The notes under the pieces are model-generated. The model was not told the origin of the DNA and searched no databases. It saw only the letters and a program-made list of their open reading frames with translations. The translations under genes and the position numbers were made by a program. A stretch of DNA of 46,537 nt from a virus: the IMG/VR virus record IMGVR_UViG_3300007609_000038, positions 1 through 46,537 of that record; one strand, given 5' to 3'. Below are positions 1 through 46,537 of this stretch, piece after piece; positions within the stretch are counted from its first letter, which is position 1, and every line of letters starts with the position of its first letter.

Positions 1-3000
1 GCTATTGCTTTTTTAGGACAAAGTTTAAGTTTTAGAGTAGATTTAGCAAGTCGTGAAAACTTTATAGAGCTTGCTGAAAGAAAAGAAAGTGTTTTGCGTA
101 TAGCAAAAATGTTAGGTTACAGTGCCAAAAGAAACCTACCAGCTACTGGACTTTTAAAGTTTAGCACCGTAACAACCACCGAACAAATTTTTGACAGTAA
201 TGGACGAAATCTTTCTCAACAATTAATTTCTTGGAATGATCCAACAAATACTAACTGGGCCGAACAGTTTATTTTATTGATTAATGCTGCAATGGCTAAT
301 AATACAGAATTTGGTAGACCGGAAGGTTCTGCTAACATTTTAGGAATTCCTGCGGAGCAATACAGATTTAGAACTAACAGCACAGATGTTCCTTTGTATT
401 CTTTTTCAAAAACTGTAGCTGGAAGAAACACTGCATTTGAAATAGTAAGCACTGTTTTTAAAAATGAAGAAGAATTTTACGAAGAAACACCCGCTCCGGG
501 AAATCGATTAGGATTTGTTTATAGACAAGATGGGCAGGGTCCGGGCAGTATCAACACTGGATTCTTTTTACAATTCAAACAAGGAAGTTTGGAGTTTGCT
601 GATTTTAATATAGAAGTTCCAACCACAAACGAAAGAGTAACGGTTGATAGCCAGAATATTAACAACAACGATGTGTGGCTATTCAAGTTAAATTCGGCAG
701 GACAGCAATTAAATGAGTGGAGCAAAGTTACAAATTTTGTAGGAAACAATATTGCCTACAACAGCATAGTAGGCAACGAAAGAAACATATATGCAGTAGA
801 AACCAAAGAAAACGATAGAATAGATTTAGTTTTTGCTGACGGCGTTTATGGAAATCTGCCTCAAGGACCGTTTAGGGTTTATTATCGTGTAAGTAATGGA
901 CAAAATTATTCAATTACTCCTCAAGAAATGAGAAACATTTCGATTTCGGTTGATTATGTAAACACAAATGGTGAGGAACATACACTTACTATCGGTTTAT
1001 CTCTACAGAATACAATTTCAAATGCTTCGGCAACAGAGACTATTGATAATATAAGAAAAAATGCTCCAGCAAACTACTATGTACAGAATAGAATGATAAC
1101 AGGTGAAGATTATAATCTAGCACCTTTTACTAGTTCGCAAGATATTCTAAAAGTCAAAGCAGTAAATAGAACATCGAGCGGAATAAGCAGAAATTTTGAC
1201 ATTATAGATGCAAGCGGAAAGTATTCAAGTGTAAATGTTTTTGCAGATGACGGATATATCTATAAAAGTGAAGATGAACGAAATATAACATTCAAATTTA
1301 CAAATAGAACCGATATTATTAATGTTATTAAAAGACAACTAGAACCAATCTTTAAAGAAGTAGATGTTTACAATTTTTATTTGACAAATTATGAAAAAGT
1401 AATTTTTCCTACTAGCAATAAAATTTGGACTCAAATCTCAGCAGATTCTAGTTCATCGTCGGGGTATTTTACAGATGCTGTAGATTTAACTTTTCAAAAA
1501 GTAGGAATATATTCCACAAGCACTTTACAATATTTAAGAAATAACGCAAACATACGATTTATTGCACCTGATGGACAAGCTTTCAAGAAAGGAAAACTTG
1601 TAGAGATAGATAGTTCTGACCCAGACCAAACAGATTATATATGGACAAAAGTAATTAATGTTGTCGGAGATGGAACAAATGCTGGACGAGGTGCTCTATC
1701 TTCTGGACTTGGCCCTATACAATTTAGCGATCCTGTTCCGTCTGGTGCTATTGCTAACAGAATTGTTCCGAGATTTGTAACAGATTTACCAATATCCTTA
1801 GAAAATCAAATTGTTAATAATGTATTTCAAAATTTAAATTTTGGTCTGAGGTATGATTACTTGCAAGCAGAATGGAAAATTATTCAGGCTTCTAACCTAG
1901 ATTTAACAGGCGCATTTACCCTAGGGAGAGCTGGCGATGTTTCTAATACCAATCTAGATACTAGCTGGATATTTGCATTTGTTAAAGAATCTAACGAATA
2001 TGTAGTAAGAATTAGGAAATTAGATTATGTATTCGGAAGTGTAGAACAAAACAGATTTTATTTCGATAAAAATGAGAAAAAATTTAACAGCCTTACTGGA
2101 AGTGTTGTCAAAGACCAAATAAATGTCTTAAGTATTAACACCGATAAAACTTTAATAGATCAGTTACGATTTGATTATGCTTTTGAAGTTTCAGATACAA
2201 TCAAATTTGATGATGGTTACGAAAGTAAAGAGTCTATTAAAATAGCATTTAGCGATTCTGATGACGACGGTGTTATCGACGATCCCGATTCTTTTGAAAA
2301 CATTGTAGGAGAAGACAGAGACTTAAACTTTTTATTTTTTCAAGAAACGACAGATTCTTATGGTAGTGTAATTTTTCAAAAGATAGATAACAGTGATAAT
2401 TTAATAAAAATTTTACAAACCGAAACACAATTTACCTTCGCCGACGAAGAAAATTATCCAGATGGACAGCTTGTATATTTTTATGATGCAAACGAAGACA
2501 ATGTTAAAAGAGTTGATAGAACAACTAACACATTAGTATTAGAGAGTAGTTATCGTGCTAACATAGGCAGAGATAAACTAAAGTTTCAGTACATTCATAA
2601 TGCCAGCGAAGATCGCAGAATAGATCCTAGTTCAAGTAATATTATAGATTTATTTTTGTTAACCAGGGCATATGACACCGCGTATCGTAATTATTTGAGA
2701 TCGGGTGGCACAGAACCAACTGCACCTAGCACCGATGATTTGAGAATTACTTACGGAAAAAATCTTAACGAAATTAAAAGCATCAGCGATGAAATAATAT
2801 ATCATCCTGTAAAATATAAAGTTCTATTCGGTTCAGAAGCTGACGAATCTTTGCGAGCTAAGTTTAAAGTTGTTAAAAACACAACAAGAGTGATCAACGA
2901 TGATGATTTAAAAGTTCGTATCGTTAATGCAATTGATGAATTTTTCGATATTAATAATTGGGACTTCGGTGATAGATTTTATTTGAGTGAGTTGATAACA

Positions 3001-3204
3001 TATATCACTAACAGCGTTTCGCCTGATATTAGTAATATAACTATACTGCCCAGACAAGCGAATCAACGTTTTGGCAACCTGTTTGAAATACAGAGTAATG
3101 CAGATGAAATTTTTGTGAGCGGAACTAGTGTAGATGATATAGAGATTGTATCCTCTATATCTACTAAAGAATTACAAATTGGTAATAATTCAACAGGGAA
3201 TTAA
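1..3204 (+). CDS. 6: Baseplate wedge protein, T4 gp6-like (5' end outside window)
   Basis: The reading frame is open from the first base. A TTG at 94 could be mistaken for a start, but in-frame codons 1-93 encode a continuous stretch (...SFRVDLASRENFIELAER) that flows into KESVLRIAKMLGYSAKRN. That segment is characteristic of the gp6/baseplate-J-like wedge proteins of marine T4-like phages, so the true start lies upstream. At least 1067 residues are present, longer than T4 gp6 (about 660). The C-terminal region (LKVRIVNAIDEFFDINNWDFG, then YLSELITYI) fits the usual end of gp6/gp47-type proteins. In T4, gp6 dimers clamp the wedges of the baseplate inner ring. The next gene starts 3 bases after the stop. 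The family is seen by similarity; the wedge role is from the family; the extra length is unexplained. Confidence 0.85.
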   Translation, partial: AIAFLGQSLSFRVDLASRENFIELAERKESVLRIAKMLGYSAKRNLPATGLLKFSTVTTTEQIFDSNGRNLSQQLISWNDPTNTNWAEQFILLINAAMANNTEFGRPEGSANILGIPAEQYRFRTNSTDVPLYSFSKTVAGRNTAFEIVSTVFKNEEEFYEETPAPGNRLGFVYRQDGQGPGSINTGFFLQFKQGSLEFADFNIEVPTTNERVTVDSQNINNNDVWLFKLNSAGQQLNEWSKVTNFVGNNIAYNSIVGNERNIYAVETKENDRIDLVFADGVYGNLPQGPFRVYYRVSNGQNYSITPQEMRNISISVDYVNTNGEEHTLTIGLSLQNTISNASATETIDNIRKNAPANYYVQNRMITGEDYNLAPFTSSQDILKVKAVNRTSSGISRNFDIIDASGKYSSVNVFADDGYIYKSEDERNITFKFTNRTDIINVIKRQLEPIFKEVDVYNFYLTNYEKVIFPTSNKIWTQISADSSSSSGYFTDAVDLTFQKVGIYSTSTLQYLRNNANIRFIAPDGQAFKKGKLVEIDSSDPDQTDYIWTKVINVVGDGTNAGRGALSSGLGPIQFSDPVPSGAIANRIVPRFVTDLPISLENQIVNNVFQNLNFGLRYDYLQAEWKIIQASNLDLTGAFTLGRAGDVSNTNLDTSWIFAFVKESNEYVVRIRKLDYVFGSVEQNRFYFDKNEKKFNSLTGSVVKDQINVLSINTDKTLIDQLRFDYAFEVSDTIKFDDGYESKESIKIAFSDSDDDGVIDDPDSFENIVGEDRDLNFLFFQETTDSYGSVIFQKIDNSDNLIKILQTETQFTFADEENYPDGQLVYFYDANEDNVKRVDRTTNTLVLESSYRANIGRDKLKFQYIHNASEDRRIDPSSSNIIDLFLLTRAYDTAYRNYLRSGGTEPTAPSTDDLRITYGKNLNEIKSISDEIIYHPVKYKVLFGSEADESLRAKFKVVKNTTRVINDDDLKVRIVNAIDEFFDINNWDFGDRFYLSELITYITNSVSPDISNITILPRQANQRFGNLFEIQSNADEIFVSGTSVDDIEIVSSISTKELQIGNNSTGN

Positions 3205-3207
3205 TTA

Positions 3208-6200
3208 ATGTCTGATAAATTTTATCCGAAAAGCGAACTACCTATAAGAACTACATCTGATCTGCTTCCGCAGACTTTTCAAACGGAACAGAATAAAAAG
3301 TTCTTTTCGGGTGTTTTAGATCCGTTAGTTCAACCCGGTGTTTTAGATAAAATTACTGGATACATAGGAAGAAGATACGGAAAAACATATAAAGGTTCTG
3401 ATGTTTATCTAGATTCGGATAACACACTTAGAAGTAGATATCAATTAGAGCCAGGAACTATTATCAAAGAAGATAATAAAATTAACAAATTTTATGATTA
3501 TTTAGATTTCAAAAATCAAATTAAGTTTTTCGGTAATGACAATGATAGAGATGATAAAATTACAAAACACCAACAGTATTCTTGGAATCCGCCGATTGAT
3601 TGGGATAAATTTATCAATTATAGAGAATATTATTGGCTGCCGTTAGGTCCTGAACCTGTAGCAATTACTGGTCAATCGGCAAATATTACTAGCACATATA
3701 GAGTAACAGCGTCAACTGGAACATCCTGGATATTTTCTCCAGATGGACTTACTAATAATCCTAGTCTAACATTATTCAGAGGGCAAACTTATAAATTTAT
3801 CGTTAATTCTCCCGACGAAGGGTTTGTTATTAGGTCTAACTATGATACTGGTTCGTTAACCTTTGATACTAACAAAACATATTTTCCAGGAGAATTAGCT
3901 GTAGTTGACGGAAAACTTTGGAAAGCCCTTAATGAAGTTTCTCCACTTGATGGAAGCACTATAGATATAAACTCGCAAGACTGGGAGTTGGTTGATTCTT
4001 CTGCATCTGTTTCAAATTTAGATTACAATGAAGGAATAGAAAATAATGGTGTTACAACAGGAACGCTTACTTTTACTGTTCCTTATGATGCACCTGATGT
4101 CTTATATTATCAAAGTTCAATTACACCGGATAGATTAGGAACTTTTATTTTAGCAGATATCGAATCTAACACTTTTATAGATGTTGAAAACGAAGTTTTA
4201 GGTAAAACTTCTTATACTTCTAGTAATAATGTAGAATTTACCAACGGATTGGTTGTAGAGTTTAGAGGAAATGTAACTCCTGAACAGTATGCAGAATCAA
4301 CTTGGATCGTAGAAGGTGTAGGATCGAGTATTTCTCTCACAGCCTTTTCTAGTTTAGTTCCGCCATCTATATCAAGCGACACTCCGGAAGTTTTATTCGA
4401 TAATGAGGGATTTGACACCCAACCATTTGATGATGCAGAGCAATTTCCTGTAAACAAGGATTATATTACCGTATCAAAGAACAGTAAAGATTTAAATCCC
4501 TGGAGTAGATATAATAGATGGTTCCATAGAAGTGTAATAGAGTACTCTGCGGCAGTGAATGGAAATAGTTTTAATGCTCCTGAAGATGCTAGAGCAAAAC
4601 GTCCTATCATTGAATTTCAGCCTAACATTAAATTATTTAACCACGGTGCTGTTGCTAAAACAACAGTTGATTATATTGATACGCAAACTACCGATGTGTT
4701 TTCAAATATCGAAGGTAGTTTAGGTTACAGCATAGACGGAGAATTTTTATTTGAAGGAGCTAGGGTTCTAGTTGTTGCAGACAACGATAATTTATCTAAC
4801 AACAAAATTTACGAAGTTAAATTTATTACACATAATGGAGCAAGGATCATTAATCTTAAGGAAACCTTAGACTCCGATTCCCTAATTGACGAATGTGTCC
4901 TTGTTAGACGGGGAACAAACAATGCAGGTTTAATGTACCATTATAATGGTATCAGCTGGATAAAAAGTCAAAGTAAAACGAAAACAAATCAAGCACCGTT
5001 ATTTGATGCCTTTGATGCAAACGGAGTAAGTTTTTCTGATCAAGAAACCTATCCTGTGTCTTTGTTCGAAGGTTGTAAAATTTTTAGTTATAAGGAAGGA
5101 TCTAGTGTCGTAGATACTGAATTAGGATTTAGTATAGATTATTTGAATATTGATAATGTCGGAGATATTCAATTTCAATGGAACTGGGATATTGATAGTT
5201 TTGAATATACTGAAAATCAACGCACCCAAAACGTAAAAATACAAACTGGTTTTTACAAAATTGATGAAAATTTTGACAATGGTTGGGTTGAAACAGACCT
5301 AACATTTACACAACCGATAATAGATGCAACAGTTGTCTCTGCTTCTACTAATGAAATTTTACTCAGCACTGTAGATTGGGACCAATTATCTGACGATGCA
5401 ATTGTAATTTTTTACCTAAACGATAAAAAAATTACACAACCATATGATAGAGCAGGAAATACCTTTACATTCTCTGATGTAATTTTTGAAGAAAACGATG
5501 TGGTATCTGTAAAAGTTGTAGCTGATATAGAACCTGAGTCAGGATATTATCAAATACCAGATGGCCTAGAAAAAAATCCACTCAACAACAATTTAGAATC
5601 TTTAACCTTAGGACAAGCAATTGATCATATATCTTCAGCATTAGAGTTTAAAAACGAAATGCAAGCAGATATTATTGGTTCAAACAACTTAAGAGATTTA
5701 GCTGATTATCGAAACAAAGGCGAAAGATTTATAAAACATTCCGGCATTCCTTCTTTGTCGATTAATATGTTATGCGATAAAGAACAAAATATTATAAAGT
5801 CTTTAAAATACGCCAAACAGTCATACACTTCCTTTAAAAATAATTTTTTAGAGTTAGCTACAACTCTAGATTTTGAAGAAAATGTTTCTAATTTTGTAGA
5901 TACTCTTATTAACAGACTTTCTCAGACTAAAACAACAGATAGTCCTTTTATTGATTCAGATATGATCGGCAGTGGAGCATTTACATCGCTGGAGTACAAA
6001 GTTGTTGACGAAGGAATTAAAATTTTTAGTCTTAGTGAAAATTTTGATTTAGAAACTTTAAGTAATAGGGCTGTCTACGTATATCTTAATGATAGGCAAT
6101 TATTGCATAATACTGAATACACGTTTGATAGCAATTTTGGATTTGTTAAAATAAACGTCGAGCTTGCTCGAGGAGATACTTTACTTATAAAAGAATATGT

Positions 6201-9200
6201 ATCTACAAGTTACAGCCATATTCCGCCCACGCCTACGTCTTTAGGTTTATACAAAAAATTTACACCTATAAAATTTATAGATGACACGTATGTAGAACCA
6301 AAAGAAGTAATTCAAGGACACGACGGTAGTCTTACATTAGCTTATGGCGATTTTAGAGATGATTTATTATTAGAATTAGAATATAGAATTTACAATAATA
6401 TTAAAGTAGAATATGATCCGTCTATTCTCGACATCGATGGTATTTTAGGCGGTTATTACGAAAGCGGAGAGTTTTCTAAATCAGATTTAGATGCAATAGT
6501 CTCTCAAGAGTTTCTAAATTGGGTTTCCAATACTGGCGTAAACTATGCAGTAAATCAGTATTTCGATAGTGAGAATGCATTTACATACACCTACTCTAAT
6601 ATGACTGATTTTACTGGCAAACAAAATTTACCAGGATACTGGCGAGGAGTTTACAATTGGATCTACGATACACATCGTCCACATACTCACCCCTGGGAAA
6701 TTTTAGGTTTTTCAGAGAAACCAAACTGGTGGGATGACGAATACGGAGAGTCTCCTTACACCAGTGGTAATTTATTGTTGTGGGAAGATATAAGAGACGG
6801 TGTAATTCGTCAAGGACCAAGAGCTGGTAGATATATTAGGTATGCAAGACCGTCGATTTTAAATCATATTCCTGTTGACGAGTACGGAAAACTTTTAGAT
6901 CCGTTATCGTCGGGATTTGCAAAAAACTTTACTTTGGTAAACAATCAGGGAAGTTTTAAATTAGGAGATGTAGCACCAGTTGAATATGCCTGGAGATCTA
7001 GTTCAGAATGGCCGTTTGCAATAATTATAGCACTTTCTCTGCTAAAACCTTTCGATTTGCTAACTCGATCCATAGATAGATCTTCGGTTTATACGAATAT
7101 TTTAGGGCAAATAACGAGTAGAAAGACAAATACTTTTTTACGTCCTGCTGATATTCAAGTGCCTAAATTAGAGAACACTATCACAGCAGGTTTAATTAAT
7201 TATCTAGCATCATACATAAGATCCTTAGGCAAAAGCGTCGACATACTAGAAGATACATTTCAACATTTCGATGTAGCTTTGTCGTCTAGATTGAACGGAT
7301 TTGTGGATAAAACACAACAGAAATATTTATTAGACAGCAAAAGTCCATCTTCCTCAACGGGTAGTATTTTTATTCCTGCTGAAAACTATGATATTATTTT
7401 TAATGTAAGTTCTCCCTTCAGTAGTGTAACATACAGTGGAGTAATTGTAGAAAAAACAAGCAGAGGATGGATTGTAAATGGTTATGATAATATAAGTCCT
7501 TTCTTTACATATTTTGAAGCTATTCCTAATCAGAAAGATCCGATAATTGAAGTGGGAGGAACAAGCGAGCAATTTACAGAGTGGACCGTAGATAGACAGT
7601 ATAATAATGGTACTATTATTTTATATAGAGGAGATTATTATAGAGCGATTTCTACTCACAGTTCTGAACAAGTTTTTGACCCTACAAAGTGGAATAAACT
7701 TCCAAATCTTCCTTTAGTGGGCTCAGTACAGGCACAAAGAAGAAGAAACTTTAATAGACTTAAAGAAAAACAAATTACCTACGGACATGAATTTAACACA
7801 ATTCAGCAAGTAGTAGATTTCTTGTTAGGATACGAAGAGTACTTAAAATCTATCGGGTTTATTTTTGATGGATATGATTCTGAGAATCAAGTGGCTCAAG
7901 ACTGGACAACTTCGTCTAAGGAATTTATGTTTTGGACTAAGCATAATTGGGCAGAAGGATCTATAATATCGCTAAGTCCGTGCGCGGAAAAAATACAGAT
8001 AAAAATTCCTGTCGGTGTTGTTGATAATTTATTAGATAGTTTTTACGATTACAACATATTAAAAGGCGACGGCACTCCATTAAATTATAGATTTATAGAT
8101 GCAAATAGAGAATTCCAAACCTTTACTATAACCACTACAGATACCAATCAAGGAATTTATTTTTTGAAAACTAATTATGTTTTCAAAGAGCACGTGGTTG
8201 TGTTTGACGACAGAACTGTGTTTAATGATGTAATATATGACAAACCGACAGGATACCGACAAGAAAGAATTAAAAATAGAGGATTTAGAACAATTGATTG
8301 GGATGGCGATTACACAAGTCCGGGATTCTTGTTCGACAATGTTAATATTGTTAGTTGGCAACCTTTTAGAGATTATAAACTGGGAGATATTGTATCTTAT
8401 AGATCTTTGAATTGGGTAAGCAAAGAAAATCACACAAGCAGTGAATTATTCAATGACACTGTTTGGAGCAGGTTGGATAGCGAACCCGAAAAAAGATTAG
8501 TGCCTAATTTTGATTATAGAATTACTCAGTTTAATGATTATTTTGAAACTGGGTCAGAAGGAGTTAACGAAACCGAACGTAAGCTTGCTAGAAATACAAT
8601 TGGATATCAAGACAGAAATTATCTAGCGGAATTAGCAGAAGACAGTGTAACTCAGTACAGATTGTATCAGGGTTTTATAGGTGAAAAAGGAACAAATAAC
8701 GCACTAACAAAAGTTTTTACAAAATTAAGTGATACAACTGATATTGCAATAGATCTAAAAGAAGAATGGGCATTTAAAGTAGGCGAATTAGGCGGCACAG
8801 ATCAAATCAGAGAAATAGAATTTAGAATCGATAATGAGAATTTTCAGATAAATCCTCAGCCTATGTTATTAACATCGTCTCTGCCTACTAATGTATTAGA
8901 CCAATTTTATAGGATTACACAAGATAACTTTACCATTGCACCTATACCGTTTAATAACAATATTTTTCCTGTTTCTCCTGATTCTCGACCTATACAAACA
9001 GCAGGATATGTGAAAGTAGGTCAAACAAGATGGGTAGTTAGAGATAAACAATCTTTAAATGATCTAGAGATAACTGAAATTTTTGAAAATGATCATATTT
9101 GGGTTACATTCGACGGCCCAGAATGGTCGGTATATAGATTTAATCAAATTCAAAGTGTAAATGTAGAATCTGTAGAGTTTGATGCTAATAGATCCGTTGT

Positions 9201-12200
9201 GCAGTTATATCTTAACAAAGAAATAGTTATTGAATCAGGCGAGTTTGTTGGGATTAAAAATATTACTAATCTCACTGGATTTTTTGAGGTTGTCAACAGT
9301 TTTACATTCCGAGATCAAATTCTAGATTTTTTTGTAATTGAATTATCAGTATCGTCTGATGCAAGTGAACCTGAATTTGACGAAAGTACATTGACCGAAT
9401 TATACAGATTAACTCCTGCTCGATTCAGCAATTATTCTTCCTTGAACGATGAAGAAGCAGCATTACTAGATACCGGAGATAAATTATGGATTGACAATAA
9501 CGGGTTCGATAAATGGGAAGTGATAGAAAAAAACAAGCAATTTGATTTTAAACAAATCGAAGACTTTGGATTAATCGATCCTGCTAAAGTTGGCACAAAA
9601 GTAGTTTACAACGAAATTTTAAGACAGACAGCAGTAGCAATTCCGGACCCTGGATTTGTAGTCATCTATACTGAAAATAACAATTCTTTATCGTTAAGGC
9701 AAATACTATCTCCTCCTAGCAGTATTTCAAGCAATGTAAGTGGTATATTTGCGGAAGAAATAGCAATTAGTCCCGATAGCCGTTGGTTAGCAGTAGGATC
9801 TCCTAGAGCCAGCGGCATAGAAAGTAGATTTAAAGGATTGTACAATCCTGCAGAATTGTATTCCGTGGATGACATTGTATTGTTCCAAGGAAAATTATGG
9901 AAGGCTTTGCAGGAATTCCCTGCCCAACCTGGAACTTCTGTAGAAGATTCTACCTGGATAGGCCCGAATACCGAAGGATGGGGTCCGGTGACAAGCATAA
10001 AAGCGGAGTCTAATGCCCAAGCCGGATACACTGAACAGGGTGTAATTACGTTATATGAGTACATTAATAATCAATGGACAAGACGAGATAGTTTTGTAAG
10101 CCCTAGACCAAATACCAGAGAATTATTTGGACATTCTATAAGCATAGGTGTTGCTAGTAACCAATACTATATGGTTGTATCAGCTCCAGGAGCTGAAGAA
10201 AACAGAGGCAGAGTATATGTTTACATAAATGACGGCACAGAATGGAAACACGCTGAAAATGTAAAATATAGAGGAATATACGAAGCCGACTCTACAATAT
10301 ACTATGCTGGTGATATAGTATGGTACAATGGCGATTTATACGAGTGTATCGATAATTCGACAGCATATATTGATGTTTCAGAATCAGGAGATTTATCATC
10401 AACGGGTAATTGGCTTAAGTTAAACCCAGTCGCTACTCAAAATTCTTTACCACAAAGTATTTCAGTCGAAGATGACGGTTCAACATTACAAAGTGGAATC
10501 TTAAATAGTAATCAATTAGGAGAATTGATAAAAATAGGTGATCGTTTTGGAACAAGCATAGCACTTAATTACGATGCTAGCATACTTGTTGTAGGAGCAC
10601 CTTTTGCAGACGGACAATATTTCCCAAACTATCGGGGAATATGGCGTCCGGATTACGAATATACTCAAAATGATACAGTAAAATGGCAAGGAAATTATTA
10701 TCAACTGACTAACACAGGACAATTTTCTGTAGATTCTACAATAAAAAGTTTTAATGAAGAACCGGAAGGACTACCTTGGATTGAAATAGGAGATAGTTCA
10801 ACGGATCCGTCGGGTAAAGTTTTTGTTTATCGTCGATCAATAAACGGTAATTACGAACTACAGCAGACTATTTCAGCTGAAAATTTTGAAAACGAAAGCG
10901 GCACAACAATTTCAATAAACACAGGCGACGAACTCGGTTCTTCGGTAGATATCGACTACACAGGTACAACCATTGTTGCGTCTAGTCCAAAGTCTGATAT
11001 GACATTTTCCAATCAAGGATCTGCATATATTCTAAAAACGCAATCTTTGTCTAATTTAAATTATAAATTATCTCAAAAAATACAAAGTTTTGAAAAATAT
11101 CCAAATGAGTTTTTTGGATTTAATGTAAGTATAAGCCCTGACACTTCTAAAATTGCTGTAGGTGCAAATAACGCTTTATTTTCTTCTCCAATAAGATTTG
11201 ATTCTGCAACAACTGTATTTGATAGCGGAAGAACAAGTTTTACTGATTCACAAGGATTCAGTGGAGCGGTATATGTCTATGAACTTAAAGATCACAAATA
11301 CTTTTTAACCGAAAAACTAGAAGCAAATCTTGTAGCTGGTGAATCTTTTGGGTATAGTGTAGATTGTTCAAATTCTGTAGTAGCAGTAGGATCTCCTCAA
11401 TATTTTACAGCTGGCCCCCATGGCGTTGAAGGAGAAATAGAAGGAGAAGTTACAGGAACTGCTAGGTTATTTAAGAAAGACCCTAGCAAAAATAGTTGGG
11501 AAATTATAGAACAACAAGCAGATGAAATAGATATAACAAAAATTAAAAGTATAGAATTATACGATAATATAAACAACATAAAAATACAATCATTAGATTA
11601 TATCGATCCTGCTAAATTAAAAATTAAAAACGAAGCAGAACAAGAATTAAATTTTAAAACTTCATACGACCCAGCTGTATATACGATAGGAACAGAAGAA
11701 ACAAATGCAGATCCTGATTTTGCTTGGACAAATACACACGTTGGCGAATTATGGTGGGATTTATCAACCGCTAAATGGATTTATTACGAGCAAGGAGATC
11801 TTTATTACAGGACAGGAAACTGGGGAGTATTAGCAGAAGGTGCTTCGGTTGACGTATATGAATGGGTAGAATCTGTACTTTTACCTTCAGAATGGAGTGT
11901 GTTAGCAGATACGAACGAGGGTGTTGCACAAGGTATAAGCGGCCAACCTCTGTATCCCGATGATACTGTATATAGTGAAAAAATTCTCTACAACGAAATA
12001 ACATTTGAACCCACAGAAACATTATATTATTATTGGGTAAGAAATAAAGCAGTGCTGCCAAATAACGCATCGGGCAGAAAGATTACTGCTTCATCTGTCG
12101 CAAATCTTATAAGAAATCCATCTGCTAACAGTTCGTTTATTGCATTGGCAGATACTGATAAAGCGATAGCATTTAATTTTCCTACCATTCTGAATGAAGA

Positions 12201-15200
12201 AACCGCATTATTAAATTTTGAGTTCTACACATCTGATCAAAGACAAAATGCTATTCACAAAGAATATCAATTAATTTCAGAAGGTGTTGAAAATAGTTTA
12301 CCTACAGAAAGCTTGGAAAATAAATGGATAGACAGTTTGGTAGGATATGACATACTAGGAAAGAGAGTTCCTGATACAGATCTTCCTGCAAAACAAAAGT
12401 ATGGTGTATCTTATAGACCTAGACAAAGTATGTTTGTTAATAGATATCCGATTTTAGAAACAACCATTAAAAAAATTAACACTGTTTTACAAACAGAACC
12501 TTTTGCAAACACAATTAATTTTGAAAATCTGAATTTGGTAGATCCTGCACCCGACGAGTCATTAAATCTGTATGACTTATCGGTGGAAAATTTGATTGAC
12601 CTCGATACTGTAGGAACAGTTAGAGTCAAACAAGCAGTTCTAAGAGCTAATTTAATAGACGGAAGTATTGATACAATTGAAATAGTAGATTCTGGATACG
12701 GATATAAAGTCCCGCCGCGTGTAGAATTCGAAGGGGACGGCATCGATGCCGAAGCAATAGTTATTTTAGATAATCAAGGAAGAGTTTCTGATGTAAACAT
12801 AATTAATTCAGGTAAAAAATATTCAACTTTAATTGCTAAAGTTAGGAATTTTTCAGTATTGGTAGAATCAGATAATTCCGCTGGCGGTTTTTGGAGTATA
12901 TATGCTTGGGACGATGTGAGAAAATCATTCTTTAGAAGCAGATCCCAATCATTTGATACAACAAAATATTGGGATTTAGTTGATTGGTGGGCAAATGGGT
13001 ATAGTGCAAACAATAGTGTTGTTACTGAAATAAACACAATATCTGAAGAATTTACTATTGATGTAAAATTAGGCGATTTAATAAGAATCAAAGAATATGG
13101 CTCCGGTGGCTGGGCAGTATTCGAAAGGGTTCAAGAAAACAAAACTAGTTTTTCTGAAGATTACTTTTTAGTAGGAAGACAAAATGGAACCATAGAATTA
13201 TCTGCCGCAATATATAGTAGAGAATTATCTGGGATAGGTTTTGATAATGCAAATTCATTCGATAATGGACTGTATGATATTGATATTTCTAAAGAACTTA
13301 GGAATATATTCAGAGCAGTAAAAGAAGATATCTATCAAGGAACCTATTTAGTAGAATGGAATAAATTATTTTTTACGGCTATCAGATATGTTTTTGCAGA
13401 GCAATCATATGTTGACTGGGCGTTCAAAACAAGTTTTTTAAATGCCGTTCATAATGTAGGACCCCTGCAACAAAAAACAAACTATAAAAATGATAACCTT
13501 GAAAACTATAGAAAATATATAGATGAAATAAAACCTTATAAAACTACGATTAGAGAATATACTAGTAGGTATAATAATTTAGAAAATTCTCCAACCGCAA
13601 TAGGAGATTTTGATCTGCCTGCTGTATACTCACAATTAGAAGGTCGTGTAGTTAAAGTAGATGAAAATTCTTCAAATATTAATCAATATCCGTGGAAACT
13701 TTGGTTAGACAATGGAGGTTATTCAATAACAGATATACAGATAGCTAAAGAAGGATCGGGATACGTTAGACCTCCAACAGTTATTATTTCGGGAGACGGA
13801 ACTGGTGCAAATGCACAGTCTTATATTTCAAACGGCAAGGTAATAGCTGTCAGAATATTAAACCCTGGGTCAGGATACACATTTGCTACAGTAACATTGG
13901 TTGGCGGAAATGAAGACAATACCGATATCGCTAAAGCAGTTCCGGTCTTTGGTAATTCGTTTTTTAGAAACCTAAATCTCAGTATGAAGTTTGATAGGTA
14001 TACTAAAGAAGGATTGATATCGCAGTTTAATTACGAACAGCAATTTGTAGCTAGTGGAAATTCCTCAGTATTTGATTTAAATTATGCTCCGACAAGAGAC
14101 AAAAGTAAAATTTTTATTACGTTAAACGGACAGCCTGTATTAGATAGTGATTATACAATATCTCTATACACCTCTACGGATAACACATATAGTTTATTAA
14201 AAGGCAAGGTTAATTTTAAAACAGTTCCGCAATCGGGCGATTTAATAGAGGTAGTTTTTGATAAAAACGACGAGTTACTAGATAGTGTGAACAGAATAAA
14301 CAAGTATTATTCTCCAACGTCGGGTATGATAGGATCTGATGTAAATCAGTTAATGACTGGCATAGACTTTGGCGGAGTTCAAGTACAAGGAACTACTTTC
14401 GATGTAACTGGTGGCTGGGACGCTCTTCCTTGGTTTACAGATTCTTGGGACAGTGTAGAGGCTTCATCGGATTATTATGTAGTAGCAGATGGAAGTACAA
14501 CCGATATTACATTACCTTATGTTCCGGAAGAAGGACAACAAATTAACATTTATCTAAAGCGTTATAATGAATCATTTGTAAGAACGATTGATGATTTACA
14601 ATATAGTGAAGAAATAAGCGAATTACCAACAATAAGAATCGATGATATTAATTTTGGGTCCGAACAACAAACTAATGATAATGCGTTAATGCCTACATTC
14701 GTAGGTGACGGGTCAACAAATGTTATCGAGATCGGAGAATATGTTAGAACAAATTCTGGGGATATTTTAATATTTAGAAACGTGGACAGTGACGGATCTG
14801 TAACTATTACAGACCGAAATATTGTAGATACAAATATTTCAGGCGGCACACTTTCAGCAATGCAGGGAGCCTATATAACTGCTAATGGTAAAACTGCCGA
14901 AGAAATAACTATAGACGGAGATACTTTTATTAGCCCGGATCAAGTACCTGCACCAGAAGAGCAAATTCCTGGCCAAGTTTTGGACAGTTTAAGTATGAAG
15001 GTGTATACTAGTGATTCGGAAGGTTCTGTTCCTTTACTTACTAATGTTCAAGCAGGAGATAATTCAACAGTATCTTTTGATATAGGTCAAACAATTACAG
15101 AAAATAACTCTGTAATCGTATATGTAGACAAAACATTACAAGAAAATAGTGTTGATTATTCTATAGATTTTATTAATAACACTATTGTTTTCGAAAGTCC

Positions 15201-17031
15201 ACCGACGGAACAAGAAACAGTCGAAGTAATTTCGTTAGGAGTCGGCGGAACAACAATTTTGGACTATCAGTTTAGCATTGCAGACGGCAATACAAGATTG
15301 TTTTTTACCAATGCTAGGTATAATGAAACATCTACAGTGTTTGTCACAGTAAACGGAATACCTGTTTCGGCAGGATTTTCGGACAGTGAAGAATTTGATA
15401 CCACACCTGGAAATACTGTTATTCAATTTGCAGAAGCCCCGGCAAATCGAGATGTTGTTCAAATAGTTGTTTGCGCTGGCGAAGGCAACGTTAACAATAA
15501 TCTTGTAAGGATCAATCAACAGATAGCCTTATACGATGGGTCTAGTAGACAAATTAATTTAGATAATCTCGATGTAGATAACGATCTTTCGCTAGCCTCT
15601 GTTATTGTACAAGTAAACAATGTAGCATTAAGAGGAATTGATACTAGATATTTCGAAATCAGCGACAACAATTTATTTGAAGTTATACAAACAAATGATG
15701 ATGGAGAAGTAACTGCTATCTTTAACGAATACAGGTTTATAATAGGTACCGACCCTGTAGAAGCTGCTGGAGCTATTCTATCTGAAAATATTGAAGTTTA
15801 TCTAAATGATGTCTTGTTGTTACCTTTACAAGATTACATTTATGATGGTATTACCAAAATTATTACTATTGATCAAGATAGGATTTCCACAGGCGATATT
15901 TTAAAAATAGAATCAAATTTTGGAACTGAGTATAATATCGTTGATAATTCGATCGTAATTGATCCTTCTGTTAACTTAACAGAAAACGATGAAATAAGAG
16001 TAACTTGGTTTACAAGAAGTTCATCTTTGGGTATTGTTTCTGATATTTACACCGGCGGCAAGATTAACTATGAACTTAAATTCGAACCTTTGTCTGTTGA
16101 TTATATTTGGGTTTATAAAAATGGATTAAGATTGACACAAGATGTTGAATACAACATCGATAAAAATAAAAATGTTGTTTATTTGAAAGATGATACAACA
16201 GAAAACGATATAATAAGAATTGTATTGTTTGGAAACAAAATTTTTAAATTTACAAGTGCATATGAAATATACAAGGATATGTTAAATATTCATCACTATA
16301 AACGTTACTCAAAAAATACCAATGTAACTCTTGCAAAAAAATTAAATTATTTTGATACCACAATCGAAGTTACAGATGCAAGTAATTTGAGTGATCCTGT
16401 GAAAAATAGGAACATACCTGGATTAATTGAAATAAACAACGAACGTATTGAATATTTCTCTAAGAATGGTAACACATTATCTCAGTTGAGAAGAGGCGCA
16501 TACGGAACTTCTATTAATGAACAAGTGTCTGCTGGTACCAGTGTAATTAATTTAGGAATAGAAGAAAATATTCCATATACTGAAGATCAAGAAAGATTTG
16601 ATTTTTATAGCGACGGAAGCTCGAGTATAATAGGTCCTTTACCGTTTGTTCCTACAAAAGCAGAAATTACAAATTGGTATCGAGATTCTATTCCTAATGA
16701 TTACGGGCAATGTAATGAAATTGAAGTCTTTGTAGGAGGAACACGGCTTCGTAAATCTCCTATAGAAATTTATAAAGAAAGTCTCGGCCCGGCTAGTCCT
16801 CAAGCAGATGAATTTACAGAAGCTGAATTTTCAGTAGACGGTGAGTCAGCCGAAATAAGATTAACACAAAATGAAATACCTGCAGGCACTAGAATTTCAA
16901 TTATAAGAAAAGTAGGAAAAACCTGGTATGACAGAGGCGAAAATACCATTACAACAGGTATAACCTTGTTAGAAAATGAGTCAGCGATAGCGAAATTCAT
17001 TGCACAGAAGTCAACGGAATTACCTGAATAA
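3208..17031 (+). CDS. Giant virion structural protein (4607 aa) with beta-propeller, CBM-like and beta-rich repeats
   Basis: A single uninterrupted frame, three bases after gp6, preceded by AGGGAA. The N-terminus (FYPKSELPIRTTSDLLPQ, LDPLVQPGVLDKITGYIGRR) and the segments WNPPIDWDKF and REYYWLPLGP are recognisable from large baseplate-linked structural proteins of marine T4-like phages; by position it stands where T4 has gene 7. In order: an N-terminal conserved region to about residue 150; a CBM5/12-like module near 220-250; a Trp-rich core near 1140-1180; CBM-like modules near 1460-1500 and 1715-1755; FG-GAP blades with three inserted CBM-like modules, about 2150-2760; SGxGY-x-PP repeats near 3160, 3515 and 3550; many immunoglobulin-like or fibre-like beta repeats (FVTVNGIPV, IWVYKNGLRL); and a conserved C-terminus containing IEINNERIEYF. 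No signal peptide or membrane segment is evident. The gp7 equivalence is inference from order; a tail-fibre or baseplate-arm role is equally possible. Confidence 0.8.
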   Translation: MSDKFYPKSELPIRTTSDLLPQTFQTEQNKKFFSGVLDPLVQPGVLDKITGYIGRRYGKTYKGSDVYLDSDNTLRSRYQLEPGTIIKEDNKINKFYDYLDFKNQIKFFGNDNDRDDKITKHQQYSWNPPIDWDKFINYREYYWLPLGPEPVAITGQSANITSTYRVTASTGTSWIFSPDGLTNNPSLTLFRGQTYKFIVNSPDEGFVIRSNYDTGSLTFDTNKTYFPGELAVVDGKLWKALNEVSPLDGSTIDINSQDWELVDSSASVSNLDYNEGIENNGVTTGTLTFTVPYDAPDVLYYQSSITPDRLGTFILADIESNTFIDVENEVLGKTSYTSSNNVEFTNGLVVEFRGNVTPEQYAESTWIVEGVGSSISLTAFSSLVPPSISSDTPEVLFDNEGFDTQPFDDAEQFPVNKDYITVSKNSKDLNPWSRYNRWFHRSVIEYSAAVNGNSFNAPEDARAKRPIIEFQPNIKLFNHGAVAKTTVDYIDTQTTDVFSNIEGSLGYSIDGEFLFEGARVLVVADNDNLSNNKIYEVKFITHNGARIINLKETLDSDSLIDECVLVRRGTNNAGLMYHYNGISWIKSQSKTKTNQAPLFDAFDANGVSFSDQETYPVSLFEGCKIFSYKEGSSVVDTELGFSIDYLNIDNVGDIQFQWNWDIDSFEYTENQRTQNVKIQTGFYKIDENFDNGWVETDLTFTQPIIDATVVSASTNEILLSTVDWDQLSDDAIVIFYLNDKKITQPYDRAGNTFTFSDVIFEENDVVSVKVVADIEPESGYYQIPDGLEKNPLNNNLESLTLGQAIDHISSALEFKNEMQADIIGSNNLRDLADYRNKGERFIKHSGIPSLSINMLCDKEQNIIKSLKYAKQSYTSFKNNFLELATTLDFEENVSNFVDTLINRLSQTKTTDSPFIDSDMIGSGAFTSLEYKVVDEGIKIFSLSENFDLETLSNRAVYVYLNDRQLLHNTEYTFDSNFGFVKINVELARGDTLLIKEYVSTSYSHIPPTPTSLGLYKKFTPIKFIDDTYVEPKEVIQGHDGSLTLAYGDFRDDLLLELEYRIYNNIKVEYDPSILDIDGILGGYYESGEFSKSDLDAIVSQEFLNWVSNTGVNYAVNQYFDSENAFTYTYSNMTDFTGKQNLPGYWRGVYNWIYDTHRPHTHPWEILGFSEKPNWWDDEYGESPYTSGNLLLWEDIRDGVIRQGPRAGRYIRYARPSILNHIPVDEYGKLLDPLSSGFAKNFTLVNNQGSFKLGDVAPVEYAWRSSSEWPFAIIIALSLLKPFDLLTRSIDRSSVYTNILGQITSRKTNTFLRPADIQVPKLENTITAGLINYLASYIRSLGKSVDILEDTFQHFDVALSSRLNGFVDKTQQKYLLDSKSPSSSTGSIFIPAENYDIIFNVSSPFSSVTYSGVIVEKTSRGWIVNGYDNISPFFTYFEAIPNQKDPIIEVGGTSEQFTEWTVDRQYNNGTIILYRGDYYRAISTHSSEQVFDPTKWNKLPNLPLVGSVQAQRRRNFNRLKEKQITYGHEFNTIQQVVDFLLGYEEYLKSIGFIFDGYDSENQVAQDWTTSSKEFMFWTKHNWAEGSIISLSPCAEKIQIKIPVGVVDNLLDSFYDYNILKGDGTPLNYRFIDANREFQTFTITTTDTNQGIYFLKTNYVFKEHVVVFDDRTVFNDVIYDKPTGYRQERIKNRGFRTIDWDGDYTSPGFLFDNVNIVSWQPFRDYKLGDIVSYRSLNWVSKENHTSSELFNDTVWSRLDSEPEKRLVPNFDYRITQFNDYFETGSEGVNETERKLARNTIGYQDRNYLAELAEDSVTQYRLYQGFIGEKGTNNALTKVFTKLSDTTDIAIDLKEEWAFKVGELGGTDQIREIEFRIDNENFQINPQPMLLTSSLPTNVLDQFYRITQDNFTIAPIPFNNNIFPVSPDSRPIQTAGYVKVGQTRWVVRDKQSLNDLEITEIFENDHIWVTFDGPEWSVYRFNQIQSVNVESVEFDANRSVVQLYLNKEIVIESGEFVGIKNITNLTGFFEVVNSFTFRDQILDFFVIELSVSSDASEPEFDESTLTELYRLTPARFSNYSSLNDEEAALLDTGDKLWIDNNGFDKWEVIEKNKQFDFKQIEDFGLIDPAKVGTKVVYNEILRQTAVAIPDPGFVVIYTENNNSLSLRQILSPPSSISSNVSGIFAEEIAISPDSRWLAVGSPRASGIESRFKGLYNPAELYSVDDIVLFQGKLWKALQEFPAQPGTSVEDSTWIGPNTEGWGPVTSIKAESNAQAGYTEQGVITLYEYINNQWTRRDSFVSPRPNTRELFGHSISIGVASNQYYMVVSAPGAEENRGRVYVYINDGTEWKHAENVKYRGIYEADSTIYYAGDIVWYNGDLYECIDNSTAYIDVSESGDLSSTGNWLKLNPVATQNSLPQSISVEDDGSTLQSGILNSNQLGELIKIGDRFGTSIALNYDASILVVGAPFADGQYFPNYRGIWRPDYEYTQNDTVKWQGNYYQLTNTGQFSVDSTIKSFNEEPEGLPWIEIGDSSTDPSGKVFVYRRSINGNYELQQTISAENFENESGTTISINTGDELGSSVDIDYTGTTIVASSPKSDMTFSNQGSAYILKTQSLSNLNYKLSQKIQSFEKYPNEFFGFNVSISPDTSKIAVGANNALFSSPIRFDSATTVFDSGRTSFTDSQGFSGAVYVYELKDHKYFLTEKLEANLVAGESFGYSVDCSNSVVAVGSPQYFTAGPHGVEGEIEGEVTGTARLFKKDPSKNSWEIIEQQADEIDITKIKSIELYDNINNIKIQSLDYIDPAKLKIKNEAEQELNFKTSYDPAVYTIGTEETNADPDFAWTNTHVGELWWDLSTAKWIYYEQGDLYYRTGNWGVLAEGASVDVYEWVESVLLPSEWSVLADTNEGVAQGISGQPLYPDDTVYSEKILYNEITFEPTETLYYYWVRNKAVLPNNASGRKITASSVANLIRNPSANSSFIALADTDKAIAFNFPTILNEETALLNFEFYTSDQRQNAIHKEYQLISEGVENSLPTESLENKWIDSLVGYDILGKRVPDTDLPAKQKYGVSYRPRQSMFVNRYPILETTIKKINTVLQTEPFANTINFENLNLVDPAPDESLNLYDLSVENLIDLDTVGTVRVKQAVLRANLIDGSIDTIEIVDSGYGYKVPPRVEFEGDGIDAEAIVILDNQGRVSDVNIINSGKKYSTLIAKVRNFSVLVESDNSAGGFWSIYAWDDVRKSFFRSRSQSFDTTKYWDLVDWWANGYSANNSVVTEINTISEEFTIDVKLGDLIRIKEYGSGGWAVFERVQENKTSFSEDYFLVGRQNGTIELSAAIYSRELSGIGFDNANSFDNGLYDIDISKELRNIFRAVKEDIYQGTYLVEWNKLFFTAIRYVFAEQSYVDWAFKTSFLNAVHNVGPLQQKTNYKNDNLENYRKYIDEIKPYKTTIREYTSRYNNLENSPTAIGDFDLPAVYSQLEGRVVKVDENSSNINQYPWKLWLDNGGYSITDIQIAKEGSGYVRPPTVIISGDGTGANAQSYISNGKVIAVRILNPGSGYTFATVTLVGGNEDNTDIAKAVPVFGNSFFRNLNLSMKFDRYTKEGLISQFNYEQQFVASGNSSVFDLNYAPTRDKSKIFITLNGQPVLDSDYTISLYTSTDNTYSLLKGKVNFKTVPQSGDLIEVVFDKNDELLDSVNRINKYYSPTSGMIGSDVNQLMTGIDFGGVQVQGTTFDVTGGWDALPWFTDSWDSVEASSDYYVVADGSTTDITLPYVPEEGQQINIYLKRYNESFVRTIDDLQYSEEISELPTIRIDDINFGSEQQTNDNALMPTFVGDGSTNVIEIGEYVRTNSGDILIFRNVDSDGSVTITDRNIVDTNISGGTLSAMQGAYITANGKTAEEITIDGDTFISPDQVPAPEEQIPGQVLDSLSMKVYTSDSEGSVPLLTNVQAGDNSTVSFDIGQTITENNSVIVYVDKTLQENSVDYSIDFINNTIVFESPPTEQETVEVISLGVGGTTILDYQFSIADGNTRLFFTNARYNETSTVFVTVNGIPVSAGFSDSEEFDTTPGNTVIQFAEAPANRDVVQIVVCAGEGNVNNNLVRINQQIALYDGSSRQINLDNLDVDNDLSLASVIVQVNNVALRGIDTRYFEISDNNLFEVIQTNDDGEVTAIFNEYRFIIGTDPVEAAGAILSENIEVYLNDVLLLPLQDYIYDGITKIITIDQDRISTGDILKIESNFGTEYNIVDNSIVIDPSVNLTENDEIRVTWFTRSSSLGIVSDIYTGGKINYELKFEPLSVDYIWVYKNGLRLTQDVEYNIDKNKNVVYLKDDTTENDIIRIVLFGNKIFKFTSAYEIYKDMLNIHHYKRYSKNTNVTLAKKLNYFDTTIEVTDASNLSDPVKNRNIPGLIEINNERIEYFSKNGNTLSQLRRGAYGTSINEQVSAGTSVINLGIEENIPYTEDQERFDFYSDGSSSIIGPLPFVPTKAEITNWYRDSIPNDYGQCNEIEVFVGGTRLRKSPIEIYKESLGPASPQADEFTEAEFSVDGESAEIRLTQNEIPAGTRISIIRKVGKTWYDRGENTITTGITLLENESAIAKFIAQKSTELPE
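9661..11500 (+). repeat. FG-GAP-type beta-propeller blades interrupted by three CBM5/12-like modules, inside the giant protein
   Basis: Six blade cores are visible as degenerate protein repeats: IAISPDSRWLAVGSP (from 9760), ISIGVASNQYYMVVSAPG (about 10137), FGTSIALNYDASILVVGAP (about 10546), LGSSVDIDYTGTTIVASSP (about 10933), FGFNVSISPDTSKIAVGA (about 11115) and FGYSVDCSNSVVAVGSP (about 11347). Between blades 1/2, 2/3 and 3/4 sit modules of the form Y-(x)n-GD/ND-x-V-x-(W/F)-x-G-x-(L/Y)-(W/Y): LYSVDDIVLFQGKLWKAL, YYAGDIVWYNGDLYECI and YTQNDTVKWQGNYYQLT. The blade pattern is that of integrin-type FG-GAP repeats; the inserts resemble the small chitin-binding type 5/12 fold. Boundaries are approximate. 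Confidence 0.7.
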
Positions 17032-17034
17032 ATA
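17027..17034 (+). promoter_or_regulatory. Candidate late promoter (AATAAATA)
   Basis: The octamer differs from the T4 late consensus TATAAATA only at its first base. It lies across the end of the giant gene, overlapping its TAA stop, and 25 bases before the ATG at 17060. One mismatch in AT-rich DNA is weak on its own; the position before a structural gene is what supports it. Confidence 0.45.
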
Positions 17035-17059
17035 CACTATGAAACCTGAAGAGACTGAA

Positions 17060-17704
17060 ATGACAGACCAAAAAAATAATAACTTAGAAGAGAACACTCA
17101 GCCTAATGAAGAAGGCGGTTTTCACTTCGAAGGACATATTAAAATCTTCGATCCAGAAACTAACGAAGTTCTAATTGACAAAAGAAATGCAATACATTAT
17201 GAAAATATGAGTGTTGCTATGGTTAATTCTTTATCCAACCAAGGACAAGGTTGGATATACGAGATGAGTTTCGGAAGCGGCGGAACAACTGTAGATCCTA
17301 CAGGACTAATATCTTATCTTACACCCAATACCGTAGGAAGGAACTCCAGTCTTTATAATCAAACTTATACAAAAATTGTAGATCAAAATGCTATAGAAAA
17401 TACTGATCCAGTTAGAAATAAAATGGAATTAAGGCATATAAGCGGATCGACATATAGTGATGTTATTGTGAGCTGTCTTTTAGACTATGGCGAACCCATT
17501 GATCAAGAAGCTTTTGATAATACAACTGATATGAATGGAGATTTTGTATTCGACGAACTTGGTTTAAGAGCATATAATCCTAATGGAACGGGCGATCTTC
17601 TAACACACGTTATTTTCCATCCTGTACAAAAGTCATTGAACAGACTTCTTCAAATTGATTATACAATACGTGTGCAAAGTTTAACTGGATTTAATGAGGT
17701 TTAA
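17060..17704 (+). CDS. Conserved marine T4-like phage structural protein
   Basis: A protein of 214 residues from the ATG at 17060. The frame stays open upstream to an ATG at 17000 inside the giant gene, with another ATG at 17039. I prefer 17060 because it leaves the preceding gene intact, lies downstream of the late-promoter-like octamer and follows a GAAGAGA sequence at a workable distance. The start MTDQKNN is followed by an acidic, Asn/Gln-rich leader and then a conserved core (FHFEGHIKIFDPETNEVL, DKRNAIHYENMS, SFGSGGTTVDPTG). I recognise this type from structural proteins encoded beside tail-fibre genes in marine myoviruses, but its precise place in the virion is not known to me. It lies between the giant baseplate-linked gene and the fibre cluster, so a baseplate-periphery or fibre-adaptor role is a reasonable inference. 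Confidence 0.7.
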   Translation: MTDQKNNNLEENTQPNEEGGFHFEGHIKIFDPETNEVLIDKRNAIHYENMSVAMVNSLSNQGQGWIYEMSFGSGGTTVDPTGLISYLTPNTVGRNSSLYNQTYTKIVDQNAIENTDPVRNKMELRHISGSTYSDVIVSCLLDYGEPIDQEAFDNTTDMNGDFVFDELGLRAYNPNGTGDLLTHVIFHPVQKSLNRLLQIDYTIRVQSLTGFNEV

Positions 17705-17706
17705 CA

Positions 17707-19854
17707 ATGCCATATATTATTAATTTTACAGATAGAGAAAACAAAACACCGATTACAGTGTTTGATAATACTTCTAGTAATGATACAAGTCTAACCTTTC
17801 CGGGACGAAATGTTACAGGATATGGACAAATTATAGGAGAAAATTTTCTTGCTCTTTTAGAAAATTTTGCTAGTGCAAGCGAACCTATTAATCCTGTAGA
17901 AGGGCAATTATGGTATGATAGTAGTGATGGCACACAACAGCTTAAAATCTGGGATAATACAGAATGGAAAGCTGCGTCAGGCATTCAAAGAGGCCCTACT
18001 GCTCCGGCAATTGAACAATCAAAAATTGGTGAGTTGTGGGTAGACACCACAAAGCAACAACTCAATATCTTTACAGGAAACAGATGGATACTGGTCGGAC
18101 CAACTGAAAGTTCAATAGACGGTTTACGATATGGCCCGTCAGTAGAACAAATTTTAGATACGGATGATAATGAACGGGTAATCTTGATATTGTACATTGC
18201 AGATCAGCCCGTAGCTATTGTTAGCAAAGATACGTTTATTCCTAAAATTTCAATTCAAGGTTTTGACAATATTTCTTCTGGTTTTAATATTATAAATCCT
18301 ACCGACGCGGCTCAAATCGCGCTGTTTGAAGGAGGAGCACTTCCTAAATTAATTGGAACATCATCAAATGCAGATGCTCTCAATGTCGGCGGAGTTGAAA
18401 TTGCAGCCAGTAAATTTTTAAGATCGGATACTACTAATACAACCGAGTTTAGTTTTAACATAAGAAATAATTTAGGACTAACGATAGGCAACGACGGAAA
18501 TTTAAATATTTCTACTACCTCAACAACCACTAGAATATACAATTCTAATCCTGGCGCAAGTATCGATTTGCAGGTAAACAGAAATAGTGTTGCTAGCACT
18601 ATTTTAAGGGTAGTTGATAACACAGTGGGCATTAATGTAATTGACCCTTCACGAGAACTCGATGTTGGAGGAGATATAGGGTTAACAGGATCTTTGATAG
18701 TTTCAGGAGAAACAGAAACAACTAATCTTAACAATGGCAGTATCCAAACCGATGGCGGCATTGCTGTTAAAAAAAGCGCAAGAATAGGACAAAATCTTAT
18801 TGTTTCTGGACTGACGAGCACAGGAAATTTAGTTCCATCTTCTAATGAATTTTTTAACTTTGGTAGTTCTGAACTTAGATGGAACAAAGTATTTTCTAAA
18901 GATGTCATTGCAGATACAATTACCGGAACTATTGTTGGTGACATTCAAGGAAACTCTCAAACTGCTACGTCGTTATCTAGCGTTTCTACATTTGAAATTA
19001 CTGGAGATATTGTATCACAAAAAGCTACTTTTGACGGGTCGCCTAATACACAGATAGAATTTAATACCAGTTTGTCTTCAAACCTGCTTAAACAACGAAC
19101 CTCAGTGACATTATCACAACCTACTGATCAAGTGCTTGTTTATAGAGCATCTGCTGATGCTACCGGCGAGGACGAAAGTGCAGGCTTACTAAGACAGGAT
19201 AGAGATACTTTTGTTGGAGATCTAGGGTTGCCTATCGGAACAATATTACCTTATTCCGGACCAAATGCTCCTGATGGATTTTTGCTGTGCGACGGATCAG
19301 AATTAGAAATTAATCAATATTCTGTTCTATATGGTATTATAGGTGACAGATACAACGGTGACGCACCACTAAACGGCATTAATACTTTTAGGCTTCCTGA
19401 TTTAAGAGGCAGATTTGCATTAGGACGCCACAATATGAATAATGGGCGTAATGTTCCTACAGAAACTGGATCACTAGTTAGTGCAGGCGGCGGTGAGCCT
19501 GAACCGCCAAGGGTTGAAGGTATTGAAGCATCGGTATTAGCAGGAGAAGCAGGGCAGAGTTCAGTAGAATTAAGTTTAACCAATATACCACAACACGAGC
19601 ACAGTATGTTTGTAGATGGTGTGCAATATTTTGCGGTAAGGGTAGACAATTCTGTGCGCCCTGCGGCTGAAACTAATAACGGCCCCACAGCACCAGGACA
19701 AGCGCAATATCTAAATAGGTCTGGAGGAGTACTTTCAGCGGGAAGACAGCCATTAGATGCGGATGAATTAGGACAATCGTTTGGTATTATGAATCCTTTC
19801 CTTGCAATTAATTATATAATTAGGACTGGGCAACCGGACTTTACAAGGGATTAA
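17707..19854 (+). CDS. Short tail fibre with phage tail-collar domain (gp12-like)
   Basis: A protein of 715 residues; the ATG is preceded by GAGGT, 2 bases after the previous stop. The N-terminus (GYGQIIGENFLALLENF, EGQLWYDS, GELWVDT, WILVGP, residues 1-140) is shared with the next three genes and probably docks the fibre. The middle is beta-rich fibre repeat. Residues about 510-570 form a tail-collar domain (GTILPYSG, APDGFLLCDG, FRLPDLRGRFALG). Near the C-terminus lies P-Q-H-E-H with His630 and His632, matching the H-x-H that coordinates zinc in the T4 gp12 trimer, and the end NPFLAINYIIRTG is the usual collar ending. In T4, gp12 extends from the baseplate and binds the LPS core irreversibly. 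The domain is clear; gp12 equivalence is inferred from collar plus HxH. Confidence 0.85.
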   Translation: MPYIINFTDRENKTPITVFDNTSSNDTSLTFPGRNVTGYGQIIGENFLALLENFASASEPINPVEGQLWYDSSDGTQQLKIWDNTEWKAASGIQRGPTAPAIEQSKIGELWVDTTKQQLNIFTGNRWILVGPTESSIDGLRYGPSVEQILDTDDNERVILILYIADQPVAIVSKDTFIPKISIQGFDNISSGFNIINPTDAAQIALFEGGALPKLIGTSSNADALNVGGVEIAASKFLRSDTTNTTEFSFNIRNNLGLTIGNDGNLNISTTSTTTRIYNSNPGASIDLQVNRNSVASTILRVVDNTVGINVIDPSRELDVGGDIGLTGSLIVSGETETTNLNNGSIQTDGGIAVKKSARIGQNLIVSGLTSTGNLVPSSNEFFNFGSSELRWNKVFSKDVIADTITGTIVGDIQGNSQTATSLSSVSTFEITGDIVSQKATFDGSPNTQIEFNTSLSSNLLKQRTSVTLSQPTDQVLVYRASADATGEDESAGLLRQDRDTFVGDLGLPIGTILPYSGPNAPDGFLLCDGSELEINQYSVLYGIIGDRYNGDAPLNGINTFRLPDLRGRFALGRHNMNNGRNVPTETGSLVSAGGGEPEPPRVEGIEASVLAGEAGQSSVELSLTNIPQHEHSMFVDGVQYFAVRVDNSVRPAAETNNGPTAPGQAQYLNRSGGVLSAGRQPLDADELGQSFGIMNPFLAINYIIRTGQPDFTRD

Positions 19855-19868
19855 TTAGGTAGAAACAG

Positions 19869-21800
19869 ATGGCGTATCAAATTAACAAAACAGACGGAAC
19901 TATAGTAGCAACGGTTGCAGATGGACAAGTAGATGATATATCTACAGATATTACTTTAATAGGAAAAAATTATAGCGGGTATGGCGAAGCATTTAATGAA
20001 AATTTTGTTAAAATATTAGAAAATTTTGCAGATGTATCCGCTCCGGAAAATCCTATCAGAGGACAGGTATGGTTTGATGCATCGGAGTCTAAACTAAAAG
20101 TGTATAATGGTACATCTTTTGTACCTGTAAGTTCAGCTACAGTCTCTAACAGTCAGCCTAATACTCTTGCAACAGGCGACCTTTGGTTTAACAATGTGGA
20201 TAAACAATTATACTTTTTTGACGGCACTAATCCTATATTATTAGGACCTTCATTTTCTGAATCGCAACTGCAAAGCGGGTTCGAAGTAGTTAGTTTATTA
20301 GATACCTTGAACCAAACCAGAGTAATTACTAAACTGTTTACAAACGGAATTCTTATAGGTATCTTTGCGAAAGATACATTTACACCTAAAAATCCTATAC
20401 TAGGATTTACTGGATCTATTCAACCCGGCTTCAATGCAGGCTCGTTGAACGGAATAAAATTTAATGTTACCGCTACTAATTCTGAATCTTTAGGCGGCCA
20501 AGAAGCCAGTAAGTATGTAAGGAATGATACTTCAAACAACATCGACGGCCAGATATCCATTAGAAGTAACCTAGGACTTTCGATAGGTTCGGGAGGTACA
20601 GGGGCATTAAGGATTGAAAACAGAGATATTGTTTTACGTAATTCTGCCGATAATGCTCGTATTGTTTTAGATGTTAGACGAGATGCAATCCAAGAAAATG
20701 CATTAGTAGTAAACTCTACTGATCGATCTATAAGTCTTTACGAAGATTATATTGACAGTCAAGTTAATATTGGCGGAAATCTAACAATTGATGGTGATAT
20801 TACAATTAAAGGTAATTTTACAATCAACGACGGCGATGTTACCCAAGTAAAACAAAGCGAATTAGTAATAGAAGATAAATTAATAATTTTAGGACAGACC
20901 GGTGACAGTGCAAGAAATACTGATGAGAACGCCGACGGCGGCGGAATAATACTTAAAGGTGCGGACGATCACATAATACTCTGGTCCAATGAAGGACAAG
21001 CAGCTACCGGATCTACACCTGCACTTTTAAGTAATGCTTGGACATTTTCGGATCACGTCAATTTAGCAACAAACAAATATTATGCGATTGATGGTATTCC
21101 TGTAATTGAGCAAACTAACAGCACACCAGGAAGCCAGACGTTCAAATTAACATCTGCTGTTACTGCTATCGAGGGTGTAAGTTCGTTCGGTAAACAGAAT
21201 CGTTTAACGGTAGGCCCTGGAGCAGTTGATGCTAATCCATTTTTAGTATTTGAAAATGCTACGATATCCACAGAACAAAGCCAGGATCTTACATTATCAC
21301 CAGACTCTGGACAAAATATTTTATTAGAAAATACACCAAGAATCCAAGGCCTAGCAGATCCAAGAAGCGGAACCGGCGGAGAACAAGATGCTGCTACCAG
21401 AGAATATGTAGACAGCACGATAGAGTCTAGACCTATTATTTTAAGTATTGATTTATCAGACGGTAAGCCAAACAGTTATATTATAGATAATATCTTAGAT
21501 AATATGACTCCTGTATCCGAATACAGATCTGGAACTATTGCAAGAATACTTTGTAATATTGTTAATAATTCTACATCGCAACTTGATTTAGATCCATTAT
21601 TGCTTTCAGGAACATCTACCGCAATATTCAATACCGCCGGAGGCGGAACAGCTCCAGCAGTTACTAGTATTACACCGGGCGTTGCAACAGTTCCGTCCCA
21701 GAGTGTTTCTACAACAAGAATTATTAAAGAATTTCAAATTACAGGTCCCGAAAGTTCAAAATCTTGGGGACACGTAAGTGATACTATTTTACCACCATAA
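19869..21800 (+). CDS. Tail fibre paralog 2
   Basis: A protein of 643 residues; TTAGGTAG precedes the ATG. Residues 1-135 repeat the N-terminal domain of the gene before it: INKTDGT, LIGKNYSGYGEAFNENFVK, then two GQVWFD / GDLWFN repeats ending in ILLGP. The remainder is a beta-rich shaft with repeated INGG/GDITIKGN-type strands (NIGGNLTIDGDITIKGN) and a conserved QDAATREYVDSTIES motif, which is common near the ends of phage fibre shafts. No collar, peptidase or carbohydrate-active motif was recognised at the C-terminus, which has a low-complexity SGTSTAIFNTAGGG segment before a short beta end. It probably trimerises on the same baseplate site type as its paralogs; whether the four form hetero-oligomers or separate fibres cannot be told here. 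Confidence 0.75.
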   Translation: MAYQINKTDGTIVATVADGQVDDISTDITLIGKNYSGYGEAFNENFVKILENFADVSAPENPIRGQVWFDASESKLKVYNGTSFVPVSSATVSNSQPNTLATGDLWFNNVDKQLYFFDGTNPILLGPSFSESQLQSGFEVVSLLDTLNQTRVITKLFTNGILIGIFAKDTFTPKNPILGFTGSIQPGFNAGSLNGIKFNVTATNSESLGGQEASKYVRNDTSNNIDGQISIRSNLGLSIGSGGTGALRIENRDIVLRNSADNARIVLDVRRDAIQENALVVNSTDRSISLYEDYIDSQVNIGGNLTIDGDITIKGNFTINDGDVTQVKQSELVIEDKLIILGQTGDSARNTDENADGGGIILKGADDHIILWSNEGQAATGSTPALLSNAWTFSDHVNLATNKYYAIDGIPVIEQTNSTPGSQTFKLTSAVTAIEGVSSFGKQNRLTVGPGAVDANPFLVFENATISTEQSQDLTLSPDSGQNILLENTPRIQGLADPRSGTGGEQDAATREYVDSTIESRPIILSIDLSDGKPNSYIIDNILDNMTPVSEYRSGTIARILCNIVNNSTSQLDLDPLLLSGTSTAIFNTAGGGTAPAVTSITPGVATVPSQSVSTTRIIKEFQITGPESSKSWGHVSDTILPP

Positions 21801-21816
21801 GAATCAGGAGCGATGA

Positions 21817-24180
21817 ATGTCCTATTTAATTAACAAGTTCAACGGAGAAGAACTAGTTGTCTTACAAGACGGAACTTTAGATACAACAACAAGCTTAGGC
21901 TTAGTTGGGCGTAACTATGTCGGCTACGGAGAAACACAAAACGAAAATTTCGTATTTTTACTTGAAAATTTTTCAAACGATGAACCACCTTCGAGGCCTT
22001 TAATAGGACAACTTTGGTTTGATTCTGATGTAGAAGTGTTAAAAATTTATAATGGTGAAAATTGGGGAGCAGTAGGCGCCGCTGAATTAAGTGATAGTGC
22101 TCCTGTAGATCCACAGATAGGTAGTTTATGGATCGATACACAAAATAACATACTTTACACTTGGTCCGGAACTGAATGGTTATTTATTGGCCCTGAAACC
22201 GCAGAAGGATTTGGATTAACACGGGCTAGGTCTCACGTATTAGTCGATGACTTGGGAAAAAATCAACCAGTAATTCTTTTAACAATCAACGACGTTATTA
22301 TAGGTATTATTGCAACTACATCATTTAGAATTTCTGGAGTGAATGATATTTCAATATCCGGATTTTTAGATATTGTTCCGGGCATCAATTTATCGAGTGC
22401 TGTTAAATTAAACGGAAATTTACAAGGGCTAGCAGACAGAGCCACTATTTTAGAAAACAAGCGCACAATAAACGGTATTGGATTTGACGGTTCTCAAGAT
22501 ATTACTATTACCTCAAATACAACAAATCCGTTAAATCCTGGATCTTATATCTTAGGATCATCCTTTAACGGATCTCAAGCATTAACTTGGGAAATCGATG
22601 CAAGTGCGGCTAATTCAATTGGGAAAATAGTTGCACGAGATGCATCTGGTAATTTTTCAGCTAATACAATATCGGCAGACATAGTAGGTAATGTATCGGG
22701 TAACATCGAATCTACAGAGACAAGCAGATTTAACATTGTTACAGCTAATGAATTTCGAGGAGCAACATTAACAGGAAATGCTTTTACAGCTTCTAAGTTA
22801 AGAGATAGTGTACAAATTAACGGTATAGATTTTGACGGTTCCGAAGATATAATAGTTCCTGGACCAGCTGCTAGATTAGTAGGCGATACAATTGCTTCCA
22901 ATGTTAAATTTTCACAATTAGAATCTGTAGGAGTGCTTCAGCAATTACAGGTAGACTATCCTGGAATAACCATAGGAAATCAATTATCAATTTCTTTAAG
23001 AGATAGTACAACACCTCATATAAACAGTTCATATGGAGTATTACAAATAACTTCAACAGATGAAGGTGTTGCTATTTTAAATGCTCAACAATCTTCAAGT
23101 AACCAGACGACAATAATCCCAATGGGAGATGTAGATATTGGAATTACCGGTAATGAATTTCAAAGAATTTATTCATTACAATTTATAGGAAATCTTGTAG
23201 GAAATGCAGATACATCAACTTCTTCTATAACAGCATCTAACATTGCTGGCGGAGGAGCTGGTGCTGTTCCTTATCAATCATCTCCAGGATCTACAACATT
23301 TGTTGCTCCTTTAGCAAACAAAGTTTTACGATCAAACGGAGCTGGAATTCCTTTTTGGGGCGATGCTGTTTTTGCATCACTCAATATAGGAGACTTCTTA
23401 GTAGGTGATAACTATGATGGATTAAATGCTACAACCATTAGTGTAGATGCTAGTTCAACAAATACCGCAGATAAAGTTGTTGCCAGAGATGCTTCAGGTA
23501 ATTTTTCTGCAAATATAATTACAGCAAACTTAACTGGAACATCGTCTAAATCAGAACAAATTTATCTTGAAGAAACTACCGGAGGATTTTTCGGAAGCGA
23601 CCCTAATGATGATTTTAATGTGGTATTTCAAGGAGACGGAGGCTCTGGTAATAAATTTTCCAGTTTACAGGTAGATACCGGCGGATTAACATTCAACCCT
23701 TTTACAAATACATTATCTGGAAATAATTTAATACTAGACGGCACAGCTAATAATAATGTTAGTTTATCTGGAGATACAATGACTGGATTCCTCCAACTAA
23801 ACGCAAATCCTACAGTAGCCTTACACGCCGCAACTAAACAATATGTAGATACTACGGTTGCAGAACAAATTGCAGAATTAGGTCCAGGAGTACCTCGAGC
23901 TTTTGTTAGATTTGACGGTAGCGATCTAACCATAAAGAAAAGTTTAAGGGTGTCGGGTGTTCAAAGATTATCAGCTGGAAGATATCGAATAAATTTTGAA
24001 AGTGGTGCATTTACTGATGCAAATTATGTAATGGCTGGTATGGCTTCCGATACTGATCATTTTGTAGCATTTAGAACTTCTGATGTAGCATTTGCAGAAG
24101 TATGGACAGTTGACTCTGCTTCCGGTAATAACACTCCTAGTAACACCGGGGGTGATGTCATGGTTACCTTTTTCATATAA
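21817..24180 (+). CDS. Tail fibre paralog 3 with internal VARDASGNFSAN repeats
   Basis: A protein of 787 residues. Two ATGs lie close together after AGGAG; the one at 21813 reaches a stop within seven codons, so 21817 is the start. Residues 1-140 are the shared N-terminal domain (INKFNGEE, LVGRNYVGYGETQNENFV, GQLWFDS, GSLWIDT, LFIGPE). The shaft holds two copies of a repeat, about residues 262-300 and 545-580, with cores KIVARDASGNFSAN and KVVARDASGNFSAN, and two INGI(D/G)FDGSEDI/SQDI repeats of the kind found in long tail-fibre shafts. The C-terminus (RINFESGAFTDANYVMAG) is a compact beta domain resembling fibre tip domains. The stop codon lies inside the late promoter of the next gene. Confidence 0.75.
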   Translation: MSYLINKFNGEELVVLQDGTLDTTTSLGLVGRNYVGYGETQNENFVFLLENFSNDEPPSRPLIGQLWFDSDVEVLKIYNGENWGAVGAAELSDSAPVDPQIGSLWIDTQNNILYTWSGTEWLFIGPETAEGFGLTRARSHVLVDDLGKNQPVILLTINDVIIGIIATTSFRISGVNDISISGFLDIVPGINLSSAVKLNGNLQGLADRATILENKRTINGIGFDGSQDITITSNTTNPLNPGSYILGSSFNGSQALTWEIDASAANSIGKIVARDASGNFSANTISADIVGNVSGNIESTETSRFNIVTANEFRGATLTGNAFTASKLRDSVQINGIDFDGSEDIIVPGPAARLVGDTIASNVKFSQLESVGVLQQLQVDYPGITIGNQLSISLRDSTTPHINSSYGVLQITSTDEGVAILNAQQSSSNQTTIIPMGDVDIGITGNEFQRIYSLQFIGNLVGNADTSTSSITASNIAGGGAGAVPYQSSPGSTTFVAPLANKVLRSNGAGIPFWGDAVFASLNIGDFLVGDNYDGLNATTISVDASSTNTADKVVARDASGNFSANIITANLTGTSSKSEQIYLEETTGGFFGSDPNDDFNVVFQGDGGSGNKFSSLQVDTGGLTFNPFTNTLSGNNLILDGTANNNVSLSGDTMTGFLQLNANPTVALHAATKQYVDTTVAEQIAELGPGVPRAFVRFDGSDLTIKKSLRVSGVQRLSAGRYRINFESGAFTDANYVMAGMASDTDHFVAFRTSDVAFAEVWTVDSASGNNTPSNTGGDVMVTFFI

Positions 24181-24183
24181 ATA
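24176..24183 (+). promoter_or_regulatory. Late promoter (TATAAATA)
   Basis: An exact match to the T4 late -10 octamer. The TAA stop of the preceding fibre gene is embedded in it. It is followed by AGGA at 24192-24195 and the ATG at 24202, giving a conventional leader with a ribosome binding site. It would drive the last fibre paralog and the genes after it, recognised by a gp55-type sigma factor if the phage follows T4. Confidence 0.7.
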
Positions 24184-24201
24184 ACACTATTAGGAAATAA
24201 A

Positions 24202-26067
24202 ATGTCATATCAAGTAGATAAATTTAACGGAACTTTTTTAACAGCAGTAGAAGATGGTACAATCGATACCACTACTGATATTCGATTGGTTGGTAAAAAT
24301 TACGCAGGCTACGGAGAAGTTCAGAACGAAAACTTTATCCATATGTTAGAACATTTTGCCAATACTACTGCGCCACCTAGAGCAGTTGTTGGTCAAATCT
24401 GGTATGACTCTACCAGTACAGAAAAAAAATTAAAATTTTACGACGGATCCAAGTGGAAAATAGCTAACGGGGCAGAAGTAAGCGGAACTGCACCTAGCGG
24501 TTTATCAACCGGCGAGTTTTGGTGGGACAATTCTGCTAAACAATTATATGCGTGGTCAGGAACAGAATACGTATTAGTTGGCCCTGAAACTAGTCCAGAA
24601 TTAGGTGCAAGCGGTCTTTCGACTCGTGTAGTAAAAGACAACGGAAATGCTGATCAAACTATCATAACACTAACCTCAGGTGATGTTGTAGTTGCTATAA
24701 TTAGTTCTGAAGAATTTACATTAACTTCTGACCCGGGATTGTATCCCGATCTTGCTAATTTTAGAGGATCTAGTATACAAAAAGGTATCACGATAGCAAA
24801 TACAAATTCATCGGGAATATCTACGAACGATTACAAATTTTGGGGAACAGCTGAATCAGCAAAAGGTTTAGTTGTAGACGGCGCATTTGTAGATTCTGCT
24901 AATTTTATACAAGATGGCGCTATTGATTTTGAAGATCCTATTAGTTTCGCAGAAGCTGGATTCCGGGTAGGAGTTACAAATCCTGATGATCTGTTAGGAA
25001 ATTTACGAATTTTTATAGAAACTTACTCAGTTGGACCAACTGACACGAGACAACGGGCTGTCGTAGAGTCAATTAAAAATGAAGATGTAATATTTAGATT
25101 TTCTGATCCTTTAGCGGATACATCTGTACAATTACTCGAACTTAATTCAAACAAAATACTGCCAGGTATAAATGATTTATTTGATATAGGATCTGATGAT
25201 CCTTCAAATCCGTCTAATAATAGATATTTTAGGAATATTTATTCCTCAAAATTTATAGGAACACATCAGGGACCGGTTGTAGGTAATGTTACAGGAGTTC
25301 TTATAGGAAATGTTACAGATGAGTCAGGTGATATTATTGTTAATCCTGGTGCAAACGCAATAGGAAACTCCACTACAAGATATAGCGGAACACTTACAGG
25401 TAATGTAGTTGGCGAACTGCAAGGAGATGCTACCAATGCTACTAGACTAGGGAATAATTTACCTGCAGAAACTGTTCCTACAAGCTCAGATAAACGATCG
25501 GTGCCTACACGAGATATTAACGGAAATATTTATGCATCCCAATTTATAGGAATCGCGGATAAATCAGACAGGTTAAAAATAGATGATACTGCAACAGATT
25601 CTGATCCTGAATACAGATCAGCTAAAACTATTACTCTTGCAAATACCATTGTAGCAAGGGACGGATCAGCAGATGTTTACGCTAATATTTTCCACGGAAC
25701 TGCTACAGCAGCAAGATATGCAGATCTTGCAGAGAAATATTTAGCAGACAAAGACTACGAGCCTGGAACAGTTGTAATGATAGGCGGCGATGCTGAAGTT
25801 ACAGCCTGTACTCAAAATTCTCATGTTATTGGTGTAGTTTCCACTAATCCCGCGTATATGATGAACAGTGAGCTAGAAGGCGGAACATACATTGCGCTAA
25901 AAGGGCGTGTTCCTGTAAAAGTAGGCGGAAAAGTCAAAAAAGGCGATACTCTTGTAGCAGGCGTTAATGGATATGCGGTTGCCGGCAACCAAGGACACGT
26001 TTTTGCAGTAGCATTACAAGCGAGCGAAAATGAAGCAGTTAAGTTAATTGAAGCGGTGGTTCTATAA
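24202..26067 (+). CDS. Tail fibre paralog 4 with self-processing/chaperone-like C-terminal domain
   Basis: A protein of 621 residues with its own late promoter and an AGGA site. Residues 1-140 are the shared fibre N-terminus (VDKFNGTFL, LVGKNYAGYGEVQNENF, GQIWYDS, GEFWWDN, VLVGPE). The shaft contains GNVTGVLIGNVT and GTLTGNVVGELQGDATNAT strands and a VARDGSADVYAN copy of the repeat seen in the preceding gene. From about residue 507 the sequence changes: ADLAEKYLADKDYEPGTVV, VIGVVSTNPAYMMN, GRVPVKVGGKVKKGDTLV. This C-terminal module recurs on marine phage fibres and resembles the peptidase G2 / intramolecular chaperone type domains that fold and then cleave from tailspikes. Catalysis was not verified from residues. 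The TAA stop shares its last base with the next ATG. Confidence 0.75.
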   Translation: MSYQVDKFNGTFLTAVEDGTIDTTTDIRLVGKNYAGYGEVQNENFIHMLEHFANTTAPPRAVVGQIWYDSTSTEKKLKFYDGSKWKIANGAEVSGTAPSGLSTGEFWWDNSAKQLYAWSGTEYVLVGPETSPELGASGLSTRVVKDNGNADQTIITLTSGDVVVAIISSEEFTLTSDPGLYPDLANFRGSSIQKGITIANTNSSGISTNDYKFWGTAESAKGLVVDGAFVDSANFIQDGAIDFEDPISFAEAGFRVGVTNPDDLLGNLRIFIETYSVGPTDTRQRAVVESIKNEDVIFRFSDPLADTSVQLLELNSNKILPGINDLFDIGSDDPSNPSNNRYFRNIYSSKFIGTHQGPVVGNVTGVLIGNVTDESGDIIVNPGANAIGNSTTRYSGTLTGNVVGELQGDATNATRLGNNLPAETVPTSSDKRSVPTRDINGNIYASQFIGIADKSDRLKIDDTATDSDPEYRSAKTITLANTIVARDGSADVYANIFHGTATAARYADLAEKYLADKDYEPGTVVMIGGDAEVTACTQNSHVIGVVSTNPAYMMNSELEGGTYIALKGRVPVKVGGKVKKGDTLVAGVNGYAVAGNQGHVFAVALQASENEAVKLIEAVVL

Positions 26068-26984
26068 TGGCAATAGGCGGAGATATATCAGCACTTGATT
26101 ATAATACCGTTAGGGAAAAAATTGATGAAGTATTAGGTATCGGTGCAGGAACTTTCGGGTATGGACAGACATTGCAAAGTTCTCCTGTCTTTTCTGGCGA
26201 TATTGTTACTAAGACCCAATGGGATAATTTGAGATTTGATATTTTTAATGCAAGAGTTCATCAAGTCGGGCAGTCTCCTAACTTAATAATATTAAGTGAT
26301 GAACAACTAATTGATGATAAAGCAAACGATCCTGTAGTAAATTATAATAATCAAGCAGATATTTGTGCTTTAGACAGATTGAGAGTCGATCCAACTCAAG
26401 CAATAATTTCGGCAATTGGCACCGGTAATCTTTCGGTACCTGGACAATATGATTATACAAGCTCTTGGTCCAGCAATTTAACTATCGAATTAACCTGTAC
26501 TTTCAATGATGCTAATGATGCTAGATTTTTCTTTAATTCAGGAGGCAAAATACAAATTACCCCATCGTTACGAGGTTATACAGATACTGCACAGACAAGA
26601 AACTGGAATTCGTTACTAGATCAAACAGGAACCCAGGAATTCGGAGCTAATACAGATCCTAGTGTAAATTTTTATTCATTAACTGACAACTATTTGACAT
26701 TTTATATTGCATCAGGTAGTGCATCCTATACCTCTAATACAATAAAAATGGAGGCAAAAACAAATGTTGCTGATAACAGCCAAGGAACAGCAAATATAGT
26801 ATACATAAGAATTACATTGACTGATAACTATATAGATCTAGGTTTACCTGAACCAGGCGACGAAATCGACGGCACGACTAGAATCGAGTTCGCTGAATTT
26901 AAAGCATCTGGAGAGTTACAACCAACTGGACTGTTTTCTATCACAAGTCCTTTTTATGCTGTTAGTTCTTTTTCAGCAAGCTAA
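26067..26984 (+). CDS. Virion-associated structural protein with FFNSGGKI core, short paralog
   Basis: A protein of 305 residues whose ATG overlaps the previous TAA by one base (TAATG), implying translational coupling. The N-terminal 75 residues (ISALDYNTVREKIDEVLG, GTFGYGQ, SSPVFSGD) are clearly paralogous to the start of the next gene, as is the core around FFNSGGKI (about residue 154) and a YLTFYIASG segment. I do not know its exact function. Its place after the fibre genes and the beta-rich composition, without membrane segments or enzyme motifs, point to a virion or fibre accessory protein. The gene ends near 26984, followed by 31 bases holding only a weak GGTAAATA sequence before the next ATG. 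Confidence 0.65.
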   Translation: MAIGGDISALDYNTVREKIDEVLGIGAGTFGYGQTLQSSPVFSGDIVTKTQWDNLRFDIFNARVHQVGQSPNLIILSDEQLIDDKANDPVVNYNNQADICALDRLRVDPTQAIISAIGTGNLSVPGQYDYTSSWSSNLTIELTCTFNDANDARFFFNSGGKIQITPSLRGYTDTAQTRNWNSLLDQTGTQEFGANTDPSVNFYSLTDNYLTFYIASGSASYTSNTIKMEAKTNVADNSQGTANIVYIRITLTDNYIDLGLPEPGDEIDGTTRIEFAEFKASGELQPTGLFSITSPFYAVSSFSAS

Positions 26985-27015
26985 TAATTAAGTTAAGCAT
27001 TAGGTAAATAAATTT

Positions 27016-29163
27016 ATGGCAGGAACTGGATTATCTATTACAGCAGCAGATTACAATGATCTACAAAGTGATGTTGAAGAATTATTAGGAACATCTGATA
27101 CTGGAACTTTTGGATACGGACAAATTGTAAGAAGTTCACCTGTAGACACAGACGACAAAGTTACTATTAACGAATATAATAACTTACGAACAGATCTTCT
27201 TAATATTGCTTTTCATCAAACAGGATCTTTACCTAGTGATACTGTAGGCTCTGGTAATTTAGTCACAGTTAATGTTGGCGAAAAAATAGAATTCGACGTT
27301 ACAGACGACCCATTTAATCAATACGTAAACAATGCTGCAACTTATAGATCTAACAGATTTGACGTATTTTCAGGAAATACACGCACTGTAAACTTAGTTG
27401 ATGAAGCTAATCCTATAGAAAGAAATTGGGATCCAGCTATAGGTGATTATTGGAAATACGGAATTGAATGCACAGTCACAGTATCGTTCAATAGTGCTGT
27501 AGAAGCTAGGCATTTTTTTAACAGTGGCGGCAAGATTCGATTTTCTAGTAGACGAAAGGAAGGTACTACAACCGGAGGTACCAGCACAATACGACGACAG
27601 AACGAAAATTGGTCAGCTCTTTTACAATCGACTGTTGCTAACAGAGATTTTGGCGGAAATACTCCAGGAACAGGAACTTCTCCGTTAAACGGTTTGAACT
27701 ATTACAGACTTACAGACTCGTTTGTGGTTGCTTTTGCTAACGTATCAGCATCTGGTGATTATTCAGCCAACAACTTCCAAATATTTGCTAGATCTCCAGG
27801 AATATCTAATAACAGTTCCGGCACGGCTCGCGATATAGAATTTAGAATTAGATGGATAGATTCACACACAGAAAATTCATTAACTGCTCCAGACGGTGTA
27901 GATGGAAAAATTGAACTTTTTGTCAACTCCGTAGAACCTGTACAGTCTTTATTGCCTTTCGGAAATTGGACATTGTCAACGCCTACTATTTCTAGCCAAA
28001 CAGAAATAACAAATATCAGTTTGTTGGGTTCGCTTACCCAGGTAACTTTAGATTCTAACATAGACGGAGGGGGATATGTTTTAGATACAAGCGATGCCAT
28101 CACTGTTATAGGCGCAGAGTTAGCAGATGATGACCGTACTAATGCAGGAATGGCATTGATATATGATAATTTCACAGGCACAAAACTTACAGAGTTGTAT
28201 GACCCTAATATCGATAATGTAGCCTTTGTAAATAGTTCGACTAACGTATCCGGTTGGCGAACACTTTCGACACAGCATCGTTTTGGCCAGCGTGTAGCAG
28301 TATCGGATAATTATATTGCTATATCGTCAGACGGCGGCGGATTTGGAAGAGTTCACCTTTACAGCGCAACCACTAGAAATTATCTGAGAACAATAGACGG
28401 ACAGGCTGGCAGTTCATCATTTGCATCCGACCTGGCATTGTCTAACAGCTATCTGGCCGTAGCAGATCGTCAAAGGTCCGGCGGCGGCGCAGTTGAACTA
28501 TATAACCCTGCAAATGGAAATTTAATTAGAACAATTAGTAATCCTAATAATACAGCATTGGATACTTTTGGCTATGGTTTAGACATTACATCAACTAGAT
28601 TGATTGTCGGGGCCCCTAGAACAGATTTAAACGGTGTTAATTCGGGAACGGTATATTGTTTTAATTTATCTAATGGTAGTCTTGTTTACAGTATCAATAA
28701 TCCAGCAACTGCAACTCCAGCAGACGATAGATACGGACGTAGTTTAGCGGCAAATGAAGAATATTTTGTAGTAGGAGCATGGAACGCCGCTTCTGGCGGA
28801 AGGGCTTACATACATGATTTAGCCACTGGAGACTTACTACACACATTAGTGAATCCTAATGCAACTGGATCAAGCTCAGGAGATGAATTTGGCAGACACG
28901 TAGCTATAGGAGATAGATATTGTGCGGTCAGTGCAGCAAACGAAGATGTAGGCGGCGGGGCAACAGGAACTGTTTATTTGTTCAGCCTTCTTACAGGAGA
29001 TCTCATACGCACACTCAACAATCCAGATCCGACAGCTATCGACAGTTTCGGTAGTAGTCTGGCAATGTCGAATGAATATATAGCCATTCTAAAAACTACT
29101 TCAAGTACTGATCTATATATTGAACGTACTGTAGAATTAGGACCATCGTTCGACTCAGAATAA
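27016..29163 (+). CDS. Structural protein, long paralog fused to a beta-propeller
   Basis: A protein of 715 residues. Residues 1-310 parallel the preceding 305-residue protein (ITAADYNDLQSDVEELLG, GTFGYGQIVRSSPVDTDD, HQTGSLP, FFNSGGKIRF near 165). From about residue 335 to 700 it carries FG-GAP-like blades: FGQRVAVSDNYIAISSDGG, FASDLALSNSYLAVAD, FGYGLDITSTRLIVGAPR, YGRSLAANEEYFVVGAW, FGRHVAIGDRYCAVSAA and FGSSLAMSNEYIAIL, with strand pairs GxVYCFNLSNGSLVYSI between them. An earlier, less regular blade (SDAITVIGAELADDD) would make seven, the common propeller number. Propellers of this class bind ligands or protein partners; a receptor- or partner-binding role in the virion is inference. Upstream, GGTAAATA lies 5 bases before the ATG, a poor late-promoter match. 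Confidence 0.7.
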   Translation: MAGTGLSITAADYNDLQSDVEELLGTSDTGTFGYGQIVRSSPVDTDDKVTINEYNNLRTDLLNIAFHQTGSLPSDTVGSGNLVTVNVGEKIEFDVTDDPFNQYVNNAATYRSNRFDVFSGNTRTVNLVDEANPIERNWDPAIGDYWKYGIECTVTVSFNSAVEARHFFNSGGKIRFSSRRKEGTTTGGTSTIRRQNENWSALLQSTVANRDFGGNTPGTGTSPLNGLNYYRLTDSFVVAFANVSASGDYSANNFQIFARSPGISNNSSGTARDIEFRIRWIDSHTENSLTAPDGVDGKIELFVNSVEPVQSLLPFGNWTLSTPTISSQTEITNISLLGSLTQVTLDSNIDGGGYVLDTSDAITVIGAELADDDRTNAGMALIYDNFTGTKLTELYDPNIDNVAFVNSSTNVSGWRTLSTQHRFGQRVAVSDNYIAISSDGGGFGRVHLYSATTRNYLRTIDGQAGSSSFASDLALSNSYLAVADRQRSGGGAVELYNPANGNLIRTISNPNNTALDTFGYGLDITSTRLIVGAPRTDLNGVNSGTVYCFNLSNGSLVYSINNPATATPADDRYGRSLAANEEYFVVGAWNAASGGRAYIHDLATGDLLHTLVNPNATGSSSGDEFGRHVAIGDRYCAVSAANEDVGGGATGTVYLFSLLTGDLIRTLNNPDPTAIDSFGSSLAMSNEYIAILKTTSSTDLYIERTVELGPSFDSE
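28030..29110 (+). repeat. FG-GAP-like beta-propeller blades at the C-terminus of the 27016 gene
   Basis: Six regular blades, spaced about 45-55 residues apart, begin near nucleotides 28280, 28416, 28566, 28728, 28887 and 29043; a more degenerate one begins near 28030. Each has the pattern (F/Y)G-x2-(L/V)-(A/D)-(I/V/L)-x3-(Y/L)-x-(A/V)-(V/I)-(G/A/S). These are protein-level repeats with low nucleotide identity, so they are old or diversified duplications rather than recent tandem copies. Confidence 0.65.
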
Positions 29164-29184
29164 TAATCATCAATCGGCGTTTCC

Positions 29185-29192
29185 TATAAATA
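29185..29192 (+). promoter_or_regulatory. Late promoter (TATAAATA) opening the glycan cassette
   Basis: An exact T4-type late octamer in the 58-base gap after the fibre/structural genes. It is followed by AAGGGAG (29208-29214) and the ATG at 29222. The octamer also overlaps the 5' arm (29190-29196) of a 7-bp AT-only inverted repeat whose 3' arm (29215-29221) touches the start codon. Confidence 0.75.
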
Positions 29193-29221
29193 ATATGCTA
29201 CTTTTATAAGGGAGATATTAT

Positions 29222-29575
29222 ATGGACGACCGTCTACAGAAAGCACTAGATTTTTCAAATTATCGGCAAACTTTTTCTGTACAAAGAAAGACATTAAAAG
29301 AAAAAATCAATTCTCAGCTAACGTTTGGTTGCAATGGAGGATTATTCAAAATAGATCAGACTTTGATAAATTTTGTAGTAACTTTAGAATCAGCAGGCAG
29401 AACAGAAAACGTTGTTTTACTAGATTCGAATGACAATCCAATTCTCATTGAAAAGCTCATTGAATTTAAAGATGAAATTTTTGATAGATATTTTTCTGCC
29501 ACAAACGAATATTATGAAGAGTACAAGCAGTTAAAATCTAGTAGATCTGTGGAAAAATTAATTAGCTATGAATAA
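29222..29575 (+). CDS. Conserved phage protein of unknown function, first gene of glycan cassette
   Basis: A protein of 117 residues with a strong AAGGGAG ribosome binding site 7 bases before the ATG. The sequence begins MDDRLQKALDFSNYRQTF and contains CNGGLFKIDQTLINFV, ENVVLLDSNDNPILIEKL and an acidic, Tyr-rich tail (FSATNEYYEEYKQLKSSRSVE). I recognise this general type as a small conserved protein of marine T4-like phages located near fibre or glycosyltransferase genes, but no function is known to me. It is predicted alpha/beta, soluble, with no signal peptide. It overlaps the next gene by 8 bases, so the two are probably co-translated. Confidence 0.65.
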   Translation: MDDRLQKALDFSNYRQTFSVQRKTLKEKINSQLTFGCNGGLFKIDQTLINFVVTLESAGRTENVVLLDSNDNPILIEKLIEFKDEIFDRYFSATNEYYEEYKQLKSSRSVEKLISYE

Positions 29576-30428
29576 AGGTATTTTAATTTTTGCCCATAAT
29601 AATAGACAGGTCGATTACTCGCTTATGTCATTAATATCAGGGGGATTAGCTAAAAAACATTTAAACTGTCCGGTTAGTTTAGTTACAGACGAATCAACTG
29701 CTGACTGGATGAAAGAATCTAATATCTACGGTCGTGCGGAATCTGTATTTGATAAAATTATATTGACAGAAAGGCCTGTTTCGAATAATTCTAGAGTTTT
29801 ATATGACGGTGACATAAAAGGAACCGTTAGTTTTAATAATACAAATAGAGATACTGCTTGGAATTTAACTCCTTATGAAAGAACATTATTAATAGATGCA
29901 GATTTTTTCATCCTTTCGAATAATTTAAATGACTACTGGGATCTTGACTCGGATTTACTTTTATCAGAATCTATAAATGATGCTGTATCAGATACAAGAT
30001 TAGGATACCTAGATAAGTATGTTTCCGAAACAGGTGTTAAAATGTATTGGGCAACAGCAATTATGTTTACAAAAAATGAAAAAACTAAAGCATTTTTTGA
30101 TACTGTGAATATGATAAAAGAAAATTACGAAATGTTTGCAGATATTTATAGATTTAATCATTTATTGTATAGGAATGATATTGCATTCAGTATAGCTAAA
30201 CACATATTTGACGGATTTACAGAAATAACTTCATATAATTTACCATCAATATTAACTTTTTCAGATAAAGATATCCTTGAAAAAATTGACGATACTGGAT
30301 TAATATTTTTAGCCAGTGAAAAATTTGATGATAATTATTTTCCTGTTCGGGTAAAAAATCAAGATGTACATATTATGAATAAACAGAGTATCACTAGGAA
30401 CCACGAAAACTTGCTGGAGATTTTATGA
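29568..30428 (+). CDS. GT-A-type glycosyltransferase-like protein
   Basis: A protein of 286 residues. The start MNKGILIFAHNNRQ begins a Rossmann-like beta strand. SLVTDES near residue 37 and RTLLIDADFFIL at 105-115 with D110-A111-D112 match the metal- and nucleotide-sugar-binding DxD of GT-A enzymes. Later, MYWATAIMFTKNEKTKAFFD resembles the acceptor-side segment of GT8-like proteins. There is no signal peptide or transmembrane helix, so it is likely cytoplasmic. It overlaps its upstream neighbour by 8 bases and its downstream neighbour by 4 (ATGA). The fold call is from the DxD and strand pattern; donor sugar and acceptor cannot be read from sequence. Confidence 0.65.
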   Translation: MNKGILIFAHNNRQVDYSLMSLISGGLAKKHLNCPVSLVTDESTADWMKESNIYGRAESVFDKIILTERPVSNNSRVLYDGDIKGTVSFNNTNRDTAWNLTPYERTLLIDADFFILSNNLNDYWDLDSDLLLSESINDAVSDTRLGYLDKYVSETGVKMYWATAIMFTKNEKTKAFFDTVNMIKENYEMFADIYRFNHLLYRNDIAFSIAKHIFDGFTEITSYNLPSILTFSDKDILEKIDDTGLIFLASEKFDDNYFPVRVKNQDVHIMNKQSITRNHENLLEIL

Positions 30429-31264
30429 ATTTTGGATACTTAATTTTTGTTGCCGAACACGAAACTATACCTTACGATAGACTTGCATATGCACTTGCAT
30501 TAAGTATAAAAGCAACTCAAAAACAAGGTTATGATAAAGTTGCGCTTGTTATTGATAAACCAGAAGTTTTGGAAAATTTTAACAGTCCCTGGGTATTCGA
30601 CGAAGTTGTAGAATGGAAGCAAGAATCCGGATGGGATGGAAGATCGTGGATGGATGAACTTAGTCCTTGGGAGTATACGGTTTGTTTAGATTCGGATATG
30701 CTGTTCTTGAGAGATTACAGTCATTGGATAGACTACTTTATAGAAAATTCTGAACTTTATGTTGCCAATAAAGCATATACATATCGTGGAACTGAAATTA
30801 CAAATGATTTTTATAGGAAAACATTTACTGCAAACGGGCTTCCTAATTTATATAGTTTTTATACTTTTTTCAAAAAAGATTCAAATTTAGCTTCGGAATT
30901 TTTTAATTTAGCAAGATTTATTATAAAAAATCCAAACGAATTTTCAAATTCGTTTTTATCAGAATATAAGCCCAATGTGGTAGGAACAGACGAATCGTTT
31001 GCTTTAGCTTCTAAGATTTTAGATATACAAGAAGAAATTGCGTATAATTTAGATTTTCCTAAAGTGGTTCATATGAAAGGCCAAGTGCAAGATTTTCCTT
31101 GGCCTGCGGAGCTTGCGTCAGATCATCTTGGATTTTATTTGGATAAAAATGCTGATTTAAAAATAGGTAATTATCAGCAAGACAACATTGTACATTATGT
31201 TGAAAAGGATAAAATTACATTAGAAACTTTAAATGTACTTGAGGAAAAAATATGGAAGAATTAA
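30425..31264 (+). CDS. GT-A-type glycosyltransferase-like protein
   Basis: A protein of 279 residues; the ATG overlaps the preceding TGA (ATGA) and GGAGA precedes it. The N-terminus MNFGYLIFVAEHETIPYDRLAY, then YDKVALVIDKPE and YTVCLDSDMLFLRD with D89-S90-D91 as a DxD, indicate a nucleotide-sugar transferase fold. A later GTDESFALA places an acidic pair where many GT-A enzymes keep a catalytic or acceptor-binding residue. It is similar in organisation to the preceding gene, so the two are probably distant paralogs. No signal peptide. It overlaps the next gene by 13 bases. The exact family was not assigned. Confidence 0.65.
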   Translation: MNFGYLIFVAEHETIPYDRLAYALALSIKATQKQGYDKVALVIDKPEVLENFNSPWVFDEVVEWKQESGWDGRSWMDELSPWEYTVCLDSDMLFLRDYSHWIDYFIENSELYVANKAYTYRGTEITNDFYRKTFTANGLPNLYSFYTFFKKDSNLASEFFNLARFIIKNPNEFSNSFLSEYKPNVVGTDESFALASKILDIQEEIAYNLDFPKVVHMKGQVQDFPWPAELASDHLGFYLDKNADLKIGNYQQDNIVHYVEKDKITLETLNVLEEKIWKN

Positions 31265-31872
31265 CTGATTTTGATAACATTATTCAAGAATATTTAAAAA
31301 AAGAAATCGTTTACTGTGCAAAATTTAATGTAGATACAGGAAGTGTAAGTCAGTTAGGCCCAAAAAATTCATTTGATCCTGAAGAAACAAATTTAATAGA
31401 AGTTGAGAAAAATACAGCCGAGTTGATTTTATCTGGAGACGTTCCTTTGGGTACCTGTTTTGTTGATGTGGTAACCCAAACATTCGAAATAATTGAAACA
31501 AAAAGTATTACTAAAATAGATGATGTATTACATAGGGTCGTAGATATTAATTGGACAACAATAGATTTCCCAGATGTATATGTTAACTGCAAAGATAATA
31601 AAATCATTGTAGAATTAGCCGAAGAGCTAGGAGGAACATATAAAAATCCAATCGAGTCTAGGCCAAGGCGTAAAGTATTTTGGTCAAACGACACTGTACT
31701 AAGTTTTTTAGTTACAAGTTATAATGATCCGCATATTGTTTATCACGAATTGACTTGTAAATTACAAGATTTACTCCAAGGCCCTGTTCAATTTGATAAT
31801 ATCGAGTACAACAAACAGTGCAGTCTATATACAAGAAGAATGTTTAAAAATTATGTAATGGATTTTGAATGA
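31252..31872 (+). CDS. Unknown protein in glycan cassette
   Basis: A protein of 206 residues; GAGG sits 7 bases before the ATG, inside the end of the preceding gene. The sequence is soluble and acidic at its N-terminus (MEELTDFDNIIQEYL). It has a beta-rich middle (YVNCKDNKIIVELAEELGG) and an apparent C-terminal alpha/beta part (VFWSNDTVLSFLVTSYNDPH). No motif of a known enzyme family was recognised. It sits between two glycosyltransferase-like genes with overlapping ends on both sides (13 and 4 bases), so it is almost certainly co-expressed with them and may be a partner or substrate protein; that is inference from context only. Confidence 0.6.
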   Translation: MEELTDFDNIIQEYLKKEIVYCAKFNVDTGSVSQLGPKNSFDPEETNLIEVEKNTAELILSGDVPLGTCFVDVVTQTFEIIETKSITKIDDVLHRVVDINWTTIDFPDVYVNCKDNKIIVELAEELGGTYKNPIESRPRRKVFWSNDTVLSFLVTSYNDPHIVYHELTCKLQDLLQGPVQFDNIEYNKQCSLYTRRMFKNYVMDFE

Positions 31873-32768
31873 AAATATTAGAACTTGATATTGTTTTTAT
31901 TAGTTATGATGAACCGAATGCCGAAGAAAATTATGCAGATCTTTGTAACAAAGTTCCTTGGGCACAGCGCATTCACGGAGTAAAAGGCAGCGATGCAGCG
32001 CACAAAGCTGCGGCAAATCTTGCAGAAACTGATTGGTTTATAACAATTGATGCTGATAATATTGTGCGTACAGATTTCTTTAATCTGGATTTAAGTATGG
32101 ACAATCCTAATATTCAGGTTTATGGTTGGTGTGGTAGAAATAATATCAATGGGCTTCGTTACGGTAACGGTGGTCCTAAAATTTGGAAAAAAGATTTTGT
32201 AAAAAATATGAAAACTCACGAAGCTGCTGAAACAAAAAATGCGCAGGTAGATTTTTGCTGGGAAGACGGTTATAAAAATCATCCAAAAACGTACAGCGAT
32301 AGCATAATAAACACAACTCCATTCCAGGCTTGGAGAGCAGGATTTCGCGAAGGCGTCAAAATGACGTTACTTAATGGTGTTAAAGTGCCGCCGCAAGAAA
32401 TAGAAAAACATATCTGGTGGCATAACATTCATAGACTCCGAATGTGGTCTACTGTAGGTTCTCATATTGAAAACGGAATATACTCAATTTTAGGCGCCCG
32501 CCAGGGAACATATATGACAAATTGTACAGATTGGGATTATGTACAAGTTAGAGATTTTGAATATTTAAGAAACCTATTTAACGAAACAGTAAAAGATTTG
32601 ACCGAATCTGATGTAAAAGACTCAATTATCGATTTAGGAAAAAAAATTAGATACGGTCTAGGTTTAAATTGGCCCTGGCTCGATGTCGACAGCAGTAAAT
32701 ATACCTCAGATTTGTACGAGGAGACACTCAATCTTGGAGCAACATATTATAGTTTAAGCCATGTATGA
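31869..32768 (+). CDS. Glycosyltransferase-like protein (single domain)
   Basis: A protein of 299 residues; the ATG overlaps the preceding TGA (ATGA). The N-terminus LDIVFISYDEPNAEENY, then RIHGVKGSDAAHKAA and WFITIDADNIV with D61-A62-D63, is the arrangement of GT2-like GT-A domains: donor strand, a helix following the G-x-x-x-A-x-x-x-A turn, then DxD. Further conserved-looking segments are YGNGGPKIWKKDF, PFQAWRAGFREGVKM and the C-terminal RLRMWSTVG. The next gene repeats this whole domain, so the pair arose by tandem duplication. It is cytoplasmic by absence of signal or membrane segments. Donor and acceptor are unknown. Confidence 0.65.
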   Translation: MKILELDIVFISYDEPNAEENYADLCNKVPWAQRIHGVKGSDAAHKAAANLAETDWFITIDADNIVRTDFFNLDLSMDNPNIQVYGWCGRNNINGLRYGNGGPKIWKKDFVKNMKTHEAAETKNAQVDFCWEDGYKNHPKTYSDSIINTTPFQAWRAGFREGVKMTLLNGVKVPPQEIEKHIWWHNIHRLRMWSTVGSHIENGIYSILGARQGTYMTNCTDWDYVQVRDFEYLRNLFNETVKDLTESDVKDSIIDLGKKIRYGLGLNWPWLDVDSSKYTSDLYEETLNLGATYYSLSHV

Positions 32769-33804
32769 TATTTTCTTTATTGGCCCTGAGACAGATCACT
32801 GGCATAAGTTTAAAACATTCTATCCTAATGCGATAAGAATCGATTCAGTATTATCATGGCAGGATATACAAAGCAAGTCCTTTACCAAAATGTTTTGGGT
32901 TATCTGGGACGATATAGAATTTAATTATTCTTTAAATTTAAGTGACTATCGTGCTTCGAAGTGGGATGATAAGTATGTCCATATCTTTAAAAATGATAAC
33001 ACATTTAACGGTGTGTGTTTGTTTCCTAAGAATTTAAATCCTAGTAACCGAGAATTTTCTAGAAGATTTTTCATACAGCGTAAAGAAGTAGATAAAGTTT
33101 TAAGCACTCCTAAATATCAAGACACTGCGTTTGATGTAGTTTTTATAAGTTATGACGAATCGAACGCAGACGAAAATTTTGCAATACTTAAACAAAAGGT
33201 TCCAAACGCAAAGAGGATACACGGAGTTAATGGTATACATAATGCTCATATTGAGGCAGCAAAAATAGCAAATTCCAGTATGTTTTATGTTGTTGACGGC
33301 GACGCTGTTATTGAAGATACATTTGAATTTAACAAGAATATAAGTGAGTTCGAAAGAGACACTGTATATGTATGGCGCAGTAAAAATCCAATAAATGACC
33401 TAGAGTATGGCTACGGCGGAGTAAAATTATTACCTACCAAGTATACTCTAATGTTGGATAAAAATACTACAGATATGTCAACTAGTATAAGTGGCAAATT
33501 TAAACCGATGCCCGATATATCCAACTTAAGCCAGTTTAATACTGATCCTTTTAGTACTTGGAAATCAGCATTTAGAGAATGTGCTAAATTAGCAAGTAAA
33601 GCAATCGATAGACAGGAAAATAATGAAACTAATAAAAGACTAGAAATCTGGACTACCGTAGGACACAATAGACCTTTTGGCGAATATTCAATTAAAGGTG
33701 CCAGGGCTGGCAAGGAGTTTGGCCTTTCTAACAAGACTGATATATTATTAATAAACGATTTTAGTTGGTTAAGGAAAAAATTTGAGGACACTTGTGGACG
33801 ATAA
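32761..33804 (+). CDS. Glycosyltransferase-like protein with extra N-terminal domain, tandem paralog
   Basis: A protein of 347 residues, overlapping the previous gene by 8 bases. Residues about 122-345 repeat the preceding protein segment by segment: DVVFISYDESNADENF, RIHGVNGIHNAHIEAA, FYVVDGDAVI (D179-G180-D181 as DxD), YGYGGVKLLPT, FSTWKSAFRECAKL and RLEIWTTVG. Residues 1-115 are absent from the paralog (IFFIGPETDHWHKF, MFWVIWDDIEFNYS, KYVHIFKNDNTFNG) and look like a second alpha/beta domain of unknown role. The C-terminal end overlaps the start of the radical SAM gene by 11 bases, since the stop TAA is at 33802-33804. Confidence 0.65.
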   Translation: MYDIFFIGPETDHWHKFKTFYPNAIRIDSVLSWQDIQSKSFTKMFWVIWDDIEFNYSLNLSDYRASKWDDKYVHIFKNDNTFNGVCLFPKNLNPSNREFSRRFFIQRKEVDKVLSTPKYQDTAFDVVFISYDESNADENFAILKQKVPNAKRIHGVNGIHNAHIEAAKIANSSMFYVVDGDAVIEDTFEFNKNISEFERDTVYVWRSKNPINDLEYGYGGVKLLPTKYTLMLDKNTTDMSTSISGKFKPMPDISNLSQFNTDPFSTWKSAFRECAKLASKAIDRQENNETNKRLEIWTTVGHNRPFGEYSIKGARAGKEFGLSNKTDILLINDFSWLRKKFEDTCGR

Positions 33805-35158
33805 ACAACGAATAGAAAAATTCATACCGATGATGGATGAACTAAGTCCTACTTTTTGTATGGCTAAATGGCATCATACAACGATCTATCTACAAACTGG
33901 CGAAACTCATAGTTGTTATCATCCTGCTCCCCATAAAATTCCTTTAGATGAACTAAAAGATAACCCTAGTGCTTTGCATAACACCTCCCAGAAAAAAGAA
34001 GAAAGACGCCAGATGATAAACGGCGAAAAACCTAGCGGATGCCAGTATTGTTGGAATATTGAATGTTTAGGCAAAGATTATATTTCCGATCGTAAAGAAA
34101 GAAATGCTAGTATATACACGCCTGAACGATTTGATTTTATAAAACAAAATCCTTTTGCAGATGTTAATCCGCAATATATTGAAGTTAGTTTTGGTAACGA
34201 ATGCAATTTTAAATGTGGATATTGTCATCCTAAACATTCTAGTTCATATTATAAAGAAATAAAAGATCACGGCCCTTATCATATGGTTCGCAATCACCGT
34301 AACGATATAGATTGGTTCGAAATTTATGAAGAAGAAACAAATCCTTATGTTGATGCATTTTGGAAATGGTGGCCAGCTGTAAGTAAAACGCTTACAATTT
34401 TACGTATCACAGGAGGCGAGCCTCTGCTACAACAAAGTACGTGGAAGCTATTCAGCGAACTTGAAAAAAATCCTATGCCCCAATTAGAGTTGAATATTAA
34501 TTCCAATTTTGGAGTTAAGCCGGTCCTGATTGATCGATTGATTGAAAAAGTTAATAAACTTGTTGAAAACAACTGTATAAAAGACTTTAAAATTTTTACA
34601 AGCATTGATACATGGGGAGAACGTGCCGAGTATATAAGAACTGGGCTAGATATTAATTTGTGGGAACGTAATCTAGACAATTATCTTACTAATACTAATT
34701 TACCTGTAACATTTATGATTACATTTAATATATTAACAGTTACTAGTTTTACAACGCTATTAGATAAAATTTTAGAATGGCGGAAAAAATATAATAAATC
34801 TGATCAAAATAAATGGCAAAGGATTCGTTTTGATACGCCGTATCTCAAAGAGCCACTTCAGTACGATATGAATATTTTACCAAAAAACGAATTTATGCCC
34901 TATATGTACAATAATTTAAAATTTATCAAAGACAACTTAGATGATAAGGATAGAACTAAATTTTCAGAAATCGAGTATGAAAAATTTTTACGTGTAGTAA
35001 AATATATGGAAACTACCAATTATGATACTGATAAATTAATAGAAGGGCGTAAAGATTTTGCAAATTGGTTTAACGAAATAGATAAGAGAAGAAAAACTAA
35101 TTTTTTAAAAACTTTTCCTGAAATGGAAGAGTTTTTCTTTGACTGTATTACCAGCTAA
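33794..35158 (+). CDS. N-twitch domain radical SAM protein
   Basis: The frame could open at a TTG at 33782, but the GTG at 33794 has GAGG seven bases upstream and gives MDDKQRIEKFIPMMDELSP (454 residues), so I use it. Radical SAM cluster: C137-N-F-K-C141-G-Y-C144, the CxxxCxxC triad, preceded by YIEVSFGNE; RITGGEPLLQ near 210 is the SAM-binding GGE motif. Before the core, C22, C41 (in SCYHP), C83 and C86 (GCQYCW) form the Cys pattern of a twitch auxiliary iron-sulfur site placed N-terminally, as in the family called twitch domain-containing radical SAM proteins. Such enzymes start radical chemistry on peptides or sugars; the substrate is unknown. It ends the plus-strand glycan cassette and overlaps the convergent next gene by 4 bases. 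Its context suggests sugar or protein modification. Confidence 0.8.
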   Translation: MDDKQRIEKFIPMMDELSPTFCMAKWHHTTIYLQTGETHSCYHPAPHKIPLDELKDNPSALHNTSQKKEERRQMINGEKPSGCQYCWNIECLGKDYISDRKERNASIYTPERFDFIKQNPFADVNPQYIEVSFGNECNFKCGYCHPKHSSSYYKEIKDHGPYHMVRNHRNDIDWFEIYEEETNPYVDAFWKWWPAVSKTLTILRITGGEPLLQQSTWKLFSELEKNPMPQLELNINSNFGVKPVLIDRLIEKVNKLVENNCIKDFKIFTSIDTWGERAEYIRTGLDINLWERNLDNYLTNTNLPVTFMITFNILTVTSFTTLLDKILEWRKKYNKSDQNKWQRIRFDTPYLKEPLQYDMNILPKNEFMPYMYNNLKFIKDNLDDKDRTKFSEIEYEKFLRVVKYMETTNYDTDKLIEGRKDFANWFNEIDKRRKTNFLKTFPEMEEFFFDCITS

Positions 35159-36303
35159 ACTTTATTTAAATTTAAAAAAACTTTTCTATTGTAATTCAAA
35201 GTAGGGATCATTTCCTGATAGATTTCTTGTAGTTCATTAAATGAGAGATTTCCGATCTTCTCTATAAGATCTAATATAAGGTACATTCGTTTTTGATGAT
35301 CTGTTTCCTGGTCGTAGCTTTCTTCCCACCATTTATTAAACGTTTTGAAGCCTAGTGATTTTATGTATTCTAATGTATATGGAGGTCCTACTATGATAAA
35401 TGGAATTCGATTATCAATTGCTCGTAAAGTCTTTTCACTTATGTTAGGAAACGGCTGAAAATATCTAGTTTCATTAATAATTGCACAGAAAGATTCGGTA
35501 TAGTTTTCTCTGGGAATATCGTTGTGCCATGCATCGCCGTCTGGGTGGAAAGATATATCGGTATTATCAATATCTACCTTTCCTTTTTTGTCAAATACTG
35601 TATTTGGCGTGTTGAGGTTGCGAAAACCTGTTATGAGTTTTTCCTTTACAACTTCATTTTTTATATCATCGAGGTTAAAGAAATTATTACTTTTTATGGT
35701 GCCTATACTACAATTGTAATACCAACTAAAGTTAGAATCAAAATTTGAAACATATGCAGTTGTAAAGTGTCTATGTAATGCGTATCTCCAATTGGAACAA
35801 AAAAATTTTTTATTAATTTCTTTTTTATCGATATTAACATCGCCTACCGGATCGTTTGATATTTCGCGTAAGAAAATATCATAGCACTCTATTTGTAATT
35901 TAGGATATTGCAATTCTAATATTTTGCTATTGTATTCGCAAGTTTTTACAATTATATTCAAATTATATTTTTTTTGAAATCGTGATATACTATCTAATTC
36001 TGTTGATTTTATCTTTAGAATATCAGTATCAGAGCTAAATTCACTAAAGTAATGTCTGTTCAATCTCTTTGTGTAAAAAGATTGAGGCTCGTAAAGATAA
36101 ATTGTAATTGTCTTTTTAGATAATTTATTTATGGTTTTGGAATAGAATGATGGAAACTTAATTGTTCCAGTACCAGTCCATATGAAGCAAGGATTTTTAT
36201 TATTTGCAATTTCTGATATTGCCGTATACGGAAATTTAAGAGTATTTGCTACTCTTTTTTTTGATATTGGGATATTTTTATAATATAATTTTTGTTCAAA
36301 CAC
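35155..36303 (-). CDS. SEKT-motif family protein A, putative glycosyltransferase-like, unknown
   Basis: A protein of 382 residues with a GTG start at 36303, one base after the TAA of the gene upstream; no clear Shine-Dalgarno sequence, so coupling is likely. Near residues 285-350 it carries a C-terminal motif shared with two other genes here: ISEKTLRAIDNRIPFIIVGP, then LGFKTFNKWWEESYD. The pattern (SEKT, about 10 residues, PF-I/V-I-x-G, LGFK-T/L-F/Y, W, Y/F-D) is one I associate with marine phage proteins encoded near sugar genes. It loosely recalls the donor-binding end of GT-B transferases such as fucosyltransferases, but I cannot name the family with confidence. The N-terminal half (KKTITIYLYEPQSFY) is divergent. 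It converges on the radical SAM gene with a 4-base overlap and no hairpin terminator. Confidence 0.6.
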   Translation of the reverse strand: MFEQKLYYKNIPISKKRVANTLKFPYTAISEIANNKNPCFIWTGTGTIKFPSFYSKTINKLSKKTITIYLYEPQSFYTKRLNRHYFSEFSSDTDILKIKSTELDSISRFQKKYNLNIIVKTCEYNSKILELQYPKLQIECYDIFLREISNDPVGDVNIDKKEINKKFFCSNWRYALHRHFTTAYVSNFDSNFSWYYNCSIGTIKSNNFFNLDDIKNEVVKEKLITGFRNLNTPNTVFDKKGKVDIDNTDISFHPDGDAWHNDIPRENYTESFCAIINETRYFQPFPNISEKTLRAIDNRIPFIIVGPPYTLEYIKSLGFKTFNKWWEESYDQETDHQKRMYLILDLIEKIGNLSFNELQEIYQEMIPTLNYNRKVFLNLNKV

Positions 36304-36304
36304 G

Positions 36305-37168
36305 TTAGTTTAGTATATCTTGATGTCTGCTACTATTCCTGAGTTTAAACTGCTGACGAATACCATCCTGCCATTTCTGATCAAACTCGTATAATCCTGT
36401 GTTTTTTGTTACGGTATCGTATTTTTTCCTCAAATAGGTTATAAGACTATTTTGAGTCTTTTTTACAGAACTAATAGTCTTTGAATTGAATTCATAATCG
36501 AATGTTTTTTGTAAATATGCTAAATGTTCCATAGGAAGCGGATGCCCGTCTGAAAAGTATTTATGAACAATGTTCCAGTCGCTTTCCCATTTATTTTGTA
36601 AATTATTATTCCAAAGAGTCTCATAAAAACTAGGACTTATTTTTTTTAAGCAATGACCATAGTTATGACTCAAATTAGAAATATTTGATTCTGCTTTTTC
36701 TTCTGCCCATTGATCGATTGTTGTTGAAATATTGCACATTGACAAGAAATGGTACTGTGTTTTGTTTGCCAGATATTGATCTACTAAAGATATTGTAGAA
36801 TAATCTCTTAATGCAAAGTGAGTATCGTTTGCCCATTTTTTTACAAATGTAGAATCATATTCATTTTGTGTATATATGTTTCCTGGAGTAAGCCAACCGT
36901 TTCTAGATTCTAAAAATCGGTCTTCTCGGCTGATGTTAGTCCACGAAATTAAAACAAGATCGTCCTTCTTAAATTTATAAAAATTATCTACTTGAGTCAC
37001 CATATTTGCAATATAGCTATTGCCTGCACCTGACTTTCCGTAATTGTAGAATTCACTTTTTTTAAATTCGTGTCCTAAAATATTTGCCCAGGTACCCCAA
37101 ATATAATCTGTAAAACTGCAACCAAACGTAAAAATTCTTTTAGGAGCAATGTTGTATAACTTTTCCAT
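36305..37168 (-). CDS. SGNH/GDSL-type hydrolase-like protein
   Basis: A protein of 287 residues with AGAGGG ahead of its ATG, which directly follows the TAA of the gene upstream. RIFTFGCSFTD puts Ser18 in the block I nucleophile position (G-C-S-F-T in place of GDSL); GKSGAGNSYIA at 45-55 supplies the block II Gly and block III Asn; SDGHPLPMEH near 206-215 provides the block V Asp207-His209 region. Family members are esterases, acyltransferases or sugar O-acetyl-modifying enzymes. Between two SEKT-family genes, a role in acylating or deacylating a glycan is plausible, but this is inference. No signal peptide is seen, so it acts inside the cell or on assembling virions. Confidence 0.7.
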   Translation of the reverse strand: MEKLYNIAPKRIFTFGCSFTDYIWGTWANILGHEFKKSEFYNYGKSGAGNSYIANMVTQVDNFYKFKKDDLVLISWTNISREDRFLESRNGWLTPGNIYTQNEYDSTFVKKWANDTHFALRDYSTISLVDQYLANKTQYHFLSMCNISTTIDQWAEEKAESNISNLSHNYGHCLKKISPSFYETLWNNNLQNKWESDWNIVHKYFSDGHPLPMEHLAYLQKTFDYEFNSKTISSVKKTQNSLITYLRKKYDTVTKNTGLYEFDQKWQDGIRQQFKLRNSSRHQDILN

Positions 37169-38371
37169 TTATTTCCCTCTTAGTGTTCTAAAAAGTTTTT
37201 CAAAGTTTTTCTTGTCGTATTGTTTATCTAATATTAGACTAGCATTGTGCAATAATACGTCTGGATTTTGAAACCTCCATTCGATTTGTTCGCTTCTTGG
37301 CAATGTTTTAATTTTATTGTAACTATTCGACAAAGATTCTAACAATTTTTTATATCTTAATATAGGATCTGGTTCGTTGTCAAAATCATAATCTATCCAG
37401 TCGGTGTATAATTTAAAACCTAATTTTTCTAAATATCTATTACATCCCTGTTGCCCATAAATTACAAACGGATGAAAGTGTATCATAGATCTAAAAGTTT
37501 TTTCAGAATAGAATAAACTGGTATTCCTAAAATTATCAACGTGTGTTTCATTTACTATTTGAAATAACGTATCGTAATGCAACTGAGAATTTATGCTTAA
37601 AGCATGGTTGGTCTTAAAATCGTCGGTATCTACAGTAAGGGGTAAATTTTCTATCCATTTTCTTACTAGTAAATGGTGTATTCCTGTTTTTTTAGAAATT
37701 GTGTGTATAGTAGCAAGTTTATCGTCATTATGAATACAGTCGTGGCTTATATTCGCAACCTTCCCCAATTGATGATGACTTAGCAGACAAGTGGCTGCTG
37801 ATCTGTATTGGCGATTTACCCTGCTTAAACTTAATAAAAATTTTCCTTTATATGTTTTATCAATTTGTTTTTTCATAAAAGAATAATGCTTTTTCAACGA
37901 CTTTTTACTATAAGAAATTTCATATAGATCATTAATCATTCTTCTAAAACTTAAAAAAGGAAAAACATTAACACTCGTTTTAATTTTGTGTTTTTTATTA
38001 TATGTTTTTATATTCAAATTATCTTTTAAATTTGCAGAGGTAAAAATAATTTTGTTTGCTGGAATATTATATTTTTCACAGTTAGAATACAAAATGTCAA
38101 AGAAATATGTTCCTTGAAATGGGCTAAATCCCTCTGTGCTTGCATCAAAAACAAAAAAACATAAAGTATTTTCTCTAATTTGATCTAAAGTCGATTTATT
38201 CAAATACTGAAATATATCGATATCAGCAGACCATTCTGGATATTTGATTAATGCTAGAACAAAGGACATATTCTTATGACGATCGTGATCATTGAACAAT
38301 ACTGAAAATGTTGTACTGTCGCATTCTTGTATATACGGATTGTCTGAGATAACTTCTTTGAAAATTTTCAT
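37169..38371 (-). CDS. SEKT-motif family protein B, unknown
   Basis: A protein of 400 residues; the ATG at 38371 lies 6 bases downstream of a minus-strand TATAAATA and has no evident Shine-Dalgarno sequence. The C-terminal motif near residues 285-350 (YSEKTFRSMIHFHPFVIYGQ, LEKLGFKLYTDWIDYDFD) pairs it with the genes at 35155 and 38397. The N-terminal half contains ECDSTTFSVLFNDHDRHKN, LCFFVFDASTEGFSPFQG and FLLSLSRVNRQYRSAATCLL. The last resembles the stretch before the donor site in some GT-B-type proteins, where a LLS-x-NR-x2-R-x-H/A pattern is common. It is soluble, basic and Lys/Asn-rich. Function unknown; a glycosyltransferase-like role is inferred from motif and neighbours. Confidence 0.6.
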   Translation of the reverse strand: MKIFKEVISDNPYIQECDSTTFSVLFNDHDRHKNMSFVLALIKYPEWSADIDIFQYLNKSTLDQIRENTLCFFVFDASTEGFSPFQGTYFFDILYSNCEKYNIPANKIIFTSANLKDNLNIKTYNKKHKIKTSVNVFPFLSFRRMINDLYEISYSKKSLKKHYSFMKKQIDKTYKGKFLLSLSRVNRQYRSAATCLLSHHQLGKVANISHDCIHNDDKLATIHTISKKTGIHHLLVRKWIENLPLTVDTDDFKTNHALSINSQLHYDTLFQIVNETHVDNFRNTSLFYSEKTFRSMIHFHPFVIYGQQGCNRYLEKLGFKLYTDWIDYDFDNEPDPILRYKKLLESLSNSYNKIKTLPRSEQIEWRFQNPDVLLHNASLILDKQYDKKNFEKLFRTLRGK

Positions 38372-38377
38372 GTAGTC

Positions 38378-38385
38378 TATTTATA
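38378..38385 (-). promoter_or_regulatory. Late promoter (TATAAATA, minus strand) in a 25-base divergent gap
   Basis: An exact late octamer on the minus strand. Only 6 bases separate it from the ATG at 38371. With the T4 element centred at -10, the transcript would begin at or next to the start codon, so the mRNA would be leaderless. It would drive the minus-strand trio 38371 to 35155. Confidence 0.65.
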
Positions 38386-38396
38386 AGGTAAATATT

Positions 38397-39422
38397 TTGA
38401 AAATTAAATATTTGGTATATATGTCGCGTGATTGTAAAATTTTTTATTTTTTGATATGGAAAGATACTCCAGATGATTATAGGCGGAAAATAAAAAAAGC
38501 TAAAAAGATTTTGTGTGATAAAAAGAACATAAAAATAATTTTCTGCGCGGCAGAAGAATGGGAATACACTGCCGAAATGAAAAAATTTCCTTTGACAAGC
38601 TCTAAATATTTAAGTAAAGATATTATAATTGGACACGTAAAAAATAACTCGATGTCTCTACCTAAAGATTTTAATATCCACCTCTGGAAAAATTCTTGGT
38701 TATTTATTACAGCATCTATTTTCGACGATAACTTTTTATCCACTGATTATAAAAATATAGATAAATTGTTTATATCGTTGAATAATAAAGATCATTATTG
38801 GAGATGTTTAATGATCGATAATCTTAGTAAAAAGAATTTATTAGAAAAATCCTATTATTCTTGGCGAAAAGACGGAGGCGATAGAAATAATTATTCTTTT
38901 AAATACTGGGACGAACAGGTTATATTGCTTCCTAGCGAAAGAAAGAATTTTAATAATGAGCAGCTTGACAGCATCCCTCAAGAGTTTTCTAAAGCGGTCT
39001 TTCATATAGTTTGTGAATCTACAGTTAGTGATCGATTAATTGATATTTCGGAAAAAACATGGAAATGTATATTATCGGCACAACCTTTTATAATTTTAGG
39101 AAATCCGGGAGTACATCAACAATTAGAAGACTGGGGATTCAAATTATATCGAGAAATATTTGCTTATGATTTTGATAAGATACCAGAAGTAAAAGATAGG
39201 GTTGAGTCTATAGTAGAACAGATTGCTAATATAGATAGTCAGCATAGCCCGGAAGGCTATACTACTCTTAAAATGAAATTGCAAGAAACTGCAAATTACA
39301 ATCAACAAAGAGCTTTTCAGATGATAAAGAATAAAGAAATGATTCCACAAATAGTGTTAGATACTGATTATTATACACAAATTATTATCGATGCAGAACA
39401 AAATATAGGTGATATTATATGA
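38397..39422 (+). CDS. SEKT-motif family protein C, unknown
   Basis: A protein of 341 residues from a TTG at 38397, supported by AAGG at 38385-38388 with an 8-base spacer; an in-frame ATG at 38421 lacks any such site. The motif near residues 215-280 (ISEKTWKCILSAQPFIILGN, LEDWGFKLYREIFAYDFD) makes it the third member of the family in this window, on the opposite strand to the other two. Upstream, KLFISLNNKDHYWRCLMIDNL corresponds to the LLSLSRVNRQYRSA region of family member B, again suggesting a related two-domain fold. The N-terminus is shorter than in A and B. It ends in ATGA overlap with the nucleotide-sugar dehydrogenase gene, which suggests a shared pathway. Confidence 0.6.
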   Translation: MKIKYLVYMSRDCKIFYFLIWKDTPDDYRRKIKKAKKILCDKKNIKIIFCAAEEWEYTAEMKKFPLTSSKYLSKDIIIGHVKNNSMSLPKDFNIHLWKNSWLFITASIFDDNFLSTDYKNIDKLFISLNNKDHYWRCLMIDNLSKKNLLEKSYYSWRKDGGDRNNYSFKYWDEQVILLPSERKNFNNEQLDSIPQEFSKAVFHIVCESTVSDRLIDISEKTWKCILSAQPFIILGNPGVHQQLEDWGFKLYREIFAYDFDKIPEVKDRVESIVEQIANIDSQHSPEGYTTLKMKLQETANYNQQRAFQMIKNKEMIPQIVLDTDYYTQIIIDAEQNIGDII

Positions 39423-40639
39423 ATATAGGTTTTATTGGTTTAGGTAAATTAGGAATGCCTTGCGCTGAAGCCATTGCCAGACACGAGCATAGTGTATTCG
39501 GATATGATGTAGCAGAAGTATCAAGTGATATTGTTAAAATTGTAGATAGTATTGAAAAATTAGTTTTAGATAAAGACATTGTATTTGTTGCTGTTCCTAC
39601 ACCTCACGATCCAGATTATGATGGCAGTGAACCAACAGCACACTTAGAACCAAAAGATTTTAGTTATGATATTGTAGAGCAAGTTATATCGGAAGCAAAC
39701 AGATATATGAATAAAAATCAGTTACTTGTTCTTATTTCGACTGTGTTACCTGGGACAACACGCAGACAGTTTGTTGATTTAGTAACTAACACTAGATTTG
39801 TGTACAATCCCTATCTTATCGCTATGGGTAGTGTTGCTTGGGATATGGTTAATCCTGAAATGGTTATGATTGGTACAGAAGACGGAACTGAAACAGGTGA
39901 TGCCAAACAACTTGTTGAATTTTATAAAACTATAATGGAAAACGATCCCCGTTACGTTGTAGGCACTTGGGATGAGTGCGAGTGCATTAAAGTATTTTAC
40001 AATACCTTTATCAGTGCTAAAATAGGTCTTGTTAATATGATACAAGACGTAGCAGTACAACAGGGCAATATTAATGTAGATGTCGTTACAGACGCTTTAG
40101 CGCAGTCTACGATGCGTATTATGGGCCCTCAGTATATGAAGGCAGGTATGGGAGACGGTGGAGCCTGTCACCCTAGAGATAACATTGCGCTACGCTATAT
40201 GGCTCAAGAATTAAATCTAGGATATGACTTATTTGACAGTATTATGTCTGCAAGAGAAATTCAAGCTGAAAATCTTGCTATGTTTCTTGTAGATATTGCC
40301 AACGAAAAGAATATGCCTATTTTCATTCATGGTAAGGCATATAAACCAGGAGTTCCCTACACGGATGGTAGTTATAGTTTATTGGTCGGACACTATTGTG
40401 AGTATCACGGATTCTCTCCGACCTATGTAGATCCGCATACTGGTGATACATTATATCCAGACGAGCCTTGTGTAATGTTAATGGCACATTCTGCCAGCAC
40501 AACTTATGAATATACTGGTAAAGAAAACAAGGATGAAATTTATTGTAGCATTCCTGCAGGAAGTGTAATTGTTGATCCATGGAGGAAGATTGAATCGAGT
40601 GTAAGCACAGTAATTTGGTATGGAAATTCAAGATGTTAA
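39419..40639 (+). CDS. UDP-glucose/GDP-mannose 6-dehydrogenase-like protein
   Basis: A protein of 406 residues; the ATG overlaps the previous TGA (ATGA). GFIGLGKLGMP at 4-13 is the N-terminal NAD-binding GxGxxG; STVLPGTT at 107-114 matches the family STVxPGTT; E-C-I-K191-V-F-Y-N195-T-F-I-S-A-K200 is the central helix with the active-site Lys and Asn; Cys250 in GDGGACHPRD is the catalytic cysteine, normally G-G-x-C-F/L-P-K-D. The C-terminal domain includes FIHGKAYKPGVPYTDGS. The family oxidises a UDP- or GDP-hexose twice to the uronic acid in the cytoplasm. The CHPRD variant keeps the Cys but replaces the usual Phe and Lys, so the donor may differ. It is sandwiched between a SEKT gene and an SGNH gene, consistent with supplying an activated sugar acid. 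Confidence 0.8.
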   Translation: MNIGFIGLGKLGMPCAEAIARHEHSVFGYDVAEVSSDIVKIVDSIEKLVLDKDIVFVAVPTPHDPDYDGSEPTAHLEPKDFSYDIVEQVISEANRYMNKNQLLVLISTVLPGTTRRQFVDLVTNTRFVYNPYLIAMGSVAWDMVNPEMVMIGTEDGTETGDAKQLVEFYKTIMENDPRYVVGTWDECECIKVFYNTFISAKIGLVNMIQDVAVQQGNINVDVVTDALAQSTMRIMGPQYMKAGMGDGGACHPRDNIALRYMAQELNLGYDLFDSIMSAREIQAENLAMFLVDIANEKNMPIFIHGKAYKPGVPYTDGSYSLLVGHYCEYHGFSPTYVDPHTGDTLYPDEPCVMLMAHSASTTYEYTGKENKDEIYCSIPAGSVIVDPWRKIESSVSTVIWYGNSRC

Positions 40640-41415
40640 GATTCGAATCAAACAATTTACTTATAGACTTTGAAAATCAAGACAAGTCGAGAAACTGGTA
40701 TTGCACAGACTCTAAAAAAAATGCAATTTATAAAGACAATATCGAGTATAATTTTAATAGTTTAGGATACAGAACAAAAGAAATACAAGATCTAGATAAA
40801 GATTTTATATTAACTACCGGATGCAGCTATACCGAAGGCGTCGGGTTACCCCAGCATAAAATTTGGTGTAATACATTAGCAGATAAATTAGATTTGGATC
40901 TATTTAACATAGGAAAATCAGCTACCGGCCCTGATATAGTTTATTTAAACACTATTCAATATATTTTGTGTAATTTTCCTAAACCTAAACTTGTGGTAAT
41001 CCAGTGGCCAAACAATACTAGGAAAAGTTTTGGATATAAAGATACAGAAAATACAGTGCGATTAACAGATCGGAATATAGGAAGCAGTTTTTTTGATAGT
41101 TTGTGTTTTAACAAATTTGAGACTATGGATACAAAGTGGTATGAAAATAGATATATAGCAGAAGACGGCGAAACAACAATAAACAATTACACACACTATT
41201 GTGTTACTAATTTACTGTGGAAAACTCACGGAGTGCCAGTTTTTAATTGGACCTGGTCAGGCGATTTTGAACCAACGCACGTTTTTAACGATCTTTATAT
41301 TCATAATAACCAGAATAACGATTATGCGAGAGATGGGCAACACGACGGTCCTTTAATTCATCAAGAAGTAGCAGAAACTTTATATAACAAATTAAAAAAT
41401 ATTATTAGTATTTAA
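40633..41415 (+). CDS. SGNH/GDSL-type hydrolase-like protein, second copy
   Basis: The frame runs back to a TTG at 40615, but the ATG at 40633, inside the end of the dehydrogenase gene (7-base overlap), gives MLRFESNNLLIDFENQDKS (260 residues) and is preferred. FILTTGCSYTEGVG places Ser65 in block I (G-C-S-Y-T); GKSATGPD near 95-102 may fill block II; DGQHDGP near 234-240 gives the block V Asp234-x-x-His237. It shares the fold type with the 36305 gene but little sequence beyond these blocks. An acyl or acetyl ester chemistry on the glycan is inferred. It converges with the 41392 gene, overlapping by 24 bases, with no GC-rich terminator hairpin visible. Confidence 0.65.
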   Translation: MLRFESNNLLIDFENQDKSRNWYCTDSKKNAIYKDNIEYNFNSLGYRTKEIQDLDKDFILTTGCSYTEGVGLPQHKIWCNTLADKLDLDLFNIGKSATGPDIVYLNTIQYILCNFPKPKLVVIQWPNNTRKSFGYKDTENTVRLTDRNIGSSFFDSLCFNKFETMDTKWYENRYIAEDGETTINNYTHYCVTNLLWKTHGVPVFNWTWSGDFEPTHVFNDLYIHNNQNNDYARDGQHDGPLIHQEVAETLYNKLKNIISI

Positions 41416-41685
41416 TTTTATATCTTCTATTAGTCTTTCAACATCCATGTTGAAATCTATCTTAATAATTCTTTCCTGATGGTCCTCTATGGTTTCGGCT
41501 AATCGTTCTGCTAAAACAGCAGGATCTTCTGAGAGTATTTGTGATTTAACATCTATCTCCCAGACAGACCCATCGGAGAAATCTAACCTTACATTGTTAA
41601 TGTAAGCAACCGGCATTGTATTCATTTCTAAATCTGTAAATACTTCCGGCCATTGATCTACTAAATGTTTAGGAGGCTTGAGCAT
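41392..41685 (-). CDS. Conserved small phage protein, unknown
   Basis: A protein of 97 residues; the ATG at 41685 follows the previous gene's TAA by four bases. The core VAYINNVRLDFSDGSVWEIDV, followed by a charged helix (ERLAETIEDHQERIIKIDFN), looks like a compact beta hairpin plus coiled helix. I regard this as a conserved protein of marine T4-like phages of unknown function. It is the last gene of the minus-strand block. Its 3' end overlaps the convergent SGNH gene by 24 bases. Confidence 0.65.
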   Translation of the reverse strand: MLKPPKHLVDQWPEVFTDLEMNTMPVAYINNVRLDFSDGSVWEIDVKSQILSEDPAVLAERLAETIEDHQERIIKIDFNMDVERLIEDIKLNTNNIF

Positions 41686-41689
41686 TTAA

Positions 41690-42322
41690 TTATGCATCAG
41701 CCTCAGATTTTTTCTTTGTGGTTTTTTTAGGTGTAGGATCGAGCTCTTCTGCTTCTCTACGTAATCTAGCCGCTTCCTTATACATTGCGTCTGCTTGACT
41801 ACGATATGATTTAGCAAGATCTGTATCAGATAACACTCCGTCTTCAGCCAGTGCAGTAACAGGTTCTTCACTAGGAGTGGTCTCGGACATTTGTTTAATG
41901 TTTTCAGTTTCGCTTTGTCTCGGAGCACCTTTAACAAATGTATAGAGTTGGTCTACAGTACAATTTTTTTGTTGTGCAATAAACTGATTTAATTCAGATA
42001 ACACAACTTCAGAAGTCGGTGTTGGGTTCATTACAACAGTATCGGTTGGAACTTTATGTAATCTACCATCTTGTTGCATTGCAGACAGCATTGTACGTCC
42101 ATCTGGAAAGCTTCTTATAAACATAATCTCTCCAAATTCGAATGACTCTTGTGCTTGGTCTGTTTCTACAAGGGTCATAATAGCATCGTGATACTGATCA
42201 GGTAACGTGTGTACGGGTAGAACCAATGCTTGATCTGACTCTCCTGGAAGTGTTCTAAAAATTACCAGAACTCTTGTTCCTGTATTTTTAATTTTCCCAA
42301 TATGTTTCATTTGTTGTGCCAT
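41690..42322 (-). CDS. Conserved phage protein with Lys-rich C-terminus, unknown
   Basis: A protein of 210 residues; AAGGAAGAA precedes the ATG. The N-terminal two thirds (GKIKNTGTRVLVIFRTLPGE, LVLPVHTLPDQYHDAIM, GEIMFIRSFPDGRTMLSAM) form a globular, beta-rich domain. The rest is a disordered acidic linker followed by a helix (AKSYRSQADAMYKEAARLRR) and a Lys/Thr-rich tail (KKTTKKKSEADA). It is probably structural or nucleic-acid binding given the basic tail, but I do not recognise a function. It belongs to the RNase H cluster of tightly packed minus-strand genes. Confidence 0.65.
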   Translation of the reverse strand: MAQQMKHIGKIKNTGTRVLVIFRTLPGESDQALVLPVHTLPDQYHDAIMTLVETDQAQESFEFGEIMFIRSFPDGRTMLSAMQQDGRLHKVPTDTVVMNPTPTSEVVLSELNQFIAQQKNCTVDQLYTFVKGAPRQSETENIKQMSETTPSEEPVTALAEDGVLSDTDLAKSYRSQADAMYKEAARLRREAEELDPTPKKTTKKKSEADA

Positions 42323-42324
42323 AA

Positions 42325-42561
42325 TTATTCTTCCTTGTTTGATACTGCATTAAGGAATGCATCTAGTTTGTTAAAAATTTTTCCAACAGCTTCTAACTCG
42401 TTAGCTTTAAATGCTCCTCGTTGAGTAGCAACTTCGACAACGTTTTTAAGAGCCGCTAGATCGCTGATATTGAGATCAGGACCAGATGCTCCTTCTTCTT
42501 GAGGCTGAGAATTTTCTGTAGCTGCTTCTTCTGTTTTTTGTTCAACTTCTTGATGATCCAT
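42325..42561 (-). CDS. Small acidic phage protein, unknown
   Basis: A protein of 78 residues; the ATG immediately follows the TAA of the preceding gene, and AGGAG sits 7 bases upstream. A Glu/Gln-rich disordered N-terminus (residues 1-28) leads into a helical C-terminus (ISDLAALKNVVEVATQRGAF, KIFNKLDAFLNAV). It has the look of a small scaffold, adaptor or coiled-coil protein. Function not recognised; conserved-looking position between two other small genes. Confidence 0.6.
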   Translation of the reverse strand: MDHQEVEQKTEEAATENSQPQEEGASGPDLNISDLAALKNVVEVATQRGAFKANELEAVGKIFNKLDAFLNAVSNKEE

Positions 42562-42831
42562 TTAATTTCTCCTTATATCTGGACACGCTAACATAAAATA
42601 TGTCATTTCTTTTTCTTCTTCAAAACCCACATATACCTCGGATTTTAAAGAATCATTTTTAGTTATACTAGGTATTGCAGTTATACAATATCTTCCGCTT
42701 AATTTAGACTGAATCCATTCCTCGATGTAGTGCATTGCAAACGGCTCTATTCTCATCTTAGTGTAATGAGGAGGCATATAATTTAATTTCCTAACACCTA
42801 GTATTTCGAGTTGATTAAGTTCTATTTCCAT
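42562..42831 (-). CDS. Small phage protein, unknown, behind a late promoter
   Basis: A protein of 89 residues. The ATG at 42831 is only four bases from a minus-strand TATAAATA and lacks a Shine-Dalgarno sequence. The sequence (MEIELNQLEILGVRKLNY, KMRIEPFAMHYIEEWIQSKL) suggests a small alpha/beta protein. I do not recognise a function. If transcription begins as in T4, the start codon would be at the very 5' end of the message. Confidence 0.6.
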   Translation of the reverse strand: MEIELNQLEILGVRKLNYMPPHYTKMRIEPFAMHYIEEWIQSKLSGRYCITAIPSITKNDSLKSEVYVGFEEEKEMTYFMLACPDIRRN

Positions 42832-42835
42832 AAAT

Positions 42836-42843
42836 TATTTATA
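42836..42843 (-). promoter_or_regulatory. Late promoter (TATAAATA, minus strand), 4 bases before the ATG
   Basis: An exact octamer in the 32-base gap between the 42864 and 42562 genes. The very short distance to the ATG at 42831 means that the +1 expected from an element centred at -10 would fall on or just inside the start codon. Confidence 0.6.
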
Positions 42844-42863
42844 ATATGCTAAGTTTATTGTTA

Positions 42864-43253
42864 TTAATTCTGAGCCATTCTTTTAGCAAGAGCTTTAGAA
42901 TACCCTAATTTTTGAACGTCCCCTGAAAACAAATAAAGCTCAAATGCTGATTTTTCTTTCAAAACTATTATATATTTCTTAGTTATAAAATACGGAGACT
43001 CGATAAAGTTATCAAGCCATACTAAAACTTGAGGTGTAATTGAAAAACTTTTGGGGAAATCTATTTTGTATGTTTTAATTTTAGATCGTTGCTCTATATA
43101 TTTAATTGCATATTCTGTTAGTCTTAGACCACCGTCATTTTTACTGCGTACATTCCACCACCAGTCTGCTCTTAATTTTTTTACACGTTCTTCCGTGGGA
43201 TTTTCGTCTGCAGCTTTTAGAAATATGCAAGTAAATTGATCTTTACTGTCCAT
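42864..43253 (-). CDS. Conserved phage protein, unknown
   Basis: A protein of 129 residues from the ATG at 43253, one base after the TGA of the preceding gene. A TTG at 43265 would add four residues and overlap that gene; the ATG is preferred because MDSKDQFTCIFLKAADENP reads as a normal start. Core: ADWWWNVRSKNDGGLRLTEY, IDFPKSFSITPQVLVWLDNF, PYFITKKYIIVLKEKSAFEL, LFSGDVQKLGYSKAL. The GGLRLT and ITKK motifs remind me of a protein family found beside rnh in marine T4-like phages, but I know of no assigned function. It is predicted soluble with mixed alpha/beta structure. Confidence 0.7.
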   Translation of the reverse strand: MDSKDQFTCIFLKAADENPTEERVKKLRADWWWNVRSKNDGGLRLTEYAIKYIEQRSKIKTYKIDFPKSFSITPQVLVWLDNFIESPYFITKKYIIVLKEKSAFELYLFSGDVQKLGYSKALAKRMAQN

Positions 43254-43254
43254 T

Positions 43255-43539
43255 TCAATTTTCAATTTCCCCAGTGGTTAATCGATATACTTTAAATTCT
43301 TGTGTCTTAAACATTGCATTTAGTTTTTTAGCAAGATTATGGGCGTGACCGGGATTAGAAAAACTAACTTTTTTATATTTAGGTCCAGGATAGCTACTTA
43401 CAAGACTGCCACTTTTAAGATTAAACGGTTTACCTTTATAAAACACTGCCCAAATGGCTTCGGATTCTAATATCTGTTCAATTTTATAGGTATCTTTATT
43501 TGTATGCTCTAATAAAACCTTAGGTTTAGGCCTACTCAT
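43255..43539 (-). CDS. Small conserved phage protein under hairpin/late promoter control, unknown
   Basis: A protein of 94 residues starting MSRPKPKVLLEHTNKDTYK. It is basic and rich in beta strands (IWAVFYKGKPFNLKSGS, KYKKVSFSNPGHAHNLAKK). No known function. The start region is unusual: AAGGA (about 43547-43551) lies in the loop of a perfect 9-bp hairpin, and the first two bases of the ATG are in its 3' arm, while a GATAAATA late-promoter-like octamer overlaps the 5' arm. Expression is therefore probably silent in read-through transcripts and active from the local late promoter, as described for T4 gene e. Confidence 0.65.
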   Translation of the reverse strand: MSRPKPKVLLEHTNKDTYKIEQILESEAIWAVFYKGKPFNLKSGSLVSSYPGPKYKKVSFSNPGHAHNLAKKLNAMFKTQEFKVYRLTTGEIEN

Positions 43540-43567
43540 ATGCGTATCCTTAATTAACTACGCATAT
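43538..43567 (-). promoter_or_regulatory. Perfect 9-bp hairpin covering the start of the 43255 gene
   Basis: Positions 43538-43546 and 43559-43567 are exact reverse complements (ATATGCGTA/TACGCATAT) around a 12-base loop. In the minus-strand mRNA the loop carries AAGGA, and the 3' arm ends in the AU of the start codon. Three of nine pairs are G-C. The 5' arm begins at the last base of a late-promoter-like octamer. Confidence 0.55.
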
Positions 43568-43574
43568 ATTTATC
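43567..43574 (-). promoter_or_regulatory. Candidate late promoter (GATAAATA, minus strand)
   Basis: One mismatch (first base) to TATAAATA, within the 37-base intergenic gap between the 43577 and 43255 genes. The expected +1, about six bases downstream near 43561, would leave only two or three bases of the 5' hairpin arm in the transcript. Confidence 0.5.
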
Positions 43575-43576
43575 TT

Positions 43577-43828
43577 TTAGAACCCGCCACCGTCGAATTT
43601 TACATCAATTTTTGTTGTTGATTGTTTAATTTCTTTAAGATTTTCATTCATTTCTTGCATTGTATCGGATAACTTTGCAGAAAACAATGCTAGATCAGAT
43701 ACTAACTCCCTAGCTTCCTGAATGCTTAACCTGATATCTTTTGATTGGCTTTTTTCTGCAGCTCTCACACGTTGAATAAATCGTTCTACACTGGGTAGTG
43801 TAGAAGGAATGTTATTTTGTATTGGCAT
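43577..43828 (-). CDS. Small coiled-coil phage protein, unknown
   Basis: A protein of 83 residues; AGGA lies upstream of the ATG, which sits 17 bases inside the preceding gene. After a short N-terminus (IPSTLPSVERFIQRVRAAEK), most of the protein is a predicted amphipathic helix with heptad-like hydrophobics (LVSDLALFSAKLSDTMQEM), ending DVKFDGGGF. Such a helix could oligomerise or dock to a partner. No function recognised. It is part of the tightly packed minus-strand block downstream of rnh. Confidence 0.65.
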   Translation of the reverse strand: MPIQNNIPSTLPSVERFIQRVRAAEKSQSKDIRLSIQEARELVSDLALFSAKLSDTMQEMNENLKEIKQSTTKIDVKFDGGGF

Positions 43829-44291
43829 TAGATAATTCCTGTTTCATTTCAAGTTCTGTTTTATATGGACCTTTAAAATTATATCTTTGCAAAGTAATTA
43901 ACTTAGGACAAAAGCTTTTTACCCAGCCTTTGTCAAACCGAATTATGTAATAACCTGCACAATACAAGCTTTTAGAGTCTTCACTTTTTGTAAATAACGG
44001 CAACTTTCTTTTGATGTCAAACATCGAGTTGTGAGGAACAATGCTACAAGGAAATCCGTGTACTTCTAAAGGCTCGGCATTGTCGGCAGGTTTAATAATC
44101 TTCGCCACAAAAAAGTCAGAACCAAACTCTTTTGTAATGCTTTTTTTATCCTTGAAAATTTTTACACCAGTTTCGTTGCTCAGTACAAATTTGTTGTCTT
44201 CGTCTTTTCTGAGGGTAGCACATTTTACACCATTTTGTTCTACTATCCAAAATTTATCATCTATAATAGGTTTAGCTTGAAGTTCACTCAT
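43812..44291 (-). CDS. Conserved phage protein, unknown
   Basis: A protein of 159 residues with a good site (AGGAG) ahead of the ATG at 44291. Its sequence (DDKFWIVEQNGVKCATLRKD, SDFFVAKIIKPADN, VHGFPCSIVPHNSMFDIKRK, YCAGYYIIRFDKGWVKSFCP) is beta-rich with a repeated hydrophobic/Lys pattern, and reads like a small beta-sheet domain. I recognise it only as a protein typical of marine T4-like genomes near rnh. It lies 16 bases after the rnh stop, so both are likely on one transcript. Confidence 0.65.
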   Translation of the reverse strand: MSELQAKPIIDDKFWIVEQNGVKCATLRKDEDNKFVLSNETGVKIFKDKKSITKEFGSDFFVAKIIKPADNAEPLEVHGFPCSIVPHNSMFDIKRKLPLFTKSEDSKSLYCAGYYIIRFDKGWVKSFCPKLITLQRYNFKGPYKTELEMKQELSNANTK

Positions 44292-44307
44292 TTATATCTC
44301 CTGATTT

Positions 44308-45300
44308 TTAACTATTTTCGCTGTATCGAGCATTTAAAGGATTAGCATACGCCTGTGCTTGTTCGGAAATTTTTTGCAGATCCCATAAATTACAAAATTT
44401 CATCAAACGAATGCCGACTTGATTAATATTTTTAGGACTAGATGTAGCTTCGGAAATTGTGTTTTCGATAATTTTTCTAATATCATCTGGCTGTTGTGTT
44501 AGATCAATTAACTTGCGATTGCGTTCATAATCATCTAATACTCGATGCTCTTCGCCGTTGTGGTCTACCCAACGCTGCAACATTAGATTATTCCAATTAA
44601 ATCCTTTGGTTGTCTTATCCTCAAACGCTTCTAGTAATCCTACTTTGTTTTTAGTACCTTTCTTGCGAACACCTGGATAGGCAGAGAACACATTGTCACT
44701 GGTATCACCACGCATACATTTTTCAAACAACAGCCATTCCGGGTCAGGGGCAGATTTAGCTTCCTTGGTCTTCTTGTCGATCACAGGATTCCCTTTAGCG
44801 TCAAAATATCCTTCGTGTGTTGTGGTTACTTCTTGCACACCATTGTATTGTTTTACATTAGGTGCAATTAACTGTGAAAAGTCTGAGTCGGTTGAGATAA
44901 TAACGTGATCGTCGTCTGGGTGCTGTTGAATCCAGCCTGCAATCAGATCGTCTGCTTCCAGTTGTTTATGCTGTAGCACCGTGCAATTCGTTTTTTCAGT
45001 AACAAAATCCTTGAATGTGTCAAACGCTTCCCAAAAAACTTTGTCTTCCTCTTGTTCTTTTTCAGTAAGTGCCGCACGGGCATCTGACCTGTTTCTCTTA
45101 TAAGGCTCATAATAATCCTTACGCCAACTGCGTCCTTCTAAACAAAACACTACGTGACTTCCGTTAAAGTCTTGCCATGCTTTTTTAATGCTGTTTAGTG
45201 TTATATGAAATGCCATACCGACTTTGATGTCAGCCTCGCCTCGAATAACATGTCTTGCCCTGAAAAATGTGTTTGCTGTATCTACTAATATATAGGTCAT
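44308..45300 (-). CDS. rnh: RNase H / 5'-3' exonuclease, T4 rnh-like (FEN-1 family)
   Basis: A protein of 330 residues, close to T4 RNase H (305). The metal-binding residues of the PIN/FEN nuclease fold are in order: Asp7 (LVDTANTFFRAR), the basic helix SWRKDYYEPYKRNR at 59-72, Glu115/Asp117/Asp118 (QLEADDLIAGWIQ), Asp138/Asp140 (IISTDSDFSQL), and Asp199/Asp202 (MRGDTSDNV), followed by the helix-hairpin-helix region (GVRKKGTKNKVGLLEAF). T4 RNase H removes RNA primers and adjacent DNA from the 5' ends of Okazaki fragments with gp32 and the polymerase. The ATG overlaps the preceding TGA (ATGA). All catalytic acids are intact. Confidence 0.9.
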   Translation of the reverse strand: MTYILVDTANTFFRARHVIRGEADIKVGMAFHITLNSIKKAWQDFNGSHVVFCLEGRSWRKDYYEPYKRNRSDARAALTEKEQEEDKVFWEAFDTFKDFVTEKTNCTVLQHKQLEADDLIAGWIQQHPDDDHVIISTDSDFSQLIAPNVKQYNGVQEVTTTHEGYFDAKGNPVIDKKTKEAKSAPDPEWLLFEKCMRGDTSDNVFSAYPGVRKKGTKNKVGLLEAFEDKTTKGFNWNNLMLQRWVDHNGEEHRVLDDYERNRKLIDLTQQPDDIRKIIENTISEATSSPKNINQVGIRLMKFCNLWDLQKISEQAQAYANPLNARYSENS

Positions 45301-46001
45301 TTTAAAATACTCTTAATTCGATTGGTAAATAGATTATATGATTCATTTAATGAAATATTTGAATACCATTTTTTTAAAGAAACTGCCTTTTGTTGTTCTG
45401 TTAAAATTTTAATTCTTTCATTATCTTCTAATATTTGATCTAACTTAATTTTTTTGCAGTTTCTAAATCTCACCGCATACAACGGATCACCTCTAGTGAA
45501 CGAAATACTCTTACAATTTGGATCTAAATAAAAACTAAAATTTGTAGGACGAATCCATTTTCCTATATTATATTCTCCGCAGATAATTGTTAATGGATAA
45601 GATTGCAATGGTGGATCTATAACTTCCATAATTGTATCTTTATCTGAACTAATAAAAAAATATTGTAGATGTATTGTTAGTAATGGAACTCCGTTTAAAA
45701 GTTTAGTTTCCGGATACGATTCAAATAAGAAAGATTGTAAATTATTTGTATCGGATCTGTCATTAATTATTTCAAACTTGTTATTTCCTAAATTGTTTAT
45801 AGTGAAATCTAAAGGACTGCATATATAATATACGTTATTAAGATAATCTTGAACTGCTGGACACCGAAAAGAGTCTAATTTAGAATCTGCAGAAATAAAT
45901 TTTAAAGCTTGTTTGGGTTCTTGAATAAGCGGATCTAGTTCAAATAATCCTAGATCGTTTTTTGTATTATCTAACATACCAAAGTATTTTATAGTAGTCA
46001 T
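45297..46001 (-). CDS. Conserved phage protein, unknown
   Basis: A protein of 234 residues, ATGA-coupled on both sides. Features: LDSFRCPAVQDYLNNVYYIC, PLDFTINNL, LNGVPLLTIHLQYFFISSD, IRPTNFSFYLDP, FTRGDPLYAVRFRN. The CPA and RGDPLY-x-VRF segments look like the signature of a small family in T4-like marine phages, for which I know no activity. Mixed alpha/beta, no membrane segment. Its tight coupling with rnh suggests a replication- or nucleotide-linked role, but that is only from position. Confidence 0.65.
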   Translation of the reverse strand: MTTIKYFGMLDNTKNDLGLFELDPLIQEPKQALKFISADSKLDSFRCPAVQDYLNNVYYICSPLDFTINNLGNNKFEIINDRSDTNNLQSFLFESYPETKLLNGVPLLTIHLQYFFISSDKDTIMEVIDPPLQSYPLTIICGEYNIGKWIRPTNFSFYLDPNCKSISFTRGDPLYAVRFRNCKKIKLDQILEDNERIKILTEQQKAVSLKKWYSNISLNESYNLFTNRIKSILK

Positions 46002-46399
46002 AAATTATCTTTTTTCACTGAATTAATATCGATAACACCGGTGTTTACCCCTTCTAACGGTCCGCCGTAGTCTCCATCGACAACCACATTTGCACAAAGT
46101 TCTCTAAACCAACGATCTACAATTTCTTCTTCGTTGTCCCCTTCTAATCCATAACCTTGCTCGCGTAATTGAGCAATAAAGTACTTGTTCCAATCAAGTT
46201 CAAAGAACCCGTTTCTTACATTTTCTTGATTTACGTGAGTATCGATAACACCTACCCACGGTTCTTTGCGACGGGTTGCATACTCTTTGGGATTCTTGTC
46301 TTTAAGAGTTTCCATCTCAATTTCTTTAGCTTTAGCAAGAGTAGCTTCTGCTTCTGCTTTAATCTTGTCGAGTCCGGTTATTTTTTCTAACCACTTCAT
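45998..46399 (-). CDS. Conserved phage protein, unknown
   Basis: A protein of 133 residues from the ATG at 46399, which shares its A with the TAA of the queE gene upstream and has GGGGA seven bases before it; a GTG at 46411 would add four residues but lies before that site. An N-terminal helix (ITGLDKIKAEAEATLAKAKE) is followed by a conserved core (EPWVGVIDTHVNQENVRNGF, FELDWNKYFIAQLREQGYG, EEEIVDRWFRELCANVV). I recognise the GFFELDWN / EEIVDRWF pattern as a marine phage family of unknown function. Soluble. Confidence 0.65.
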   Translation of the reverse strand: MKWLEKITGLDKIKAEAEATLAKAKEIEMETLKDKNPKEYATRRKEPWVGVIDTHVNQENVRNGFFELDWNKYFIAQLREQGYGLEGDNEEEIVDRWFRELCANVVVDGDYGGPLEGVNTGVIDINSVKKDNL

Positions 46400-46537
46400 T
46401 ATGTTCCCCACTCATTTTTAAACAGCGGCACCTGCAACCTATCTGAATATCTAAGTCCATTTGCCATTGCAAGTTCCGCTACACGGCGATTGTTAAGCTC
46501 GTAGACGTCGTCTGTGCCGCCTACGGGCATAAGATAC
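46399..46537 (-). CDS. queE: 7-carboxy-7-deazaguanine synthase, C-terminal end (QueE; 5' part outside window)
   Basis: Forty-five codons are open to the window edge on the minus strand (YLMPVGGTDDVYELNNRRVA, ELAMANGLRYSDRLQVPLFK, NEWGT, stop TAA). The pattern L-M-P-x-G-x-T, then VAE-x-A-x-x-x-GLRYS-x-RL-x-x-x-L-x-x-N-x-x-GT, matches the end of QueE, the radical SAM enzyme that contracts 6-carboxytetrahydropterin to CDG on the preQ0 pathway. The Cys cluster and catalytic core lie beyond the window. T4-like marine phages often carry such genes, for 7-deazaguanine DNA modification or host tRNA queuosine. TAATG overlap with the next gene suggests coupling. Confidence 0.75.
   Translation of the reverse strand, partial: YLMPVGGTDDVYELNNRRVAELAMANGLRYSDRLQVPLFKNEWGT

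Follow-up and report, generated by a model that had tools for sequence, protein, structure and literature searches.

The gtrABC serotype-conversion operons, which lie near tailspike genes in some temperate phages, are among the phage sugar genes with which the locus described here may be compared. The gene set studied here comes from an uncultured aquatic giant-type phage; it too consists of phage sugar genes, but unlike gtrABC its core has neither a membrane flippase nor a polytopic glycosyltransferase. In mycobacteriophages, subunits of the capsid and the tail tube have been seen to bear glycans (Freeman et al., 2023, as reported in PMC12619734). As far as that secondary account describes it, mycobacteriophage virion glycosylation is similar in that the phage encodes the glycosyltransferases and that these are proposed to act on a protein of the particle. 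It differs in that the candidate acceptor here is a fibre-tip protein in a system known from its genes, and in that four DxD enzymes are accompanied here by two further proteins, h and x, and are co-transferred with the acceptor gene. The moraphages, aquatic large T4-like phages like the present one, have four core orthogroups of putative glycosyltransferases (0000011, 0000025, 0000026 and 0000028; PMC12619734), which are possible counterparts of the four conserved here; the paper does not say how these genes are ordered, nor does it name a partner gene or a promoter. A UDP-sugar dehydrogenase related to that of the present locus is found among glycosyltransferase genes in HTVC008M and Bellamy, but there its neighbours are a carbamoyltransferase, NadE and a methyltransferase, with epimerases in Bellamy, and fibre genes are not annotated near the sugar cassette. 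A parallel in the fibre region is found in PA5oct and Paride (Pseudomonas phages, Arenbergviridae), which share the order giant structural protein, gp17000-like protein, two fibre paralogues and gp360, the homologue of the gene at 26067; neither, however, carries the glycosyltransferase core or the island after gp360.

Organization of the gene set

All of the genes named in an earlier note on the window (the whole 46,537-nucleotide stretch of DNA analysed) were located where that note had placed them, including the four DxD glycosyltransferase-like proteins, the N-twitch radical SAM enzyme, the nucleotide-sugar 6-dehydrogenase, and the three SEKT and two SGNH genes, the last of these called by motif only (Table 1). 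The note treated them as one cassette, but they form two parts: a constant core (29222–33804) with the order h, GTa, GTb, x, GTc, GTd, and a facultative island (33782–41415). It also overlooked that h, x and the fibre-type gene at 26067 belong to the unit.

Table 1. Features of the fibre-linked sugar gene region, in window coordinates
Feature	Position	Strand	Description
26067	26067..26984	+	A26067 family, fibre-type virion protein; candidate acceptor, inseparable partner of the core
27016	27016..29163	+	Second A26067-type protein, FG-GAP (beta-propeller) repeats; PF14312 E 2e-24
Octamer TATAAATA	29185..29192	+	Late-type promoter octamer, 29 nt upstream of h start, before core operon
h	29222..29575	+	117-aa conserved protein, first core gene; mean column identity 71%
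GTa	29568..30428	+	Putative GT-A-type glycosyltransferase, GT8/glycogenin-like; D110, D112, H268 invariant
GTb	30425..31264	+	GT-A-type glycosyltransferase candidate; D89, D91, H216 invariant
x	31252..31872	+	206-aa beta-rich protein; AlphaFold2 pLDDT 87, pTM 0.62
GTc	31869..32768	+	GT2-like glycosyltransferase candidate; D61, D63 invariant; PF13704 0.043
GTd	32761..33804	+	GTc paralogue, extended at N-terminus; D179, D181 invariant
Radical SAM	33782..35158	+	N-twitch radical SAM enzyme, first island gene; NF033640 327.6 bits (cut-off 170)
SEKT	35155..36303	-	Predicted GT-B by family; aligns with modelled 37169, E and K invariant
SGNH	36305..37168	-	SGNH-type hydrolase or acyltransferase candidate; motif only
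SEKT	37169..38371	-	GT-B glycosyltransferase by predicted structure, pLDDT 87
Octamer TATAAATA	38378..38385	-	6 nt upstream of SEKT 37169
SEKT	38397..39422	+	Predicted GT-B by family; present in few relatives
UGD	39419..40639	+	Nucleotide-sugar 6-dehydrogenase; PF00984 60 bits, PF03721 59.8 bits, above curated cut-offs
SGNH	40615..41415	+	Final gene of the island; candidate SGNH-type hydrolase or acyltransferase, by motif only

Both aspartates of the DxD motif are invariant across diverse homologues of GTa (n = 23), GTb (n = 24), GTc (n = 25) and GTd (n = 18). Profile matches are sub-threshold: single members of the core glycosyltransferase families match PF01501 (GT8) at 0.003 and PF13641 (GT2) at 8e-4, three members match PF13704 (best 0.019), and the GTa profile matches glycogenin at 0.059. 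Support for the putative family assignments of GTa to GTd is weak but consistent. The h family gave only weak and inconsistent matches to PHROGs, while the x family gave weak, scattered matches to Pfam and the predicted model of x had no significant fold match. None of the core proteins compared with 50,697 phage records (h, GTb, GTc) found a match. The close bacterial homologues of GTc sit in phage-like contigs inside MAGs, the remainder being 24–33% identical and from Actinobacteria and Parvibaculum. Apart from isolated outliers the core families have no transmembrane segments, and the core encodes no flippase or membrane-bound carrier glycosyltransferase; a membrane-carrier type conversion operon was ruled out by this lack of transmembrane segments.

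The island, comprising the radical SAM, SEKT, SGNH and UDP-sugar dehydrogenase genes, ranges from 0 to 8 kb across relatives, and its last gene converges on a constant minus-strand flank (m41392) that is conserved. The radical SAM gene is absent or present in one to five copies among relatives. The dehydrogenase falls below the stricter TIGR03026 cut-off (145.6 vs 189.8), and is 60% identical to Bellamy gp227 and 48.5% to its HTVC008M relative. The SEKT proteins matched no family, including Pfam GT10, and are predicted to be GT-B glycosyltransferases, one from its model and the others by family. The best VIA match of the modelled protein (37169) is an alpha1,3-fucosyltransferase of GT10 (Z 11.4, 266 residues, 4.5 A), tied with T4 alpha-glucosyltransferase (Z 10.6); WaaG is also among its structural matches. 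The donor-site motif of the SEKT proteins presumably resembles that of GT10 fucosyltransferases. In relatives the SEKT-SGNH-SEKT operon keeps its gene order and lies on the opposite strand; an inversion switch was considered and set aside, the ends having no convincing inverted repeats.

Promoters of the core and island

The earlier note took two late-type octamers, together with the position after the fibre genes, as a sign that the genes act on the particle. Both octamers are present, and the one at 29185 precedes the core; the one at 38378 lies on the minus strand and therefore does not serve the plus-strand genes at 38397–41415. A similar motif, AATAAATA, is found about 33 nt upstream of the counterpart of the same minus-strand gene, SEKT 37169, in relatives. 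Exact copies of the octamer number five in the window where ten are expected from shuffling, so its count is no evidence by itself. The motif NTAAATAN occurs at -45 to -25 of h in 36/38 relatives of clade A, to which the window belongs, and before none of 199 internal operon genes, with the exact octamer in 13/60 h loci overall. Judged from this pattern, clade A has a conserved promoter of late type here, represented in the window by the octamer at 29185.

The step from late expression to a virion target is a weak one and is not supported in the form in which it was argued. In the sister clade B the promoter before the same core is of sigma-70 type and is accompanied by an operator-like dyad (16/19), and promoters of this kind cluster in an early-looking region of two genomes. 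The operon's promoter class thus changes between sister clades, which corrects the earlier reasoning and makes lateness unfit for inferring the target; co-transfer with a virion gene, described below, is the better argument. No late sigma factor was found with PF04542 in eight contigs, a model that gp55 may escape. The gp23 gene was uninformative as a late-motif control because TAAATA was absent within 300 bp upstream in all five genomes.

Co-inheritance with a fibre-type gene

The linkage of the sugar enzymes to particle genes, as the earlier note had it, is borne out and can be narrowed to one family. Two sets of relatives, loci fetched with the fibre and loci fetched with the right flank, are independent of the core; the presence of GTc and GTd in 80/80 of the first relatives was set aside, as those loci had been fetched with GTc. 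In all of the dereplicated relatives (59/59) the gene that immediately precedes h is of the A26067 family, and the core gene order is constant. In the window the gene between 26067 and h is 27016, a paralogue of 26067. PA5oct gp360 is a homologue of 26067 (E 8e-39) with shared synteny, is also matched by the 27016 family profile, and is annotated with an ESI-MS/MS note (seen in the virion by mass spectrometry); this homology is the ground for regarding the A26067 partner as a virion protein. The tail-sheath model PF04984 had no match in six contigs.

The earlier note suggested comparing presence and absence with fibre types. In one lineage the fibres are the same, and A26067 and the core are both absent (57 dereplicated rows, one clade, 100/99); 11 contigs of 125–328 kb are without A26067, h and GTc. 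Since the absence maps to one clade, independent events are few. One genome nested in the core-less lineage (G010) nevertheless carries A26067 and the complete core, at a locus some 150 kb away from the fibre genes, and its GTc falls within clade B; the remote locus, the clade B affinity and the core-less background together indicate that the two were re-acquired jointly by horizontal transfer. Distant phage contigs likewise keep A26067 and the full core order away from the window's site. PA5oct, Paride and a fragment (G007) have A26067 homologues or domains and no core.

Candidate function and alternatives

The likeliest function, held with somewhat less than even confidence, is that the core glycosylates A26067-family fibre-tip proteins. 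This reading draws on the constant linkage, the joint absence, the joint transfer into G010 and the mass spectrometry note on gp360, and also on the lack of transmembrane segments and the late-type promoter of clade A. On this view the core would glycosylate proteins in the cytoplasm, independently of a carrier, and would have the co-inherited family (26067, 27016) as its substrate. Before assembly, soluble GT-A enzymes may place a first sugar on these proteins and lengthen it into a short glycan, with h and x possibly serving in substrate recognition or folding. Where present, the island may alter this glycan: UGD could oxidize a nucleotide sugar, the SEKT enzymes could add further residues, and tailoring of sugar or acyl groups could fall to the radical SAM and SGNH enzymes. 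The benefit might be shielding, receptor specificity or stability. Which protein is the acceptor, what glycan it bears, what h and x do and what the phage gains are all inferred. Against this reading stand the A26067 proteins that occur without a core, the sigma-70-type promoter of clade B, the small number of independent events behind the joint absence, and the fact that receptor-modifying enzymes would equally be linked to a receptor-binding protein.

That last point leads to the main alternative, in which the cassette alters a host-surface glycan recognized by A26067, acting in superinfection exclusion or in the release of progeny from cells or debris. The same linkage to a single adhesin gene is predicted, because a receptor-binding protein and receptor-masking enzymes must match, and a sigma-70-type promoter is what would be expected of early host-acting genes. 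Soluble LPS glycosyltransferases exist, as the WaaG match of the SEKT model recalls, and in HTVC008M and Bellamy the related dehydrogenase lies among sugar genes away from fibres. The missing flippase and membrane-bound carrier glycosyltransferase, together with the late-type promoter of the window's clade, speak against this alternative, which we consider rather unlikely. It is improbable that the genes make some other product (a peptide, a cofactor, a free polysaccharide or a modification of other virion proteins) and are tied to A26067 through hitch-hiking or through use of a common insertion site. Other cargo does occur between the fibres and m41690, namely thymidylate synthase in the core-less lineage, and radical SAM families of the NF033640 type have no assigned substrate, but A26067 and the full core order are retained off-site in G010 and the distant contigs. 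Glucosylation of modified bases in the phage DNA is very improbable: the T4 enzyme ranks with the best match of the SEKT model, and DNA glucosylation is listed as one option for the moraphage core glycosyltransferases (PMC12619734), yet SEKT genes are missing from many core-bearing genomes, the core enzymes look GT-A-like, and the fit with fibre linkage is poor.

Significance

Glycosylated tail fibres are, to our knowledge, scarcely documented among tailed phages. Comparative genomics singles out the 26067 family as a candidate acceptor and reduces the enzymes and their companions to a minimal set of six genes, and the question is therefore amenable to a direct test by co-expression and mass spectrometry. 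As a wider and more tentative proposal, the unit may be a transferable "decorated adhesin" module, in which a tip gene and its dedicated glycosylation operon would move together independently of the other fibres, switch between late and sigma-70 control, and carry a swappable island that diversifies the glycan. If A26067 glycosylation is true, this would be a phage adhesin with its own sugar coat, moving together with the enzymes for it, and would have a bearing on host range and on the shielding of the particle.

Gene content

The window, a 46.5-kb virus record from IMG/VR, reads as a T4-type myovirus from its baseplate wedge protein, nearest to those of Atu_ph07, RaK2-like and PA5oct phages, and from the gp23 capsid gene present in six long relatives (E 1e-79 to 1e-100). 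Every sugar, radical SAM, SGNH and dehydrogenase gene named in the earlier note was found. The radical SAM protein (N-twitch NF033640, 327.6 bits against a cut-off of 170) and the nucleotide-sugar 6-dehydrogenase UGD (PF00984 and PF03721) are firmly assigned; the SGNH assignments are motif-based. The four DxD glycosyltransferase candidates, GTa to GTd, keep both aspartates in all diverse homologues aligned, as do GTa and GTb a C-terminal histidine, and family models weakly back a GT8-like and GT2-like identity.

The SEKT proteins matched no known family. The predicted structure of SEKT37169 (pLDDT 87, pTM 0.87) resembles GT-B glycosyltransferases, with H. pylori alpha1,3-fucosyltransferase as top match (Z 11.4, 266 residues, 4.5 A), tied with T4 alpha-glucosyltransferase; the invariant SEK motif is presumably similar to the GT10 donor-site motif. 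Together with the four DxD proteins, this model puts the set at as many as seven putative glycosyltransferases, accompanied by tailoring enzymes. The SEKT37169-SGNH36305-SEKT35155 operon keeps its gene order, on the opposite strand, in most relatives.

Phage sugar-modification cassettes are of a known kind. Four core orthogroups of aquatic "moraphages" were described in 2025 as putative glycosyltransferases, with no gene order or target given (PMC12619734), and may be the same genes. A tblastn search of 50,697 phage records matched, at the limits applied, none of h (first gene of the core), GTb, GTc, the radical SAM gene and SEKT37169.

Features of the window and of related contigs and loci
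Feature	Sequence	Position	Remark
4607-aa reading frame	window	3208-17031	placed where PA5oct has a giant virion structural protein gene
Fibre-type gene 26067	window	26067-26984 (+)
Core, h to GTd	window	29222-33804
Island	window	33782-41415
TATAAATA	window	42831-42843 (-)	4 nt before apparent start of gene 42562-42831
5'-3' exonuclease gene	window	44308-45300	constant minus-strand flank; PF02739, E 2e-20
26067-to-GTd series, then radical SAM genes	G010	~11-29 kb	26067-to-GTd part, 23-29 kb
Long radical-SAM-like gene run	L352	919-13459	G010 ~11-23 kb, beside transferred core; copy number well above the window's
Fibres	G010	~172-193 kb	no core there
Thymidylate-synthase-like gene	L162	13246-14172	by eye
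Thymidylate-synthase-like gene	L318	10609-11990	by eye; adjoined by DHFR-like gene
AGTGTA..TACACT dyad	L142	13921-13938	upstream of h; a clade B locus
Strict sigma-70 promoter cluster	G004	170-186 kb
Strict sigma-70 promoter cluster	G001	2-8 kb

Core, island and linkage to 26067

The genes lie together as the earlier note described, but its single cassette resolves in relatives into a constant core and a facultative stretch. The order h-GTa-GTb-x-GTc-GTd is constant, x having diverged beyond profile detection in most of clade B (sister to the window's clade A). From GTd to the minus-strand flank gene m41392, 52 dereplicated loci have gaps of almost nothing up to 7.9 kb. Most clade B loci have ~600-680 bp there, in which the profiles used matched no island gene; the longer gaps hold 1-5 radical SAM copies and variable SEKT, SGNH and UGD genes.

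At least four core genes occur in 62 of the 64 loci reaching 3 kb beyond the fibres, near-duplicates included, all fetched with fibre gene 24202 rather than with the core. A 26067-family gene stands immediately 5' of h in 59/59 dereplicated loci. The right flank, used as query, brought in a third lineage, in which the same fibres adjoin the same flank without 26067 and without the core (57 dereplicated rows, one clade, support 100/99); in some of its loci a thymidylate-synthase-like gene lies between fibres and flank. Whole-contig searches found none of 26067, h and GTc in 11 contigs of 125-328 kb, and both 26067 and h in six contigs fetched by their core (G001-G006). The order 26067-h-GTa-GTb-x-GTc is kept in far more distant phage-like contigs within MAGs. 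These fibre and core genes also occur on contigs L356-L362 of bacterial MAGs (Neomarinimicrobiota, 335 kb; Rickettsiales, Gammaproteobacteria, Rhodobacteraceae), which seem to be phage genomes placed in the wrong bin.

G010, a 353-kb contig of the third lineage, carries the complete 26067-to-GTd series far from its fibres. Its flank gene is nested inside the core-less clade and its GTc groups in clade B, which marks a second, horizontal acquisition of 26067 together with the core; we found no literature report of such joint transfer with one fibre-type gene.

By tblastn, 26067 matched PA5oct-like Pseudomonas phages only (E 0.2-0.8). Its family profile matches PA5oct gp360 (E 8e-39), gene order is shared, and the PA5oct record carries an ESI-MS/MS note on gp360 and most upstream neighbours; 26067 is thus predicted by homology to be a particle protein. 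Unlike the window, PA5oct and Paride have no core at that site, so the homologue can do without it. The argument is limited chiefly by this and by fragment G007, where 26067 domains occur in the absence of the core.

Promoters

Of 38 dereplicated clade A loci, 36 have NTAAATAN at -45 to -25 of h, compared with 0/199 regions upstream of GTa, GTb, x, GTc and GTd (p 1e-40); it also precedes fibre gene 24202 (27/29) and m43255 (12/12). Clade B retains it before 24202 (15/16) but places a sigma-70 promoter of TTGACA-17-TATAAT type ahead of h (16/19, compared with 1/85 at internal genes; p 6e-15). The -10 of this promoter is overlapped by an AGTGTA..TACA(C/T)T dyad, which suggests an operator; in nearly all clade B loci the dyad has no second copy within ~20 kb. 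A few loci carry both promoter types. In the one genome examined per clade, strict sigma-70 promoters cluster at one contig end, mostly at short genes, like an early region, a label we infer.

The window's core operon is probably late, and the late-type promoter claimed for it stands. Judged from these motifs, promoter class has switched between relatives, a switch for which we found no earlier report for this operon; lateness, which the earlier note took to point to the virion, is therefore no evidence for the target.

The octamer is close to the start of gene 42562-42831 in 27/63 relatives; either the true start codon comes later in the reading frame or the mRNA has almost no leader.

Target

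The main rival explanation, since it predicts the same linkage to 26067, is that the enzymes modify a host receptor in keeping with the receptor-binding protein, though we consider it rather unlikely. Glycosylation of the 26067 family is favoured because no membrane carrier enzymes were found in the core, its enzymes would be soluble and of GT-A type, and the particle-protein gene is inseparable from it. The best-supported reading, held tentatively, is that these enzymes would glycosylate 26067-family proteins, the candidate acceptors, in the cytoplasm.
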